A DNA stretch of 64,000 bases, taken from assembly GCA_900470445.1 (NCBI GenBank), contig UCAU01000026.1, positions 62,001 to 126,000 on the forward strand. Reading direction: 5' to 3'. Position numbers and translations under genes: made by a program. Shown one piece after another: positions 1 through 64,000 of the stretch. The notes under the pieces were generated by a model. It was not told the DNA's origin. It saw only the letters and a program-made list of their open reading frames with translations, and did not search any database. This DNA is from Hyphomicrobiales bacterium. Its GTDB lineage: Bacteria; Pseudomonadota; Alphaproteobacteria; Rhizobiales; Devosiaceae. The number at the start of each line of letters is the position of its first letter. Within the stretch, counting starts at the first letter, position 1.

Positions 1-372
1 TCCCAATTGCCTTCTTCGGTATAGAATTTGAAGGAGAAGCCGCGCACGTCGCGCTCGGCATCGGCCGCGCCCATTTCGCCGGCCACGGTAGAAAAGCGGA
101 TCAAGAGGTCCGTCTTCTTGCCGACTTCGCCGAACACCTTGGCGATGGTGTATTTGGAAATGTCATTGGTGATGGTCAGCGTGCCGAAGGCACCCCAGCC
201 CTTGGCATGCACGACGCGCTCGGGAATGCGCTCGCGATTCTGGTGCGCCAGCTTTTCGAGCAGCTGATAATCCTGCAGCAGCACGGGGCCGCGGGCGCCG
301 GCAGTCTCGACATTCTGATTGTCGGGAACGGGCGCGCCGGCACTGGTGGTGAGGCGGGGTTTGTCAATCATG
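1..372 (-). CDS. katA: Monofunctional heme catalase, N-terminal part (runs off left edge)
   Basis: The minus-strand product begins [19 protein letters not shown] and continues through [18 protein letters not shown] and [18 protein letters not shown] to the edge. This is the standard start of small-subunit clade catalases; ERVVHAKG carries the distal heme histidine. The enzyme disproportionates hydrogen peroxide in the cytoplasm. About 124 residues are present and the rest lies outside the window. The gene is divergent from oxyR across about 100 bp that hold an OxyR-like box, so peroxide induction through OxyR is the natural reading. Family assignment is firm; the symbol is by similarity. Confidence 0.93.
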
Positions 373-457
373 CTGCAATCTCCTTGGAATAATTCCAAAC
401 TGCGGTGGTTTTGCCCTTTCGCCAACGATTAGGCAAATTGATTGATCCTTTTGTTGT

Positions 458-474
458 GATAAGTTGCGCCTATC
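458..474. promoter_or_regulatory. OxyR-like binding box between katA and oxyR
   Basis: GATAAGTTGCGCCTATC is a near palindrome with GATA and TATC ends. It agrees at 14 of 17 positions with the OxyR half-site consensus GATAGGTTnAACCTATC. It ends one base before the oxyR ATG, so occupancy would block oxyR expression as well as act on the divergent catalase promoter. Binding is inferred. Confidence 0.55.
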
Positions 475-1386
475 ATGAGCTTCACCATCAAACAGCTGCG
501 CTATGCCATCGCCGTAGCGGAAACCAACCATTTCGGCCGTGCCGCCACGGCCTGCAATATCAGCCAGCCGGCCCTGAGCCAGCAGATCCAGGCCATCGAG
601 GAATTCTGCGGCACTCCGCTGTTCGATCGCCTCAACCGCGCGGTGCGGCCTACCCCATTTGGGCGGGAGTTTATCGAGCGAGCACGACGCGTTGTTGACG
701 GCGCCGACGCACTGGCCGCCTTTGCCATTGGGCAGGCCGGAACACCCGAGCGGCCCATTCGCTTTGGGCTGATTCCGACGGTGGCGCCCTATCTGCTGCC
801 CGAGATTTTTCCGGCGCTGACGTCAGGCCTGCCGGGGCTGGATTTCGCGGTGAGCGAGAACCGCACCGAGGCACTGATTGCCGGGCTGGTCGATGGGAGT
901 CTCGATATCGCACTGATCGGCACGGATGCGCCGGACCACGGGCCCAAGCTGACCAGCGCCGCGCTGTTCGACGATCCCTTCGTGCTGGCAACCAGCCGGG
1001 ATGAGGAAACCGCCGCGCCCGTAGCGCTGTCGACATTGTCGCCGGACCGCATTCTGCTACTCGACGAGGGCCATTGTTTCCGCGACCAGACCATCGCCGC
1101 CTGCCGGCTGGACAGCGATCCATCGGCCCGCACCTTTGCCGCGACCTCGTTATCGACCATCGTGGAATTCGTGGCCAATGGTCAGGGGGTGACGCTGCTG
1201 CCCCAGATTGCGCTGCGCAAGGAAGCGACCGATCCGCGCATCGCCATCCACCAATTGGTATCGCCCGGCGCCGGACGGCGGCTATCACTGGTGTGGCGCG
1301 AAGCGACGCCCTTTGCCGACACCTTCGCTGAGATTGCCGCGATCATCCGCGAAACGCGTGCGGGCAAGGCGGCACGCGCGGCCTAG
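475..1386 (+). CDS. oxyR: LysR-family peroxide regulator OxyR
   Basis: 303 residues. An N-terminal LysR winged helix (about 1-60; TLR-type helix AATACNISQPALSQQIQAIE) is followed by a periplasmic-binding-like effector domain. The peroxide-sensing pair is intact: GHCFRDQTIAAC places C201 and C210 nine residues apart, the same spacing as C199/C208 of E. coli OxyR. This separates it from generic LysR proteins. Oxidation to a disulfide converts it to an activator of peroxide-defence genes, here most likely the divergent catalase. The ATG follows the OxyR-like box directly and I see no Shine-Dalgarno sequence, so the mRNA may have a very short leader or none. Confidence 0.93.
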   Translation: MSFTIKQLRYAIAVAETNHFGRAATACNISQPALSQQIQAIEEFCGTPLFDRLNRAVRPTPFGREFIERARRVVDGADALAAFAIGQAGTPERPIRFGLIPTVAPYLLPEIFPALTSGLPGLDFAVSENRTEALIAGLVDGSLDIALIGTDAPDHGPKLTSAALFDDPFVLATSRDEETAAPVALSTLSPDRILLLDEGHCFRDQTIAACRLDSDPSARTFAATSLSTIVEFVANGQGVTLLPQIALRKEATDPRIAIHQLVSPGAGRRLSLVWREATPFADTFAEIAAIIRETRAGKAARAA

Positions 1387-1506
1387 ACGGTCACCCGGGG
1401 GTGCCTACCGGAGCAATGGGTTCCTCCTTGTAGCCATTCGTGGCGCCGCATACCTTGCCGAGCCTGGTCCCGCCCATCCCGGAAGGGGCCTCACAAGGAG
1501 GCGATG

Positions 1507-2013
1507 ATGCGGAGCAAACTTGGTGGAGCCCTCGTGGCTGTGGTGATCGCCTTGAGCGCACCCATGACATTCGTGGCGCAGGCTCAGGAGGCCGTCGTTG
1601 AGGCGTCCAACAAGGAAGCGTTGTTCACCAGCCCCGATCCACTGCTGAACGCCAACAAGCAGGTGGTCTATCACATCATGCGCGACCTGCTGGAAGCCAA
1701 CAATTGGGACAAGGCGGACCAGTTCCTGACCGAACGCTACATCCAGCACAATCCCAACGTGGCATCAGGCCGCGACACGGTGGTCAAATTCTTCACCGAG
1801 GTACTGAAAATCCCACCCACGCCAATCCCCGAAACGTTGAAAACCCCGGTGGTGTTTGTGAGCGCCGAAGGCGACCTCGTGACCGTGGCGACAGTGCGCA
1901 CCGAAAAAGACCCCAAGGACGCCACCAAGACCTATACCACGACCTGGTATGACACCTGGCGCATCCTGGATGGCAAGGCCGACGAACACTGGGATTCTGC
2001 AGTCAAGCAGTAG
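1507..2013 (+). CDS. Secreted SnoaL/NTF2-like protein
   Basis: 168 residues from the second of two tandem ATGs. AAGGAG at 1495-1500 lies 6 nt before ATG 1507 but only 3 nt before ATG 1504, so 1507 is preferred. A Sec signal peptide ends near AQAQ (about residue 26). The rest resembles SnoaL-like NTF2 folds: an N-terminal helix, then RYIQHNP and TTTWYDTWRILDGK, the usual edge strands of the cone. Such proteins bind small ligands or act as simple hydrolases or isomerases; no specific activity can be assigned. It stands alone between oxyR and a convergent transporter remnant. Confidence 0.75.
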   Translation: MRSKLGGALVAVVIALSAPMTFVAQAQEAVVEASNKEALFTSPDPLLNANKQVVYHIMRDLLEANNWDKADQFLTERYIQHNPNVASGRDTVVKFFTEVLKIPPTPIPETLKTPVVFVSAEGDLVTVATVRTEKDPKDATKTYTTTWYDTWRILDGKADEHWDSAVKQ

Positions 2014-2029
2014 TGTCTGTCATTTCGGC

Positions 2030-2946
2030 CTAGCCCCGCGCGCGGCGGCGGAAGCTGTCATAGCTGAACACCGCCAGCGATACCCAGATCAGCGCGAAGC
2101 TGGCGAGGCGCACGCCGTTGAGATGTTCGTGGAACACGACAATGGCGACCAGGAATTGCAGTGAGGGCGCCAGATATTGGAACATGCCAATGGTGGTGAG
2201 GCGCAGGCGGCGGATGGCATAGGCAAAGAGCAACAGCGGCACGGCCGTCGCCGGGCCGCTGAAAACCAGCAGCAGCATGGTCTGCGGATCGGCATGCACG
2301 CCAATGCCGTGATGGGCGAGATCGTAGGCGACATAGGCCAAGGCAAGGGCGCGATCAGCAGCGTTTCGGCAAACAGGCCCGCAGCGGGGCCAAGCGCTGC
2401 GGTTTTGCGGAAGAAGCCATAAAAGCCGAACGAGAGCGCCAGGCCCAGCGCGATGAACGGCACCCCACCCAGACCGGCCGCCTGAATGGCTATGGCAATG
2501 ACGGCGATCAGGATGGCAATGGCCTGCATCCGGTTTTGCCGTTCGCCCAGCATGACCATGCCGATGGCGACATTGACCAGCGGGTTGATGAAATAGCCGA
2601 AGCTGACTTCGAGCACCTGCCCGGTTTCCACCGCCCAGACGAAGAGCAGCCAATTGCAGGCCAATAGAGCTGCCGACAGCAGCAACACGCCACTCTTGCG
2701 CCAATCGGTGAGCAGGGTCAGCACTTCGCCCAGCTTGCCCATGACGCCCAGGATGATCGCCAGCAGCAGCGACCACAGGGTGCGCTCGGCCACGATCATC
2801 ACCGAGCCGACATTGCTGAGCAGGCCGAACAGGATGGGCAAAAAGCCCCACAGCACATAGGCGCCAAGCGCGGCAAACACGCCATTGCGGGTCTCGGTCG
2901 CGGCGATCGGGATAGCTGCGTCGGGCGCGGTCTGGGGCGAAGTCAT
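2030..2946 (-). pseudogene. rarD: RarD/EamA-family permease with a one-base frameshift
   Basis: The reading frame starts at ATG 2946 (MTSPQTAPDAA; GGGAG upstream) and encodes about two thirds of an EamA/DMT permease of the RarD type (YVLWGFLPILFGLL, AERTLWSLLLAI). Near 2344-2346 it shifts: after LLIAPL the family-like sequence continues only in the next frame (ALAYVAYDLAHH through FQYLAPSLQFLVAI and HEHL to RRRARG, stop at 2030). One missing base in a GGCAAGGG context (plus strand) explains it. Joined, the two parts give a protein of about 305 residues, the normal RarD length. Either the gene is inactivated or the base is a sequencing error. The rest of the sequence looks undecayed, so the loss would be recent. 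Confidence 0.8.
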
Positions 2947-3140
2947 GATGCACTCCCACGCCTCATAGGGAGGCGGTCGGCTCTTGGTAGCAGCCGATGG
3001 CGGCCTCGACCAATGACAGTTTTTGATCGGTGGGCTGCGCAAAGCTGATGGGCGAGGCAAACCTTTTGCGTGCCGGGGCGTTCTGCTCAAGGGGCGGCTG
3101 AGGCGTCGCCCTTGCCGACCATTCACACAAGGAGCAGACC

Positions 3141-3584
3141 ATGAAGAAGACCGTCACCTGGATTCTGATCGCCGATGGCACGCAGGCCCGCGTGCTGGAG
3201 CATACCGGACCAGGCAAGGGACTGCGCCAGGTGGATGGACTGGATTTTGCCATCGACCCGCTGATGGCGCAGGAAATCGTCACCGACAAGCCGGGCCGCA
3301 GCCATACCTCGACCGGACGCAGCGCCATGGAGCCCAAGACCGATCCGGTGGAACACCGCGAAACCGTCTTCGTCAAATCGCTGGCCCGCATGCTCGACCG
3401 CAAGCAGCAGGAGGGCGAATTCGACCGCCTGGTGATCGCCGCTGCCCCGATTGCCCTGGGCGAAATCCGCCGGGCCATTTCGCCGGGGGTGAAAAAGACC
3501 ATCCTGGCGGAACTGGACAAGGATCTGACCAATCTTCCGACGCCGCAGCTGGATAAGCACCTGGACGGCATTATTGCTGTTTAG
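3141..3584 (+). CDS. Host-attachment family protein (baeRF12-like)
   Basis: 147 residues with AAGGAG at 3128-3133 ahead of the ATG. The opening MKKTVTWILIADGTQARVLE and the middle block EPKTDPVEHRETVFVKSLAR match the family annotated as protein required for attachment to host cells, now grouped with bacterial eRF1-like (baeRF) domains. The name comes from an Agrobacterium mutant; the molecular function is unknown. No signal peptide or membrane segment, so cytoplasmic. It appears monocistronic and converges on the downstream hydrolase across a short hairpin. Confidence 0.8.
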   Translation: MKKTVTWILIADGTQARVLEHTGPGKGLRQVDGLDFAIDPLMAQEIVTDKPGRSHTSTGRSAMEPKTDPVEHRETVFVKSLARMLDRKQQEGEFDRLVIAAAPIALGEIRRAISPGVKKTILAELDKDLTNLPTPQLDKHLDGIIAV

Positions 3585-3668
3585 GGTCAGGAGGTTGGCT
3601 GCGGCGGCGGAATCAATCGGGCAAGAACCGGATTCACGCTGGAAAGCAGATGAATCAAAACATGAGGT

Positions 3669-3688
3669 GGCCGGGCGATGTCCCGGCC
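3669..3688. terminator. Hairpin between convergent genes
   Basis: GGCCGGG and CCCGGCC form a 7-bp stem with a 6-nt loop between the plus-strand attachment-family gene and the minus-strand hydrolase. On the minus strand it is followed by ACCTCATGTTTTG, a weak T-rich tail. A modest bidirectional terminator is likely. Confidence 0.45.
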
Positions 3689-3725
3689 AGCTTGATTCGG
3701 AGAGTGAGGAGAAGGCGCCAGGCCG

Positions 3726-4586
3726 TTATTTCTCGTCGGCCTCATCCTCATCCAAATCCTCATCATCCCCTTCCCCGCCAATCGCATCGAGGAATTCCAG
3801 CAGCATGGAATTGACCAGGTCCGGGCGCTCGATGCTAGGGATGTGGGCCACGCCTTCCAGTACGGCGGCAAAAGCGTTGGGCATTTCTTCGGAGAGATAG
3901 TCGTGCCGCTCGATCAGCGTGGTGAAATCCTCGTCGCCCACCAATAGCAGCGTGGGCGCGCCCACTTCGGCGACGCGGCGCCAGGCGCTGGGGCGCTCTT
4001 CTTCCAGCGTCAGCGGCGGCTTGTTGAGGGCCAGCGCATTCATGTCGAGAAAGAGCTCACGCGCCGGTCCGCTGACGCGTCCGCTCTGGGCGCGCGGGCC
4101 ATCGAGCCATTCATGGGCCTGTACGCGATTGAGCATGTCCCAATCGCCGCGCTCATAAGCATCCTCCTCAGCCGCCTCGATCATCCGCTCGACATCGGTG
4201 GCGGTCCAGGGCGAACCCGTGATCGACGTGCCAATCAGCACCAGGCCAATAACGCGGCCGGGATGGCGCAGGGCAAAATCCACCGCGAGCCCGCCGCCCA
4301 TGGAACAGCCGACCAGCACCGCGGCATGGATGCCAAGGCGATCGAGCACGGCTTCCAGATCATCAAGATGGTTGAAGGCCTCGTCTGCCGAAACCGTCTC
4401 GCCATAACCGCGCCGATCATAGGCAATGGCGTGCCAGCCCTCGTCGGCCACGGCCTCCATCTGGCTGAGCCACATGCGCTTGTCGCACACACCGGCATGC
4501 AGGAAGACGACGGCAAGCCCCTCCCCCATTTCCAAGCCGGCAAGGCTGGCCCGACCGATGTCGAGCGCGAATGGCTCTGCTGACAC
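3726..4586 (-). CDS. Alpha/beta-fold hydrolase
   Basis: 286 residues with a complete alpha/beta-hydrolase core: oxyanion HAG at 30-32, nucleophile elbow GCSMGG with Ser95, acid Asp218 or Asp220 in VGDEDF, and His248 in GVAHIP. The last 15 or so residues are almost entirely Asp/Glu/Gly, an unusual acidic tail. Relatives include 3-oxoadipate enol-lactonase-like and esterase-like enzymes, but no pathway neighbours indicate the substrate. No signal peptide; cytoplasmic. Confidence 0.85.
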   Translation of the reverse strand: MSAEPFALDIGRASLAGLEMGEGLAVVFLHAGVCDKRMWLSQMEAVADEGWHAIAYDRRGYGETVSADEAFNHLDDLEAVLDRLGIHAAVLVGCSMGGGLAVDFALRHPGRVIGLVLIGTSITGSPWTATDVERMIEAAEEDAYERGDWDMLNRVQAHEWLDGPRAQSGRVSGPARELFLDMNALALNKPPLTLEEERPSAWRRVAEVGAPTLLLVGDEDFTTLIERHDYLSEEMPNAFAAVLEGVAHIPSIERPDLVNSMLLEFLDAIGGEGDDEDLDEDEADEK

Positions 4587-4648
4587 GGCTATTCTCCATA
4601 TTGGTTGGGCAAGCCATAAACGAGCGCCCGCGCGCCGTCCAATCCAAC

Positions 4649-5143
4649 CTAAATTGCCTGCATGGGCCTGATGCCGGTTACGCTGGTCAGCGAACAGCCC
4701 TCATCACGATAGACGTCAATGCTGAAGACGGTAAAAGGCGGCAAGGAAAATGGTCCTCCCCACAAGACACGCAGGCTATATATTGGCTTTCCATCCTCGC
4801 CTTCGCCCCCGAAGTGCCGGACGCCCTCGCAGATGATAAATCCGGTCGTTCTCGTTAGAGCGTCACCGTGCAATTGCGGCTCAAAGCCGTCTCGGATGAG
4901 GTCTTGCACAATGCTGGCCTCGCGTACCGGAAGCCGCGGTTCCAGCAGGTCATGGCCGCTGAGCTCATTTGGCTGAGCCACGGCAATCAGCCGTTCAAAA
5001 TAAGGGCTAATAGGTTTGGCCGGTATTTGGGAGCACCCAGATAGGCCCACCGAAAGCGCTATCGTCGCGGCCCAGTTACAACCAACACCAAGCTTGCTTG
5101 AGCGGCCCAACCATCTCTCCCGCGAAGTTGCATCTGAAGGCAC
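4649..5143 (-). CDS. Small predicted lipoprotein, function unknown
   Basis: 164 residues from ATG 5143, with no family I recognise. A hydrophobic stretch WAATIALSVGLSGC ends in a lipobox-like LSGC, so the protein is probably lipid-anchored. A TTG at 5110 with GGGAGA just upstream would give a more usual lipoprotein signal (MGRSSKLGVG...) and may be the true start. The mature part has two further Cys and no repeats. Real gene status rests on the lipobox and open length only. Confidence 0.5.
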   Translation of the reverse strand: MPSDATSRERWLGRSSKLGVGCNWAATIALSVGLSGCSQIPAKPISPYFERLIAVAQPNELSGHDLLEPRLPVREASIVQDLIRDGFEPQLHGDALTRTTGFIICEGVRHFGGEGEDGKPIYSLRVLWGGPFSLPPFTVFSIDVYRDEGCSLTSVTGIRPMQAI

Positions 5144-5255
5144 CTACCTTCAGCCATAGCGCATCAGGGGCGCGAGGCAAATGGCGGGCACCGCAGACCT
5201 CATGGTGAGCTAGTCGAACCACGAGGGCGAGCGAGTGGAGGCTTGAGTGCCACGA

Positions 5256-5284
5256 CCTCGTCCTTCGACAGGCTCAGGATGAGG
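5256..5284. repeat. Palindromic intergenic repeat (REP-like)
   Basis: The 29-bp stretch has CCTC.TCCT at one end and AGGA.GAGG at the other around tcgacaggctc. This element is scattered in intergenic DNA of many Hyphomicrobiales; that statement is from general knowledge. Here it lies between a lipoprotein gene and the 3' side of ettA. Confidence 0.6.
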
Positions 5285-5292
5285 TCTACTTC

Positions 5293-5321
5293 GGGGCAGC
5301 GTCCGATGCGAACGCTGCCCC
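5293..5321. terminator. Strong hairpin downstream of ettA
   Basis: GGGGCAGCGT and ACGCTGCCCC form a perfect 10-bp stem with a 9-nt loop, 8 nt beyond the ettA stop. On the minus strand no clear T run follows, so it may act as an mRNA 3' stabiliser or weak terminator. Confidence 0.5.
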
Positions 5322-5328
5322 TGTTCGT

Positions 5329-6984
5329 TTATCGCGTCAGCGGCTTATACGTGGCGCGCTTGGGGTTCACCGCGTCGGCGCCGAGGCGGCGGACCTTGTC
5401 GGCTTCGTAGTCGGCGAAATTGCCTTCGAACCATTCCACGTGGCTATTGCCTTCAAACGCCAACATGTGGGTCGCCAGCCGATCGAGGAACATACGATCG
5501 TGGCTGATGATCACGGCGCAACCGGCGAATTCCTCCAGCGCTTCTTCCAAAGCGGCGAGGGTTTCGGTGTCCAGATCGTTGGTGGGCTCGTCAAGCAGCA
5601 GCACATTGGCGCCGCTCTTGAGCATCTTGGCCAAGTGTACGCGATTGCGCTGCCCGCCCGAGAGATTGCCCACCTTCTGTTGCTGATCGCCGCCCTTGAA
5701 GTTGAACGAGGAGGTATAAGCACGCGAATTGACTTCGCGCTTACCCAGCATCAGCACTTCGTCGCCTTCCGAGATTTCTTCCCAGACGGTCTTGTTGGGG
5801 TTGAGGCTATCGCGGCTCTGGTCGACATAGCCCAGATGCACGTTTTCGGCGACGGTGATCGAGCCCGCATCGGGCTTTTCCTGGCCGGTCAGCATCTTGA
5901 ACAGGGTGGTCTTGCCGGCGCCGTTCGGGCCGATAATGCCCACAATGCCGCCCGGGGGCAGCTTGAAGGTCAGGTTGTCGATCAACAGCCGATCGCCGAA
6001 CGACTTGCTGAGGCCTTCCACGTCGATGACGTTGTGGCCCAGCCGTTCGCCGGCGGGAATGATGATCTGCGCCGTGCCGGACATGGTGCGGGCTTCGTTG
6101 ATCTTGACCAGCTCGTCATAAGCCTTGAGGCGAGCCTTGGACTTGGTCTGGCGGGCCTGGGGCGACTGGCCCATCCATTCCTTTTCACGCTCCAGCACCT
6201 TGGCGCGGGCGGCATCCTCGCTCTTTTCCTGTGCGAAGCGCTTGGCCTTGGCGCCGAGATAGGCCGAGTAATTGCCCTCATAGGCAACGCCGCGGCCGCG
6301 ATCGAGCTCGAGAATCCAGCCGGTAACATTGTCGAGGAAGTAGCGGTCGTGGGTGATGATCAGCACGGCGCCGGCAAACTCACGCAGGTGGCGTTCGAGC
6401 CATGCGGTGGTTTCGGCATCGAGATGGTTGGTCGGCTCATCGAGCAGCAGCAGGTCGGGCTTGCTCAGCAGCAGCGCACAGAGCGCCACGCGGCGGCGCT
6501 CGCCGCCTGACAGCGTGGTGACGTCGGCATCGCCGGGCGGGCAGCCAAGCGCTTCCATGGCGACTTCGACCTGCGATTCGAGATCCCACAGATTCTCGGC
6601 GTCGATCTTGTCCTGCAAGGCGGTCGCCTCGTCGGCCGTCTCGTCCGAATAGTCCATCATCAGTTCGTTATAGCGATCGACGATGGCCTTCTTTTCCTTG
6701 ACCCCGGTCATCACATTGCCGAGCACGTTCAGCGCGGGGTCGAGCTCGGGCTCCTGGCTCAGGTAACCCACCTTGGCGCCCTTATCGGCCCAGGCTTCGC
6801 CCTGGAACTCGGTATCGACGCCGGCCATGATCTTGAGCAGCGTCGATTTGCCCGAGCCATTGGGGCCCAAAACGCCAATCTTGGCATCGGGGTAGAAGGA
6901 GAGATGGATATTGTCCAACACCTTCTTGCCGCCGGCATAGGCTTTGGACATTCCGTGCATGTGATAGATGAACTGGCGAGCCAT
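5329..6984 (-). CDS. ettA: Energy-dependent translational throttle protein EttA (ABC-F)
   Basis: 551 residues with two ABC domains and no membrane segments, the ABC-F plan. Domain 1 has Walker A GPNGSGKST (about 40-48), signature LSGGERRRVAL and Walker B LLLLDEPTNHLD. Domain 2 has GPNGAGKTT, LSGGQRNRVHL and LLLDEPTNDLD. The length and the opening ARQFIYHMHGMSKAY match EttA, which binds the ribosomal E site and gates the first peptide bond according to ATP/ADP ratio. It stands alone, divergent from the propeller gene at 7119. Confidence 0.93.
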   Translation of the reverse strand: MARQFIYHMHGMSKAYAGGKKVLDNIHLSFYPDAKIGVLGPNGSGKSTLLKIMAGVDTEFQGEAWADKGAKVGYLSQEPELDPALNVLGNVMTGVKEKKAIVDRYNELMMDYSDETADEATALQDKIDAENLWDLESQVEVAMEALGCPPGDADVTTLSGGERRRVALCALLLSKPDLLLLDEPTNHLDAETTAWLERHLREFAGAVLIITHDRYFLDNVTGWILELDRGRGVAYEGNYSAYLGAKAKRFAQEKSEDAARAKVLEREKEWMGQSPQARQTKSKARLKAYDELVKINEARTMSGTAQIIIPAGERLGHNVIDVEGLSKSFGDRLLIDNLTFKLPPGGIVGIIGPNGAGKTTLFKMLTGQEKPDAGSITVAENVHLGYVDQSRDSLNPNKTVWEEISEGDEVLMLGKREVNSRAYTSSFNFKGGDQQQKVGNLSGGQRNRVHLAKMLKSGANVLLLDEPTNDLDTETLAALEEALEEFAGCAVIISHDRMFLDRLATHMLAFEGNSHVEWFEGNFADYEADKVRRLGADAVNPKRATYKPLTR

Positions 6985-7118
6985 AGGCTTGCGGACCTCT
7001 TCGCGGCTGATCGTGAATTTGGCCGTCTATGTAGGGCAAGCCGGGCGGCGGGGCAACGGGGCTGGCGACGCGCAATGCACTGGGCTAGGCTTGCACCGCC
7101 ATTCCCTCCATTTCCCGG

Positions 7119-8021
7119 GTGAACATCGTGACCTTCAATTTTCCACGCCGCGGCCGTAGCTTGGCCGCCGGCCAGCGCTCGGAACTGACCATTATCGACC
7201 GCGATGGCAATGCAAGCGTCATCTTCACCGCCAACGAAGTGATCGAGGCGCCGAATTGGTCGGCGGATGGGCAATGGTTGGTGTTCAATGCCGGCGGTCG
7301 GCTGTTCCGCATCGCGGCGGCAGGCGGGCAACCCGAGCAGATCGATACCGGCGATCTGGCTGATCTCAACAATGATCATGTGCTGTCGCCCGACGGCCGC
7401 TTCATTTATGTGAGCTCGGATGACGGGCATCTTTATGCCTTGCCCTTTGCCGGTGGCACGCCGCGGCGCGTGTCCAACGAGCATCCCACGCCGTTCCACT
7501 ATTACCTGCACGGCATTTCGCCCGATGGCCGCACGCTGAGCTATGTCGCCATCGAGCAGCGCAATGGCGAGCGGCAGGTCAATGTCTTCACCATCCCCGC
7601 CGCCGGAGGGCCGGATACACGGCTGACCGACCTTTCCATGCCCAATGACGGGCCGGAATATTCCCCGGACGGCCGCTGGATCTATTTCAACTCCGAACTC
7701 GCCGCGAGCCGACCCGGCCATGCCCAGATTTTCCGCATGAACGCCGCCGATGGCAGTGGGCTGGAGCAGCTGACCTTTGATTCCTTCGTCAACTGGTTCC
7801 CCCACCTCTCGCCGGATGGGTCGGTGGTTGCGCTGCTCAGTTTTCCCCAGGGCACGCTTGGCCACCCCACCGACAAGGATGTGTTGCTGCGGCTGATGTC
7901 GCCCGAGGGCGGGCAGGTGCGGACGCTGGCCAGCTTTTTCGGCGGCCAGGGCACGATCAATGTCAATTCCTGGGCACCCGATAGCCAGCGCCTGGCCTAT
8001 GTGGCCTATCCGGTCGGGTAG
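7119..8021 (+). CDS. TolB-like beta-propeller (PD40) protein
   Basis: 300 residues from GTG 7119 (GTG 7128 is an alternative). Repeats of the PD40 type recur roughly every 45 residues: [65 protein letters not shown] and [13 protein letters not shown]. Six blades can be counted, as in the TolB C-terminal propeller. There is no TolB N-terminal domain and no convincing signal peptide, so it is not TolB itself. Relatives are annotated as TolB-family or biopolymer-transporter proteins without proven function. Confidence 0.78.
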
Positions 8022-8113
8022 GGTGCGGCTTTTCCACCGCTGACGAACAATTGCTTCCGCGATCGGGGCGAACTCGTCTACCCATGCGCCATCGTCTCTC
8101 CGGGAACCTGCCG

Positions 8114-9472
8114 ATGATGTTCAAATCCGCCATGGCGTTCGCCCTGACCGCGCTGCTTGTCGTGCCTGTTATGGCCGAGGAGGCCGTGCAGCCCGAGGCG
8201 CCGGTAGCCGAGCATTTCGTGCTCGACAATGGGCTTGAGGTCGTGGTGATCCCCAATCATCGCGCGCCGATCGTCACCCATATGGTCTGGTACAAGGTGG
8301 GCAGTGCCGATGAGGCGCCGGGCAAATCGGGGATTGCCCATTTTCTCGAGCACCTGATGTTCAAGGGCACGGCGCGCCATCCGGCGGGAGAACTCGATCG
8401 CTTCGTCACCGAAATCGGCGGCAGCGGCAATGCGTTCACCACCACCGATGTCACAGCCTATTACCAAGTCATTCCGCCCGATGCGCTGGCCGATGTGATG
8501 GACTTCGAGGCGGACCGTATGCGCGGGCTGATCCTCACCGAGGATGTGATCGGCTCGGAACGCGATGTGGTGCTTGAGGAGCGGCGCATGCGCACCGATG
8601 GCAATCCGCAGGCGCTGTTGCAGGAGGAGGTCAACGCCACCCTGTTCCAGAACCATCCCTATCGCATTCCCACCATTGGCTGGATGCATGAGATGGAGCA
8701 GCTCAACCGCGCCGATGCGGTGGCGTTCTACAATCAATATTATGCGCCCAACAACGCCGTGCTGGTGGTGGCGGGCGATGTCGATGCGCAGACGGTTCGC
8801 GCGCTGGCCGAAGCCAGCTATGGTGTCGTGCCGCGGGGCCCCGACCTGCCGCCGCGGGTGCGTCCGTCCGAACCCGAGCACAATACCAAGCGCACCGTGA
8901 CCCTGGCCGACCCGCGCGTGGGCATCCCGAGCTTCAGCACCTCCTGGATCGTGCCCACCTATCGGACCGCCGAAGATGGCGAGGCCGAGGCGCTGGACCT
9001 GCTCTCGGAAATCTTGGGCGGGGGCAGCCGCAGCCGGCTCTATCAGCAGATCGTCAAAACCGGCATCGGCGCTTCGGCGGCCACCCGCTATGATGGCGGG
9101 GCCTATGACCCCAGCACCTTCACCCTCTACGGCGCGCCGCAGCCGGACAAGGCGCTGGCCGATGTCGAGGCGGCCATCTCCGCGCAGGTCACGCAGTTGA
9201 TCAAGGATGGCGTCACCCAGGCCGAACTGGATGCGGCCAAGGCGCGTTATGTGCGCTCCATCATTTTCGCCCGCGACGTGCAATTCAGCATGGCCAATAT
9301 CTACGGCGCCGAGCTGGCCAATGGCGGCAGCATCGACAATCTCACCGAATGGCCCGACCGCATTCGCGCCGTCACCATCGAGCAGGTGCAGGCCGTGGCC
9401 GCAAAATATCTCGATCCAGACCTTGCCGTAACCAGCTATCTGCTGCCCAGCGACGCCGGAGCCCAAGAATGA
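8114..9472 (+). CDS. M16 zinc peptidase, catalytic subunit
   Basis: 452 residues from ATG 8114 (GGGA 8 nt upstream). A signal peptide ends near VPVMAEE (about residue 21), so the protein is periplasmic. The inverted zinc motif HFLEH is at 76-80, and the distal Glu is in VVLEER (about 155-156), the usual spacing for M16 peptidases. The C-terminal half has [12 protein letters not shown] but lacks the RGLAY block, which the downstream gene supplies. It overlaps that gene by ATGA. A two-subunit peptidase analogous to mitochondrial processing peptidase or the bacterial M16B pairs is the best reading. Substrate unknown. Confidence 0.9.
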
Positions 9473-10800
9473 CCTATTTGCCCATGCTCCGCCGTCCGCT
9501 CGCAATCCTTGCCGCGCTGTTGACGCTGCTGCTGGCCCTGCCTGCGCAGGCCGAAGTGCAATTCCAGCAAGTCACCTCGCCCAAGGGCATCAAGGCCTGG
9601 CTGGTGGAAGACCATTCCCTGCCCCTGATCACCATCCGCTTTGCCTTTGAAGGCGGCACCACGCAGGACCCCACGGGCAAAGAAGGGCTGGCCAATCTGA
9701 TGACTGCCCTGTTCGACGAAGGCGCGGGGGATCTGGACAGCGAAGCCTTCCAGATCGCGCTGGATAATGTCGGGGCGGAAATGGGCTTTGCCGCCGATAA
9801 CGACGCTCTCTATGGCTCGATGCGCCTGCTCAGCGAGCAGCGCGATGAAGCGCTGGACCTGCTCAAACTGGCGATCGAGGCGCCGCGCTTTGATCTGAAC
9901 CCGATCGATCGCATGCGCGCGCAGATCGTTGCGGGCATTGTGGCCTCCGCAAAGGACCCGGGCAAGGCGGCGCAAACGCTGTGGGCGCAGGCGCTCTATG
10001 GCGAACATCCCTATGCCCGCCGCCGCGAGGGCAATCCGGAAACACTGGCCAGCGTGACGGCGGACGATCTGCGGGCGCTGCACAAGGCCATTTTCGCCCG
10101 CGCGAACCTGCATGTCGCCATCGTCGGCGATATCGACGCGGCAGATGCCGCGCAGGTGCTCGACATGCTGTTCGGCGCCCTGCCCGAGCAGCCGGCGCTG
10201 ACGCCGGTGCCCGATATCGAGCCCGTGCTCGGCAAGGACCTCGAGGTCAATTACGACCTGCCGCAGACGGCGATTTACCTGGCCTATCCCGGCATCAAGC
10301 GCGATGCACCGGACTATTTCGCCGCCTATCTGATGAATGAAATCCTGGGCGGCCGCAGTATCCTGTCGCGCCTTACCGCCGAAGTGCGCGAGCAACGCGG
10401 ACTGGCCTACAATATCAGCTCGGCCCTGCTCAATTTCCAGCACACCGAAATGCTGATCATCGGTACGGCCACCCGCCCCGACCGGGCCGAGGAAACACTG
10501 ACTGTGGCGCAGGATGTCATCGCCCGGCTGGCCAAGGATGGGCCGACAGCGGCCGAACTGGCCTCGGCCAAGAAATATGTGATCGGCTCCTATCCCATCA
10601 ACGAGCTGAACTCATCGAGCGCGATCGCCAATACCCTGGTCGGTCCCGACCTGCGTAATCTGGGCATCGACCACCTGACGCGGCGGGAAGAACTGATCGA
10701 GGCGGTGAGCGTCGAGGACGTCAAGGCCGTTGCCGCCAAGCTGCTCACCGTCAAGCCGACGACATTGCTGATCGGCCCACAGGCCCAGCCAGCATCTTAG
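9469..10800 (+). CDS. M16 peptidase family, non-catalytic partner subunit
   Basis: 443 residues starting at the ATG that overlaps the upstream stop. A signal peptide ends at LPAQAE (about residue 25). The fold is M16, but the zinc-motif position reads [13 protein letters not shown], with no HxxEH, so it cannot bind zinc conventionally. It keeps the [10 protein letters not shown] block, whose Arg and Tyr complete the active site across the dimer in M16B enzymes. Together with the upstream gene this is a classic active/inactive pair. The gene ends at a strong bidirectional hairpin. Confidence 0.9.
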
Positions 10801-10810
10801 GCTGAACACG

Positions 10811-10837
10811 CCAAGGCCCGGCAGTGCCGGGCCTTGG
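10811..10837. terminator. Perfect 13-bp hairpin terminator between convergent genes
   Basis: CCAAGGCCCGGCA and TGCCGGGCCTTGG are exact inverted arms around one central base. It lies 10 nt after the M16 partner stop and 21 nt after the end of the convergent collagen-like gene, so it can serve both. No T run follows. Confidence 0.6.
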
Positions 10838-10857
10838 ACAAGTGCACAATCGGCTGG

Positions 10858-11724
10858 TTAGTAGACGTAGACTGTCAGTTGCGAGCCGGAGCGTTTGACC
10901 GCGAAGACGCGGTCTGGCCCGAAGCTGGCGCGGCTGAGCGAAGTGCTGATCAGCGCGTCGTTCATGACGGCGTTCTGCAAGGCTGGGCCAAAGCCCGAGC
11001 CGTCCAACTGGCCTTGCAGCCAGACCCGGATTTCCGGGCATACGCCGACACGCTGGATCTGCACATTCGAGGCGCGGGCCCAGGAAGCATCCATGCGGGT
11101 CGAACGCACCAGGCGCACCAGCTGGTTGGGCGACTGGCCGGCACAGGCCGCATTCGCGAAGCCACCGGCTCCGCCGCCGCCGGGCAGGATGCCACCAGGG
11201 CCTCCGGGACCGCCAGGTCCGCCGGGGCCACCAGGACCTCCCGGCCCGCCAGGATTGCCCGGTCCGCCGGGGCCTCCCGGCCCGCCGGGATTGCCGATCC
11301 CGATGCCGATATCGATCAGGCTTTCGCCACCGACATTGGCGGTAGCCCTCACCGTATTATTGAGCAGGTTCGCCTCGGCATCCACGAGACCGCCGCTGCC
11401 GCCGACCCCCACATTGGCATTGGCGATCGAGCCGCCATTGCCGACATTGGCATCGACACCCAACAGGCCGCTATCCCCTCCGCTACTGACAGTGGCCGTC
11501 GCCAGTGGATCGGAGCCGCCCACATTAACGTCGAGCACGCTATCGTTGCCGCCCAGACCGACATTGACGAGACCGGAGTCCGAAGCAGACCCCGAGCTGA
11601 TATTGACTAAGCTATTATCATCGCCGCTGCCCAGAATACCTCCAAGCAAACCTTCGGAGAAGGCAGGCATCGCCGTGCCGGCAAGCAAGATGCCGGCAAG
11701 AACTGTTGAAACAACTCTCCTCAT
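10858..11724 (-). CDS. Secreted protein with a collagen-like Gly-X-Pro stretch
   Basis: 288 residues. A signal peptide (MRRVVSTVLAGILLAG, cleavage near AFSEG) is followed by a Gly/Asn/Val/Ser-rich region at about 25-140 with recurring VNVGLGG, VNVGGSD and ANVGVGG units, which look like short beta-roll strands. Residues 144-176 are eleven uninterrupted Gly-X-Pro triplets (GNP or GGP). A Gly-rich hinge leads to a globular C-terminal domain (about 190-288) with two Cys and no family I recognise. The plan is stalk plus head, as in bacterial collagen-like surface proteins. No sorting signal or membrane anchor is visible. Function unknown. It has its own transcript ending at the shared hairpin. Confidence 0.8.
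   Translation of the reverse strand: MRRVVSTVLAGILLAGTAMPAFSEGLLGGILGSGDDNSLVNISSGSASDSGLVNVGLGGNDSVLDVNVGGSDPLATATVSSGGDSGLLGVDANVGNGGSIANANVGVGGSGGLVDAEANLLNNTVRATANVGGESLIDIGIGIGNPGGPGGPGGPGNPGGPGGPGGPGGPGGPGGPGGILPGGGGAGGFANAACAGQSPNQLVRLVRSTRMDASWARASNVQIQRVGVCPEIRVWLQGQLDGSGFGPALQNAVMNDALISTSLSRASFGPDRVFAVKRSGSQLTVYVY
11197..11295 (-). repeat. Tandem 9-bp repeat encoding (Gly-X-Pro)11
   Basis: Eleven 9-bp units coding GNP or GGP lie inside the collagen-like gene. Codons vary between units (proline ccg/cct/cca; glycine ggc/ggt/ggg/gga), so the protein repeat is conserved more than the DNA repeat. Copy number may differ between strains. Confidence 0.85.
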
Positions 11725-11886
11725 CGCATTTTCTCCTCGTTACAGCCTTGTTGGCCGCATAGAAGAGACGCGGGGCCGAAGGTTAAGTTTCGGACTTGGA
11801 CGATCACATAATTTCATGCCAAACGTCTGGTAAATCTCGATTTTCTATTTTCATTAACTCTTCTAAAATTTTGAATACAGGACAAT

Positions 11887-11918
11887 AAAAAAGGACGCGA
11901 AACCGAGGTTTCGCGTCC
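11887..11918 (-). terminator. Intrinsic terminator with T run
   Basis: On the minus strand GGACGCGAAACC and GGTTTCGCGTCC form a 12-bp stem with a 2-nt centre, followed directly by TTTTTTATTG. This is the best Rho-independent terminator in the window. It sits about 165 nt beyond the response-regulator stop. Confidence 0.85.
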
Positions 11919-12075
11919 CACCGGAGACACCACAAAGGAGCGTCAGCCTCTGCGGCAGTCCACCGAAGGTTGGCGCATCGAAACGGCGACACGCCAAGCC
12001 TGGGCCCGTCATTGGCGGGCTCGGTAAACTAACGGGGTTGGCAAGCATGGGTTCCCGCGCGAGGAAAGACGTGAT
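11919..12075 (-). ncRNA. Candidate structured RNA upstream of the terminator
   Basis: Besides the terminator hairpin, two more stems can be paired by eye: 12002-12008 with 12016-12022 (7 bp, one G-U) and 11970-11975 with 11992-11997 (6 bp). Such spacing suits a small RNA or a structured 3' UTR. I recognise no known RNA family and no clear promoter, so this is only a candidate. Confidence 0.25.
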
Positions 12076-12082
12076 CGGCTGA

Positions 12083-13012
12083 TCAATCCTCCAATGAGGA
12101 TTGCAGCACATGGGTGGCGCGGATGGCCGCCGAGGCGCGGTTTTCCACCCCAAGCTTGGAATAGACCTGTTCCAAATGCTTGTTCACCGTGCGCGGGCTG
12201 AGCCCAAGGATGTCCCCAATATCGCGGTTGGACTTGCCGCGGGCGATCCATAACAGCACTTCGCTTTCGCGCTGCGTCAGGCCGAACTGGCGGCGCAGAA
12301 TGCCATCCTGGTTCTCGTCGCCGGGGGTGAGCAGGCGGAACAGATATTCGTCAGCCCCGATCATGCCCAGGCACATCAGCTGGATGCGCGCGCCATTGCC
12401 GGGCTCCAGCATCAGGCTATCGCCGGCAATCGAATTGGCACCGGCGCGGGCATCGAGCCAGGGCCGGACTTGGGCAGCGATGAAGGCAGCAGCATCCATG
12501 CCGGGCATGGTGCGCTCCAGTAGCTTACCCGCCTGCGGCGTCGCCCACAGCGTTACGCCGCCGCTGGACAGCGCCATCAAATGCCGGCCGGCGGCGTCGA
12601 GCGCCACCCGTGCGCTTTGCGCCCGGCGGGCATTGGCCAGATGCACGCGGATGCGGGCGCGTAGCTCGTCGAGATTGATGGGCTTGGTGAGATAATCCAC
12701 CCCACCCACATCGAGCGCATGCACGATATGCTCGGTTTCGGTCAGCCCGGTCATGAAGATCACCGGCACCTGCGCCACGCTCGACATCGCCTTGAGGCGC
12801 GTGCAGGTTTCAAAGCCGTCCAGCCCCGGCATCACCGCATCCATCAGGATGATATCGGGCACGATCTTGCCGGCAATACTGAGCGCCGCCTCGCCGCTGC
12901 GGGCGAGCAGGACCGTGACGCCTTCGGCCTCCAGAGCCGTGGTCAGGAAGCTCAATGACTCAATGGAGTCATCGACCACCAGGGCAATATACTGCTTCTC
13001 AACTTCGCTCAT
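12083..13012 (-). CDS. Response regulator, receiver plus LuxR-type HTH
   Basis: 309 residues. The receiver domain (about 8-125) has acidic pocket D14/D15, phospho-acceptor D58 in IILMDAVMPG, T88 in FMTG and K110 in TKPI. A linker of about 100 residues (about 130-240) follows, longer than in NarL-type regulators and possibly PAS-like. The C-terminal LuxR/GerE helix-turn-helix (about 245-305) reads LTQRESEVLLWIARGKSN and LGLSPRTVNKHLEQVYSKLG. The start overlaps the end of the sensor kinase gene by 14 nt, so the two are translationally coupled and almost certainly cognate. Position suggests control of the divergent urt/ure genes. Confidence 0.92.
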   Translation of the reverse strand: MSEVEKQYIALVVDDSIESLSFLTTALEAEGVTVLLARSGEAALSIAGKIVPDIILMDAVMPGLDGFETCTRLKAMSSVAQVPVIFMTGLTETEHIVHALDVGGVDYLTKPINLDELRARIRVHLANARRAQSARVALDAAGRHLMALSSGGVTLWATPQAGKLLERTMPGMDAAAFIAAQVRPWLDARAGANSIAGDSLMLEPGNGARIQLMCLGMIGADEYLFRLLTPGDENQDGILRRQFGLTQRESEVLLWIARGKSNRDIGDILGLSPRTVNKHLEQVYSKLGVENRASAAIRATHVLQSSLED

Positions 13013-16000
13013 TTTCGCCCACGCTGTTGAGGATCGCGGCATAGCCGTCGAAATCGTAGGTCTCGATCTGCTGGCGCAAAGCCGCGACCAGCGGACCATG
13101 GCGCGGATCATCGGCCAGCGCCGAGAGCCGCGCATCAATGCCGCGGACATGACCGATCTCGCCCAGCGCCAGAAGCTCGCCAACCACATCGGCACCGGGC
13201 GAAACAATGTCCGCTGCCGGGGTCACCGGAGCATCCACAGCCGCTTGATCCTCAACCCAGCTGATGCCCAGATGCGCGCCAAGCTTGTCGAGCAACTGTC
13301 CATAATTGAGCGGCTTGGCCATGCTGTCACTATGGCCGGTGTCGGTCGTGGGCTGGCCCAGGCCATCGCCGATATTGGCCGAGAGCATGATGATTGGGGC
13401 GCCCTGCCCGCCATCGCGCAGCTTTTCCACCAGTTCCCAGCCATTCATTCCGGGCATCAGGATATCCACGAAGAACAGGTCCGGCTTGATGGCTTCGACC
13501 AGGGTCAGGCAATTGGGGCCATCGACCGCCGTCAGCACGGTAAAGTCGAGCGGCACCAGCAATTCGCGCATCATTTCGCGGTGTTCGGCATTGTCGTCAA
13601 CCACCATGATGGTGCGGCGCGGCCCGCTATAGGTGCGGATGCGCAGCTCCTCATGCGGCTTGGCGGCGGGGCGTTCTACCCGAGCAAGCATCAGGCGCAC
13701 CTTGAAGGTGGAGCCTGTGCCAGGCGTGCTCTGCACCTGGATTTCCCCGCCCAGCGTCTCAGCCAGCAGCTTGGTGATAGTGAGGCCCAGCCCCAGCCCC
13801 GGCGTCAGCCGATTGCGCTCGGCCTCGCCACGCACAAAGGGCTCGAACACCCGGCCCAGATCGGCCTCGCCAATGCCGTGGCCGCTATCAGTAACGGTGA
13901 AGGTGGCCACCTGCGAGCGATAGGCGACCTCGAAGGACACAAAGCCGGTGTCGGTGAACTTGATGGCGTTGGACAAAAGGTTGACCAGAATCTGCCGCAA
14001 CCGCTTTTCATCGGTGCGCACGAATTGCGGCAGGTTGGGCGCGACCTTGTAGCGGAATTCCAGCCCCTTGGCCTCGCCCTGCAGGCGGAACATTTCGCGG
14101 ATCTGGCTGAGGAAATCGTGGATATTGATCTCGTTGGAATAGACCTGCAATCGCCCCGCCTCGATACGGGAAATATCGAGCAGCCCATCGATCAGGCCCG
14201 ACAAATGCTCGGCACTGCGGCGGATAACCTTGACCGAGGCACGGCGCGGGGCCGGCACGGTCTCGTCACGTTCGAGGATTTGCGCATAGCCCAGCACGGC
14301 ATTGAGCGGGGTGCGCAATTCGTGGCTGAGGCCGACCACATAGCGGCTCTTGGCCTGATTAGCGGCTTCGGCCACTTCCTTGGCCTTTTGCAGGGCCGCG
14401 TCGGTGCGGTTATGGGCGGCGATTTCCTTCATCAGCAGCGTGTTCTGGCGCGAGCTTTCTTCCTCGGCCACGAGGCGGCTGTCATGCGCCAGCACCAGGA
14501 ACCAGGCGACGATGCCCGCCACCACCGCAAAGACGAAGAAGACCACGAGGATGGTGCCGCCCACCACCTCCTCGGTGTCAGGCGCCGCGCCGGCGGCGAA
14601 ATAGTAGATCAGGCCGAGGATCGACCCGATCAGCGCCAGCGAAATGCAGAACGATATGCCATAGCGGCCCAGCCGGCTTTGCAGCTTGTCGATCGCCCAG
14701 TCGGGCAGGATGCTGGCGGCGACGGCTCGGGTCTGCGCGCGGAAATGCGCATTGGGCTTGCACATGTCGTGGCAGCGCGCATCAAGCGAACAGCACAGCG
14801 AGCAGATCGGAGCCGCATAGGCGGGGCACCACGCCATGTCCTCGGGCTCGAACGGGTGCTCGCAAATCGAGCAGGTGACTGATTTCAGATTCTGCCACTG
14901 CTTGCGGGGCTTGCGCGCCAGATAATATTTGCCCTTGGTTGCCCAGGCGATGGTGGGCGAGGCGATGAGGGCCACGACCAGCGCGATATAGGGCGCCAAA
15001 GCCGCCGCCATGTCGCCAAAGGCCCCGAAATGGGCCACCAGCGCCACCACGGCCGAGAGCAGCATGGAGCCCAGGCCCACCGGGTTGATGTCATAGAGAT
15101 GCGCGCGCTTGAATTCGATGCCGGGCGGGGCGAGGCCCAGCGGCTTGTTGATGAACAGGTCAGCGGAGATCGAACACAGCCAGGCCATGGCGATGATCGA
15201 AAAAATGCCCAGGGTTTCTTCCAGCAGCCGATAGATGCCCAGCTCCATCAGCAGCAGCGCGATGCCGACATTGAACAGCAGCCAGACCACGCGGCCGGGA
15301 TGGCTGTGGGTCAGGCGCGAGAAGAAGTTCGACCAGGCGAGCGAACCTGCATAGGCGTTCATCACATTGATCTTGAGCTGGCTGACCACCACGAACACGG
15401 CCATCAGCAGCAACGCCACCACCTCATTGGGGATCATGTAGCCAAAGGCGATGGAATACATATAGCCGGGCTCGGAGGCATGCTCGGGCGAGACGCCCGC
15501 TGAGAGCGCCAGATAAGCGAGGAACGAGCCGGCCAAGAGCTTGGGCGCGCCAACCACCACCCACCCTGCTCCCGCCAGGAATATCGCCAGTTTTTGCCGG
15601 AGCTTTGGGCTGCCATCGGCCGGCAGGAAGCGCAGGAAATCGACCTGCTCGCCAATCTGGGTCATCAGCGCCAGAATCACCGCCGAGGCCGCGCCGAATT
15701 TGGCGACATCGAAGGGCGCAATACTGCCCGCCACGCCTTCGGGCTGCCCCAGGCCGCCAAAGGCGCGCCACAGGTCGAACTTCTCCCAATCCATGAAGGC
15801 GATGAAGAAGAACGGCGCGATATTGAGAATGATCCAGATCGGCTGGGTCCAGATCTGGAACCGGCTGATCATCCGCACGCCATGCGTCACCAGCGGAATG
15901 ACGATGATGGCGCTGATGATATGGCCGATCCACAGCGGAATGCCGAACGCCAATTGCAGGGCGCTCGACATGATCGAGGCCTCGATGGCGAACAGGATGA

Positions 16001-16376
16001 AGGTGAAGCTGGCATAGATCAGCGAGGTGATGGTCGAGCCGATATAGCCAAAGCTGGCGCCCCGGGTCAGCAGGTCGATATCCACGCCATGCCGCCGCGC
16101 ATAGCGCGAGATCGGCACCCCGACCAGCAGGATAGCGATGGACGCGACCAACACCGCGATCATCGCATTGGTCGTGCCATAGGAAAGCGTGATCGCCCCG
16201 CCAATGGCTTCGAGCGCCAGGAACGAGATGGCCCCTATCGCGGTCTGCGAGATGGTGTCGCTGGAATATCGGCGCGCCGATTTTGCGGTAAAGCGCAGCG
16301 CATAGTCTTCCAGCGTCTGGTCGGCGACCCAGCGATTATATTCGCGCCTGATCGGAATAATTCGCTGCCGCGCCAT
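12999..16376 (-). CDS. NCS1-permease / Cys-rich / hybrid sensor histidine kinase
   Basis: 1125 residues in four parts. Residues 1 to about 485 are a full-length NCS1-like (purine-cytosine permease) membrane domain with about 12 hydrophobic segments. Residues 502-539 hold eight Cys (502, 505, 517, 525, 528, 529, 535, 539), spaced like a metal-binding module. Two further membrane helices follow (about 571-593 and 606-630). The cytoplasmic kinase has His685 in GLSHELRTP, N box NLLSNAIKF, G1 DSGHGIG and G2 GLGLGL. A receiver follows with D927/D928, phospho-site D971 and K1021, then a helical tail (about 1060-1125) without an obvious Hpt histidine. Known transporter-type sensors such as CbrA use an SLC5 domain; here an NCS1 domain takes that place. 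It is divergent from urtA, so urea or a nitrogenous base is the probable cue (inference). Confidence 0.92.
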   Translation of the reverse strand: MARQRIIPIRREYNRWVADQTLEDYALRFTAKSARRYSSDTISQTAIGAISFLALEAIGGAITLSYGTTNAMIAVLVASIAILLVGVPISRYARRHGVDIDLLTRGASFGYIGSTITSLIYASFTFILFAIEASIMSSALQLAFGIPLWIGHIISAIIVIPLVTHGVRMISRFQIWTQPIWIILNIAPFFFIAFMDWEKFDLWRAFGGLGQPEGVAGSIAPFDVAKFGAASAVILALMTQIGEQVDFLRFLPADGSPKLRQKLAIFLAGAGWVVVGAPKLLAGSFLAYLALSAGVSPEHASEPGYMYSIAFGYMIPNEVVALLLMAVFVVVSQLKINVMNAYAGSLAWSNFFSRLTHSHPGRVVWLLFNVGIALLLMELGIYRLLEETLGIFSIIAMAWLCSISADLFINKPLGLAPPGIEFKRAHLYDINPVGLGSMLLSAVVALVAHFGAFGDMAAALAPYIALVVALIASPTIAWATKGKYYLARKPRKQWQNLKSVTCSICEHPFEPEDMAWCPAYAAPICSLCCSLDARCHDMCKPNAHFRAQTRAVAASILPDWAIDKLQSRLGRYGISFCISLALIGSILGLIYYFAAGAAPDTEEVVGGTILVVFFVFAVVAGIVAWFLVLAHDSRLVAEEESSRQNTLLMKEIAAHNRTDAALQKAKEVAEAANQAKSRYVVGLSHELRTPLNAVLGYAQILERDETVPAPRRASVKVIRRSAEHLSGLIDGLLDISRIEAGRLQVYSNEINIHDFLSQIREMFRLQGEAKGLEFRYKVAPNLPQFVRTDEKRLRQILVNLLSNAIKFTDTGFVSFEVAYRSQVATFTVTDSGHGIGEADLGRVFEPFVRGEAERNRLTPGLGLGLTITKLLAETLGGEIQVQSTPGTGSTFKVRLMLARVERPAAKPHEELRIRTYSGPRRTIMVVDDNAEHREMMRELLVPLDFTVLTAVDGPNCLTLVEAIKPDLFFVDILMPGMNGWELVEKLRDGGQGAPIIMLSANIGDGLGQPTTDTGHSDSMAKPLNYGQLLDKLGAHLGISWVEDQAAVDAPVTPAADIVSPGADVVGELLALGEIGHVRGIDARLSALADDPRHGPLVAALRQQIETYDFDGYAAILNSVGENERS

Positions 16377-16512
16377 GGGCCCTGTCTAATTGTTAATCGC
16401 GTTGCGGGACTGCCCAAAAAACTATCGTTGTTATCTCTGCCACGCAATGCACCGCAAAGCCAAGCCAGCCCTGCGTTTTTCACCACCTGACCCGCGGGCG
16501 CCCCCACCGGGT

Positions 16513-16528
16513 TACGTCAATCGACGTA
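16513..16528. promoter_or_regulatory. Inverted repeat upstream of urtA, candidate operator
   Basis: TACGTC-aatc-GACGTA is a perfect 6-bp dyad in the 245-bp divergent region, about 95 bp before the urtA ATG. TAC...GTA dyads are usual for LuxR/NarL-type regulators. The response regulator encoded across the same divergent region is the obvious candidate binder. Confidence 0.4.
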
Positions 16529-16621
16529 TACGCCCGCGTTAACAATGGTCCCAAGGTCAGCATCCGTGACCCATCGCCGCCTGGGGGCGTGTTGGGCAAG
16601 CGAAATGAATGAGGGACAATA

Positions 16622-17929
16622 ATGACAACTGGAAAACGCCTGCTGCGCACGCTCATGGCGCTGGGCCTGATGGCCGGAACCGCCCTGCCAGCCGTGCCGG
16701 CACTGGCGCAGGAAGACACCATCAAGGTGGGCATCCTGCACTCACTTTCGGGCACGATGGCAATCTCGGAAACCACGCTCAAGGACACCATGCTGTTCCT
16801 GATCGACGAGCAGAACAAGAAGGGCGGCGTTCTGGGCAAGCAGCTCGAGCCGGTCGTCGTCGATATCGCCTCGGATTGGCCGCTGGCCGCCGAACTCGCC
16901 CGCCAGCTGATCGAAGTCGACAAGGTCGACGTGGTGTTCGGCTGCTGGACTTCGGTGTGCCGCAAGTCCGTGCTGCCGGTGTTCGAGGAACTGAACGGCC
17001 TGCTGTTCTACCCCGTGCAATATGAGGGCGAAGAGAGCCAGCGCAACGTGTTCTATACCGGCGCCGCGCCCAACCAGCAGGCTATTCCGGCTGTTGATTA
17101 CCTGGCCAACGAAGAAGGCGTCGAACGCTGGGTTCTGGCCGGCACCGACTATGTCTATCCCCAGACCACCAACAAGATTCTTGAGCAATATCTCAAGGAC
17201 AAGGGCGTGGCTGCTGAAGACATCATGATCAACTATACCCCGTTCGGACATTCCGATTGGCAGACTATCGTCTCCGACATCAAGGCCTTCGGCTCGGCTG
17301 GCAAGAAGACCGCCGTGGTCTCTACCATCAATGGCGACGCCAACGTGCCGTTCTACCGCGAACTGGGCAACCAGGGCATCGACGCCGCCGATATTCCGGT
17401 CGTCGCCTTCTCGGTGGGTGAGGAAGAACTCGCTGGTCTCGACACCGCGCCGCTGGTGGGGCACCTCGCCGCCTGGAACTACTTCATGTCGGTCGATACC
17501 CCCGAGAATGAAGACTTCATCGCCGCCTGGCAGACCTTTATCGGCAGTACCGACCGCGTGACCAATGACCCGATGGAAGCCCATTATATCGGCTTCAACA
17601 TGTGGGTGAAGGCCGTGGAAGCTGCCGGCACCACCGATAGCGATGCTGTTATCGACTCGATCATTGGCGTCGCCGTACCGAACCTGTCCGGTGGCCTTGC
17701 CTCCATGGCGCCGAACCATCACATCACCAAGCCCGTGCTGATTGGCGAAATCCAGGACGATGGCCAGTTCGACATCGTCTACGAGACCCCCGGCCTGGTG
17801 CTGGGCGACGAGTGGAGCGACTTCCTGCCCGAGTCCAAGCCCCTGATCGCCGATTGGCGGGCGCCCCTGTCATGCGGCAATTTCAACACCGCCACCATGA
17901 CCTGCGGCGGCGCGACAACCACCCCATAA
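16622..17929 (+). CDS. urtA: Urea ABC transporter, periplasmic substrate-binding protein
   Basis: 435 residues. The signal peptide ends at PALAQED (about residue 30). The mature start DTIKVGILHSLSGTMAISE and the blocks VFGCWTSVCRKSVLPVFEE and NGLLFYPVQYEGEE are diagnostic of the UrtA/FmdD branch of leucine-binding-type receptors and distinguish it from amino-acid receptors. It captures urea (or short amides) in the periplasm for UrtBCDE. It is first in a five-gene urt operon and divergent from the permease-kinase gene. A hairpin just after the stop probably sets the high ratio of receptor to membrane components. Confidence 0.95.
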   Translation: MTTGKRLLRTLMALGLMAGTALPAVPALAQEDTIKVGILHSLSGTMAISETTLKDTMLFLIDEQNKKGGVLGKQLEPVVVDIASDWPLAAELARQLIEVDKVDVVFGCWTSVCRKSVLPVFEELNGLLFYPVQYEGEESQRNVFYTGAAPNQQAIPAVDYLANEEGVERWVLAGTDYVYPQTTNKILEQYLKDKGVAAEDIMINYTPFGHSDWQTIVSDIKAFGSAGKKTAVVSTINGDANVPFYRELGNQGIDAADIPVVAFSVGEEELAGLDTAPLVGHLAAWNYFMSVDTPENEDFIAAWQTFIGSTDRVTNDPMEAHYIGFNMWVKAVEAAGTTDSDAVIDSIIGVAVPNLSGGLASMAPNHHITKPVLIGEIQDDGQFDIVYETPGLVLGDEWSDFLPESKPLIADWRAPLSCGNFNTATMTCGGATTTP

Positions 17930-17941
17930 GCTGAAATCCCG

Positions 17942-17967
17942 GGGAAGGCGGCACACGCTGCCTTCCC
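17942..17967 (+). terminator. urtA-urtB intergenic hairpin (attenuator or mRNA stabiliser)
   Basis: GGGAAGGC and GCCTTCCC form an 8-bp stem with a 10-nt loop, followed by TGTTCTTG. It lies 12 nt past the urtA stop. Such hairpins often reduce read-through into the permease genes or protect the receptor mRNA. Confidence 0.5.
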
Positions 17968-17999
17968 TGTTCTTGCCGTCTAACACCTGGAGAATGCCG

Positions 18000-19628
18000 A
18001 TGTCCGTCAAGCGCCTGTCCGCCGCATTGCTGGCGCTGTTCATGTTGCTGACCGCCATTGTGCCCAGCCTGGCCCAGCCATCGGATGCCGAACTCACCAC
18101 GCTGATCGACGCTCTGGCCCCCGGCGACTACGCTGACCGCGAAGCGGCCATTGCCGCGCTTGTCGCCACCGGCGATACCCGCGTATCCCCCATTCTCAAT
18201 ACCCTTTCCGAAGGCGACCTCTATGTCGTCGAATCGACCGGCCGCGTCGTCTATGTCGAGCGCCAAGGCGACAATTACGCCACCACCGATCCGCTGACCG
18301 GCGCCGAGCTGGGCGAAGTGGGCCGCCGCGACGCCGAGAAGGTGCGGGTCAACAACAATCTCCGCCGTGTCATCCGCTCGGCCATCGGGCAAATGACGCT
18401 GCTCAGCGACAATCTCGCAACCCGCCGCGCCGCGACCCAGTCGATCATGCGCGATGCCGACCCGGTCAACCTGCCGCTGCTCGATGAAGCTTTGGCCGCC
18501 GAGACTGATCCCAGCGTCAGGACGCTGATGGAAACGGCCCGAGCCTTTATCGTGCTGCAGGACCCCGACGCCAGCATTGAGGACCGCGAAGCCGCTGCTC
18601 CCGTGGTTGCCAAATCCGGCGATAGCTCGGCCATCACCGTGCTGCGTGGCGCCCTGGCCAATGCCCCCGATGCGCTCAAGGCCGATATCCAGGCCAGCCT
18701 GGATGGCCTCAACCGCGATGCGGCCGCCTGGGGCGCTGTGCAGAACGTCTGGTACGGCATCTCGCTCGGCTCGGTGCTGTTACTGGCGGCCATTGGCCTT
18801 GCCATCACCTTCGGCGTCATGGGCGTGATCAACATGGCGCATGGCGAAATGGTCATGCTGGGCGCTTACACCACCTTCATGACGCAGGCCCTGATCCGCC
18901 AATATGCCCCGGGGCTGGCCGAGTATTCGCTGGCCGTCGCCCTGCCCGCGGCGTTCCTCTTTACCGCGCTCGTTGGTATCGCCATCGAACGCGGCGTGAT
19001 CCGCTGGCTCTATGGTCGGCCGCTCGAAACCCTGCTGGCCACCTGGGGCATTTCGCTGATCCTGCAGCAATCGGTGCGCACCATCTTTGGGCCGACCAAC
19101 CAGATGGTGTCCAATCCCAGCTGGATGTCGGGCTCGGTGGCCTTTTACGGGCTGTCGATCACCTGGAACCGCTTCTGGATCGTCATGTTCGCCATCGCTG
19201 TCTTCCTCATGCTGCTGATGATCCTCAACCGCACCCCACTCGGCCTGCAAATGCGCGCCGTGACGCAAAACCGGCGCATGGCCTCGGCCATGGGCATCCG
19301 CACGCCGATGGTTGACGCGCTCACCTTTGGCCTGGGTTCGGGCATTGCCGGCCTCGCCGGCGTGGCGCTCAGCCAGATCGACAACGTCTCGCCCAATCTA
19401 GGCCAGGGCTACATCATCGACAGCTTCATGGTCGTAGTGTTCGGCGGGGTGGGCAATCTCTGGGGCACGCTGGTGGGCGCGCTCACCCTGGGCGTCGCCA
19501 ACAAATTCCTCGAACCCTATGCCGGCGCCGTACTCGGTAAAATCCTGATCCTCGTCATGATCATCCTCTTCATCCAGCGCCGGCCACGCGGCCTGTTTGC
19601 CCTCAAGGGAAGGGCGATCGAGCAATGA
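18000..19628 (+). CDS. urtB: Urea ABC transporter permease UrtB
   Basis: 542 residues from ATG 18000, chosen because GGAG at 17989-17992 is 7 nt upstream; ATG 17994 is too close. A signal-like segment and a periplasmic region of about 240 residues precede a LivH-type membrane domain (ITFGVMGVINMAHGEMVMLGAY onward), with about eight helices and the GGVGNLWGTLVGA loop. The long N-terminal region is normal for UrtB and absent from LivH. With UrtC it forms the urea channel of the importer. Confidence 0.94.
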   Translation: MSVKRLSAALLALFMLLTAIVPSLAQPSDAELTTLIDALAPGDYADREAAIAALVATGDTRVSPILNTLSEGDLYVVESTGRVVYVERQGDNYATTDPLTGAELGEVGRRDAEKVRVNNNLRRVIRSAIGQMTLLSDNLATRRAATQSIMRDADPVNLPLLDEALAAETDPSVRTLMETARAFIVLQDPDASIEDREAAAPVVAKSGDSSAITVLRGALANAPDALKADIQASLDGLNRDAAAWGAVQNVWYGISLGSVLLLAAIGLAITFGVMGVINMAHGEMVMLGAYTTFMTQALIRQYAPGLAEYSLAVALPAAFLFTALVGIAIERGVIRWLYGRPLETLLATWGISLILQQSVRTIFGPTNQMVSNPSWMSGSVAFYGLSITWNRFWIVMFAIAVFLMLLMILNRTPLGLQMRAVTQNRRMASAMGIRTPMVDALTFGLGSGIAGLAGVALSQIDNVSPNLGQGYIIDSFMVVVFGGVGNLWGTLVGALTLGVANKFLEPYAGAVLGKILILVMIILFIQRRPRGLFALKGRAIEQ

Positions 19629-19646
19629 GCGTGCAGCAAAAGAAAG

Positions 19647-19771
19647 CCCCCTCACCCGCCCTTCGGGCACCCTCTCCCACGAGGGGAGAGGGGTGGCTCC
19701 GGAGATACGGAAGCCACGGAGTTCCCTTCTCCCCTTGTGGGAGAAGGTGGCGCGCAGCGCCGGATGAGGGG
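19647..19771. repeat. Palindromic repeat element inside the urt operon
   Basis: The stretch opens CCCCTCACCCGCCCTTCGGG and closes with GCGCCGGATGAGGGG. Internal arms CTCTCCCACGAGGGGAGAG and CTTCTCCCCTTGTGGGAGAAG are each self-complementary. It is a composite mosaic repeat of a type common between alphaproteobacterial genes. It fills almost all of the urtB-urtC gap, so it would be transcribed as large hairpins within the operon. Confidence 0.75.
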
Positions 19772-19797
19772 TTCTCAGCGAGCCAGGGAGCAAAACA

Positions 19798-21018
19798 ATG
19801 ATCACACAAGCCCTGTTCCGCGCCCTCGACACCAAGGCCTGGTGGCTGATCGGCATTCTGCTTGCCGCCGCCATCCTCGTTCCGGCCAGCAATCTGCTGC
19901 TCTCGCCCGGCCAGTTCGGCTATGTGCCGACCTATCTGGTGTCGCTCTTCGGCAAATATCTGAGCTATGCCATGCTCGCACTCGCCCTCGATCTGGTCTG
20001 GGGCTATTGCGGCATTCTCTCGCTCGGCCATGGCGCCTTCTTTGCGCTGGGCGGCTATGGCATGGGCATGTATCTGATGCGCCAGATCGGCCCGCGCGGC
20101 GTCTATGGCAATCCCACGCTGCCCGATTTCATGGTGTTCCTCAACTACAAGGAACTCCCCTGGTATTGGCTGGGCTTCGACAATTTCTGGTTCGCCATGC
20201 TCATGGTCGTGCTGGTGCCGGGCATTCTCGCCTTTGTCTTCGGCTTCCTCGCCTTCCGCAGCCGGGTCACCGGGGTTTATCTCTCGATCATCACCCAGGC
20301 GATGACCTTTGCCCTGCTGCTGGCCTTCTTCCGTAACGATATGGGCTTTGGCGGCAATAATGGCCTGACCGACTTCAAGGATATTCTGGGCCAGCCCATC
20401 GCCGCGCAGACCACGCGCGTCTCGCTTTTTGCCGCGACTGCCATTGCCTTGGCGCTATCAGTCTTCGTCTGCTCGATGATCGTCAATTCCAAGCTGGGCA
20501 AGGTCATGGTCGCCATCCGCGACGCCGAAAGCCGCACCCGGTTCCTCGGCTATCGCGTGGAATATGTAAAACTCTTCGCCTTCACCGCCTCGGCCATCAT
20601 GGCGGGCATTGCCGGCGCGCTCTATGTGCCGCAGGTGGGCATCATCAACCCATCCGAATTCGAGCCATCCAATTCCATCGAAGTGGTGATCTGGACGGCT
20701 GTGGGCGGTCGCGGCACCATTATCGGTCCGATCATCGGGGCCATCCTGGTCAATCTGGGAAAATCCTATTTCACCAGCGCCCTGCCCGAATTCTGGCTGT
20801 TTGCCCTGGGCGCGCTCTTCGTCTTCGTCACGCTGTTCATGCCCAAGGGCATTGTCGGGCTGATCGGCCAATGGCGCACCATGACCACCAAGCGCGAACA
20901 GGCCCCGCCCAATGCGGCACTCCAGCCAAGCTCGCCCGAGACCTCGCAAGCCGCCGAGCGCGGCGAAGACCCTGCGACCATGCTGGTCGAGGGTGCCCAA
21001 CCCAAGCCCGCGGAGTAA
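19798..21018 (+). CDS. urtC: Urea ABC transporter permease UrtC
   Basis: 406 residues. It is a LivM-type permease with about ten helices (YAMLALALDLVWGYCGILSLGHGAFFALGGY; the GGRGTIIGPIIGAI loop). The UrtC hallmark of reading FNKELPWYW-like sequence (here LNYKELPWYWLGF) is present. The last 40 or so residues are a hydrophilic Pro/Ala/Glu-rich tail beyond the usual end. It pairs with UrtB. The repeat between urtB and urtC is the only break in the operon; urtD follows 4 nt after the stop. Confidence 0.94.
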   Translation: MITQALFRALDTKAWWLIGILLAAAILVPASNLLLSPGQFGYVPTYLVSLFGKYLSYAMLALALDLVWGYCGILSLGHGAFFALGGYGMGMYLMRQIGPRGVYGNPTLPDFMVFLNYKELPWYWLGFDNFWFAMLMVVLVPGILAFVFGFLAFRSRVTGVYLSIITQAMTFALLLAFFRNDMGFGGNNGLTDFKDILGQPIAAQTTRVSLFAATAIALALSVFVCSMIVNSKLGKVMVAIRDAESRTRFLGYRVEYVKLFAFTASAIMAGIAGALYVPQVGIINPSEFEPSNSIEVVIWTAVGGRGTIIGPIIGAILVNLGKSYFTSALPEFWLFALGALFVFVTLFMPKGIVGLIGQWRTMTTKREQAPPNAALQPSSPETSQAAERGEDPATMLVEGAQPKPAE

Positions 21019-21022
21019 GACC

Positions 21023-21772
21023 ATGGCCAAAGCCAGCGACACCATGCTCTATCTCGACGGCGTCTCGGTCGCCTTCGATGGCTTCAAGGCGATCAACAAT
21101 CTGTCGATCATCGTGCGGCCCGCCGAAATGCTGGCCATCATCGGGCCCAACGGCGCCGGCAAGACCACGATGATGGACATCATCACCGGCAAGACGCGTC
21201 CTGACTCGGGCGAAGTGCTGTTCGACGGGCGCACCGATCTCACCAAGCTCGACGAAGCCGCCATCGCCAATCTGGGCATTGGCCGCAAGTTCCAGAAGCC
21301 CACCGTGTTCGAAAGCCAGACCGTGTGGGACAATATCGAAATGGCGCTTAAAAAGCCGCGCGGGGTCTTCGCGACCCTGTTGTACGCGGCCAGCGCCGAC
21401 GACGTGGCCCGCATCGATGAAATCCTCGACACCGTGCGCCTTTCCGCCCGCAAGCACGACTTCGCCGCCAATCTCAGCCATGGGCAAAAGCAGTGGCTCG
21501 AAATCGGCATGCTATTGGCACAGGACCCTAAATTGCTGCTGGTCGATGAGCCGGTCGCCGGCATGACCGACAGCGAGACCGTGGAAACCGCCAAACTGCT
21601 CAAGCAAATCGCCACCACCCGTTCCGTCGTGGTCGTCGAACACGACATGAGCTTCGTGCGCGACCTCGGCTCCCGCGTCACCTGCCTGGCCGAAGGGTCA
21701 GTCCTCGCCGAGGGAAGTCTGGAACAAGTCAGCGCCAATCCGGTGGTGATCGAACGCTATTTGGGACGCTGA
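21023..21772 (+). CDS. urtD: Urea ABC transporter ATPase UrtD
   Basis: 249 residues from ATG 21023, just after the urtC stop; upstream ATGs lie inside urtC. It is LivG-like: Walker A GPNGAGKT at 41-48, the long insertion with LGIGRKFQKPTVFE, signature NLSHGQKQWLEIGM and Walker B LLLVDEPVAGM. LSHGQKQWLE instead of LSGGQ is typical of UrtD. It drives urea import with UrtE. Confidence 0.95.
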   Translation: MAKASDTMLYLDGVSVAFDGFKAINNLSIIVRPAEMLAIIGPNGAGKTTMMDIITGKTRPDSGEVLFDGRTDLTKLDEAAIANLGIGRKFQKPTVFESQTVWDNIEMALKKPRGVFATLLYAASADDVARIDEILDTVRLSARKHDFAANLSHGQKQWLEIGMLLAQDPKLLLVDEPVAGMTDSETVETAKLLKQIATTRSVVVVEHDMSFVRDLGSRVTCLAEGSVLAEGSLEQVSANPVVIERYLGR

Positions 21773-21773
21773 C

Positions 21774-22475
21774 ATGACCGCTCTCGCAATCCAATCCATC
21801 GACCTGCATTACGGCGCCGCCCAGGCGCTCAAGGCGGTATCGCTCGAGTGCAAGCCTAATCGCACCACCGCCGTACTCGGCCGCAACGGGGTGGGCAAAT
21901 CATCGACGCTGCGCGCCATTACCGGGATCAATGCGATCTCGGCGGGCGACATCACCTTCGGCGATCAGGTGCTCAAAAAGTCCCCGCCCTACCGGCGCGC
22001 GCGCATGGGCATTGGCTATGTGCCGCAGGGGCGCGAGATTTTCCCGCTGCTGACGGTCAAGGAAAACCTCGAAACCGGCTATGCCGGCCTCAAGCGGGCC
22101 GACCGCAACATTCCCACTTACATTTTCGAGCTGTTCCCCGTGCTCAAATCCATGTTGAGCCGGCGGGGCGGCGACCTCTCGGGTGGCCAGCAACAGCAAT
22201 TGGCCATTGGCCGTGCGCTGGTCACCCGACCCAAAGTCCTGGTGCTCGACGAACCGACCGAGGGTATCCAGCCCTCCATCATCAAGGATATCGGCCGGGC
22301 GCTGCAATTCCTGCGCGACGAAAAGGGCATGACCATTCTGCTGGTCGAACAATTCCTCGATTTCTGTCGCGAAATCGCCGACGACATCTATGTGATGGAT
22401 CGCGGCGAAATCCAGCATTCAGGCCCCGCCAGCGATCTCGATCTGCCGGAGGTGCGCCGGCATTTAATGGTCTAA
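21774..22475 (+). CDS. urtE: Urea ABC transporter ATPase UrtE
   Basis: 233 residues, LivF-like: Walker A GRNGVGKS at 36-43, GIGYVPQGREIFPLLTVKENL, signature DLSGGQQQQLAIGRAL and Walker B VLVLDEPTEGIQPSI. GRNGVGKSS and TEGIQPSI are UrtE-type variants. The ATG lies 1 nt after the urtD stop. It is the last urt gene and is followed by a bidirectional terminator. Confidence 0.95.
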   Translation: MTALAIQSIDLHYGAAQALKAVSLECKPNRTTAVLGRNGVGKSSTLRAITGINAISAGDITFGDQVLKKSPPYRRARMGIGYVPQGREIFPLLTVKENLETGYAGLKRADRNIPTYIFELFPVLKSMLSRRGGDLSGGQQQQLAIGRALVTRPKVLVLDEPTEGIQPSIIKDIGRALQFLRDEKGMTILLVEQFLDFCREIADDIYVMDRGEIQHSGPASDLDLPEVRRHLMV

Positions 22476-22484
22476 AAACGCAAA

Positions 22485-22515
22485 CGCCCGGCACAAGTGC
22501 CGGACGCCTCTTTTT
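22485..22515. terminator. Bidirectional terminator between urtE and a minus-strand gene
   Basis: CGcCCGGCAC and GTGCCGGaCG pair as a 10-bp stem with one mismatch and an AA loop. CCTCTTTTTC follows on the plus strand and TTTGCGTTTTTAG on the minus strand, so it can end both urtE and the convergent small gene. Confidence 0.8.
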
Positions 22516-22535
22516 CAGGGATGCGGAACCCTCGA

Positions 22536-22868
22536 TTACATGGCAGATACCAGACCTGCCTCCACGCAGGCTTCGAGCGTCAGAGTGTCGAGGTCGACAG
22601 CAGTGGTGGCATTGGCAGCTTCATTGGGCTGCGGGGCATCCGGAGTGGCAGCATCACCGGCGTTTTCGGTGGTTTCATCACCGGCTTTGGGATCGGCCAG
22701 CGATGCGGTATCGTCAGCTGTCTTGAGTTCGTCGCAGCGTTGCTGCACGGCAGGAAGATCAGCTTCCGAAACGGCCGCCCCGTTGATCGTGGTCTGGGCG
22801 AAAGCCGGACCGGACAAAGCAAAAGCGGCGGTAAGCGCAACGGCCGAGAGAGTAGTTTTGAGGTTCAT
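22536..22868 (-). CDS. Small secreted protein, function unknown
   Basis: 110 residues from ATG 22868, with AGGAAAAG upstream. A textbook signal peptide MNLKTTLSAVALTAAFALSG is cleaved near AFAQT. The mature protein of about 85 residues is acidic and Ala/Asp/Thr/Pro-rich with two Cys (QRCDEL and LEACVEAG) that could form a disulfide. I recognise no family. It is convergent with urtE and divergent from ureD, so it separates the transport and enzyme operons. Confidence 0.65.
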   Translation of the reverse strand: MNLKTTLSAVALTAAFALSGPAFAQTTINGAAVSEADLPAVQQRCDELKTADDTASLADPKAGDETTENAGDAATPDAPQPNEAANATTAVDLDTLTLEACVEAGLVSAM

Positions 22869-22930
22869 TTTTCTTTTCCTATCAAAATTATCTGAGGCAG
22901 AGCCTGTGCACCCAGCAGAAACGCCGTCCC

Positions 22931-23755
22931 GTGCAAATCGTTGCCAATGACCCTGTGATAATGCAGCGCGCGCGCGGCGTCGGTCGGTTGACGACCAAGC
23001 TGCGCGACGACGCAACGCATCTGCAAAACCTCTATCAGGAGGGCTGTGCCAAGATCCGGCTGCCCCATACGCATGACCACAGTCTGGACGCGGTGCTGAT
23101 CAATACGGCGGGCGGCCTGACCGGTGGCGACCACATGCGCTGGGAAGCCGATATCGCCCCCGGCACCCGCACAACCATCACCACCCAGGCCTGCGAACGC
23201 ATCTATCGTTCGACCGGCGCCACTGCCCATGTCGAGACCCAACTCACGGTCGGCGCCGGCGCGCATCTCGACTGGCTGCCGCAGGAAACCATTCTTTTCG
23301 CCCAAAGCCGCTTCGAGCGTTCGATCAATATCGATCTTGCGCCCGATGCCAGCCTCACGGCCATCGAAGCCGTGCTGCTGGGCCGCGACGCTATGGGCGA
23401 GGACGCCCGCGACGCCCTGTTCCGCGACAATTGGCGCATTCGCCGCAATGGCAGGCTGGTGCATGCCGAAGCCACCCATATCGATGGCTCCGACCTCAAC
23501 CGCGACAATCCGGCGCTCCTGGCGGGCGCCCGCGCCTTTGCCACGATTCTGCATTTCGGCCCCGACCTGGCGCGCCGCCTCGAACAGGTCCGTGCGCTGC
23601 TGCCGGACGGGGCGACGGCCGCTGCCAGCGTCAGCGGTGAACGTCTCGTCATACGAGCCATGGCAAATTCCGGGCTTGCGCTTCGCCGCATGATCGTTCC
23701 AATTCTTGGCGCACTGGCTCGCGCCGGCACTCTGCCGCGTCTCTGGCATCTTTAG
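22931..23755 (+). CDS. ureD: Urease accessory protein UreD
   Basis: 274 residues from GTG 22931; ATG 22961 is an alternative and neither has a clear ribosome site. UreD signatures are present: VLINTAGGLTGGD, TTQACERIYRS, LDWLPQETILF and the closing LPRLWHL. UreD binds apo-urease first and, with UreF and UreG, forms the GTP-dependent complex that carbamylates the active-site lysine and inserts nickel. It is first in the urease operon, as in rhizobia. Confidence 0.92.
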   Translation: MQIVANDPVIMQRARGVGRLTTKLRDDATHLQNLYQEGCAKIRLPHTHDHSLDAVLINTAGGLTGGDHMRWEADIAPGTRTTITTQACERIYRSTGATAHVETQLTVGAGAHLDWLPQETILFAQSRFERSINIDLAPDASLTAIEAVLLGRDAMGEDARDALFRDNWRIRRNGRLVHAEATHIDGSDLNRDNPALLAGARAFATILHFGPDLARRLEQVRALLPDGATAAASVSGERLVIRAMANSGLALRRMIVPILGALARAGTLPRLWHL

Positions 23756-23764
23756 GACATCTCG

Positions 23765-24067
23765 ATGAATCTCACTCCGCGCGAAAAAGACAAACTGCTG
23801 ATCGCCATGGCGGCCATCGTGGCCCGCAAGCGGCTCGAGCGGGGCGTCAAGCTCAACCATCCCGAAGCGATCGCGCTGATCACCGATTTCGTGGTCGAAG
23901 GCGCCCGCGACGGCCGCCCGGTGGCCGAATTGATGGAGGCGGGCGCCCATGTCATCACCCGCGCCCAGGTAATGGAGGGCATCCCCGAGATGATCCACGA
24001 CATCCAGGTGGAAGCCACCTTCCCCGACGGCACCAAGCTCGTCACCGTCCACCAACCCATTCGCTAG
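23765..24067 (+). CDS. ureA: Urease gamma subunit
   Basis: 100 residues, the exact family length. [34 protein letters not shown] and [12 protein letters not shown] are the gamma-subunit hallmarks. It assembles with UreB and UreC into the (alpha-beta-gamma)3 enzyme in the cytoplasm. It lies 9 nt after ureD and 10 nt before ureB. Confidence 0.96.
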
Positions 24068-24077
24068 GAGCCTCGGC

Positions 24078-24383
24078 ATGATCCCCGGTGAAGTCATTCC
24101 CCAGTCCGGCGATATCGAACTCAATGTCGGTGCGCCCCAGATCACCATCGAGGTGGCCAATACCGGCGACCGGCCGATCCAGGTCGGCTCGCATTATCAT
24201 TTCTACGAAACCAATGCCGGGCTGCGGTTTGACCGCGAGCAGGCGCGCGGCATGCGGCTCGATATCGCCGCGGGCACTGCAGTGCGCTTTGAACCGGGCC
24301 AGACCCGCGAAGTCCGGCTCGTGCCATTGAGCGGCAGCCGCACCGTTTACGGCTTCCGCCAGCAGATCATGGGACAACTCTAA
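24078..24383 (+). CDS. ureB: Urease beta subunit
   Basis: 101 residues, the normal length for a separate beta subunit. [35 protein letters not shown] and RQEVRLV-like [11 protein letters not shown] are diagnostic. The subunits are unfused, as in most proteobacteria and unlike the fused Helicobacter form. Confidence 0.96.
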
Positions 24384-24387
24384 GACA

Positions 24388-24810
24388 ATGACTGAACAGA
24401 CCAATACCGACGCCCGCCTTGCCGACCTGCGCCAGCGCCTCGCCGCCGTATTGCGGGACCTGACCAAAGCCGGCGTGGACGATGGCGAAGCCATGTATCT
24501 GCTGGGCGGCTCGACCGTTGGCCTGATCGACCGCGGCGGCGCCAAGGACTGGCGCGGCTTCAAGACCGGCCTGCCCGCTGCCGATTTCGCCCGCCTGCTC
24601 AAGCAGATCGAAAAGGAAGGCAATCAGTTGGTCGCCGATGGCAAGGACAAGGCAGCCTATGCGCTGCAGGCGCTTGCCCTCTCGCTGGTCGCCAGCCGCC
24701 AGGACGACAAAATGCTGCACGAGGGCGAGCAATTGCTCGATACCGTCATCGCCGCCAGCGTCGCCCAATATCGCAAGCACGCCAAGCCCGCCGCGTCCAA
24801 GGCCCACTAA
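24388..24810 (+). CDS. Uncharacterised protein between ureB and ureC
   Basis: 140 residues, soluble, helical, Ala/Leu/Lys-rich, without signal peptide or motif I can name. It starts 4 nt after ureB and ends 12 nt before ureC, so it is co-transcribed and its position between structural genes is deliberate. Rhizobial urease operons also carry small unknown genes among the structural genes (general knowledge). A role in assembly or nickel handling is possible, but the sequence has only a few His and one region (MYLLGGSTVGLIDRGGAKDW) that stands out. Confidence 0.75.
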   Translation: MTEQTNTDARLADLRQRLAAVLRDLTKAGVDDGEAMYLLGGSTVGLIDRGGAKDWRGFKTGLPAADFARLLKQIEKEGNQLVADGKDKAAYALQALALSLVASRQDDKMLHEGEQLLDTVIAASVAQYRKHAKPAASKAH

Positions 24811-24822
24811 GCCGGAGTTACC

Positions 24823-26532
<1,710 letters not shown>

Positions 26533-26606
26533 GCGATTGCGCTTGGCGTAGAACGGGATAGTCTTGGCCTTGCGGCAATGGGTCCGCTCGGATTGGGGCA
26601 TCCAGA

Positions 26607-27056
26607 ATGATCTACGTCTTTGCACTGCTTATCGGGGTGGTTGCGGGCCTGCGGGCCATGACACCATTGGCCGCCATCAGTTGGGCGGCTTATCTGGGTT
26701 GGATCGACTTTGCCGGCACCCAGCTCAGCTTTATCGGCGCGCTGCCGACCGTCATCATCCTGACTATTCTGGCCATCGGCGAGCTGGTCACCGATCAATT
26801 GCCCAAGACGCCCAGCCGCAAGGTACCGGTCCAATTCGGCGCTCGCATCGTGCTCGGCGCCCTGTGTGGCGCGCTGCTGCCGGGCAATTGGATCATTGGC
26901 GCCATTCTGGGCGCGGTCGGTGCCGTCATCGGCACTTATGGCGGCGCCGAGGCGCGTTCCCGCCTGGCGGCATCCTTCGGCAAGGACCAGCCAGCCGCAC
27001 TGATCGAAGACGCGGTGGCCATCATCGCCGCGCTGCTGATCGTTTATCTCGTCTAA
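26607..27056 (+). CDS. DUF4126-type small membrane protein
   Basis: 149 residues with four or five hydrophobic segments. The start GLRAMTPLAAISWAAYLGW and the middle DQLPKTPSRKVPVQFGARI match the DUF4126 membrane family as I know it. Function unknown. It begins 74 nt after ureC and continues in the same direction, so it may share the urease transcript. It does not resemble the nickel permeases UreH or UreJ/HupE. Confidence 0.75.
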   Translation: MIYVFALLIGVVAGLRAMTPLAAISWAAYLGWIDFAGTQLSFIGALPTVIILTILAIGELVTDQLPKTPSRKVPVQFGARIVLGALCGALLPGNWIIGAILGAVGAVIGTYGGAEARSRLAASFGKDQPAALIEDAVAIIAALLIVYLV

Positions 27057-27132
27057 ATCGCTCAGCCGATCCAATTTCCGCCGCCTGCATGGTCCAATCT
27101 TGGCGCTGGACAAGCGAGGAGACAGCGCCAAA

Positions 27133-27528
27133 ATGACTCTTATGACCAAGACGATTCTTGCAGCAGCATTGCTTCTGACCGGCGCGGCGACGGCCGCGCA
27201 CGGCGTCGAGGCGTCGTTGTCGCTCACCTTGGGCACCGATGCCTCGGCCGATATCCAAAAGCGCACCGTGCAATATGAATGCGGAACCGGCGTGCCGCTG
27301 ACCGTCGATTACATCAATGCCTCGCCCAATTTCCTGGCGCTGGTCAATGTGCCCGAGGAAACCGAAAAGCTGGTCTTTGCCTCCGTCGTCTCCGGCTCGG
27401 GCGTGCGTTATGTCTCGGGTCAATGGGCCTGGCTGACGGAGGGCGCCGAAGCGAGCCTGCATGACACGACACTGGGCGAGGACGCTCCGGCAGTCAGCAC
27501 CTGCTCCGAAGCCAGCAACGCACCCTGA
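27133..27528 (+). CDS. MliC-family lysozyme-inhibitor-like protein
   Basis: 131 residues from ATG 27133 (ATG 27142 also possible; GAGGAGA upstream). A signal peptide MTKTILAAALLLTGAATAAHG precedes a MliC fold: VQYECGTGVPLTVDYIN, FASVVSGSGVRYVSG and QWAWLTEGAEASLHD. In MliC the SGSG.RY loop enters the C-type lysozyme active site. There is no lipobox, so it is periplasmic rather than lipid-anchored, closer to PliC in that respect. Its presence inside a urease cluster is unexplained. Confidence 0.8.
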   Translation: MTLMTKTILAAALLLTGAATAAHGVEASLSLTLGTDASADIQKRTVQYECGTGVPLTVDYINASPNFLALVNVPEETEKLVFASVVSGSGVRYVSGQWAWLTEGAEASLHDTTLGEDAPAVSTCSEASNAP

Positions 27529-27534
27529 GCCGAT

Positions 27535-28125
27535 ATGGACCCGCAGCCGATCCACCCAGAGCTGTTCCCCCATATTCGCATCGTCATGGGCATGGTTATC
27601 GGTCTTGGCATCACCCGTCTGCTGATGGGTGTTGCCGGGCTCATCCAGCATCCCAATCGCAACAAGCCCTCTACCGTCCATCTGCTCTGGGTGGGCTCGA
27701 TCCTGGTGGAACTGGTGCTGTTCTGGTGGTGGGAATTCGCCCTGTTCCAGATCAACAGCTGGTCGTTCGGGCTATTCTTCTTCCTCATTTTCTACGCCGT
27801 CACCCTGTTCCTGATGGCGGCTTTGCTCTTCCCTGACAACATCACCGAGTATGCCGGCTACGAGGATTTCTTCCTCAAGCGGCGCAAATGGTTCTTCGGC
27901 CTGTTGGCGGCGACCTTCGTGTTCGATTCCATCGATACGCTGATCAAGGGCGCCGAACATTGGGAGCGCTTCGGGCCGGATTACTTCCTGCAAGTGCCGT
28001 TCGGCCTGGTGCTCTGTGCGCTGGGCATCTGGTCGGCCAACCGGCGGCTGCATGTGGCCATACCGGCATTGCACATCGGTTATCAGCTCTATTGGATCAT
28101 CAAGGTCTTCAATACCATGACCTGA
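27535..28125 (+). CDS. Integral membrane protein, function unknown
   Basis: 196 residues with about six hydrophobic segments (IVMGMVIGLGITRLLMG; LLWVGSILVELVLFWWWEF; FGLFFFLIFYAVTLFLMAALLF; and others). It is rich in Trp and Phe. I do not recognise a named family. It starts 6 nt after the MliC-like gene and is probably co-transcribed with it. A palindromic repeat follows before ureE. Confidence 0.65.
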   Translation: MDPQPIHPELFPHIRIVMGMVIGLGITRLLMGVAGLIQHPNRNKPSTVHLLWVGSILVELVLFWWWEFALFQINSWSFGLFFFLIFYAVTLFLMAALLFPDNITEYAGYEDFFLKRRKWFFGLLAATFVFDSIDTLIKGAEHWERFGPDYFLQVPFGLVLCALGIWSANRRLHVAIPALHIGYQLYWIIKVFNTMT

Positions 28126-28132
28126 CGCCCCT

Positions 28133-28234
28133 GAGCGTTTCCAGCAAAAGTGGTGACGGTTTTGCGGTTCGGAAACGCGAAAACGAAAGACTTGGAGCTA
28201 TTTCAGCGTTTCAGAGAAACGGCGAAATGCTCTA
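28133..28234. repeat. Alphaproteobacterial palindromic repeat before ureE
   Basis: It begins GAGCGTTTCCAGCAAAAGTG, includes GGTTTTGCGGTTCGGAAACG and ends TTTCAGAGAAACGGCGAAAT then GCTCTAG; the two ends are mutually complementary. It resembles a very common Hyphomicrobiales intergenic repeat. It occupies most of the gap between the membrane-protein gene and ureE and could fold into a long hairpin in the transcript. Confidence 0.65.
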
Positions 28235-28280
28235 GGGTGGGTGCGGGCCGGGAAGCCTCGCTATCGTCGGAAAGTTCTTC

Positions 28281-28745
28281 ATGCTTCGTGCCGTCTCCAT
28301 CCTGCCGCCAGACCATGGGCAGGGCACCCCTTTCGACCTCGTTGTTCTCGAACATGACGAACGCCGCCTGCGGCGTAAATTGCTGCGCCTGCGCGGCGGC
28401 ACCGAGGTGATGGTGGACTTCCCCCAGACCATCACGCTCGAGCACAAAAGCGCGCTCCTGCTCGATGATGGCCGGCTGGTGGAAATCATCGCCGCCGAGG
28501 AACTGCTCTACGAAGTGCGCGGCCGCGATACGGCCCATCTCGTCCGGCTCGCCTGGCATATCGGCAATCGCCACACTTCGGCGCAACTCGAAGCGGACCG
28601 CATCCTGATCAAGCGCGACCATGTGCTCAAGACTATGCTCGAAGGCCTGGGCGCGACGGTGAGCAATGTCACCGAGCCCTTCTATGCCGAGCATGGCGCC
28701 TATCACAGCCACGGCGACAGCGGCCACGCGCTGCTGGCGCGATGA
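28281..28745 (+). CDS. ureE: Urease accessory nickel metallochaperone UreE
   Basis: 154 residues. The conserved core has AWHIGNRH (family nickel-binding His in the C-terminal domain) and ILIKRDHVLKTMLEGLGA. The C-terminal tail AEHGAYHSHGDSGH is a modest His-rich extension that can carry extra nickel. UreE delivers nickel to UreG. It overlaps ureF by ATGA. Confidence 0.93.
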   Translation: MLRAVSILPPDHGQGTPFDLVVLEHDERRLRRKLLRLRGGTEVMVDFPQTITLEHKSALLLDDGRLVEIIAAEELLYEVRGRDTAHLVRLAWHIGNRHTSAQLEADRILIKRDHVLKTMLEGLGATVSNVTEPFYAEHGAYHSHGDSGHALLAR

Positions 28746-29395
28746 GCGATCTGCAAAAGCTGCTGACCTGGCTATCGCCCGCCTTCCCGGTGGGTGCCTT
28801 CGCCTGGTCGGCGGGGCTCGAAGCCGCCATCGTCAAAGGTGTGGTGATTGACCGCGCCACCACCCAGCAATGGATCGAAGGCATTCTCGCCCATGGCGGC
28901 CTGCGCACCGACGCCATCCTCTTCGCCCATGCCTATCGCGGCAGCACTGACGCCACCGCCCTGCGCGACCTAGCCGATCTCTGCCTCGCTTTGACGCCCG
29001 CCCGCGAGCGCCACGACGAAACCACCATAACCGGCGACGCCTTCGCGACGGCCGCAAAAGCCTGGCCCTCCCCAGTGCTGGACATCCTGCCACGCCCCTG
29101 CCCCTACCCCATCGCGGTCGGCGCCATCGCCGCCAGCCATGGTATCGAGCTGCAGGCGGCGCTCACCGCTTACCTCACCGCTACAGTACACGCACAGGTA
29201 TCGGTCGCCGTGCGCCTCGTCCCCATCGGCCAGTCCGACGGCCTTGCCATCATGGCCGCGCTGGAACACCCCATTTCCGAAATGGCTGTGCTGTGCGAGC
29301 ATGCGACGCTGCACGATATTGGCTCCATCGCCTATGCCGCCGACATTGCCCAAATGGCCCATGAAACCCTGACCACGAGAATTTTCCGCTCATGA
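28742..29395 (+). CDS. ureF: Urease accessory protein UreF
   Basis: 217 residues, all-helical. The UreF hallmarks LLTWLSPAFPVGAFAWSAGLE and the downstream LDILPRPCPYPIAVGA are present. UreF bridges UreD and UreG and gates GTP hydrolysis during nickel insertion. Its start overlaps ureE, and its stop overlaps the next gene (ATGA), so all are translationally coupled. Confidence 0.93.
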   Translation: MSDLQKLLTWLSPAFPVGAFAWSAGLEAAIVKGVVIDRATTQQWIEGILAHGGLRTDAILFAHAYRGSTDATALRDLADLCLALTPARERHDETTITGDAFATAAKAWPSPVLDILPRPCPYPIAVGAIAASHGIELQAALTAYLTATVHAQVSVAVRLVPIGQSDGLAIMAALEHPISEMAVLCEHATLHDIGSIAYAADIAQMAHETLTTRIFRS

Positions 29396-29823
29396 GCATG
29401 CTGATTTCCGCATTCATGTTCATTGCCTTGCTGGCCGTGTCCTTTGCCCATCTGCTCTGGTCCTTCGGCCGCACCTGGCCCATTCGCGACGAGAAGTTGC
29501 TGGCCCAGACCGTGGTCGGCTTCCGCGACATCGAACGCATGCCGCCGCGCCTCGCCTCCTTCGCTGTGGCCGTCGCAACGCTGGCTGCCGGCATCCTGGC
29601 GCTGGCCCTGGCCGATCATGACAGCGGCGGCGCGACGCTGACCCTGCTCGGCATACCCCTTGCCGCCATATTCCTCGCCCGTGGCATTATCGGCTACACG
29701 CCCTGGTGGGCCGGCAAGACGCCTGAACCCAATTTCCGGCTGAATGACAGCCGCGTTTATTCCCCCCTCTGCCTGTTGCTCGGCGCAGGCTTTGTCGCAC
29801 TCACCATCATGAGGCTGCTATGA
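29392..29823 (+). CDS. DUF3995-like membrane protein embedded between ureF and ureG
   Basis: 143 residues with four hydrophobic segments. It opens [30 protein letters not shown], and [13 protein letters not shown] and [11 protein letters not shown] follow, consistent with the DUF3995 membrane family. It overlaps both neighbours by 4 nt (ATGA each time), so its translation is locked to UreF and UreG. No function is known. That coupling suggests a role tied to urease maturation, though a passenger cannot be excluded. Confidence 0.75.
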
Positions 29824-30452
29824 AATCCCTGAATGGTCCCCTGCGCATCGGTATTGGCGGCCCCGTTGGTTCGGGAAAGACGACGCTCTGCGAAATGCTG
29901 CTCAAGGCGTTGCGTGACCGCTATTCCATGGCTGTGGTTACCAATGACATCTATACCCGCGAGGACGCGCTGATCCTCGCCCGGGCACAGGCCATTTCCG
30001 AAGATCGCATCGTGGGCGTCGAAACCGGCGGCTGCCCCCACACCGCCATCCGCGAGGACGCCTCGCTGAATTTGGCGGCAATCGACGATCTCAACCGCAA
30101 ATTCCCCGATCTCGACATCATCCTGATCGAAAGCGGCGGTGACAATCTGGCGGCGACCTTCTCGCCCGACCTGGCGGATCTCACCATCTATGTGATCTCG
30201 GTCGCCCAGGGCGAAAAAATCCCGCGCAAAGGCGGCCCGGCCATTTCGCGCTCGGACCTGCTGGTCATCACCCATACCGATCTGGCGCAATATGTCGGCG
30301 CCAGCCTCGAAGTGATGGAAAGCGACACGCAGAAAGTGCGCGAGGGTCGTCCCTATGTCTTCACCGACCTGCTGCGGCGCGAAAGCCTCGACCAGATCAT
30401 CGGCTTCATCGAAAAGGCTGGCGGCTTCACCGATGCGGTAGCCGCCGAATAA
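29820..30452 (+). CDS. ureG: Urease accessory GTPase UreG
   Basis: 210 residues, SIMIBI-class GTPase: P-loop [10 protein letters not shown] at 13-22, [25 protein letters not shown] (CPH nickel-binding motif), IESGGDN and the [13 protein letters not shown] guanine-specificity region. UreG dimerises with nickel and GTP and supplies nickel to UreDF-urease. It closes the urease operon and is followed by a hairpin. Confidence 0.96.
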
Positions 30453-30455
30453 AAC

Positions 30456-30486
30456 GGCGCCGGACCCTGTGCAGCGGTCCGGCGCC
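30456..30486. terminator. Hairpin after ureG, between convergent operons
   Basis: GGCGCCGGACC and GGTCCGGCGCC form a perfect 11-bp stem with a 9-nt loop, 3 nt after the ureG stop. No long T run follows. The remaining sequence to the glgX stop at 30629 shows no gene. Confidence 0.6.
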
Positions 30487-30628
30487 ATTATCAGCCCACA
30501 AGGGACCGTGCGGGCGACAGCCACAAGCTGCGCGCCCGCCACGGCAAATGTTCGGGCAATTGATGGAATTGTCCGGGCGCAATTACGGCTTTGCGATGGT
30601 CAGCCCTGACACCCCGGCAGAGCGTATT

Positions 30629-32626
30629 TCACGCCCTGACCAACGCCACCACCGAGCGCGGCGTCAGCGTGGCCGTGCCCTCGGAAAAAGCTATCTCCGC
30701 ACTGCTGTCCGACTGGATGCCAACCGCCCAGTTCCCTTCCGGCAGCCGCGCCACTACCGGTTCGGTGCGGCGGTTGAACCAGACCAGCACCTGATCGTCC
30801 TTGTTGGTCAGCTGCATGCCCAGCACCGAGGCCGCTGAATCGCGCCAGTCGCCCTCATTCATCTCGCGGCCATCGGGATGCAGCCAGACCACGTCGCGCA
30901 CGCCATTCTTGTCCTGGCCGGTGAGAAAATGGTCATGCGTCAGCGCCGAATGCGCCTTGCGGAAACCATTCACGGCAGCGACGAAATTCACCAGTTCGCC
31001 ATCCGCCGCTTCCCAATCGAGCCAGGTGATCTCATTGTCCTGCGCATAGGCATTGTTATTGCCCTGCTGGGTGCGGAACATTTCGTCACCCTGCTGCAGC
31101 AGCGGGGTGCCGCGCGACAGGAACAGCGTCGCCAGCAGCGCCCGCACATCGCGCTTGCGTGCCGCATTGATGGCGGGATCGTCCGTCTCGCCCTCGGCCC
31201 CGCAATTCCACGATTGATTGTGGTTGTGGCCGTCGCGATTGCCCTCGCCATTGGCCTCGTTGTGCTTGTCGGTATAGCTGACCAGATCGCGCAGGGTGAA
31301 CCCGTCATGCACGGCCAGCATATTGACGCCATTGCTGGGCTTGCGGCCCGCACTGTCAAAAATCTCGGCCGAGCCCGCGACCTTGCCCGCCAGCGCACCG
31401 ATCTTGCCGTCCTCGCCCCGCCAGAAGCCGCGGATTTCGTCGCGATAGGTATCGTTGTGCTCTTTGAATTCCTTGCCGAACTGGCCAAGGTGATAGCCAC
31501 CCGGACCCGGATCCCATGGCTCGGCCACCAGGATGCACTGGCTCAAGACCGGATCGGCTTTGATCTTCTTGAGCATTTCGGCGTTCGGATTGAACCCCGG
31601 CTCGCGGCCCAGCACAGTGGCCAGATCGAAGCGGAAGCCGGAGACCCCCATTTCCTCGACCCAATAGCGCAGGCTGTCGATCACCAGCCGCTGCGTCGCC
31701 GGATGATCGCACCGCAGCGTATTGCCGGTGCCGGTATCGTTGACCAGATGCTGTTTGCCGTCGACTTCGACGAACCGGTAATAGGTCTTGGCGTCCAGCC
31801 CCATCAAGCTGAGCATGGGGCCGTCGGCATCACCCTCCCCGGTATGGTTATAGACCACGTCGAGGATCACCGAGATGCCGTTCTTGCGGTAGAGATCGGT
31901 CATGTTCCGCAATTCATGCGGCCCGCGCGGCGCCAGGCGCGGATCGATGGCCGAATAGACCACCGGATTATAGCCCCAGGCATTGGTCAGCCCCAAAGCC
32001 GGCAAATGCCCTTCATCGATCCAGGCGGCCGTCGGCATCAATTGCAGTGTATCGACGCCGATGAATTTGAGGTGGTCGATCACCCGCTGCGTGGTCAGCG
32101 CCGCCACGGTGCCGCGCAACGGCCCCTGCACGCTGGGATGGCGCATCGTATAGCCGCGCACATTCATTTCGTAGAACAGTCCCGGCGCCTTTTTACGCGG
32201 CAGGATCAATTCGTCATTGGGCGTGACGACAATGGCTTTGGGCACCAGCGGCGCGGTATCCACCGCCTCGGCGCGATCCAGCCGCAACCGGGGCGAGCGC
32301 ACGAACACCCGATCGAGCCGCTTGGCATAGGGATCGACCAGCAGTTTTTGCGGATCAAAGAACAGGCCCTGGTCAGGATTGTATTCGCCATCGGCCCGCA
32401 GCCCATAGCGCGTGCCGGCGCCCAGTCCGGCAACCAACCCGGCATGGATGTGGTCGCGATGCACGTCCAGCTCGAAGCGGTCGGTTTCCTCGTCCTGTTC
32501 GTTATAGATCGATACCCAGATCGCCGAGGCGCTTTCGGAATAGACGGCAAAATTGACGCCATCCGCCACAAGTGTTGCACCAAGTCGATCCGTCGTCCCG
32601 CCATTGGGGACCAGTTCTGGTTTCAT
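30629..32626 (-). CDS. glgX: Glycogen debranching enzyme GlgX
   Basis: 665 residues from ATG 32626 (GGACGA just upstream). An N-terminal CBM48 (about 15-130) precedes a GH13 barrel with VILDVVYNHTGEG, nucleophile region GFRFDLATVLGRE, acid ILVAEPWDPG and AVHDGFTLRDLV. The HNHNQSWNCGAEGETDDP segment is typical of isoamylase/GlgX. It removes short maltotetraose-type branches left by glycogen phosphorylase. Last gene of the glg operon, 133 nt after pgm. Confidence 0.93.
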   Translation of the reverse strand: MKPELVPNGGTTDRLGATLVADGVNFAVYSESASAIWVSIYNEQDEETDRFELDVHRDHIHAGLVAGLGAGTRYGLRADGEYNPDQGLFFDPQKLLVDPYAKRLDRVFVRSPRLRLDRAEAVDTAPLVPKAIVVTPNDELILPRKKAPGLFYEMNVRGYTMRHPSVQGPLRGTVAALTTQRVIDHLKFIGVDTLQLMPTAAWIDEGHLPALGLTNAWGYNPVVYSAIDPRLAPRGPHELRNMTDLYRKNGISVILDVVYNHTGEGDADGPMLSLMGLDAKTYYRFVEVDGKQHLVNDTGTGNTLRCDHPATQRLVIDSLRYWVEEMGVSGFRFDLATVLGREPGFNPNAEMLKKIKADPVLSQCILVAEPWDPGPGGYHLGQFGKEFKEHNDTYRDEIRGFWRGEDGKIGALAGKVAGSAEIFDSAGRKPSNGVNMLAVHDGFTLRDLVSYTDKHNEANGEGNRDGHNHNQSWNCGAEGETDDPAINAARKRDVRALLATLFLSRGTPLLQQGDEMFRTQQGNNNAYAQDNEITWLDWEAADGELVNFVAAVNGFRKAHSALTHDHFLTGQDKNGVRDVVWLHPDGREMNEGDWRDSAASVLGMQLTNKDDQVLVWFNRRTEPVVARLPEGNWAVGIQSDSSAEIAFSEGTATLTPRSVVALVRA

Positions 32627-32759
32627 GGGTCGTCCAATATCAAGGCATGCCGCGAGCACCGAAACCGGTCCTCGCGGGATACATGCAACTATAAAAATCT
32701 AGAGCCGGCGATTTGATTTCGTCAATTCGCCGGCGAATGTCGTCATTTCGCCGCGGCGT

Positions 32760-35834
<3,075 letters not shown>

Positions 35835-35838
<4 letters not shown>

Positions 35839-37106
35839 CGGCTCGCCAGATATTTGTTGATCATGGCCTGCGTGATCAGCGTCACCCCATCATCGGTGCG
35901 CCTGAACCATTTGGCGTCGAATTCGGGATCGTCACCGACCACCAGTCCCTCGGGAATATTGACGCCCCGGTCGATCACCACTTTCTTGAGCCGGGCATTG
36001 CGCCCGATATCGCAATAAGGCAGCACCACCGCCTCATGTAGTTCCGAATAGGAATGCACGCGCGAACCGGTCGAGAGCAGCGTGCGCTGCAAATGCCCGC
36101 CCGAAATGATGCAATCGCCCGAGACCAGCGAATTGACCGCCGAGCCGCGCCGCCCGTCGAAATCATGCACGAACTTGGCCGGCGGGGTGATCTCGGCATA
36201 GGTCCAGATCGGCCAGTCGCGGTCATAAAGATCAAGCTGCGGTTCGATATCGGTCAGATCGATCGAGGCCTTCCAATAGGCGTCGATCGTGCCGACATCG
36301 CGCCAATAGCTGACTTCTTCCTTGCTCGAGCGGACACAGGAGCGGTTGAAGCGATGCGCCCAGGCCGTGCCGTTCTTGACGATATAGGGAATGATATCCT
36401 TGCCGAAATCGCGGCTCGAGCCTTCGGTCGCGGCATCACGGCGCAATTGCTCCATCAGGAACCGCGTCTCGAACACATAAATGCCCATCGAGGCCAAAGC
36501 CATGTTCGGATTGTCCGGAATGCCCGGCGGGTCCTTGGGCTTTTCCACGAAATCGACCACCCGGTCGCGCCCGTCGACCGCCATCACGCCGAAGCCGGTG
36601 GCCTCCATGCGCGGCACTTCGAGGCACCCGATCGTGACATCGGCGCCGGTGTCCACATGCTGGCGCAGCATGATTTCATAGTCCATCTTGTAGATATGGT
36701 CGCCGGCCAGGATCACGATGTAGCGGGCGCCGTAATCCTCGATAATGTCCATGTTCTGGTACACGGCATCGGCCGTGCCGGCATACCACATGTCCTCGGC
36801 CACCCGCTGGCTGGCGGGCAGCACGTCGAAGCTTTCGTTACGTTCCTGGCGCAGGAAGTTCCAACCGCGCGACAGGTGGCGGATCAGGCTATGGGCCTGA
36901 TATTGCGTCGCCACCGAAATCCGGCGAATGCCCGAATTGATCGCGTTGGATAGCGCAAAGTCGATGATGCGGGACTTCCCGCCAAAATACACCGCCGGCT
37001 TGGCGCGCCGATCCGTCAGCTCCATGAGTCTCGTGCCGCGCCCCCCCGCAAGCACATAGGCCATGGCCTCGCGGGCCAATGGTGATGGAATTCTATAGTC
37101 TGCCAT
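35835..37106 (-). CDS. glgC: Glucose-1-phosphate adenylyltransferase
   Basis: 423 residues, normal for bacterial ADP-glucose pyrophosphorylase. The N-terminal [20 protein letters not shown] loop (from about 17) binds ATP and allosteric effectors; [22 protein letters not shown] and [12 protein letters not shown] are catalytic-domain blocks, and a left-handed beta-helix ends the protein. It makes ADP-glucose, the committed step. Alphaproteobacterial GlgC is usually activated by fructose-6-phosphate and pyruvate (family knowledge). Confidence 0.96.
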
Positions 37107-37161
37107 TTCTAACCCTCCACGCGTCGCCCGGATTGATCCGGAACGTATCCCTCACACCCGA

Positions 37162-39363
<2,202 letters not shown>

Positions 39364-39463
39364 GTCCCCCCGTGAACCGCCTGCGGGCCGATGGCCCTGC
39401 GGGTTCTAAATCCAAACATCAAGCGAGCCCGATCTTGTCTGTCGGGTGCCTCGCGGCTCACAA

Positions 39464-41941
39464 TCATGCCGGCGTCGCCCCGACGCCCCAAATATCCTTC
39501 GCATATTGCCGTATCGTGCGATCCGAGGAGAAGAACCCGACGCTCGCCGTGTTGCGGATGGCCACGGCGTTCCAGTGCCGCTTGTCGTTCCACAGCGCAT
39601 CCACCTCGGCCTGGGCCGCTACATAGGCATCGAAATCGCGCGCCACCATGAACCAGTCATGGTCATAGAGCCCGCCGATCAGATCGCGATAGCGGTTCGG
39701 ATCATCGGGTGAGAACACGCCCGATGAGATCGATTCCAGCGCTTCCTTGAGCCGTGGCGAGGCTTCGATGGCGTCCTTGGGCACGTCGCCCTTGGCTCGC
39801 TTTTCATTCACCTCTTCGGTGGAGAGCCCGAAAATGACGATATTGTCGGCCCCCACTTCCTTGTGCATTTCCACATTGGCGCCGTCCATCGTACCGATGG
39901 TGATGGCGCCATTGGCCATGAATTTCATATTGCCCGTGCCCGACGCTTCCATGCCCGCGGTGGAAATCTGTTCGGACAAATCAGCGGCGGGAACGATCAC
40001 TTCGGCCAGGCTCACATTGTAATTGGGCAGGAACACCACCTTGAGCAGGCCACGCACCGCTGGATCGTGATTGATGACCTTGGCGACATCATTGATCAGC
40101 TTGATGATGAGCTTGGCGTTCCAATAGCCCGGAGCCGCCTTGCCTGCGAAAATCTTAACGCGCGGAACGTATTCGCGTTCCGGATGCGCACGAATTTCGT
40201 CATAGGCGGCAACGGCTTGAATGATGTTCAGCAGCTGGCGCTTATATTCGTGGATGCGCTTGATCTGCACGTCGAACAGCGCGTCCGACGACACAGTGAT
40301 GCCCATCCGGTCCTTGATCAACTTGGCCAGGCGCTGCTTGTTGGCGGTTTTGACGGCAGCAAATTGCGCCTGAAATCCCGGGTCCTCGGCATGTGCCTTG
40401 AGGCCCTGCAGCAGGTCGATATCGTCGAGAAACCCCGTACCGATCCGCTCGCCGATCAGCTTGGTCAGCGCCGGATTGCACTGCATCAGCCAGCGTCGCG
40501 GCGTAATGCCATTGGTCTTGTTATTGATGCGGTCGGGATAGAGCTTGTGCAGGTCGGAAAACACCGTCTGCTTCATCAATTCGGTATGCAGCGCCGACAC
40601 GCCATTGATCGAATGCGAGCCCACAAAAGCCAATTGCCCCATGCGCACCCGGCGGCCGCCGGCTTCGTCGATCAGCGATACATTGGCGATCTGCGCATCG
40701 TTGAACTTGGCGCGCTGCCGCGCCTCGGCCAGCACATCGGCATTGATCTGGTAGATGATCTGCATATGGCGCGGCAGCAGCCGCTCCAGCAGCGCCACCG
40801 GCCAGCTTTCCAGCGCCTCGGGCAACAGCGTGTGGTTGGTATAGCCAAACGTGCCGCGCGTCAGCTTCCAGGCATCGGCCCATTTGAGCCCATTGTCATC
40901 GATCAGGATGCGCATCAGCTCGGCAATCGAGATCGAGGGATGCGTGTCATTGAGCTGGATGGCCACCTTGTCGGGCAGCGAGCCCAGATCGCCATATTGC
41001 TGCAGATGCCGCCGCACAATGTCCTGCAGCGAGGCCGAGGAGAAGAAAAACTCCTGCCGCAGCCGCAATTCCTGACCGGCCGCCGTTGAATCGGCGGGGT
41101 AAAGCACCCGCGTAATCGCTTCAGCCCGCGCGCTTTCCTCCAGCGCGCCGATATGGTCGCCCGAATTGAACTTGTCGAGCAGGATGGGATCGATCGGCTG
41201 CGCGCTCCACAGCCGCAGCGTATTCACCCGCGCCCCGCGCCAGCCCACAATGGGGGTGTCGAACGCTACCGCCAGCAGATGGTCATTGGGCCGCCATTCC
41301 TGGCGCACACTGCCATCGGGGTCGGTGACCGGCTCGACATGGCCGCCAAAACCGATCTCATAGGCGCTTTCGCGGCGCTCGAATTCCCAGGGATTGCCGT
41401 GCGCCAGCCATTCCTCGGGCAGTTCCACCTGCCAGCCTTCGCTCATTTCCTGGCGGAACAGGCCATGCACATAGCGGATGCCATAGCCATAGGCCGGGAT
41501 TTTCACCGACGACATGGATTCAAGGAAACATGCCGCCAACCGGCCGAGGCCACCATTGCCAAGCGCCGCATCGGGCTCGAGATTGATCAGGTCGCCCAGA
41601 TCGACATTGAGGTTCTTGAGCGCTTCCTGCACCGGCTCCATCAGCCCGACATTGCTCATGGCATCGCGCATGAGCCGGCCGATCAGGAACTCGAGGCTGA
41701 GATAATACACCCGCTTGTTGGAGGTCCGCCACGTCTCGCGCGAGGACTCCATCCAGAGGTCCATCACCCGGTCGCGCACCGCCAGAATAGTTGCCGCCAG
41801 CCAATCATGTGGCCGCGCAACAATCGGGTCCTTGCCGACAGAATAGATCAGTCTTTCGAGGATCTCGCCCTGGATAGCCTCAACTGTTGCTGCAGGGCGT
41901 TCGGGGGTAGGCGCGTCGTAAACGATTGGCTTTTGCGGCAT
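39464..41941 (-). CDS. glgP: Glycogen/alpha-glucan phosphorylase
   Basis: 825 residues, GT35. YYLSLEFLIGR, DAALGNGGLGRLAACFLES and the PLP-lysine block EASGTGNMKFMANGAITIGT are all present. It releases glucose-1-phosphate from glycogen ends. It is first in the glgP-B-C-A-pgm-glgX series, so degradation and synthesis enzymes share one transcript, as in Agrobacterium. The start is ATG 41941. Confidence 0.96.
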   Translation of the reverse strand: MPQKPIVYDAPTPERPAATVEAIQGEILERLIYSVGKDPIVARPHDWLAATILAVRDRVMDLWMESSRETWRTSNKRVYYLSLEFLIGRLMRDAMSNVGLMEPVQEALKNLNVDLGDLINLEPDAALGNGGLGRLAACFLESMSSVKIPAYGYGIRYVHGLFRQEMSEGWQVELPEEWLAHGNPWEFERRESAYEIGFGGHVEPVTDPDGSVRQEWRPNDHLLAVAFDTPIVGWRGARVNTLRLWSAQPIDPILLDKFNSGDHIGALEESARAEAITRVLYPADSTAAGQELRLRQEFFFSSASLQDIVRRHLQQYGDLGSLPDKVAIQLNDTHPSISIAELMRILIDDNGLKWADAWKLTRGTFGYTNHTLLPEALESWPVALLERLLPRHMQIIYQINADVLAEARQRAKFNDAQIANVSLIDEAGGRRVRMGQLAFVGSHSINGVSALHTELMKQTVFSDLHKLYPDRINNKTNGITPRRWLMQCNPALTKLIGERIGTGFLDDIDLLQGLKAHAEDPGFQAQFAAVKTANKQRLAKLIKDRMGITVSSDALFDVQIKRIHEYKRQLLNIIQAVAAYDEIRAHPEREYVPRVKIFAGKAAPGYWNAKLIIKLINDVAKVINHDPAVRGLLKVVFLPNYNVSLAEVIVPAADLSEQISTAGMEASGTGNMKFMANGAITIGTMDGANVEMHKEVGADNIVIFGLSTEEVNEKRAKGDVPKDAIEASPRLKEALESISSGVFSPDDPNRYRDLIGGLYDHDWFMVARDFDAYVAAQAEVDALWNDKRHWNAVAIRNTASVGFFSSDRTIRQYAKDIWGVGATPA

Positions 41942-42042
41942 ATCGCAATCCAGTTTTCATGACGAACAGTTCCCCTCTGTTGTGCTCAAGCATTGCACTT
42001 AATTTGGGCAGGCGGAAGCCCCCTCGCGCAGCCCTTCCATGT

Positions 42043-43899
42043 CTAGGACGCAGGCTGGGTGCTCTTGGCGATAGTGTCCTCCACGGCCTCCTCCGACAAC
42101 ACCACCCCGCCTTCGCGCGCCTGGTCGCGCGCATTGCTGAGCAGCAGGCGGCTGCCCTCCAGTTGATCGGCGCCCGCCAATTGCATTTCGAAGCGCTGCC
42201 GGTCGCGATCGCGCACGCCCTCCACCACTTCGGCGGCTTCTTCCTCGCTTGCGCCCAGCATCTTGATCACGTCGCCGCCAAAGGTCAGCGCGGATTCGAA
42301 CATCTCGCGCAGCTGATATTCCACCCCCACCTTGATCAGTTCCATGGCATGGCCACGATCGAACGCCCGCGCCATCACCCGCACCAGCGGGAACTCATCG
42401 CGTAGCAATTCGGCGATACGGGTGGTCTGCTCCTTCTTGTCGGTGCAGATCAGGATCACGTCGGCCGTGCCGGCACCCGCCGCATGCAGGATATCGAGCC
42501 GCGTGCCATCGCCATAATAGACCTTGAAGCCGATCTGCGCGGCCACCCGCACCATCTCGGTGTCATTGTCGATGATCGACACCGAATGGTGCATGGCCAG
42601 CAGCGGCTGGCTGGCAATCTGCCCAAAGCGCCCAAAGCCGATGATGAGGATTTTGCCCGACAGGCCATCGGCCTTTTCCACGCCCTCCATCGACTGCGTC
42701 TCCTCCTTGGGCAGCACATAGCGCAGCCCGATGATGAAGAACGGCGTCAGCACCATCGAAATGATGACGGTGGCGGTAAAGATCGCATTGGTCGGCCCGT
42801 CGATCAGCCCAGCGGTCGCGGCAGTGGTATAGAGCACGAAGGCGAATTCGCCGCCCTGCCCCATCAGCACCGCTCGCTCCAGCGCCTCGCCATGGCTCGA
42901 TTTGAGGGCTCGCGCTATGGCATAGATCGCCCCCGCCTTGACCAACATATAGGCCGCCACGCTGATGGCGATAATGCCCCAGTTCTGCAGCACGATCGCC
43001 AGATCGAGCGACATGCCGACGGCCAGGAAAAACAGCCCCAGCAGGATGCCGCGGAACGGCTCGACATCGGCCTCGAGCTGATGCCGGAAGGTCGAGGTCG
43101 ATAGCAGCACCCCGGCGAGGAACGCCCCCATGGCCATGGAAAGCCCGCTGACCTGGAACAGCAGAGCCGCCCCCAGCACCACCAGCAGCGCCGCCGCCGT
43201 CATCACCTCGCGCAGCTTGGTCGAAGCCAAGAGCGAAAAGAACGGGTTCATGATGCGCCGCCCGAGGAAAATCAGCAGGCCGATGGCGCCCAGCGCGATG
43301 GCGATGCCGGTCAACCGGCTCACCAGCGTTTCTTCGCCACCGGTCGGCGCGAGAATGGCGACCACGGCCAAAAGCGGCACGATGGCGAGGTCTTCGAGCA
43401 GCAAAATGGACACCATGCGCTGCCCGCTATCGCTCGACAGTTCGCCCCGCTCGCCCAGAATCTGCATGACGATGGCAGTCGAAGTCAGCACGAAACCCAT
43501 GCCGAATACGAAGGCGACGGCAGGTGCAAAGCCGAGCAGGATGCCGACCCCGGTCAGCAGCAGCCCGCAAACTGCCACCTGAATGACGCCGAGCCCAAGG
43601 ATCTGCTTACGCAGCGACCACAGCCGCGACGGCTCCATTTCGAGCCCGATGATGAACAGGAACATCACCACGCCCAATTCGGCCAGATGCAGCACCGACG
43701 CCGGATCGTTGATGACTTCAAGACCCGATGGCCCCAGCAGCAGTCCCGCCGCCAGATAGCCCAGCACCGAGCCCAGCCCCAGCCGCTTGAACAGCGGCAC
43801 GGCAATCACCCCGGCGGCCAGCAGCGCCACGACCGGCAGCAGATCGATGCCATGCGATGCGGCTTCTGCCGCGTGTCCAACCGCTTCGCCTGCCACCAT
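42043..43899 (-). CDS. CPA2 monovalent cation/proton antiporter (Kef type) with RCK domain
   Basis: 618 residues. About twelve membrane helices (residues 20-395) form a Na+/H+-exchanger domain with LEMEPSRLW, LTSTAIVMQILGERGEL and SILLLEDLAIVPLLA, followed by an NAD-binding RCK/TrkA-N domain (ILIIGFGRFGQIASQPLL, about 415-535) and a charged tail. This is the KefB/KefC plan: K+ efflux that acidifies the cytoplasm, usually gated by glutathione adducts. No KefF/KefG ancillary gene is adjacent, so the symbol is left open. Confidence 0.88.
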   Translation of the reverse strand: MVAGEAVGHAAEAASHGIDLLPVVALLAAGVIAVPLFKRLGLGSVLGYLAAGLLLGPSGLEVINDPASVLHLAELGVVMFLFIIGLEMEPSRLWSLRKQILGLGVIQVAVCGLLLTGVGILLGFAPAVAFVFGMGFVLTSTAIVMQILGERGELSSDSGQRMVSILLLEDLAIVPLLAVVAILAPTGGEETLVSRLTGIAIALGAIGLLIFLGRRIMNPFFSLLASTKLREVMTAAALLVVLGAALLFQVSGLSMAMGAFLAGVLLSTSTFRHQLEADVEPFRGILLGLFFLAVGMSLDLAIVLQNWGIIAISVAAYMLVKAGAIYAIARALKSSHGEALERAVLMGQGGEFAFVLYTTAATAGLIDGPTNAIFTATVIISMVLTPFFIIGLRYVLPKEETQSMEGVEKADGLSGKILIIGFGRFGQIASQPLLAMHHSVSIIDNDTEMVRVAAQIGFKVYYGDGTRLDILHAAGAGTADVILICTDKKEQTTRIAELLRDEFPLVRVMARAFDRGHAMELIKVGVEYQLREMFESALTFGGDVIKMLGASEEEAAEVVEGVRDRDRQRFEMQLAGADQLEGSRLLLSNARDQAREGGVVLSEEAVEDTIAKSTQPAS

Positions 43900-43976
43900 G
43901 CTCTCCCAATATGAACCAGGCTATGCAGTGTTCCGATCTGCCCCCGCGCGTCAAGCAGGGCGCGTGCAAACCAGCT

Positions 43977-45233
43977 TCACGCCGCCGGCTCCGCCCCGCT
44001 TGGCGCAGTGCCGTCGGGAGGCTGCATGCGCTCGTTCTTGCGCTTGCTTTCGGGCTTTTTCTGCTCCTCGGCCTGCTCGCGAATGGCCACTGCGGCATTG
44101 GCCAGCAACTCGTCGCGGTCGGTCATATTCCGCGTGCGCCGCACCGGGCGCTTGGGCATGACAGGCTTGCTCGGCACCGCATGACTGAGAATCGAATGCG
44201 CCATCAACAGCGTCGGCACGGCGACCAACCCGCCCACCGGCCCCCAGGCCCACAGCCAGAAGGTGATCGACAGAAAAATGATGAAGGGGTTGAGCGTCAT
44301 GGTCCGCCCGATGAAATGCGGCGTCAGGATTTGCCCCTCGACAAAGTTGATCGCCACATAGCAGCCCACCGGCAGCAGGATGTTTTCGAGCCCCGTCTGC
44401 GTACCCAGCCCTACGGCTAGCAGCACCAGGATCATCACGCCCTGCCCCACATAGGGAATGTAGTTGAGCACCGCTGCCATGGCGCCCCACAGAATCGGCG
44501 AGGGCATGCCAATGGCCCACATAGCCAGCGTTACCGCGCAGCCGACACAGAAATTGATGAAGGTGATCGACAGCAGAAACCGGCTGACCTTGGTCTCCAC
44601 ATCGAGAAACACATGCGCCGTGCGCCAGCGCATCCGCCGGCTGACACACAGCGACAGTACAGAGACACGGATATGGTCCCGCGTCGCCATGAAGAAATAA
44701 AGGCTGGCGAGAAAGATCAGCACCTGCGCCCCAATGGCCGGCGCCAACATGGCGAGGCCAATCACCTGCCCGCCATCCTCCACCGTCACCGCCATGGCCG
44801 AGGCGCTGCCAAACACCGAGGTCAATTGCTCCTGGAACGCGGCTACCGATTCCATCGGTTCGCGCAGCGCCGAAATCTCGTTTTGCAACTTCTCCCAGAT
44901 CGTCGGCGCCCGCGCCACCCATTCCGACAGCGGCACGGCAAACAGCGCCACCCCGCCGAAAATCACCGTCAGCAACAGCAGTACGACCACTCCGGCCGAC
45001 AGTGCCGGCGGCACGCCGATAGCTTCGAGCCGGTCCGCTACCGGTCCGAACATCAGCCCGATAATGATCGCCAGCGTGACCGGCGCCAGGATGACCCGCC
45101 CCTCCTGCAACACCACCAGCAGCACCGCAAAACCGACCAGGACAACAGCGATGCGGGCGGCATTGCCTAATATCCGCTCGAACTGGCTCTCATCCAGATC
45201 ACTGCTTGCAACCGTTCGCGGCGAGCGGGCCAT
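43977..45233 (-). CDS. AI-2E family membrane transporter
   Basis: 418 residues from ATG 45233. Hydrophobic segments are arranged in the UPF0118/AI-2E pattern (N-terminal pair, long amphipathic loop, C-terminal group with LNYIPYVGQGVMIL and VAINFVEGQILTPHFIGRTM). The C-terminal 60 residues are a charged Lys/Glu/Pro-rich tail. Members export AI-2 or act as Na+/H+ antiporters; many are uncharacterised. It lies 78 nt upstream of the Kef-type gene on the same strand. Confidence 0.85.
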   Translation of the reverse strand: MARSPRTVASSDLDESQFERILGNAARIAVVLVGFAVLLVVLQEGRVILAPVTLAIIIGLMFGPVADRLEAIGVPPALSAGVVVLLLLTVIFGGVALFAVPLSEWVARAPTIWEKLQNEISALREPMESVAAFQEQLTSVFGSASAMAVTVEDGGQVIGLAMLAPAIGAQVLIFLASLYFFMATRDHIRVSVLSLCVSRRMRWRTAHVFLDVETKVSRFLLSITFINFCVGCAVTLAMWAIGMPSPILWGAMAAVLNYIPYVGQGVMILVLLAVGLGTQTGLENILLPVGCYVAINFVEGQILTPHFIGRTMTLNPFIIFLSITFWLWAWGPVGGLVAVPTLLMAHSILSHAVPSKPVMPKRPVRRTRNMTDRDELLANAAVAIREQAEEQKKPESKRKNERMQPPDGTAPSGAEPAA

Positions 45234-45381
45234 ATAGCGTTCCAATAGCGGGGGAATTCCTGCCAACCACCAACGTTGGCTTGCCGCAAACGTTCCTTTG
45301 TACAACCCGCATATCCCCAGTCGACCGGCGCCATGACCGCCGCTACCATCGCGCCGTTTTTCAACGCGCCAAGGTTCCGAC

Positions 45382-46323
45382 ATGTCCCGCAAAATCATCA
45401 TCGACACCGATCCCGGCCAGGACGATGCCGTCGCCATCCTTTTGGCGCTGGCCTCCCCGGACGAGCTCGATGTGCTGGGCGTGGTGGCGGTCGCCGGCAA
45501 TGTCGGCGTCGCGCAAAACGCCATCAATGCCCGCAAGGTGGTGGAACTGGCCGGTCGCAGCGACATCCCCGTCTATGCCGGCTGCTCCCGCCCGCTGCGC
45601 CGGCACCTGGTCACCGCCGAGCACGTCCATGGCGAAACCGGCCTCGATGGTCCCGACCTGCCCGATCCGCAAATGCCGCTGCAGACCCTGCATGGCGTCG
45701 ACTACATCATCAATACCCTCATGGCGGCCGAGCCCAAGACCATCACCCTGTGCACCCTGGGGCCGCTGACCAATGTCGCCATGGCGCTGATCAAGCAGCC
45801 GGCCATTGCCGAGCGCATCGCCGAAATCGTCATGATGGGCGGCGCCTATTTCGAAGTGGGCAACATCACTCCCGCCGCCGAATTCAACATCTATGTCGAT
45901 CCCGAAGCGGCTGACGTCGTACTGCGCTCAGGCGTGCCCGTCACCATCCTGCCGCTCGACGTGACCCACCAGATCCAGTCGACCCCCGAGCGCCTCGCCG
46001 CCATCAAGGCCATCGGCAATGCATCCGGCGCGGCTGTCCACGCCATGCTGACCTTCTCGGAAACCTTCGATCTCAAGAAATACGGCTGGACCGGCGCCCC
46101 CCTGCACGACCCCACCGTCATCGCCTATCTGCTGCAGCCCGGCCTCTTCGAAGGCCGCCACTGCAACGTCGCCATCGAAACCGCGAGCGAGCTGACGGTC
46201 GGCATGACCGTGGTGGACTATTGGCACGTCACCGGCAGGGCCAAGAATGCGAATTATCTGCGCAACGGCAATGCTGACGGGTTTTACAAGCTGCTGACCG
46301 AACGGTTGGCTCGGCTGCCGTAA
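45382..46323 (+). CDS. Inosine/uridine-preferring nucleoside hydrolase
   Basis: 313 residues with the calcium-binding DTDPGQDDA at 8-16, NITPAAEFNIYVDPEAA and the metal aspartate near GAPLHDPTVIAYLL. It hydrolyses the N-glycosidic bond of nucleosides to base plus ribose. The active-site His is in LPLDVTHQ. It is divergent from the AI-2E family gene. Substrate preference (IunH versus RihA/B/C) cannot be fixed from sequence alone. Confidence 0.9.
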   Translation: MSRKIIIDTDPGQDDAVAILLALASPDELDVLGVVAVAGNVGVAQNAINARKVVELAGRSDIPVYAGCSRPLRRHLVTAEHVHGETGLDGPDLPDPQMPLQTLHGVDYIINTLMAAEPKTITLCTLGPLTNVAMALIKQPAIAERIAEIVMMGGAYFEVGNITPAAEFNIYVDPEAADVVLRSGVPVTILPLDVTHQIQSTPERLAAIKAIGNASGAAVHAMLTFSETFDLKKYGWTGAPLHDPTVIAYLLQPGLFEGRHCNVAIETASELTVGMTVVDYWHVTGRAKNANYLRNGNADGFYKLLTERLARLP

Positions 46324-46382
46324 GCACCCCAGCGCCTACCCACAGCGTCATTCCCGTCCCCAGCGTCACCCCCTTCCCACAA

Positions 46383-46462
46383 TGTCATTCCCGCGAAAGC
46401 GGGAACCTCTGTTTTCTTCTCCGACATCGCCAACAGAGGTTCCCGCTTTCGCGGGAATGACA
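46383..46462. repeat. Palindromic repeat, copy 1 (31-bp perfect arms)
   Basis: TGTCATTCCCGCGAAAGCGG starts a 31-bp arm (46383-46413) that is exactly complementary to 46432-46462, with an 18-nt loop. A second copy lies at 47216-47295, on the other side of the LysE-type gene. In RNA it would form a very stable hairpin. No gene occupies the rest of 46324-46566. Confidence 0.9.
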
Positions 46463-46566
46463 CCGTGGTTGTTGCCAGTTTGGTTGCGAAGCGTGGACAC
46501 GGGAGCCCCATTGGCAACCTCCGCCCGCAGGCGTAGTGTCCGCCTCCCATTCGCCGGATACCACCC

Positions 46567-47178
46567 ATGGAACCCTTCACCCTCCTGACCTTCACCATCG
46601 CTTACGCCATCGCCGTGCTCGTGCCCGGTCCCGGCGTTGCGGCCGTTGTCGCCCGCGCCCTGGGCGGCGGCTTCAAGGGCGCTTTCCCGATGGTGCTGGG
46701 CATTCTAGCGGGCGATCTGGTCTATTTCGTTTTCGCGGTGTTCGGCCTTGCCGCCGTCGCCACCTGGTTCGGGCCGGTCTTCACCATCATCCGCTGGGCG
46801 GGCGCCGCCTATCTGCTCTATATCGCCTATAAATTCTGGACCGCTCGTCCCGGTTCCGAGCAGATGAAGCCCAAGAACGAAGATCCCTGGCGCACCTTCC
46901 TCGCCGGTTTCTCGCTCACCATGGGCAATCCCAAGACCATCGTCTTCTACCTTGCCATCCTGCCCACAGTGATCCCGCTCGACCAGATGACGCCAGTGGC
47001 TTTCGCCGAACTCACCGCCATCGTGATCGTGGTGCTGCTGATCATCGGCTGCGGCTATGCCTGGCTTGCCTCAGCTGCCCGCGAAATGTTCAAGAGCAGC
47101 AAGGCCCTCGGCCGTCTCAACAAGACAGCCGGCGTAATGATGGCCACCGCCGCCGGCCTGGTCGTCTGGCAGCATTAG
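46567..47178 (+). CDS. LysE/RhtB-family amino-acid exporter
   Basis: 203 residues with about six helices. The LysE hallmarks are PGPGVAAVVARALGGGFKGAF near the start and FLAGFSLTMGNPKTIVFYLAILP in the middle. These proteins export amino acids such as lysine, threonine or homoserine lactone; specificity is unknown here. The gene is bracketed by two copies of the same palindromic repeat. Confidence 0.9.
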   Translation: MEPFTLLTFTIAYAIAVLVPGPGVAAVVARALGGGFKGAFPMVLGILAGDLVYFVFAVFGLAAVATWFGPVFTIIRWAGAAYLLYIAYKFWTARPGSEQMKPKNEDPWRTFLAGFSLTMGNPKTIVFYLAILPTVIPLDQMTPVAFAELTAIVIVVLLIIGCGYAWLASAAREMFKSSKALGRLNKTAGVMMATAAGLVVWQH

Positions 47179-47215
47179 GCGGCCTGGCTTTCTAACCGAA
47201 CTGCCCACCCCACAA

Positions 47216-47295
47216 TGTCATTCCCGCGAAAGCGGGAACCTCTGTTTTCTCCTCTAACATCGGCAACGGAGGTTCCCGCTTTCGCGGGAATGATA
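47216..47295. repeat. Palindromic repeat, copy 2
   Basis: Same left arm as copy 1, in the same orientation, with two mismatches in the right arm (47265-47295) and a partly different loop. It lies between the LysE-type gene and the end of the convergent sugar ABC operon, where it may work as a bidirectional transcript end. Confidence 0.88.
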
Positions 47296-47318
47296 CCGAG
47301 CGCTTTGAAGTATCGCGC

Positions 47319-48392
47319 CTAAATCGCCTTCTCCGTCGCCGGATCGAACAGATGCACATTGCCCGGCTCGATGCTCACCGAGATCGTATCCCCCGCCCTC
47401 ACACTCGTGCGCCCGGTATCGACCACCATGATTTCCGGATCATCGCCCAGCGTCAGATAGGTCATCGACCCGGTCGACTCGACCGCTGAAACCGGCAGTC
47501 GCAACACGGCCGGACCATTGCCGCCCACCTGCAAATGCTCGGGCCGCAGCCCGATCAGTACCGAGCGCCCTGCTCCCACCGAACGGCCCAGCGCGACCGA
47601 GCCAGCGCCCGGCAAATCCGGCTGCACCGATTGCCCATCCGCGCTCACTTTCCCCGGCACGAAATTCATCGCTGGCGAGCCGATAAAGCCCGCCACGAAT
47701 TTGCTGGCCGGCGTGTCATAAAGCTCCAGCGGCGAACCCTGCTGCTCGATCACCCCGTCGCGCATCACCACCACATGGTCAGCCATGGTCATGGCCTCGA
47801 TCTGGTCATGCGTCACATAAACCGAAGTGGCGCCCAGCCGGTCATGCAGCGCGCGGATTTCCTTGCGCATATGCACCCGCAAAGCCGCATCGAGATTGCT
47901 GAGCGGCTCGTCAAACAAGAACGCCTTGGGATTGCGAATGATCGCCCTTCCCATCGCCACACGCTGCCGCTGCCCGCCCGACAGTTCGCGCGGATACCGC
48001 GCCAGCAGTGGCGTCAGCCCCGTCGTCTCCGCCACTTCACGCGCCGCCCGCGCTGCCTCGGCCTTGGGCACCCGCTTGAGCCGCAGCGAATAGGTCAGGT
48101 TCTGCTCCACCGTCATATGCGGATAAAGCGCATAGGACTGGAACACCATGGCCACGTCGCGCTTGCGCGGCGGCACGCCATTCATCTGCTCGCCCGCGAT
48201 TTTCATCGTGCCGCCCGAGATGGTTTCCAGCCCCGCCAACGAGCGCAGCAAGGTCGACTTGCCACAGCCCGAGGGCCCCACCAGCGCCACGAATGCCCCC
48301 TTGGGAATTGTCAGGTCGACATTCTTGAGCGCATGGAAGCTGCCATAATGCTTGTTGATGCCGACGAGTTCGATTTGCGGCTCTGCACTCAT
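47319..48392 (-). CDS. Carbohydrate ABC transporter ATPase (MalK/UgpC type)
   Basis: 357 residues from ATG 48392, which overlaps the permease stop by ATGA. Walker A GPSGCGKST at 39-47, VAMVFQSYALYPHMTV, signature ELSGGQRQRVAMGRAI, Walker B FLFDEPLSNLDA and a C-terminal TOBE/MalK regulatory domain (IGLRPEHLQV, GNVHLFDPATE). It powers the sugar importer encoded upstream. Last gene of a six-gene LacI-controlled operon. Confidence 0.93.
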   Translation of the reverse strand: MSAEPQIELVGINKHYGSFHALKNVDLTIPKGAFVALVGPSGCGKSTLLRSLAGLETISGGTMKIAGEQMNGVPPRKRDVAMVFQSYALYPHMTVEQNLTYSLRLKRVPKAEAARAAREVAETTGLTPLLARYPRELSGGQRQRVAMGRAIIRNPKAFLFDEPLSNLDAALRVHMRKEIRALHDRLGATSVYVTHDQIEAMTMADHVVVMRDGVIEQQGSPLELYDTPASKFVAGFIGSPAMNFVPGKVSADGQSVQPDLPGAGSVALGRSVGAGRSVLIGLRPEHLQVGGNGPAVLRLPVSAVESTGSMTYLTLGDDPEIMVVDTGRTSVRAGDTISVSIEPGNVHLFDPATEKAI

Positions 48393-49216
48393 TTGAGAGC
48401 TCCCGAGGTAAGGCCGGAGACGATCCGGCGCTGCAGGATGACGAAGACGAGAAGGATCGGGGTCACATAAATGGCCGAATAGGCCATGATGCCGTTCCAG
48501 TCCGACGAATTGGGCCCCAGGAACCCGGAGAGGCCAACGCTGGCCGGCTGCAGATTGGGGCTCTGGATGATCGACTTGGAATAGATATATTCGCCAAACG
48601 AGCTCATGAAGGTGAGAATGGCGCAGACCAGAATGCCATTGCGTGCCAGCGGCAGCACGATGAAGAAAAACGCCCCCACCCGCGAATTGCCATCCACCAG
48701 CGCCGCCTCTTCCAGCTCGCGCGGCACGCTCATGAACGTGGCCCGCACCAGCACGACGAAGAAGGGCATGGCCTTGGCCGCGGCTGCCAGCACCACCGCG
48801 GTCCGCGGATAGTTCAGCAGCCCGATCTGGTTGAACCCCACAAACAGCGGCGTGATCATCACCGAGGCCGGCAGCACCTGCAGCATCAGGATGGCGAACA
48901 GCCCCAGATCGATCCAGGCGCTGCGATAGCGCGCCAGCACATAGGCGCAGCCCGTGCCCAGGATCACCGTGATCGCGGTAACGCCCGAGGCGATCACCAC
49001 CGAATTCCACAGGAAGGTGGACATGGTGCGCCGCGCCCAGACCTGCGGATAGATATCCGGGTTGGGCGAGAGCGGCCAGAAGGTCGGCGGATTGGCGAAG
49101 ATTTCCGAGCCCGATTTGAGGCTGGTCACATACATCCAATAGAGCGGAAACAGATAGACTGCGGCCAATGCCAGCGCGATGGCGAGCAATGCCCAGGGCG
49201 TATAAGTCCGGGTCAT
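48389..49216 (-). CDS. Carbohydrate ABC transporter permease (MalG type)
   Basis: 275 residues, six helices, with the cytoplasmic EAA loop ELEEAALVDGNSRVGAFFFIVLPL that contacts the ATPase. The C-terminal signature ILQRRIVSGLTSGALK (family: QR..v.Gl..GavKG) marks it as the MalG half. It overlaps both neighbours by 4 nt. Confidence 0.92.
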   Translation of the reverse strand: MTRTYTPWALLAIALALAAVYLFPLYWMYVTSLKSGSEIFANPPTFWPLSPNPDIYPQVWARRTMSTFLWNSVVIASGVTAITVILGTGCAYVLARYRSAWIDLGLFAILMLQVLPASVMITPLFVGFNQIGLLNYPRTAVVLAAAAKAMPFFVVLVRATFMSVPRELEEAALVDGNSRVGAFFFIVLPLARNGILVCAILTFMSSFGEYIYSKSIIQSPNLQPASVGLSGFLGPNSSDWNGIMAYSAIYVTPILLVFVILQRRIVSGLTSGALK

Positions 49217-50115
49217 CCGCGCACCTCATGCCGGGTCGAGCGCACATAAAGGATCGAGGCAAACAGCACGAGCACGAACATCATCACCGAAACCGTGGCG
49301 CCCTTGGCAAAATCATAAAGCTGGAAACTCAGCTGCCAGGACCAGTATCCCGCTACGTTGGACGTATTGGCCGGGCCACCCTCGGTCAGCGCCGGGAACA
49401 GATCGAATTGCTGCAACGTGCCGATCAGCCCCAGCGACAGCACCGCTCCGATCGTCGAGCGCATCATGGGCAGGGTGATGGTCCAGAACCGCTGCCAGGC
49501 ATTGGCGCCGTCCAGTTCCGCCGCCTCATAGAGATCGCGCGGAATGGCGGCCAGCCCAACCGAGAGCAGCAGCATGTTGAACGCCAGGCCCAGCCAGATA
49601 TTGGCGATGATCACCGCCCAGATGGAAAAACTCGGATCCGATTTCCAGAAAATATTGGACTGGATGATCCCCAGCCCACGCAGCACCGAATTGAGCACGC
49701 CGAAATCGCCGGCCAGTATCCAGCTCCAGATCGCGCCCACCACCAGCCCCGGCATCACCCAGGACACGAGGAACAGCCCCCGAATGGTCGCTGCCCCCGG
49801 AAACTTCTGCGCGAAGAACACCGCCAGCGCAAAACCCAGCACGAATTGCCCGGTCATCGAGCCAACGACGAACACCAGCGTATTGCGCGTCACCATCCAG
49901 AATTCGGGCTGCTGCACCACCGCCACATAATTGGCAATGCCGGCAAAGGGGCGGATCAGCTGACCCAGGGTGAACATATCCACCTGCTGGAAACTCATCA
50001 GCACATTATAGACCAGCGGCAGGCCGGCCAGCGCCAGCAGGAACAGCATCGCCGCCCCCACCAGGATCAGGTCAAACCCGACCCCATCCCGCAAACTATT
50101 GAAAAACTTCGTCAT
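49213..50115 (-). CDS. Carbohydrate ABC transporter permease (MalF/UgpA type)
   Basis: 300 residues, six helices, with the EAA loop DLYEAAELDGANAWQRFWTI followed by TLPMMRSTIGAVL. It is the MalF-type partner of the downstream permease (4-nt overlap). 61 nt separate it from the upstream binding-protein gene. Confidence 0.92.
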   Translation of the reverse strand: MTKFFNSLRDGVGFDLILVGAAMLFLLALAGLPLVYNVLMSFQQVDMFTLGQLIRPFAGIANYVAVVQQPEFWMVTRNTLVFVVGSMTGQFVLGFALAVFFAQKFPGAATIRGLFLVSWVMPGLVVGAIWSWILAGDFGVLNSVLRGLGIIQSNIFWKSDPSFSIWAVIIANIWLGLAFNMLLLSVGLAAIPRDLYEAAELDGANAWQRFWTITLPMMRSTIGAVLSLGLIGTLQQFDLFPALTEGGPANTSNVAGYWSWQLSFQLYDFAKGATVSVMMFVLVLFASILYVRSTRHEVRG

Positions 50116-50176
50116 CCGGCCGTCCCTTATACAAAAATCCCGGCCGGATCGCTCCGGCCGGGCGGGAGGTCATGCC

Positions 50177-51403
50177 TCAGCCGACAATGCCCTTGATCGT
50201 GGCTTCAGCCTGATCGAGCGCGTCCTTGGCCGACATCTGGCCGGTCAGCGCCGCCTGCATGGCGTCATAGATGGCCTTGGAGATTTTCTGCCATTCCGGG
50301 TGCGGGCCACGCGGCTGGGCATATTGCAGCTGCTCCTGGAACACCTTGAGCGCGGCATCCTTGAGCGCATTGCCCGATGCCGGCAGCGGAATGTCGCTGC
50401 GCGCCGGAATGCTGCCGAATTCGGCAAAGATCCGGTTATCCTGGCTGGCGAAATATTCCAGCGCCCGGAACGCTTCATCCGGATGCTTGGTGGTGGACAT
50501 GATGCCCCAATCGAACCCACCCAGGGCCGAGGAACGATCGCCACCCTCGGTCAGGGTCGGCAGCAGTGCCACGCCCCAATCGAACTTGGCGTCCTCGACC
50601 ATGCGGTCCACTTCCCATGGGCCGGAAATGGCCATGGCGGCATTGCCCGAATTGAAGGTACCGGTGGAATCCCACTGGCCCAGGCTCAGCACATCCTTGG
50701 AAGCCCAGCCATTGTCGATGATCTTCTTCCACAATTCGAGCGCACCAATCGCGCCGTCCGTGTTCACATCGGTATAGCTGCCGCCCGACATCTGGATCAG
50801 CGGCAGGAACTGGAATGTGCCCTCTTCGCCGGCACGCGCCGAGAAGGTCACGCCATAGACGTTATTGGCCGGATCGGTCAGCTTTTCGGCATATTCGGCC
50901 AGCTGTTCCCAGGTCGTCGGCGGCTCGGTAATGCCGGCCTTGGCGAACAGGTCCTTGTTATAGAACACGCCGATCGTGTCGGTATATTTCGGAATGCCGA
51001 AATACTTGCCTTCCCAGCTCACCGAGTTCAGCGGACCGGCAAAATAATTGTCGGCCTTGATCACGGTCGAAGCCGCGATGCGATCGGTAATGTCGAGCAT
51101 GGCCCCGCGCGAGGAGAACATCGCGAAATCGGGATTGTCGAACGAGACGATGTCAGGCGCATTGCCGGTGGCGAAGGCGCGCAGCGTCTCGTTCACCAGG
51201 TCATCGAACGGAATGGCGCGGTATTCCACCACGATGTCTTCATTCTGCTCGTCGAATTCCTTGGAAAACGTGTCGGCAATGCCCACACGGTCCACCCCGT
51301 CGATCGACCAGATTTTGAGCGTCACCTGCGCCATGGCGGGTCCCGCCGCCATCAGCGCGCCCAATGCGATACCGGCCGCAAGGCCGAGTTTAGTCAGCTT
51401 CAT
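50177..51403 (-). CDS. Extracellular sugar-binding protein (family 1)
   Basis: 408 residues from ATG 51403 with GGGAGGAAG upstream. Signal peptide [20 protein letters not shown], cleavage at PAMAQ. The mature domain has [55 protein letters not shown] and GPWEVDRM, standard for the MalE/UgpB family. It delivers a sugar or polyol to the two permeases. The ligand is unknown. Confidence 0.92.
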
Positions 51404-51474
51404 TTGTCTTCCTCCCTTTGGCGGCATGTGCCGCTTCCAAAGCCAAGCGGGGCCCTCCAGCCCCGCCCGGCAAT

Positions 51475-52377
51475 CTAGCTGGCCATGGCGACGAATTCGC
51501 CACCACGGCAATTCTTGAGATAGTTGAGCCCGCGCACCTGCCCGGTCATTTCCAGCGCATCACGATAGACCGGATCATGCCAGCCCTCGATATCGATCGA
51601 GCCTTCATAGCCGGCGAGGCGCAGTTCGGAGATCACATCGGTCCAATTGGTGTCGCCAAAGCCCGGCGTGCGCATGAAGACGAACTTTTCCTTGCCGAAA
51701 ATGCCGTGCTCCTTGATCACTTCCCAGCGGATGGTCGCGTCCTTGCCATGCACATGGAAGAATTTGTGCGCCCATTTGCGGATCTGCGGGATCGGATCGA
51801 TCAGATAGACCAGCTGATGGCAGGGCTCCCATTCGAGCCCGATATTGTCGTCCGGCGTCTCGTTGAACATCAGCTCCCAGGCATCGGGATTATGCGCGAT
51901 GTTCCAGTCGCCACTGGCCCAATTGCCATCCATGGCGCAGTTCTCGAAGGCGATCTTGACGCCCTTGTCGGCAGCGCGCTTGGCCAGTTCCGACCAGACT
52001 TCCTTGTAGCGCGGCAGGCTATCCGTCAGCGGCTTGTTGCGCACGCGGCCGGTGAAGCCCGCAACCGTCGTCGCGCCGAAATGGTGCGCATTGTCGATGC
52101 AATCCTTCCAACCCTGCAGGGTCTGGCGATCCATTTCCTGGTCTTCCAGCGGATTGCCGAACATGCCGATGGTGGAAATGGTGATGTCGCGATTGCCGAT
52201 GGCGTCGAGGCTGCGCTTGCCCAGCTCGGCCAGGTCCTGCCCATTGGTGGTCTGCCAGAAAAACGGCTCAAAACTCTCGAACCCCAGATCGGCAATGGCC
52301 GCGATGTTCTCGGCGGCCTTGCCGGCCGTGCCCTGGATCATGGTACCGATACGGATGGTCTTGGCTGGATCGCTCAC
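51475..52377 (-). CDS. Sugar phosphate isomerase/epimerase (xylose-isomerase-like TIM barrel)
   Basis: 300 residues of the AP-endonuclease-2 superfamily. Metal-ligand positions are visible as [28 protein letters not shown] and IDIEGWHDP. The EWEPCH and VHGKDA motifs are typical of enzymes acting on keto-sugars or inositol derivatives. Cytoplasmic. Paired with a Gfo/Idh/MocA dehydrogenase, it probably carries out isomerisation or epimerisation of the oxidised imported sugar. Confidence 0.85.
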
Positions 52378-52388
52378 GTGCTCTGTTC

Positions 52389-53438
52389 CTAAACTGCAAT
52401 GGTGACGCGCTGCTTGGTCTTGGCGCTCTCGATCGCCGCAAAGACCATGGCAAGGCTTTTGATATTGTCGTTGCCAGCGGTCTCCGGCTGGCGATTTTCG
52501 TCGATGGCGGCCAGAAATTCGGCAATGACGCTGGCATGGCCATGCGTCTGGGCGGCATCAACCAGCTCCGGCACGTCGATGGACTTCAGATCGCGCAGGA
52601 ACCCGCTATCCCCCGCCACCACCTTAGCCTCGAAGCTCTCTTCGCCATCCCACAGCAGCGTGCCCTTGGTGCCGATAAAGCGCCACGCACTTTCCCAGCT
52701 GGTATTAGCGCCCTCGGCCGCCCAACTCCCGCGATAGGTGAACACCACATCGTCGGAAAACTCAAAGATCGCATTGGCCGCTGCGCCATGGCTGTACCAG
52801 GAGCTGCGCGGGTTGTTTTCGAGGCAATAGACCGCCAGCGGCACCTTGCCCGCCATGAACCGCGCCGCATCCAGCGTGTGGATCGCCATATCCAGCAGCA
52901 GCACATTGTCCATCTGCTCACGGAAGCCGCCGAAATGCGCGCCGATGAAGAAATCGCAATGCAACGCCGTCAATTCGCCCAGCGCCCCGCTCTCGAGCAG
53001 CTGCCGAATGCGCCGCACCCCGGCAATAAACCGCCGGTTCTGCACCACCGCATGCACCCGCCCGGCCGTCTTCGCCTTCGCGATCAGGTCCTGCCCTGCC
53101 GCCAGCGACGTCGCCATCGGCTTCTCGCTCAACACGTGACAGCCGTGCTTGAGGCCCGTCGCCACCACATCATGGCGCGCCACCGGCACCACCACGTCAA
53201 ACAGCAGATCCGGCTTGACCTTGGCCAGCACAGCATCGAGGTCGGTGCCGATCACAGCGCCGCTCAGACCGAATTCGTCGGCCCGCGCCTGCGCCACCGC
53301 CGGGTCCAGATCGACCAAGCCGACGACCTCGACCCGGCCCGCCACCTCCGGCGCTTCCAGAATGGCTTTCAGCCATCCCTTGGACATAGCTCCGCACCCG
53401 GCCAGAACGGCTGTTTTTGTCAAACTGATATCCTCCAT
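52389..53438 (-). CDS. Gfo/Idh/MocA-family oxidoreductase
   Basis: 349 residues. N-terminal Rossmann fold (AVLAGCGAMSKGWLKAI, replacing the usual GxGxxG with GCGAMS), the diagnostic SEKPMA catalytic-lysine motif, and a C-terminal alpha/beta domain with LLLDMAIHTLDAARFM. It oxidises a sugar or cyclitol hydroxyl using NAD(P). It is the first gene of the LacI-controlled operon; its start lies about 50 nt past the operator. Confidence 0.9.
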   Translation of the reverse strand: MEDISLTKTAVLAGCGAMSKGWLKAILEAPEVAGRVEVVGLVDLDPAVAQARADEFGLSGAVIGTDLDAVLAKVKPDLLFDVVVPVARHDVVATGLKHGCHVLSEKPMATSLAAGQDLIAKAKTAGRVHAVVQNRRFIAGVRRIRQLLESGALGELTALHCDFFIGAHFGGFREQMDNVLLLDMAIHTLDAARFMAGKVPLAVYCLENNPRSSWYSHGAAANAIFEFSDDVVFTYRGSWAAEGANTSWESAWRFIGTKGTLLWDGEESFEAKVVAGDSGFLRDLKSIDVPELVDAAQTHGHASVIAEFLAAIDENRQPETAGNDNIKSLAMVFAAIESAKTKQRVTIAV

Positions 53439-53481
53439 ACGGAAACCATGGCCCGGGGGTTCCTCCTCCGCAAGCCAATTC

Positions 53482-53525
53482 CGTAAACGTTTACGAGGCT
53501 ATATAAACCGGCTATTCCATGTCAA
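53482..53525 (-). promoter_or_regulatory. Sigma-70-type promoter with LacI-family operator
   Basis: On the minus strand TTGACA (53520-53525) and TATAGC (53498-53503) are 16 nt apart. The perfect 14-bp palindrome CGTAAACGTTTACG (53482-53495) covers the expected transcription start. Central CG palindromes of this form are classic LacI-family operators. The divergent LacI gene at 53587 is the expected repressor of this operon. Confidence 0.8.
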
Positions 53526-53586
53526 TAGGGGTTGAAGGGGGCCGTGCAAAACCGGTCCTCTGCCACCGGGGGGAGCTGCCAGAAAA

Positions 53587-54624
53587 ATGATCGGTATCAA
53601 GCGTTTGGCCGAGCACCTCAACGTGTCGATCGGCACTGTATCGCGCGCCCTCAATGGCAAGCCCGACGTCAACGAAGCCACCCGCAAGCGCGTATTCGAG
53701 GCCGCGGCCGAGCTTGGCTACGTCCCCAACCAGGCCGGCCGCGCCCTGCGCAAGGGCTCCACCGGCGTGGTCGGCTTCATGATGCAGACCGGTTCGCAGA
53801 TCACCGGCGAAGGCGATGTATTCTTCATGAGCGTCTTTGATGGCGTGCAAACCGTCTTTGCCCGCCATCAGCTCGATCTGGTCGCCCTGCTCTGCTCCTC
53901 CGAGGAAGACCCCGACGCCTATCTGCAGCGCGTTGTCGCCCGCGGCTTTGCCGATGCCCTGATCATCTCGGCCACCAAGCGCCAGGATCACCGCATCGAT
54001 TATCTGGCCGAAAACGGCATTCCCTTCGTCGCCCTCGGTCGCAGCCTGACCGATGCGGGCCAGCCCTGGCTCGATCTCGATTTCGAAGGCATGGCCGAAA
54101 CCGGCGTCAATCGCCTCGTCGCCAAGGGCCATCGCCGCATCGGCGTCTTTGCCCCGATAGACGATACCAATCTGGGCTTCGTCTTTGTCGACAATTATCG
54201 CAAGACGCTGGAGCGCCACGGCGTCGCATTCGACCCGGATCTGGTCTTCCGCACCCATCCCAATGAGCGCGGCGGTCACCAGATTGCCCGTGCCATCGCC
54301 GCCATGCCGGCCGACAAACGCCCCACCGGCTTTGTGCTGATCAATGAGAAGCTCTCGGTTGGCCTTTATGGCGGCCTGCACGAGGCGGGCCTGACACCCG
54401 GGCGCGACATCGCCGTCATCGGCCGCGACAGCCCGCACGCCCATTACCTCACGCCCAAGCTCACCTGCTTCCGCCTCTCGCTGCGCGAGCTGGGCATTAG
54501 CCTGGCCGAAGCCTTGCTTGCCACCATGCCCGCCTATGCCGCCCAATATCCGCTGGGCGTCGTCCGCAAGGTTCTGCCCATGGAATTGATCGAAGGCGAC
54601 AGCGACAACGCCCTCCCCCTTTGA
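53587..54624 (+). CDS. LacI-family transcriptional repressor
   Basis: 345 residues. N-terminal LacI helix-turn-helix (IKRLAEHLNVSIGTVSRAL) and hinge helix (NQAGRALRKG), then a periplasmic-binding-like effector domain (about 60-335). The recognition helix and hinge fit the CG-centred palindrome upstream. It is divergent from the sugar ABC/dehydrogenase operon and is its probable repressor; the inducer is likely the imported sugar or a metabolite. Confidence 0.92.
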   Translation: MIGIKRLAEHLNVSIGTVSRALNGKPDVNEATRKRVFEAAAELGYVPNQAGRALRKGSTGVVGFMMQTGSQITGEGDVFFMSVFDGVQTVFARHQLDLVALLCSSEEDPDAYLQRVVARGFADALIISATKRQDHRIDYLAENGIPFVALGRSLTDAGQPWLDLDFEGMAETGVNRLVAKGHRRIGVFAPIDDTNLGFVFVDNYRKTLERHGVAFDPDLVFRTHPNERGGHQIARAIAAMPADKRPTGFVLINEKLSVGLYGGLHEAGLTPGRDIAVIGRDSPHAHYLTPKLTCFRLSLRELGISLAEALLATMPAYAAQYPLGVVRKVLPMELIEGDSDNALPL

Positions 54625-54656
54625 CACACGCCACGACCCTGCTATGAGGCTGCCAA

Positions 54657-54732
54657 GGGCCTATAGCTCAATGGTTAGAGCCGACCGCTCATAACGGTCT
54701 GGTTCCAGGTTCGAGTCCTGGTGGGCCCACCA
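54657..54732 (+). tRNA. tRNA with CAU anticodon, probably tRNA-Ile2 (lysidine type)
   Basis: 76 nt with encoded CCA. Acceptor GGGCCTA/TGGGCCC (one G-U), D arm GCTC/GAGC with loop AATGGTTA, anticodon arm GACCG/CGGTC with loop CTCATAA (anticodon 54690-54692), variable TGGTT, T arm CCAGG/CCTGG with TTCGAGT. It is not initiator tRNA because the anticodon stem lacks three G-C pairs. The 8-nt D loop matches E. coli tRNA-Ile2 better than elongator tRNA-Met, but CAU alone cannot decide. Confidence 0.95.
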
Positions 54733-54753
54733 TTCCTTTCAGATGCGCCATGC

Positions 54754-56088
54754 CTAATGCCCGCTCGGGCCGATCAGCCTTGAGCGGATAACGGTGGAGA
54801 TATTGTCGAACAGGAACACCACAATCAGGATCAGCAGCACCATATAGGCCACCTTGTCCCAGTCCGAATTGGTGCCCATGGCCTCGAGCAGTTTGAGCCC
54901 AATACCCCCTGCCCCGACAGCGCCGATAATAGTGGCCGAGCGCGTGTTGCTCTCCCAGAAATACAGCGACTGCGACACGAAAACCGGCAGCACTTGCGGC
55001 ACCACGCCATAGCGATTGACCGCCGCCGGGCTCGCGCCGACCGACTTCATGCCCTCGCGCTGTTTGTCATCCACATTCTCCAGCGCCTCGGCATAGACCT
55101 TGCCCAGCGCGCCCGTGTCGGTGAAGAAAATCGCCGCAATACCGGGGATCGGGCCGGGGCCGAAGCCACGGGTAAAGAACAGCGCCCAGATCAGCATGTC
55201 GATAGAGCGCAGGAAATCAAAGCTCCGCTTCATCAGCCAGTTGGCGGTACGATTGGGCGTGATATTGCGGGCGGCGATAAAGGCGAACGGGAAGGCCACC
55301 AGCGTCGCGAACAGCGTACCGACAAAGGCCATGACCAGCGTCTGCACCAGCTTGGCCAGGATATCGCCATGCTGCCAGGCGCGATTGCCCAGCCATTCGT
55401 CCAGCACCAATTGCGCATTGGACTTGTCAGGATTGACCCGATCACCGCTGAACATCAGCCCGACCGTGCTGAACAGGTCATTGCCCCAAAGTGGCGATTT
55501 GGGATCGAACAGGAAATTGGCCCAGCCCAGGAAGCGACGCTGCACATAGACCTGATTGTTGCGGATTTCCGCCTGCCCGGCAAAACCGAAATCGACCAGC
55601 ACCTTGTCCCCGGACTGCACCATGGCAGCAGGCGCCCCGCCCGGCGCCAATGCAGCGCTGGACGTAATAGCAACGGGATAGGCCACGCCACCCAGATAGA
55701 CATCGACCTGGGCCGTGGAAATCTCCAGCCGGTCCCCGCCAAAGCTCGCAGTCATGCTGCCATCTTCATGCGGCACCAGCCAGTCGACAGCGGCGCCCGC
55801 CTTGTATTGCCCACGGCTGGACCATTGCGGCACCACTTTGCCGTCCTCAAATCGCAGCCGCGGCGTCGCCCGCCAGGAATACCAATCCTGAACATAGATC
55901 GCCGCCCGCTCCCATTTCCCGTTCTGCAGCGCCGGTCCGACATTGAACAGCAGCCAGCAGAACAGCAGATAGAGCACGGTCACGCCCAGCCCGACCAACA
56001 GGCCCCAGCGCTGGAAGAAACTCTGCTTGAACACTTCGGGATATTTCGTCGCGAGGCGGCTGCGCTCGGCCTGGCTGATCGCACTCAT
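54754..56088 (-). CDS. phoT: Phosphonate/phosphate ABC permease with large extra domain (PhoT/PhnE2 type)
   Basis: 444 residues from ATG 56088, sharing its A with the stop of the upstream permease gene (TGATG). One membrane helix at about 29-50 is followed by a hydrophilic region at 51-240, then the PhnE-type permease core (about 245-440) with EALENVDDKQREGMKSVGA and ATIIGAVGAGGIGLKL. The long inserted region also occurs in the rhizobial PhoT branch (general knowledge) and is not found in E. coli PhnE. It is the second channel subunit of the importer. Confidence 0.85.
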   Translation of the reverse strand: MSAISQAERSRLATKYPEVFKQSFFQRWGLLVGLGVTVLYLLFCWLLFNVGPALQNGKWERAAIYVQDWYSWRATPRLRFEDGKVVPQWSSRGQYKAGAAVDWLVPHEDGSMTASFGGDRLEISTAQVDVYLGGVAYPVAITSSAALAPGGAPAAMVQSGDKVLVDFGFAGQAEIRNNQVYVQRRFLGWANFLFDPKSPLWGNDLFSTVGLMFSGDRVNPDKSNAQLVLDEWLGNRAWQHGDILAKLVQTLVMAFVGTLFATLVAFPFAFIAARNITPNRTANWLMKRSFDFLRSIDMLIWALFFTRGFGPGPIPGIAAIFFTDTGALGKVYAEALENVDDKQREGMKSVGASPAAVNRYGVVPQVLPVFVSQSLYFWESNTRSATIIGAVGAGGIGLKLLEAMGTNSDWDKVAYMVLLILIVVFLFDNISTVIRSRLIGPSGH

Positions 56089-57062
56089 CACGCTTCTCCC
56101 CGGCCCAGCTCGAACGATTGCCGGCCCACCAGCTTGTGCCGCAGCCAGCTCGAAAACTGGTCGATGGCAACGATGGTGATCAGCAGCAGAATGATGATGG
56201 CATAGGTCTTGGCCGCATGATCGCGCCCGATGGAGAGGCGGAATACTTCGCCAATGCCGCCCCCGCCCACGGCCCCGATAATGGTGGACGCCCGCACATT
56301 GATTTCGGTACGCAGCAGCGCATAGCTGACGAAATTGGGCATGACCTGGGGCACGATGGCAAAGCGCACGCGCTCCAGCCAATTGGCGCCCACCGAGCGC
56401 AGCCCTTCTTCGGGCTTCATGTCGGCATTCTCGACCACTTCGAAGAACAGCTTGCCCAGCGCCCCGATCGTATGCAGCGACACCGCCGCAATGGCCGCAA
56501 TCGGCCCGATCGACAGCACAGCGGTCAAAAGCCCCGCAATGACGATTTCAGGAAACGCCCGGAACACTTCCATGATGCGCCGCACCACCCAGCGCACCGG
56601 CCCGGCGCCAACCAGATTGGTGGCCGCGAAAAAGCACAGCAAAAACGCCAGCCCGCCCCCGATAATCGTCGACACGATGGCGATATTTACGGTGATGATC
56701 AGCTGGTAGATGAAATTGGGAATGTAGAAACTGCCCAACACGTAATGCCGGTCCGAGACATAGTCGAACTTCAGCGACCCATCGGCATAGGGCGAGGGCA
56801 GATCGAACATGGCGCGGAAGATCTCGAAGGGATCATTCGGCACGAAGTTCTTGAGAAAATCGAACATATAGGGAATGCGGTCGAAGAACTTGCCCGAGTT
56901 CGCCGCATTGGCAAAATTCATCGCCGCCAGCAGCGCGACAAGCACCAGCACCACGCCAATGACCGAATAGATGCGCCGGACCAACACCTGGCTCCGGTAA
57001 TGCCGCAGTAGCGTCGCCGAGGCGGGAGAAAGGCCATCGGTGGAATGGGCAATGTCGGCCAT
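56088..57062 (-). CDS. phoE: Phosphonate/phosphate ABC permease (PhoE/PhnE1 type)
   Basis: 324 residues with about six helices and the PhnE coupling loop EVVENADMKPEEGLRSVGANW followed by ASTIIGAVGGGGIGEVFR. An N-terminal helix (about 30-50) and a periplasmic loop of about 70 residues precede the core. It forms the translocation pore with the downstream PhoT-like protein, to which it is coupled by a 1-nt overlap. Confidence 0.88.
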   Translation of the reverse strand: MADIAHSTDGLSPASATLLRHYRSQVLVRRIYSVIGVVLVLVALLAAMNFANAANSGKFFDRIPYMFDFLKNFVPNDPFEIFRAMFDLPSPYADGSLKFDYVSDRHYVLGSFYIPNFIYQLIITVNIAIVSTIIGGGLAFLLCFFAATNLVGAGPVRWVVRRIMEVFRAFPEIVIAGLLTAVLSIGPIAAIAAVSLHTIGALGKLFFEVVENADMKPEEGLRSVGANWLERVRFAIVPQVMPNFVSYALLRTEINVRASTIIGAVGGGGIGEVFRLSIGRDHAAKTYAIIILLLITIVAIDQFSSWLRHKLVGRQSFELGRGEA

Positions 57063-57082
57063 TTTGCAGATCTTTCCAAACT

Positions 57083-57191
57083 CTCGGTGTCATCCCGGCG
57101 TAGGCCGGGATCCATGCTGAAGGCTATCCACACATCCAATGGGTGGAGAGGGCACAGCATGGATCCCGGCCTGCGCCGGAATGACACCGAG
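57083..57191. repeat. Palindromic repeat inside the pho transporter operon
   Basis: CTCGGTGTCATCCCGGCGTA at one end is complementary to the GCGCCGGAATGACACCGAG end, with further pairing of GGGATCCATGCTG and CAGCATGGATCCC. It fills the gap between phoD and phoE and would fold into a long hairpin that may lower expression of the permeases relative to the binding protein. Confidence 0.8.
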
Positions 57192-57214
57192 CGTGGTTGA
57201 GCCTTTAGCCAGGC

Positions 57215-58123
57215 TTAGCCGCCGATGATCGACTTACGAGCGTCGATAATGGTCTGGTACATTTCCTGGTTGGCATCCACGAAGTTGGTGTAGCCGCCAG
57301 CGGTGAACGCGTCGAAGCATTCAAAGTCGGTTTCCGGCAGGGCCTTGAAGAAGGCGGTGACCTTGGTCTTGAGATCGGCCGGCAGCTTGTTGGACACCAT
57401 CAGCGGGCCATTGGGGATGATTGGCGACTGCCAGACTTCCACCAGATCGTCCATGTCGAGCAGGCCCTTGTCGACCATGATGCGCAGATTGCCCGAAGTG
57501 TAGCCCTCGGAGAATTCGCCCTGGCCCGAACCGAAGGTAGTGCCGACATCCCAGGTGCCGTCGAGCACGCCCAGAACCAGGTTTTCGTGACCGCCACCAA
57601 AGCCGGTTTCGCTGTAGAATTCGGCAATCGGCGCGCCGATGTCAGCCGGCAGCGCTACGTTGGGAACGAGATACCCAGAGGTCGAATCCGGGTCGGCAAA
57701 GCCGAGCTTCTTGCCCTTGGTCGAGGCCAGATCGGTAATGCCCGAATCCTTGCGCGCCACCATGATCGAGTGATAGCCGGTCGAGCCATCAGCCTGCTGG
57801 GTGGTCAGCACCGGGTCAACGGCTTCGGGGTCCGCAATGTAGATCTTGGCATAGGACGACGCGCCCATGATGGCGATGTCGATCGTGCCGCCAAGCAGGC
57901 CCTGGATCACGCCATTATAGTCCGGCGAGGGGAAGAACTGCACTTCGGACACGCCCGTGGCAGCCTTCAGCGGCTCGGCAACGCATTCGGAACGACGCAG
58001 CTGATCGCTCTCGTTTTCGCCGCCATCAAGGCCGATGCGCAGCACGGTGACGTCCTGGGCAAAGGCAGCGGTCGACATGGTCAAGGCCACGGAGGCCAGC
58101 AGGATTTTACGGATCGCGGACAT
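57215..58123 (-). CDS. phoD: Phosphonate/phosphate periplasmic binding protein (PhnD type)
   Basis: 302 residues from ATG 58123. Signal peptide MSAIRKILLASVALTMSTAA, cleavage at AFAQ. PhnD-family features: LRIGLDGGENESDQLRRSEC, DYNGVIQGLLGGTIDIAIMGASSYAKIY and GKKLGFADPDSTSGYLVPN. The SS/ST loops cage the phosphonate or phosphate group. Second gene of the operon after the ATPase gene. Confidence 0.9.
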   Translation of the reverse strand: MSAIRKILLASVALTMSTAAFAQDVTVLRIGLDGGENESDQLRRSECVAEPLKAATGVSEVQFFPSPDYNGVIQGLLGGTIDIAIMGASSYAKIYIADPEAVDPVLTTQQADGSTGYHSIMVARKDSGITDLASTKGKKLGFADPDSTSGYLVPNVALPADIGAPIAEFYSETGFGGGHENLVLGVLDGTWDVGTTFGSGQGEFSEGYTSGNLRIMVDKGLLDMDDLVEVWQSPIIPNGPLMVSNKLPADLKTKVTAFFKALPETDFECFDAFTAGGYTNFVDANQEMYQTIIDARKSIIGG

Positions 58124-58185
58124 GGATAATTTCCTTTGGTGTCGCTCATGTGTCGGCATGCCGGAAGTCCGGCAGCGGAACGTCG

Positions 58186-59007
58186 TTACGGCGCCGGTTG
58201 GGCGCTGGATGTGTTGAGAGTCAGCGGGGTGATCGAGGTCGAGGTCAGCGCTTCGGAGAACGCTTCCTTGAGCCCATCGGCGCCGTAAATGGTGCGGGCC
58301 ACATCGGTGGTCAGCTCGTCCGGCGTGCCGTCGAACACCACCTTGCCTGCGGCCATGCCGATAATGCGCTCGCAATAGGCGCGCGCCGTATCGAGCGTGT
58401 GCAGATTGGTGATGACGGTGATCTTGCCCTCGGCATTGATGTCGCGCAGGCTGTCCATGACGATCTGGGCATTGCGCGGATCAAGGCTGGCAATCGGCTC
58501 GTCGGCCAGGATCATCTTGGGACCCTGCATCAGGGCCCGGGCGATGGCGACACGCTGCTGTTGCCCACCCGACAGGGTCTGCGCCCATTGCGTGGCGGTC
58601 TGGGCAATGTCCAGCCGCTCCAGCGCCTTGAGCGCGGCAAACTGCTCATCGGCCGAAAACACCTGCAGCAGGTTAAGCAGCGGATTGCGGCCATTGAGCC
58701 GCCCCAGCATCACATTGGTGATGACATCGAGCCGCGGCACCAGGTTGAACTGCTGGAAGATCATGGCGCAATCGCGCTGCCAGCCACGCAGCGCCTGCCC
58801 CTTCAGCTCCGAAACCCGGCCGCCCTCATAGTCGATATAGCCGCTCGACACATCCGACAGGCGATTGATCATGCGCAGCAGCGTGGACTTGCCGGCGCCG
58901 GAGCGGCCGATAATCCCCACCATCTGGCCCTGCGGGATCTCCAGCGTCACATCGTCGACGGCAAGCTTGTTACCGAACCGTCGCGAAACGTGAGAGATCT
59001 TCAGCAT
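58186..59007 (-). CDS. phoC: Phosphonate/phosphate ABC ATPase (PhnC type)
   Basis: 273 residues from ATG 59007 (GGGGCAGG upstream). Walker [10 protein letters not shown] at 34-42, [20 protein letters not shown], signature [16 protein letters not shown] and Walker [14 protein letters not shown]. It is a PhnC-family ATPase. Gene order C-D-E-T matches the phoCDET high-affinity phosphate/phosphonate system of Sinorhizobium. No C-P lyase genes are present in the window. Confidence 0.9.
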
Positions 59008-59064
59008 GCAGCCTGCCCCACCAATAAACTGCGGGCACACCTAGGGCCGCTGATTGACGCGACC

Positions 59065-59093
59065 ATGTATGTTTGATGAAGCTTGTGTGACGC
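59065..59093 (-). promoter_or_regulatory. Candidate Pho box upstream of phoC
   Basis: On the minus strand GCGTCAC, GCTTCAT and CATACAT follow each other with an 11-bp pitch, separated by the AT-rich spacers ACAA and CAAA. The first 18 bp agree with CTGTCAY-N4-CTGTCAY at about 12 positions. It lies about 60-85 bp before the phoC ATG, suitable for PhoB activation under phosphate limitation. Binding is inferred. Confidence 0.45.
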
Positions 59094-59114
59094 TGCACAG
59101 GATCAAAACAAAAA

Positions 59115-59134
59115 GCCCCGCCAGTATGCGGGGC
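59115..59134 (-). terminator. Intrinsic terminator of the small Fis-type gene
   Basis: On the minus strand GCCCCGC and GCGGGGC form a 7-bp stem with a 6-nt loop followed by TTTTTGTTTTG. It lies 8 nt beyond the stop of the 74-residue Fis-type gene and separates it from the pho operon. Confidence 0.8.
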
Positions 59135-59141
59135 TTCTTTG

Positions 59142-59366
59142 TTAGTGTTCGTGCTGCACTGCCGGGGGAATTTCCAGGCCGGTTTCGGCATATTCCCTCA
59201 ACTTGTTCCGCATCGTCCTGATCGAGATACCCAGGACATTGGCGGCGTGGGTACGGTTTCCTTCTGTCTGCCGCAACGTCGCCAGGATCAGATCTCTTTC
59301 GACATCTGCTACCGGCAGGCCAACCAGAGCCTCGGTGGCGCTGGCATCGGGTGCGAAGTCATACAT
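59142..59366 (-). CDS. Small Fis-type helix-turn-helix protein
   Basis: 74 residues. The C-terminal half, DLILATLRQTEGNRTHAANVLGISIRTMRNKLREY, is an HTH_8 Fis domain of the kind that ends NtrC-type activators. There is no receiver or AAA+ domain. The N-terminal 20 residues are not recognised. It could act as a stand-alone nucleoid or enhancer-binding protein. It has its own terminator. Confidence 0.8.
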   Translation of the reverse strand: MYDFAPDASATEALVGLPVADVERDLILATLRQTEGNRTHAANVLGISIRTMRNKLREYAETGLEIPPAVQHEH

Positions 59367-59448
59367 TGGTCGTCGCTTTCTGAGCCCCCAAAACCAAGTT
59401 ACTCAGAATGCCCTAAGGGTGCCCCCTTATGGTTAATCAAAGGTTAAC

Positions 59449-60471
59449 TCAGGCAGGCTTTACCGCCGCATCCAGTGCTATCGCCTCGCTCGCCCTATGC
59501 CCCTCGCGTTGCGCGATCACCGCACAGACAAACAGCTGGATCTGGTGAAAGATCATCAGCGGTAGCACGATCAGGCTCACCGTCTGCCCGGCAAACAGGA
59601 TATTGGCCATCGGCAATCCACTGGCCAGACTCTTCTTGGAGCCGCAGAACAGCAGCACCAGCCGATCCTCCCGCGCTAGCCCCATCACCCGCCCGACAAA
59701 GCTCGTCCCCACCATGATGATGGCGAGCAGCACGATGTCGGCTGCGATCATGATGGCTAGCGTGGACAAGTCCACCTGCTGCCAGATCCCCGCCACCATG
59801 CCGGCGCTGAACGCCGAATAAACGATCAGCAGGATCGAGCCGCGATCCACCACCTGGGTCAGCTTGGCATGGCGCTGAATGAACTTGCCGACCAGCGGTC
59901 GCGCCAATTGCCCCACGATGAACGGCAGCAAAATCTGCACCCCGATATCAACCATTGAGCCCAGATCAAATCCGCCCTCCCCGCTGGTATGCAGCAGGAG
60001 CGCCGCAAAGATCGGCGTGATGAACACACCCAGGAGATTGGAAATCGACGCCGCACAAACCGCCGCCGGCACATTGCCACGCGCAATCGAGGTAAAGGCG
60101 ATGGAGGACTGCACCGTCGACGGCAGCACGGCGAGATAGAGCAGACCGATGACGATTTCCGGCCGCAGCCAGGGCGACAGCGCGCTCGACAGCGCAAATC
60201 CGACCAGGGGAAAGGCAATGAACGTGCTGGCAAACACTAGTGCCTGCAGCCGCCAATTGCTCAGCCCCGCGACAATCGCCGAGGTATTCAGCTTCGCTCC
60301 ATAAAGGAAAAACAGCAGCGCCACGGCGAAATACACCACCCGCGACAGCACCTCCGCCGCCACGCCCTGCGCCGGCAATAGACTCGCCAGAACCACCGCG
60401 CCCAGCAGCAACAGGAGATAAAGGTCAAAGCCGCTGCGTTTCAGTCTGCTGCTCAGGGACATCGAGGACAC
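59449..60471 (-). CDS. Bile acid:sodium symporter-like protein (SBF-like, PF13593 type)
   Basis: 340 residues from GTG 60471 (ATG 60462, three codons in, is equally possible; no clear ribosome site). About ten helices. LFFLYGAKLNTSAIVAGL, LAVLPSTVQSSIAFTSIARGN and FCGSKKSLASGLPMA are the SBF-like/YfeH-type signatures. These are putative Na+-coupled organic anion carriers with unproven substrates. Adjacent genes give no hint. Confidence 0.86.
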   Translation of the reverse strand: MSSMSLSSRLKRSGFDLYLLLLLGAVVLASLLPAQGVAAEVLSRVVYFAVALLFFLYGAKLNTSAIVAGLSNWRLQALVFASTFIAFPLVGFALSSALSPWLRPEIVIGLLYLAVLPSTVQSSIAFTSIARGNVPAAVCAASISNLLGVFITPIFAALLLHTSGEGGFDLGSMVDIGVQILLPFIVGQLARPLVGKFIQRHAKLTQVVDRGSILLIVYSAFSAGMVAGIWQQVDLSTLAIMIAADIVLLAIIMVGTSFVGRVMGLAREDRLVLLFCGSKKSLASGLPMANILFAGQTVSLIVLPLMIFHQIQLFVCAVIAQREGHRASEAIALDAAVKPA

Positions 60472-60624
60472 TCATTGATATTGCCCCTCCGGCCTAATCC
60501 AAACCGGCCACACTGAAAAGCGCGATCACCGCCGATTTCGTCCATCGCCATCACGATTTCGCGCCGATTTACTCGCCACCCCGCTTCGCCTAGGCTTGCC
60601 GCAAACACCAGCATAGAGCCCATA

Positions 60625-61224
60625 ATGCCGATCCATATCCGGCCCGCCCGCCCCGCCGACCGCGCCGATCTCTTCCGAATCTGCCTGCTCACCGCCGATT
60701 CCGGCACCGATGCCAGCGCGCTGTTTTCCGATCCGGACTATCCGGGCCTCGTCTGGTCCGTGCCCTATCTCGACTTCGAACCGGCCCATGCCTTCGTGGC
60801 CGACGATGATGGCGAAGTGGTCGGCTACATCGTCGGCACCCCCGATACCAACGCCTTCGAGGCCAGGCTGGATCGCCAATGGTGGCCCAAACTGGCCCAG
60901 CTTTATGCCGGCCGCACCGCCACAGCTCCCTTCGACGCCAAGGTGCTCGACCGCATCGCCAGCCCGGTCCACAGCCATGCCGGCGTCGCCGCCAGCCACC
61001 CCGCGCATCTGCATATCAATCTCCTGCCGCCCGCCCAGTCGGGCGGCTGGGGTCGGAAGCTGATCGAGGCCGAACTGGCCTCGCTGCGCGAAGCCGGTGC
61101 CAAGGCCGTCCATCTGGGCGTCAGCCCCACCAATGCCCGCGCCATCGGCTTTTATCACCATCTCGGCTTTGTCGAGATCGAGCGCAGCGCGGGCCTGCAT
61201 CTGGGCAAGGCTCTCGAGGGCTAA
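60625..61224 (+). CDS. GNAT-family N-acetyltransferase
   Basis: 199 residues. [19 protein letters not shown] at the start, [20 protein letters not shown] (acetyl-CoA pyrophosphate loop SGGWGRK) and [20 protein letters not shown] define a GNAT fold. The ordering resembles the acetyltransferase-like domain seen next to O-GlcNAcase-type proteins. Substrate unknown. Cytoplasmic and apparently monocistronic. Confidence 0.88.
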
Positions 61225-61459
61225 TCGAAGGAACCGCCCGCCTTGCGGGCCGTTTACCGGTGCAGCTGTTTACCAGGCCATATTGATCGGGCAGAGCCGG
61301 CATCCTATCGTGGCCTTGGCGGCAGCTGAAATCGGAGGGGCGCGACACTTGCGTTACTGGCGCTCGACCAAGCCGTGTCCTATGGGTTTGCGCGCCGATG
61401 CATCTGACGCATCGGCCTGCATGACATTGCGCCTCAGGCGCCAAGAAGGAGTATTCAAC

Positions 61460-61903
61460 GTGAAGATTTTCGGTATCCTCGCCTTCGCGGCCGTTACCGC
61501 TGTCTCGACCATGTCGCTCTCCGCGGCCGAGTTCGAAGTTCACATGCTCAACAAGGACGCGGCCGGCAACACCATGGTGTTCGAGCCAGCCTTCCTGCAG
61601 ATCGCCCCCGGCGACACCGTCACCTTCATTCCCACCGACAAGGGCCATAATGCCGAGACCATCAAGGGTATGTTCCCCGAAGGCGGCAATGAGTTCAAAG
61701 GCAAGGTCAACGAGCAGTTCAGCGTCACCTTCGACGTGGCCGGCGCCTATGGCTACAAATGCGCACCGCACTTTGCCATGGGCATGGTTGGTCTGATCGT
61801 CGTAGGCGAAGACCCGGCCAACCTGGCAGACCTGCAGGCCGCCCGCGTACCGCCCAAGGCCAAGGCCAAGTTCGACGAACTCGTCGCCCAGATCGGCCAG
61901 TAA
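61460..61903 (+). CDS. Pseudoazurin (type I copper protein)
   Basis: 147 residues from GTG 61460, with AAGAAGGAG 8 nt upstream. The signal peptide is cleaved near SAAEF (residue 23). Copper ligands are H63, C101, H104 and M109. Their spacing (38, 3, 5) is exactly that of pseudoazurin H40/C78/H81/M86. It is a periplasmic electron carrier, classically the donor to copper nitrite reductase or nitrous-oxide reductase. Neither enzyme is in the window, so the partner is unknown. A 7-bp hairpin (61395-61415) lies in the leader region; no FNR-type box was seen. Confidence 0.93.
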
Positions 61904-61919
61904 TCAACTCGCTGCAACA

Positions 61920-61964
61920 GGGGCAGACGGGCCGGCATACAATTGCCCGGCCGCCGCCTGCCCC
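61920..61964 (+). terminator. Long hairpin after pseudoazurin
   Basis: GGGGCAG (61920-61926) pairs with CTGCCCC (61958-61964) and GGCCGG with CCGGCC inside it. It lies 16 nt beyond the stop and has no T run. It probably marks the transcript end. Confidence 0.5.
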
Positions 61965-62125
61965 GTTGGGAATCATCCGACATCATCTCGGGCCGGGAAG
62001 CGAAACACTATTTTCGCGCGCCCGGCCGGAGTGTATTTGAGGCCTTGAAAGCGTGTTCCGCGCCGCCGGCCGTTGCCGATGAACACCAACAGCGCGGCAT
62101 CAGCCGCACGCCAAGGTCGCCGCCC

Positions 62126-62878
62126 ATGAAAATCGCAGTCTATCGCCTGCTCTTTCTCGCCGCCCTCATTGGCTTGTGGTGGCTGGCCTCGACGCAGGTG
62201 GCGCGCAATCTCATCCCCTCCCCGCTCGCGACGCTTGAGGCCGCCCAGCGCCTCATCGCCGAAGGCCGGCTGGGCACCGCTTTGTTCGATAGCCTCTCGA
62301 TTTATCTCGGCGGTTACGCCGTCGCCATTCTCGTCGGCGTGCCGCTCGGTCTGCTCATGGGCACCATCCGCCCGCTCGGCAAGACGCTCGAAATCTTCGT
62401 CTACGCGCTATCGGCCACGCCCCGCGTCGCTTTCATCCCGCTGATCATCGTCTTTCTCGGCCTCGGCCCCCAGGCCAAGATTCTCATCATCTTCCTGGGC
62501 GCCGTCATGCCCATCCTGATCAATACCTATGCCGGCGCGCTCAATTCCGATCAGGAACTAGTCGAAATGGCCCGCTCCGTCGGCGCCAGACGCCAGCGCG
62601 TCTTCACCCAGATCGTGCTGCCCGGCGCCGTGCCCTTCATCATCGTGGGCCTGCGCGTCGGCGCTACCATCGGGCTGATCAACACCGTCGTCGCCGAACT
62701 CTATACCGCAGTCAAAGGCCTGGGCGGTCTGCTCGCCATTTATGGCAATACGTTCCGCATGGCCGAATATTTCGTCGTCGTGCTGACCTTGGCCTTTGTC
62801 GGCGTCATCGTCACCGAGGCGCTGCGTTTTGTTGAAATTCGGCTGGGACGCTGGCGCCGAAGTGAAGTAATCGTCTGA
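62126..62878 (+). CDS. ABC transporter permease (nitrate/sulfonate/taurine type)
   Basis: 250 residues from ATG 62126, chosen because a membrane helix begins immediately (MKIAVYRLLFLAALIGLWWL); longer forms add a non-family region. SsuC/TauC-type features include SATPRVAFIPLIIVFLGLG, the coupling loop MARSVGARRQRVFTQIVLPG and IGLINTVVAELYTAVKGLG. It is followed by a binding-protein gene and an ATPase gene, completing an importer. Confidence 0.9.
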   Translation: MKIAVYRLLFLAALIGLWWLASTQVARNLIPSPLATLEAAQRLIAEGRLGTALFDSLSIYLGGYAVAILVGVPLGLLMGTIRPLGKTLEIFVYALSATPRVAFIPLIIVFLGLGPQAKILIIFLGAVMPILINTYAGALNSDQELVEMARSVGARRQRVFTQIVLPGAVPFIIVGLRVGATIGLINTVVAELYTAVKGLGGLLAIYGNTFRMAEYFVVVLTLAFVGVIVTEALRFVEIRLGRWRRSEVIV

Positions 62879-62910
62879 CAACAATTTTCGCGCGTCCAGG
62901 AGTCATCCCC

Positions 62911-63924
62911 GTGAACCTCAAACTGCTCGGCGGCCTCGCTGCTGCCTTCCTGCTGTCCACCCTGGCCGCACAGGCCCAGCCCTTCCGCCTCATCGTCACG
63001 GATCTGGAAACCCCGCTCGTGCCCAATTCGGTGATGGATCTGGCCCTGCAGGAAGGCTATTTCGAGCGCGAAGGCGTCGAGGTCGAACTGGTTCGCGTGC
63101 AGCAGACCCCCTCCGCCCTGGCGGCCTTGCAGGCCGGCGAAGGCGAAATGGCCAATATCGGCACCGATGCCCTGTTGCTGCTGGTCGCCGGCGGCGCCAC
63201 CGATCTGCGCGCTGTCGTCTCGCCCAATAAATCCCTGCCCTTCCTGATCGCCGCCAAGGACTCCATCGCCACTCCGGCGGACCTGGCCGGCAAAAGCTTC
63301 GGCATCGGTCGCCCCGGCAGCCTCGATCAATCCCTCAGCACCCGGGTGCTGCAGGCCGCCGATGTCGATACCGACACGCTCGAATTCGTCGCCCTGGGCC
63401 AGCCCAATGTCCGCGCCCAGGCGCTCGTCGCCGGCCAGGTCGATGCCACCACCATGTCGATCGGCACCTGGAGCGCCATGGCCGACACCACGGGCCTGCA
63501 TGTCCTGATCGATCAGGATGCCTATTACGCAGCGGCTCCCGTGGTCAGCAAGGTCAACATCGTCACCCAGAAAGTGCTCGATGAGCGCGCCGAAGACGTC
63601 AAGAAAGTGATCACTGCCCTGGTCAAGGCCTCGCGCGATTTCGCCGCCGATCCCGCCGTCTGGGCCGCCGCCATGCACAAGGCCCGTCCCGATATCGACC
63701 TGGCGACCCTGCAGGCCCTTGGCACCAGCTTCGCCAAAAGCTGGAGCGTCAATGGCGGGCTCAACAAGGACGAGCTCAACTACACCACCACCGCCCTCTA
63801 CCAGGGCGAAGACTTCGCGACCGTGCGTAAGGTCGAACTGGCCGAATGGACCGATTTCTCCATCCTCGACGCGGTCCTCGCCGAACTCGGCCCCGACTCC
63901 ACCATGGACAACGTCACGCGATGA
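62911..63924 (+). CDS. ABC transporter substrate-binding protein (NMT1/SsuA-like)
   Basis: 337 residues from GTG 62911. Signal peptide MNLKLLGGLAAAFLLSTLAA, cleavage near AQAQP. NMT1-like features: LVPNSVMDLALQEGYFEREGVEVELV, ADLAGKSFGIGRPGSLDQSL and AGQVDATTMSIG. Such receptors bind sulfonates, nitrate, bicarbonate or thiamine precursors; the ligand is not predictable. Its stop overlaps the next ATG. Confidence 0.88.
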   Translation: MNLKLLGGLAAAFLLSTLAAQAQPFRLIVTDLETPLVPNSVMDLALQEGYFEREGVEVELVRVQQTPSALAALQAGEGEMANIGTDALLLLVAGGATDLRAVVSPNKSLPFLIAAKDSIATPADLAGKSFGIGRPGSLDQSLSTRVLQAADVDTDTLEFVALGQPNVRAQALVAGQVDATTMSIGTWSAMADTTGLHVLIDQDAYYAAAPVVSKVNIVTQKVLDERAEDVKKVITALVKASRDFAADPAVWAAAMHKARPDIDLATLQALGTSFAKSWSVNGGLNKDELNYTTTALYQGEDFATVRKVELAEWTDFSILDAVLAELGPDSTMDNVTR

Positions 63925-64000
63925 TCGGCGACGCCCCCCAGCACACCGGCTCAGCTGATGCCGCGGCCCCAGCGCCCCGCATCCTGCTGCGGGGCGTCTC
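63921..64000 (+). CDS. ABC transporter ATPase, N-terminal fragment (runs off right edge)
   Basis: 26 codons are present. The ATG overlaps the previous stop (ATGA). The last visible residues, PRILLRGVS, look like the first strand of a TauB/SsuB-type ATPase. Position after permease and receptor supports this; the diagnostic motifs lie outside the window. Confidence 0.65.
   Translation, partial: MIGDAPQHTGSADAAAPAPRILLRGV

Follow-up and report, generated by a model that had tools for sequence, protein, structure and literature searches.

The 64,000-nt stretch of Devosiaceae DNA analyzed here (the window) encodes a 1125-residue hybrid histidine kinase whose N-terminal half is predicted to adopt the fold of an NCS1 permease. 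We consider it likely that this protein evolved from a transporter into a receptor kinase that detects urea and short-chain amides and brings about the induction of their uptake. The sensor would probably switch on urea and amide uptake in the presence of urea or small amides, acting through a conserved DNA site that lies, in the window, between the kinase gene and urtA.

Architecture of the kinase–regulator pair

The sensor, its domains, and the overlapping regulator are all encoded on the minus strand.

12999–16376, minus strand: hybrid sensor histidine kinase, 1125 aa, ATG start at 16376
14913–16310, minus strand: NCS1-fold permease domain, about residues 23–488 (identity to permease P0001 and AlphaFold2 fold)
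14760–14873, minus strand: Cys8 module, residues 502–539, C-x2-C-x11-C-x7-C-x2-CC-x5-C-x3-C (alignment and profile)
14460–14675, minus strand: two long helices before the kinase, about residues 568–639 (AlphaFold2 secondary structure; hydrophobic in the alignment)
14154–14351, minus strand: HisKA, residues 676–741, with His685 (Pfam)
13686–14015, minus strand: HATPase_c, residues 788–897 (Pfam)
13284–13610, minus strand: receiver (Response_reg), residues 923–1031, with Asp971 (Pfam)
12083–13012, minus strand: LuxR/FixJ-type response regulator, 309 aa (Response_reg and GerE/LuxR domains)
11892–11919, minus strand: terminator-like hairpin after the kinase–regulator pair (12-bp stem and T run)

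The computed order along the chain is NCS1 permease, Cys8, two helices, HisKA, HATPase, and receiver. With a HisKA domain bearing its histidine (His685, within the motif HELRTPLN), an HATPase_c domain, and a receiver bearing its aspartate, the protein is a hybrid histidine kinase. The helices at about residues 568–639 are read as transmembrane. The initial annotation, made from the letters of the DNA, had described a 1125-residue chain with His685, D971, and eight cysteines within 38 residues, and this description holds to the residue. This architecture is not a product of chance, as all eight cysteines are invariant among aligned relatives.

The regulator gene, with its start at 13012, overlaps the end of the kinase gene (12999) by 14 nt. 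Among the 139 rows with sufficient flanking sequence (171 proteins minus 32 without downstream sequence), 132 encode a regulator homolog immediately after the sensor. By domain content and gene linkage, the kinase and the LuxR/NarL-type regulator are assigned as a two-component pair. A scan for hairpins like the one following the pair returned three against a shuffle mean of 4.1, that is, no excess overall. Divergent from the pair, on the plus strand, lie the urea genes.

16622–17929, plus strand: urtA, urea ABC substrate-binding protein (TIGR03407, 546.6 bits, above cut-off)
17973–22475, plus strand: urtBCDE (TIGR03409, TIGR03408, TIGR03411, and TIGR03410, above cut-off)
22931–30452, plus strand: urease cluster ureD ... 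ureC ... ureE ureF ureG (NCBIfam or Pfam models; UreE, UreF, and UreG also identified)
16513–16528, no strand assigned: palindrome TACGTCAATCGACGTA, proposed regulator operator (cross-locus conservation)

The coordinates and the NCBIfam and Pfam models thus bear out both the 14-nt overlap and the divergent urtABCDE of the initial annotation. The nearest named relatives of the window belong to Devosia (86–87%). Within the relatives sample, 37 genomes belong to the genus of the window, and 20 of them carry the kinase, counting the window's genome.

The permease part is assigned to NCS1

The permease part of the window protein gave no direct match to the PF02133 (Pfam Transp_cyt_pur) profile, which describes the cytosine/purine/uracil/allantoin permease family, and no match in PDB sequence searches. 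Since these direct searches were without a match, the assignment was settled through an intermediate sequence and the fold. The intermediate, P0001, is a standalone permease of Klebsiella pneumoniae (535 aa) that is 40% identical to the window protein over 524 aligned positions and itself matches PF02133 at 1.1e-9, above the cut-off. An AlphaFold2 model of residues 1–640 (43 sequences, pLDDT 81.5) aligned to CodB with a Z score of 30.1 (394 residues, rmsd 3.6) and to Mhp1 with Z scores of 24.3–26.5, and other LeuT-fold proteins reached 22.9 or less; the best five Foldseek matches of the model were likewise CodB and Mhp1, with an identity of 13–17% in the structural alignments to these two. SLC5-type structures, from the same LeuT superfamily, also match (Z about 20–21) and are ranked below NCS1, an order in the structural list that rules out nothing. 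On the predicted fold and the intermediate sequence, we assign the permease part to NCS1, in agreement with the initial annotation and despite the lack of a direct profile match.

An eight-cysteine module of the permease line

Between the permease and the two helices lie cysteines 502, 505, 517, 525, 528, 529, 535, and 539, spanning 38 residues. All eight are invariant in 10 of 10 aligned sequences (the window protein and nine relatives, down to 44% identity), and their exact spacing recurs in 172 of 173 rows, some of which are near-duplicates; in the one exception (L110) a stop at residue 181 interrupts the sequence. Searching with a Cys8 profile gave 57 strong matches in 398 Pseudomonadota genomes, and these are the 57 sensor copies described below; two further matches near E 0.001 run through stops. 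Within these 398 genomes, Cys8 is exclusive to the NCS1–kinase sensor family. The full module also occurs in a kinase-less 559-aa permease (genome G703) encoded beside formamidase genes, so the module belongs to the permease line and not to the kinase. The Klebsiella permease P0001 retains only four of the cysteines, equivalent to 502, 505, 525, and 528.

Cys8 matched no Pfam family, and Pfam placed no domain in the region between permease and kinase where it lies, with a profile set that perhaps holds no STAC model. PDB sequence matches to the module were mainly to zinc-finger CxxC knuckles (best E 0.0025). A fold search with its model (pLDDT 72) gave 168 matches at E 10 or better and none at 0.001 or better, and many of the best 50 of these 168 are RING, PHD, or FYVE domains. 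Cys8 probably binds zinc in a structural or coupling role, and we propose two candidate sites, 502/505/525/528 and 517/529/535/539.

The initial annotation had suggested that the cluster might add a metal input such as nickel, the cofactor of urease. Carried to its end, this idea would make Cys8 a nickel or zinc sensor that reports the supply of the urease cofactor, with the permease as no more than an anchor. Eight invariant cysteines fit such a role, as does the nickel-dependent urease adjoining the sensor in the window and in other urt/ure loci. However, Cys8 is equally invariant beside formamidase genes, where the stretch read holds no urease gene, and is present in a kinase-less permease; the permease of the Klebsiella urease cluster retains only four of the cysteines; and the permease residues of the sensors are strongly conserved as well. 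These observations disfavor a nickel input, and we regard a metal sensor as very improbable.

Sensor genes lie beside urea and amide genes

In an even sample of 398 Pseudomonadota genomes, 57 sensor copies were found in 52 genomes (13%); 53 genomes had any match, one of them a fragment only. The corresponding 61 rows yielded 56 testable copies, the window's own included, after removal of two second pieces, a 49-aa fragment (G294), a kinase-less NCS1 protein (G251:C40), and a copy on a 4.8-kb contig (G282). All 56 lie within 10 kb of urea or amide genes; the outcome that the initial annotation had named as refuting its proposal, fusions lying mostly away from nitrogen genes, was not observed in this sample. 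The contexts comprise an fmdD-type binding protein (36 copies), urtA (9), urease (9), and formamidase alone (2). The formamidase FmdA is encoded in all 25 fmdD-type loci with wide flanks; the remaining 11 were available with 1.5 kb flanks only. Among these 11, the fmdD match in G169 is 65 aa long and sits at a contig end. Among the best 80 GTDB loci, 53 have urtA, 23 have fmdD, and 4 have neither, three of these four being contig-limited. These sets of loci overlap, as some Devosia genomes entered through two collections.

The names FmdD/E/F are those which we take to apply to these neighbor genes. FmdA of two fmdD-type loci passes the NCBIfam formamidase model, and the fmdD-type proteins of the same two loci also pass the urea-binding model TIGR03407, so that sequence models alone cannot separate the substrates. 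In an earlier profiling study, a Bradyrhizobium ABC system adjoining a formamidase gene is predicted to carry an amide, for example acetamide or formamide (PMC3098086).

The initial annotation had named urea or a ureide or nucleobase as the ligand. Urea remains a likely ligand, joined by short-chain amides such as formamide in place of a nucleobase, hydantoin, or allantoin; contexts of the formamide type form the majority in the even sample. One could still argue that the permease senses a nucleobase, hydantoin, or ureide and that urea is merely the end product of the pathway, given that the closest folds are those of CodB (cytosine) and Mhp1 (hydantoin). Among the chosen genes that were mapped, however, the neighbors are genes for transport and hydrolysis of urea and formamide, and the kinase-less relatives are located in urease and formamidase clusters, leaving us to give this argument little credence. 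Co-location is no proof of the ligand: transport flux, ammonium, or some other signal could be what the kinase detects.

In a second sample of 274 genomes, which held 15 further sensor copies, urea or amide genes lay within 10 kb of 7 copies; in G690, roughly 10 kb separate the second copy from the fmdD beside the first, and 2 of the 15 are contig-limited. Five of the 13 testable copies lack urea or amide neighbors (two in G583 and one each in G574, G482, and G639, with the flanks in G574 and G639 readable in part only). The link between the sensor and urea or amide genes is therefore strong and not universal. Three of these five copies have swapped outputs, namely PAS-GGDEF-EAL, PAS-kinase-receiver, and a kinase without receiver.

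A palindrome that accompanies the sensor

Turning to the gap between the kinase gene and urtA, we identified a palindrome 93 bp from the urtA ATG and 136 bp from the kinase ATG. Its exact form is TACGTC-N4-GACGTA and its relaxed form TACG-N8-CGTA. On the kinase strand, TACGTCGATTGACGTA forms an almost perfectly conserved island in the otherwise diverged kinase–urtA gaps of Devosia and is exact in 20 of 22 aligned rows. With two mismatches allowed, the window holds one match against a shuffle mean of 0.61, so the site rests on conservation and not on its occurrence in a single window.

The exact form occurs in 21 of 61 relatives, in 19 of them in the kinase–urtA gap. These amount to 19 of the 23 sensor genomes (G028 and G038 lack the exact form; G021 and G058 carry it elsewhere), as opposed to an occurrence anywhere in 0 of the 38 genomes without the sensor. 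A reversed control pattern was found once in each of 12 genomes among the 61. The relaxed form precedes urtA at 55 of the 58 urt loci with a sensor, as against none of 19 urtA promoters from sensor-less relatives (20 control promoters minus one too short; Fisher p 3e-15, for rows that are not independent), and it does so even where urtA is kilobases away from the kinase. Of the 51 fmd loci, 40 have it ahead of fmdD, and 4 of the other 11 carry a site before fmdA. Variants in Bradyrhizobium read TACGCA-N4-TGCGTA, and a Klebsiella plasmid (L183) carries the palindrome between urtA and the sensor in a version that differs from the exact form at one base. In the window's own genome the relaxed form occurs twice, once in the kinase–urtA gap and once inside a gene, and the reversed control pattern gives 18 matches per strand; the second relaxed match, within a gene for an ABC-F-like ATPase (named by eye), is taken as chance.

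The palindrome was not found in 7 loci beside urease alone or in 3 non-alphaproteobacterial urt loci. Loci added later are not part of the 58 urt and 51 fmd loci; of five such urt loci, three have the site and two lack it, as does one later fmd locus (L240, L241, and L242 being the three without). We read the palindrome as a putative operator of the LuxR-type regulator. Its 7-2-7 geometry resembles that of NarL sites. Its co-occurrence with the sensor and the gene context of the 56 even-sample copies are both in keeping with the dedicated sensor tied to urea genes that was initially proposed.

Co-location might instead reflect inheritance of a nitrogen gene island, with the pair controlling other targets or answering general nitrogen status. 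The five second-sample copies, among 13 testable, that have no urea or amide neighbor could be taken in this sense, and so could the copies with other outputs and the missing site at urease-only loci. Set against them are a site that precedes urtA even several kilobases from the kinase and its presence in 0 of 19 urtA promoters of sensor-less genomes; shared inheritance as the whole explanation would surprise us.

Kinase-less relatives and the possible loss of transport

Two close kinase-less permeases bear on the origin of the sensors. P0001 of K. pneumoniae is encoded directly after ureG of a urease cluster, and the permease gene of G703, which is divergent from a sensor copy, has genes for the formamidase FmdA and for a CN-hydrolase-type amidase as neighbors. 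The gene for a more distant NCS1 protein in Pantoea is grouped with those for a nitrilase-type hydrolase, a binding protein, and an ANTAR regulator. A quick tree with a distant NCS1 protein as its root places both kinase-less permeases outside all sensors, a placement to be taken with caution since the root lies on long branches. The two close permeases suggest that the sensors diverged from transporters. The urt, fmd, and ure labels require at least five changes on the tree, and the sensor family therefore seems to have switched several times between urea and small-amide gene sets. At the threshold applied, no alignment columns separated urt from fmd sensors.

Eleven conserved positions separate the sensors from both kinase-less permeases. 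At position 55, where the kinase-less proteins have Asp, the 156 parsed sensor rows (16 rows unparsed) show Leu 151 times, Met 4 times, and Cys once. At position 343, where the kinase-less proteins have Ser, 160 of the 161 rows that could be parsed (12 unparsed) carry Ala, the single Ser being the kinase-less permease itself. TM1 and TM8 have a role in ion sites, and D55L and S343A could possibly reflect a loss of ion coupling in the sensors. We think it unlikely, with a real chance all the same, that the protein is instead a true transceptor that still transports while its kinase reports transport, a reading that departs from the receptor kinase on transport only. Its permease core is kept, including E132, Q240, D246, N337, and N340, which are shared with kinase-less relatives, and CbrA, reported with both transport and kinase activities (PMC7096432), provides a precedent. 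Against continued transport stand the changes of D55 to L and S343 to A relative to the two kinase-less relatives, at positions whose roles are inferred.

Proposed mechanism

Returning to the receptor kinase for urea and short-chain amides, we propose that the NCS1-fold domain binds urea, its place being taken in other lineages by formamide or a comparable small amide. The resulting conformational change would pass through Cys8, probably braced by zinc, to the last two helices and on to the kinase. Phosphate from His685 would then reach the overlapping LuxR-type regulator with participation of the receiver Asp971. The regulator may bind TACGTC-N4-GACGTA between the kinase gene and urtA and, acting as an activator rather than a repressor, would turn on urtABCDE-ure and probably the kinase–regulator pair.

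Opinion among us is evenly balanced on a broader proposal, taken as a whole, in which NCS1–Cys8 is a portable amide/urea input whose family-exclusive and probably two-zinc coupler was inherited from an ancestral permease. Hybrid kinases would have acquired this input, which would also have become linked to GGDEF-EAL proteins, PAS-kinases, and receiver-less kinases. It would have lost transport on the way (D55L, S343A), and in many Pseudomonadota, Klebsiella plasmids included, it would now be one of the main controls by which uptake of urea and formamide is induced.

Relation to known systems

PMC9100948 and PMC5715377 describe the acetate system CrbS/CrbR, which resembles the present pair in its transporter-fold input, receiver-bearing hybrid kinase, separate LuxR-type regulator, and control of genes for the matching nutrient. 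It differs in having an SLC5 rather than an NCS1 input and in being tied to acetate rather than urea or amide genes. CbrA likewise fuses a transporter domain to a histidine kinase, and its transporter is described as having a histidine pocket (PMC13022988). CbrA differs in being an SLC5-STAC-PAS protein of Pseudomonas carbon metabolism, and we do not file the window sensor in the SLC5/STAC family. The ammonium sensor kinase of Kuenenia, which we take to be the Amt–histidine kinase named Ks-Amt5, is unlike the window sensor in its Amt fold and in its link to ammonium. It too joins the fold of a nitrogen-compound transporter to a kinase (PMC5764959). CodB and Mhp1 share the fold of residues 23–488 or thereabouts, in contrast to the sensor have nucleobase or hydantoin substrates, and to our knowledge contain neither a kinase nor Cys8. 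No NCS1-fused kinase was recognized among the literature matches listed, mainly open-access papers, and within the literature searched the NCS1–kinase sensor is apparently undescribed.

In K. pneumoniae ST307/CG307, a urea transport system (UTS) comprising UrtA, UrtB, and UrtC and the formamidase AmiF has been described (PMC5506382, PMC13060141); the words "sensor" and "two-component" are absent from the main texts of these two papers. In two Klebsiella plasmid regions the sensor is found along with urtABCDE and formamidase; one region has an annotated regulator, and in the second the regulator is present as an ORF bearing Response_reg and GerE domains. These regions resemble the UTS gene set and may be plasmids other than those of the ST307/CG307 papers. 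In PLSDB, 533 records match the permease part, 342 of them Klebsiella, and at least one is a kinase-less permease in a chromosome-sized record.

The fused transporter sensors found in the literature search are of the SLC5/STAC and Amt kinds, and the NCS1 sensor adds another. It offers an answer to how these bacteria detect external urea or formamide before inducing uptake, and the pair is a candidate regulator for the urea/formamidase cluster on Klebsiella plasmids. The family appears to display a transition from permease to receptor, with kinase-less relatives still extant for comparison.

Other genes in the window

Window 17973–19628, + strand: UrtB, 551 aa
Window 10858–11724, − strand: secreted-looking protein, 288 aa, with a collagen-like Gly-Pro-Gly repeat
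Window 26607–28125, + strand: three ORFs in the ureC–ureE interval

The match of UrtB to its model is confined to residues 257–547; the long N-terminal part lies outside the model and carries a weak, sub-threshold HEAT-repeat match. Two of the ORFs in the ureC–ureE interval encode a DUF4126 protein and a lysozyme inhibitor-like protein of the MliC type. Pfam gives no match for the third, of 196 aa, or for the 288-aa protein.

Related sensors and permeases in other genomes

L207:5849–9520: NCS1 permease and eight-cysteine module (Cys8) joined to PAS-GGDEF-EAL
L182:6941–8548 (Klebsiella pneumoniae, CP125156.1): kinase-less NCS1 permease, directly after ureG in a urease cluster
L206:10767–12446: kinase-less permease with complete Cys8
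L184:5950–9146 and L205:1453–2946: more distant NCS1 permeases (26%)

The L207 fusion could possibly provide an input into c-di-GMP turnover; none of the mapped urea/amide genes was found within the stretch read. Short sensors (880–885 aa; loci L175 and L177), whose kinase has no receiver, lie a few kb from a formamidase; in L177 the gene after the sensor encodes a receiver-kinase protein in place of the LuxR-type regulator.

Among the kinase-less relatives, the Klebsiella protein, annotated as a cytosine permease, retains half of Cys8; it is likely a urea permease. The L206 permease is divergent from a sensor copy, with FmdA and CN-hydrolase-type amidase genes adjoining. Of the distant pair, the Pantoea permease has an ANTAR regulator and a hydrolase of the nitrilase type as neighbors, which suggests that amide transport predates the sensor.
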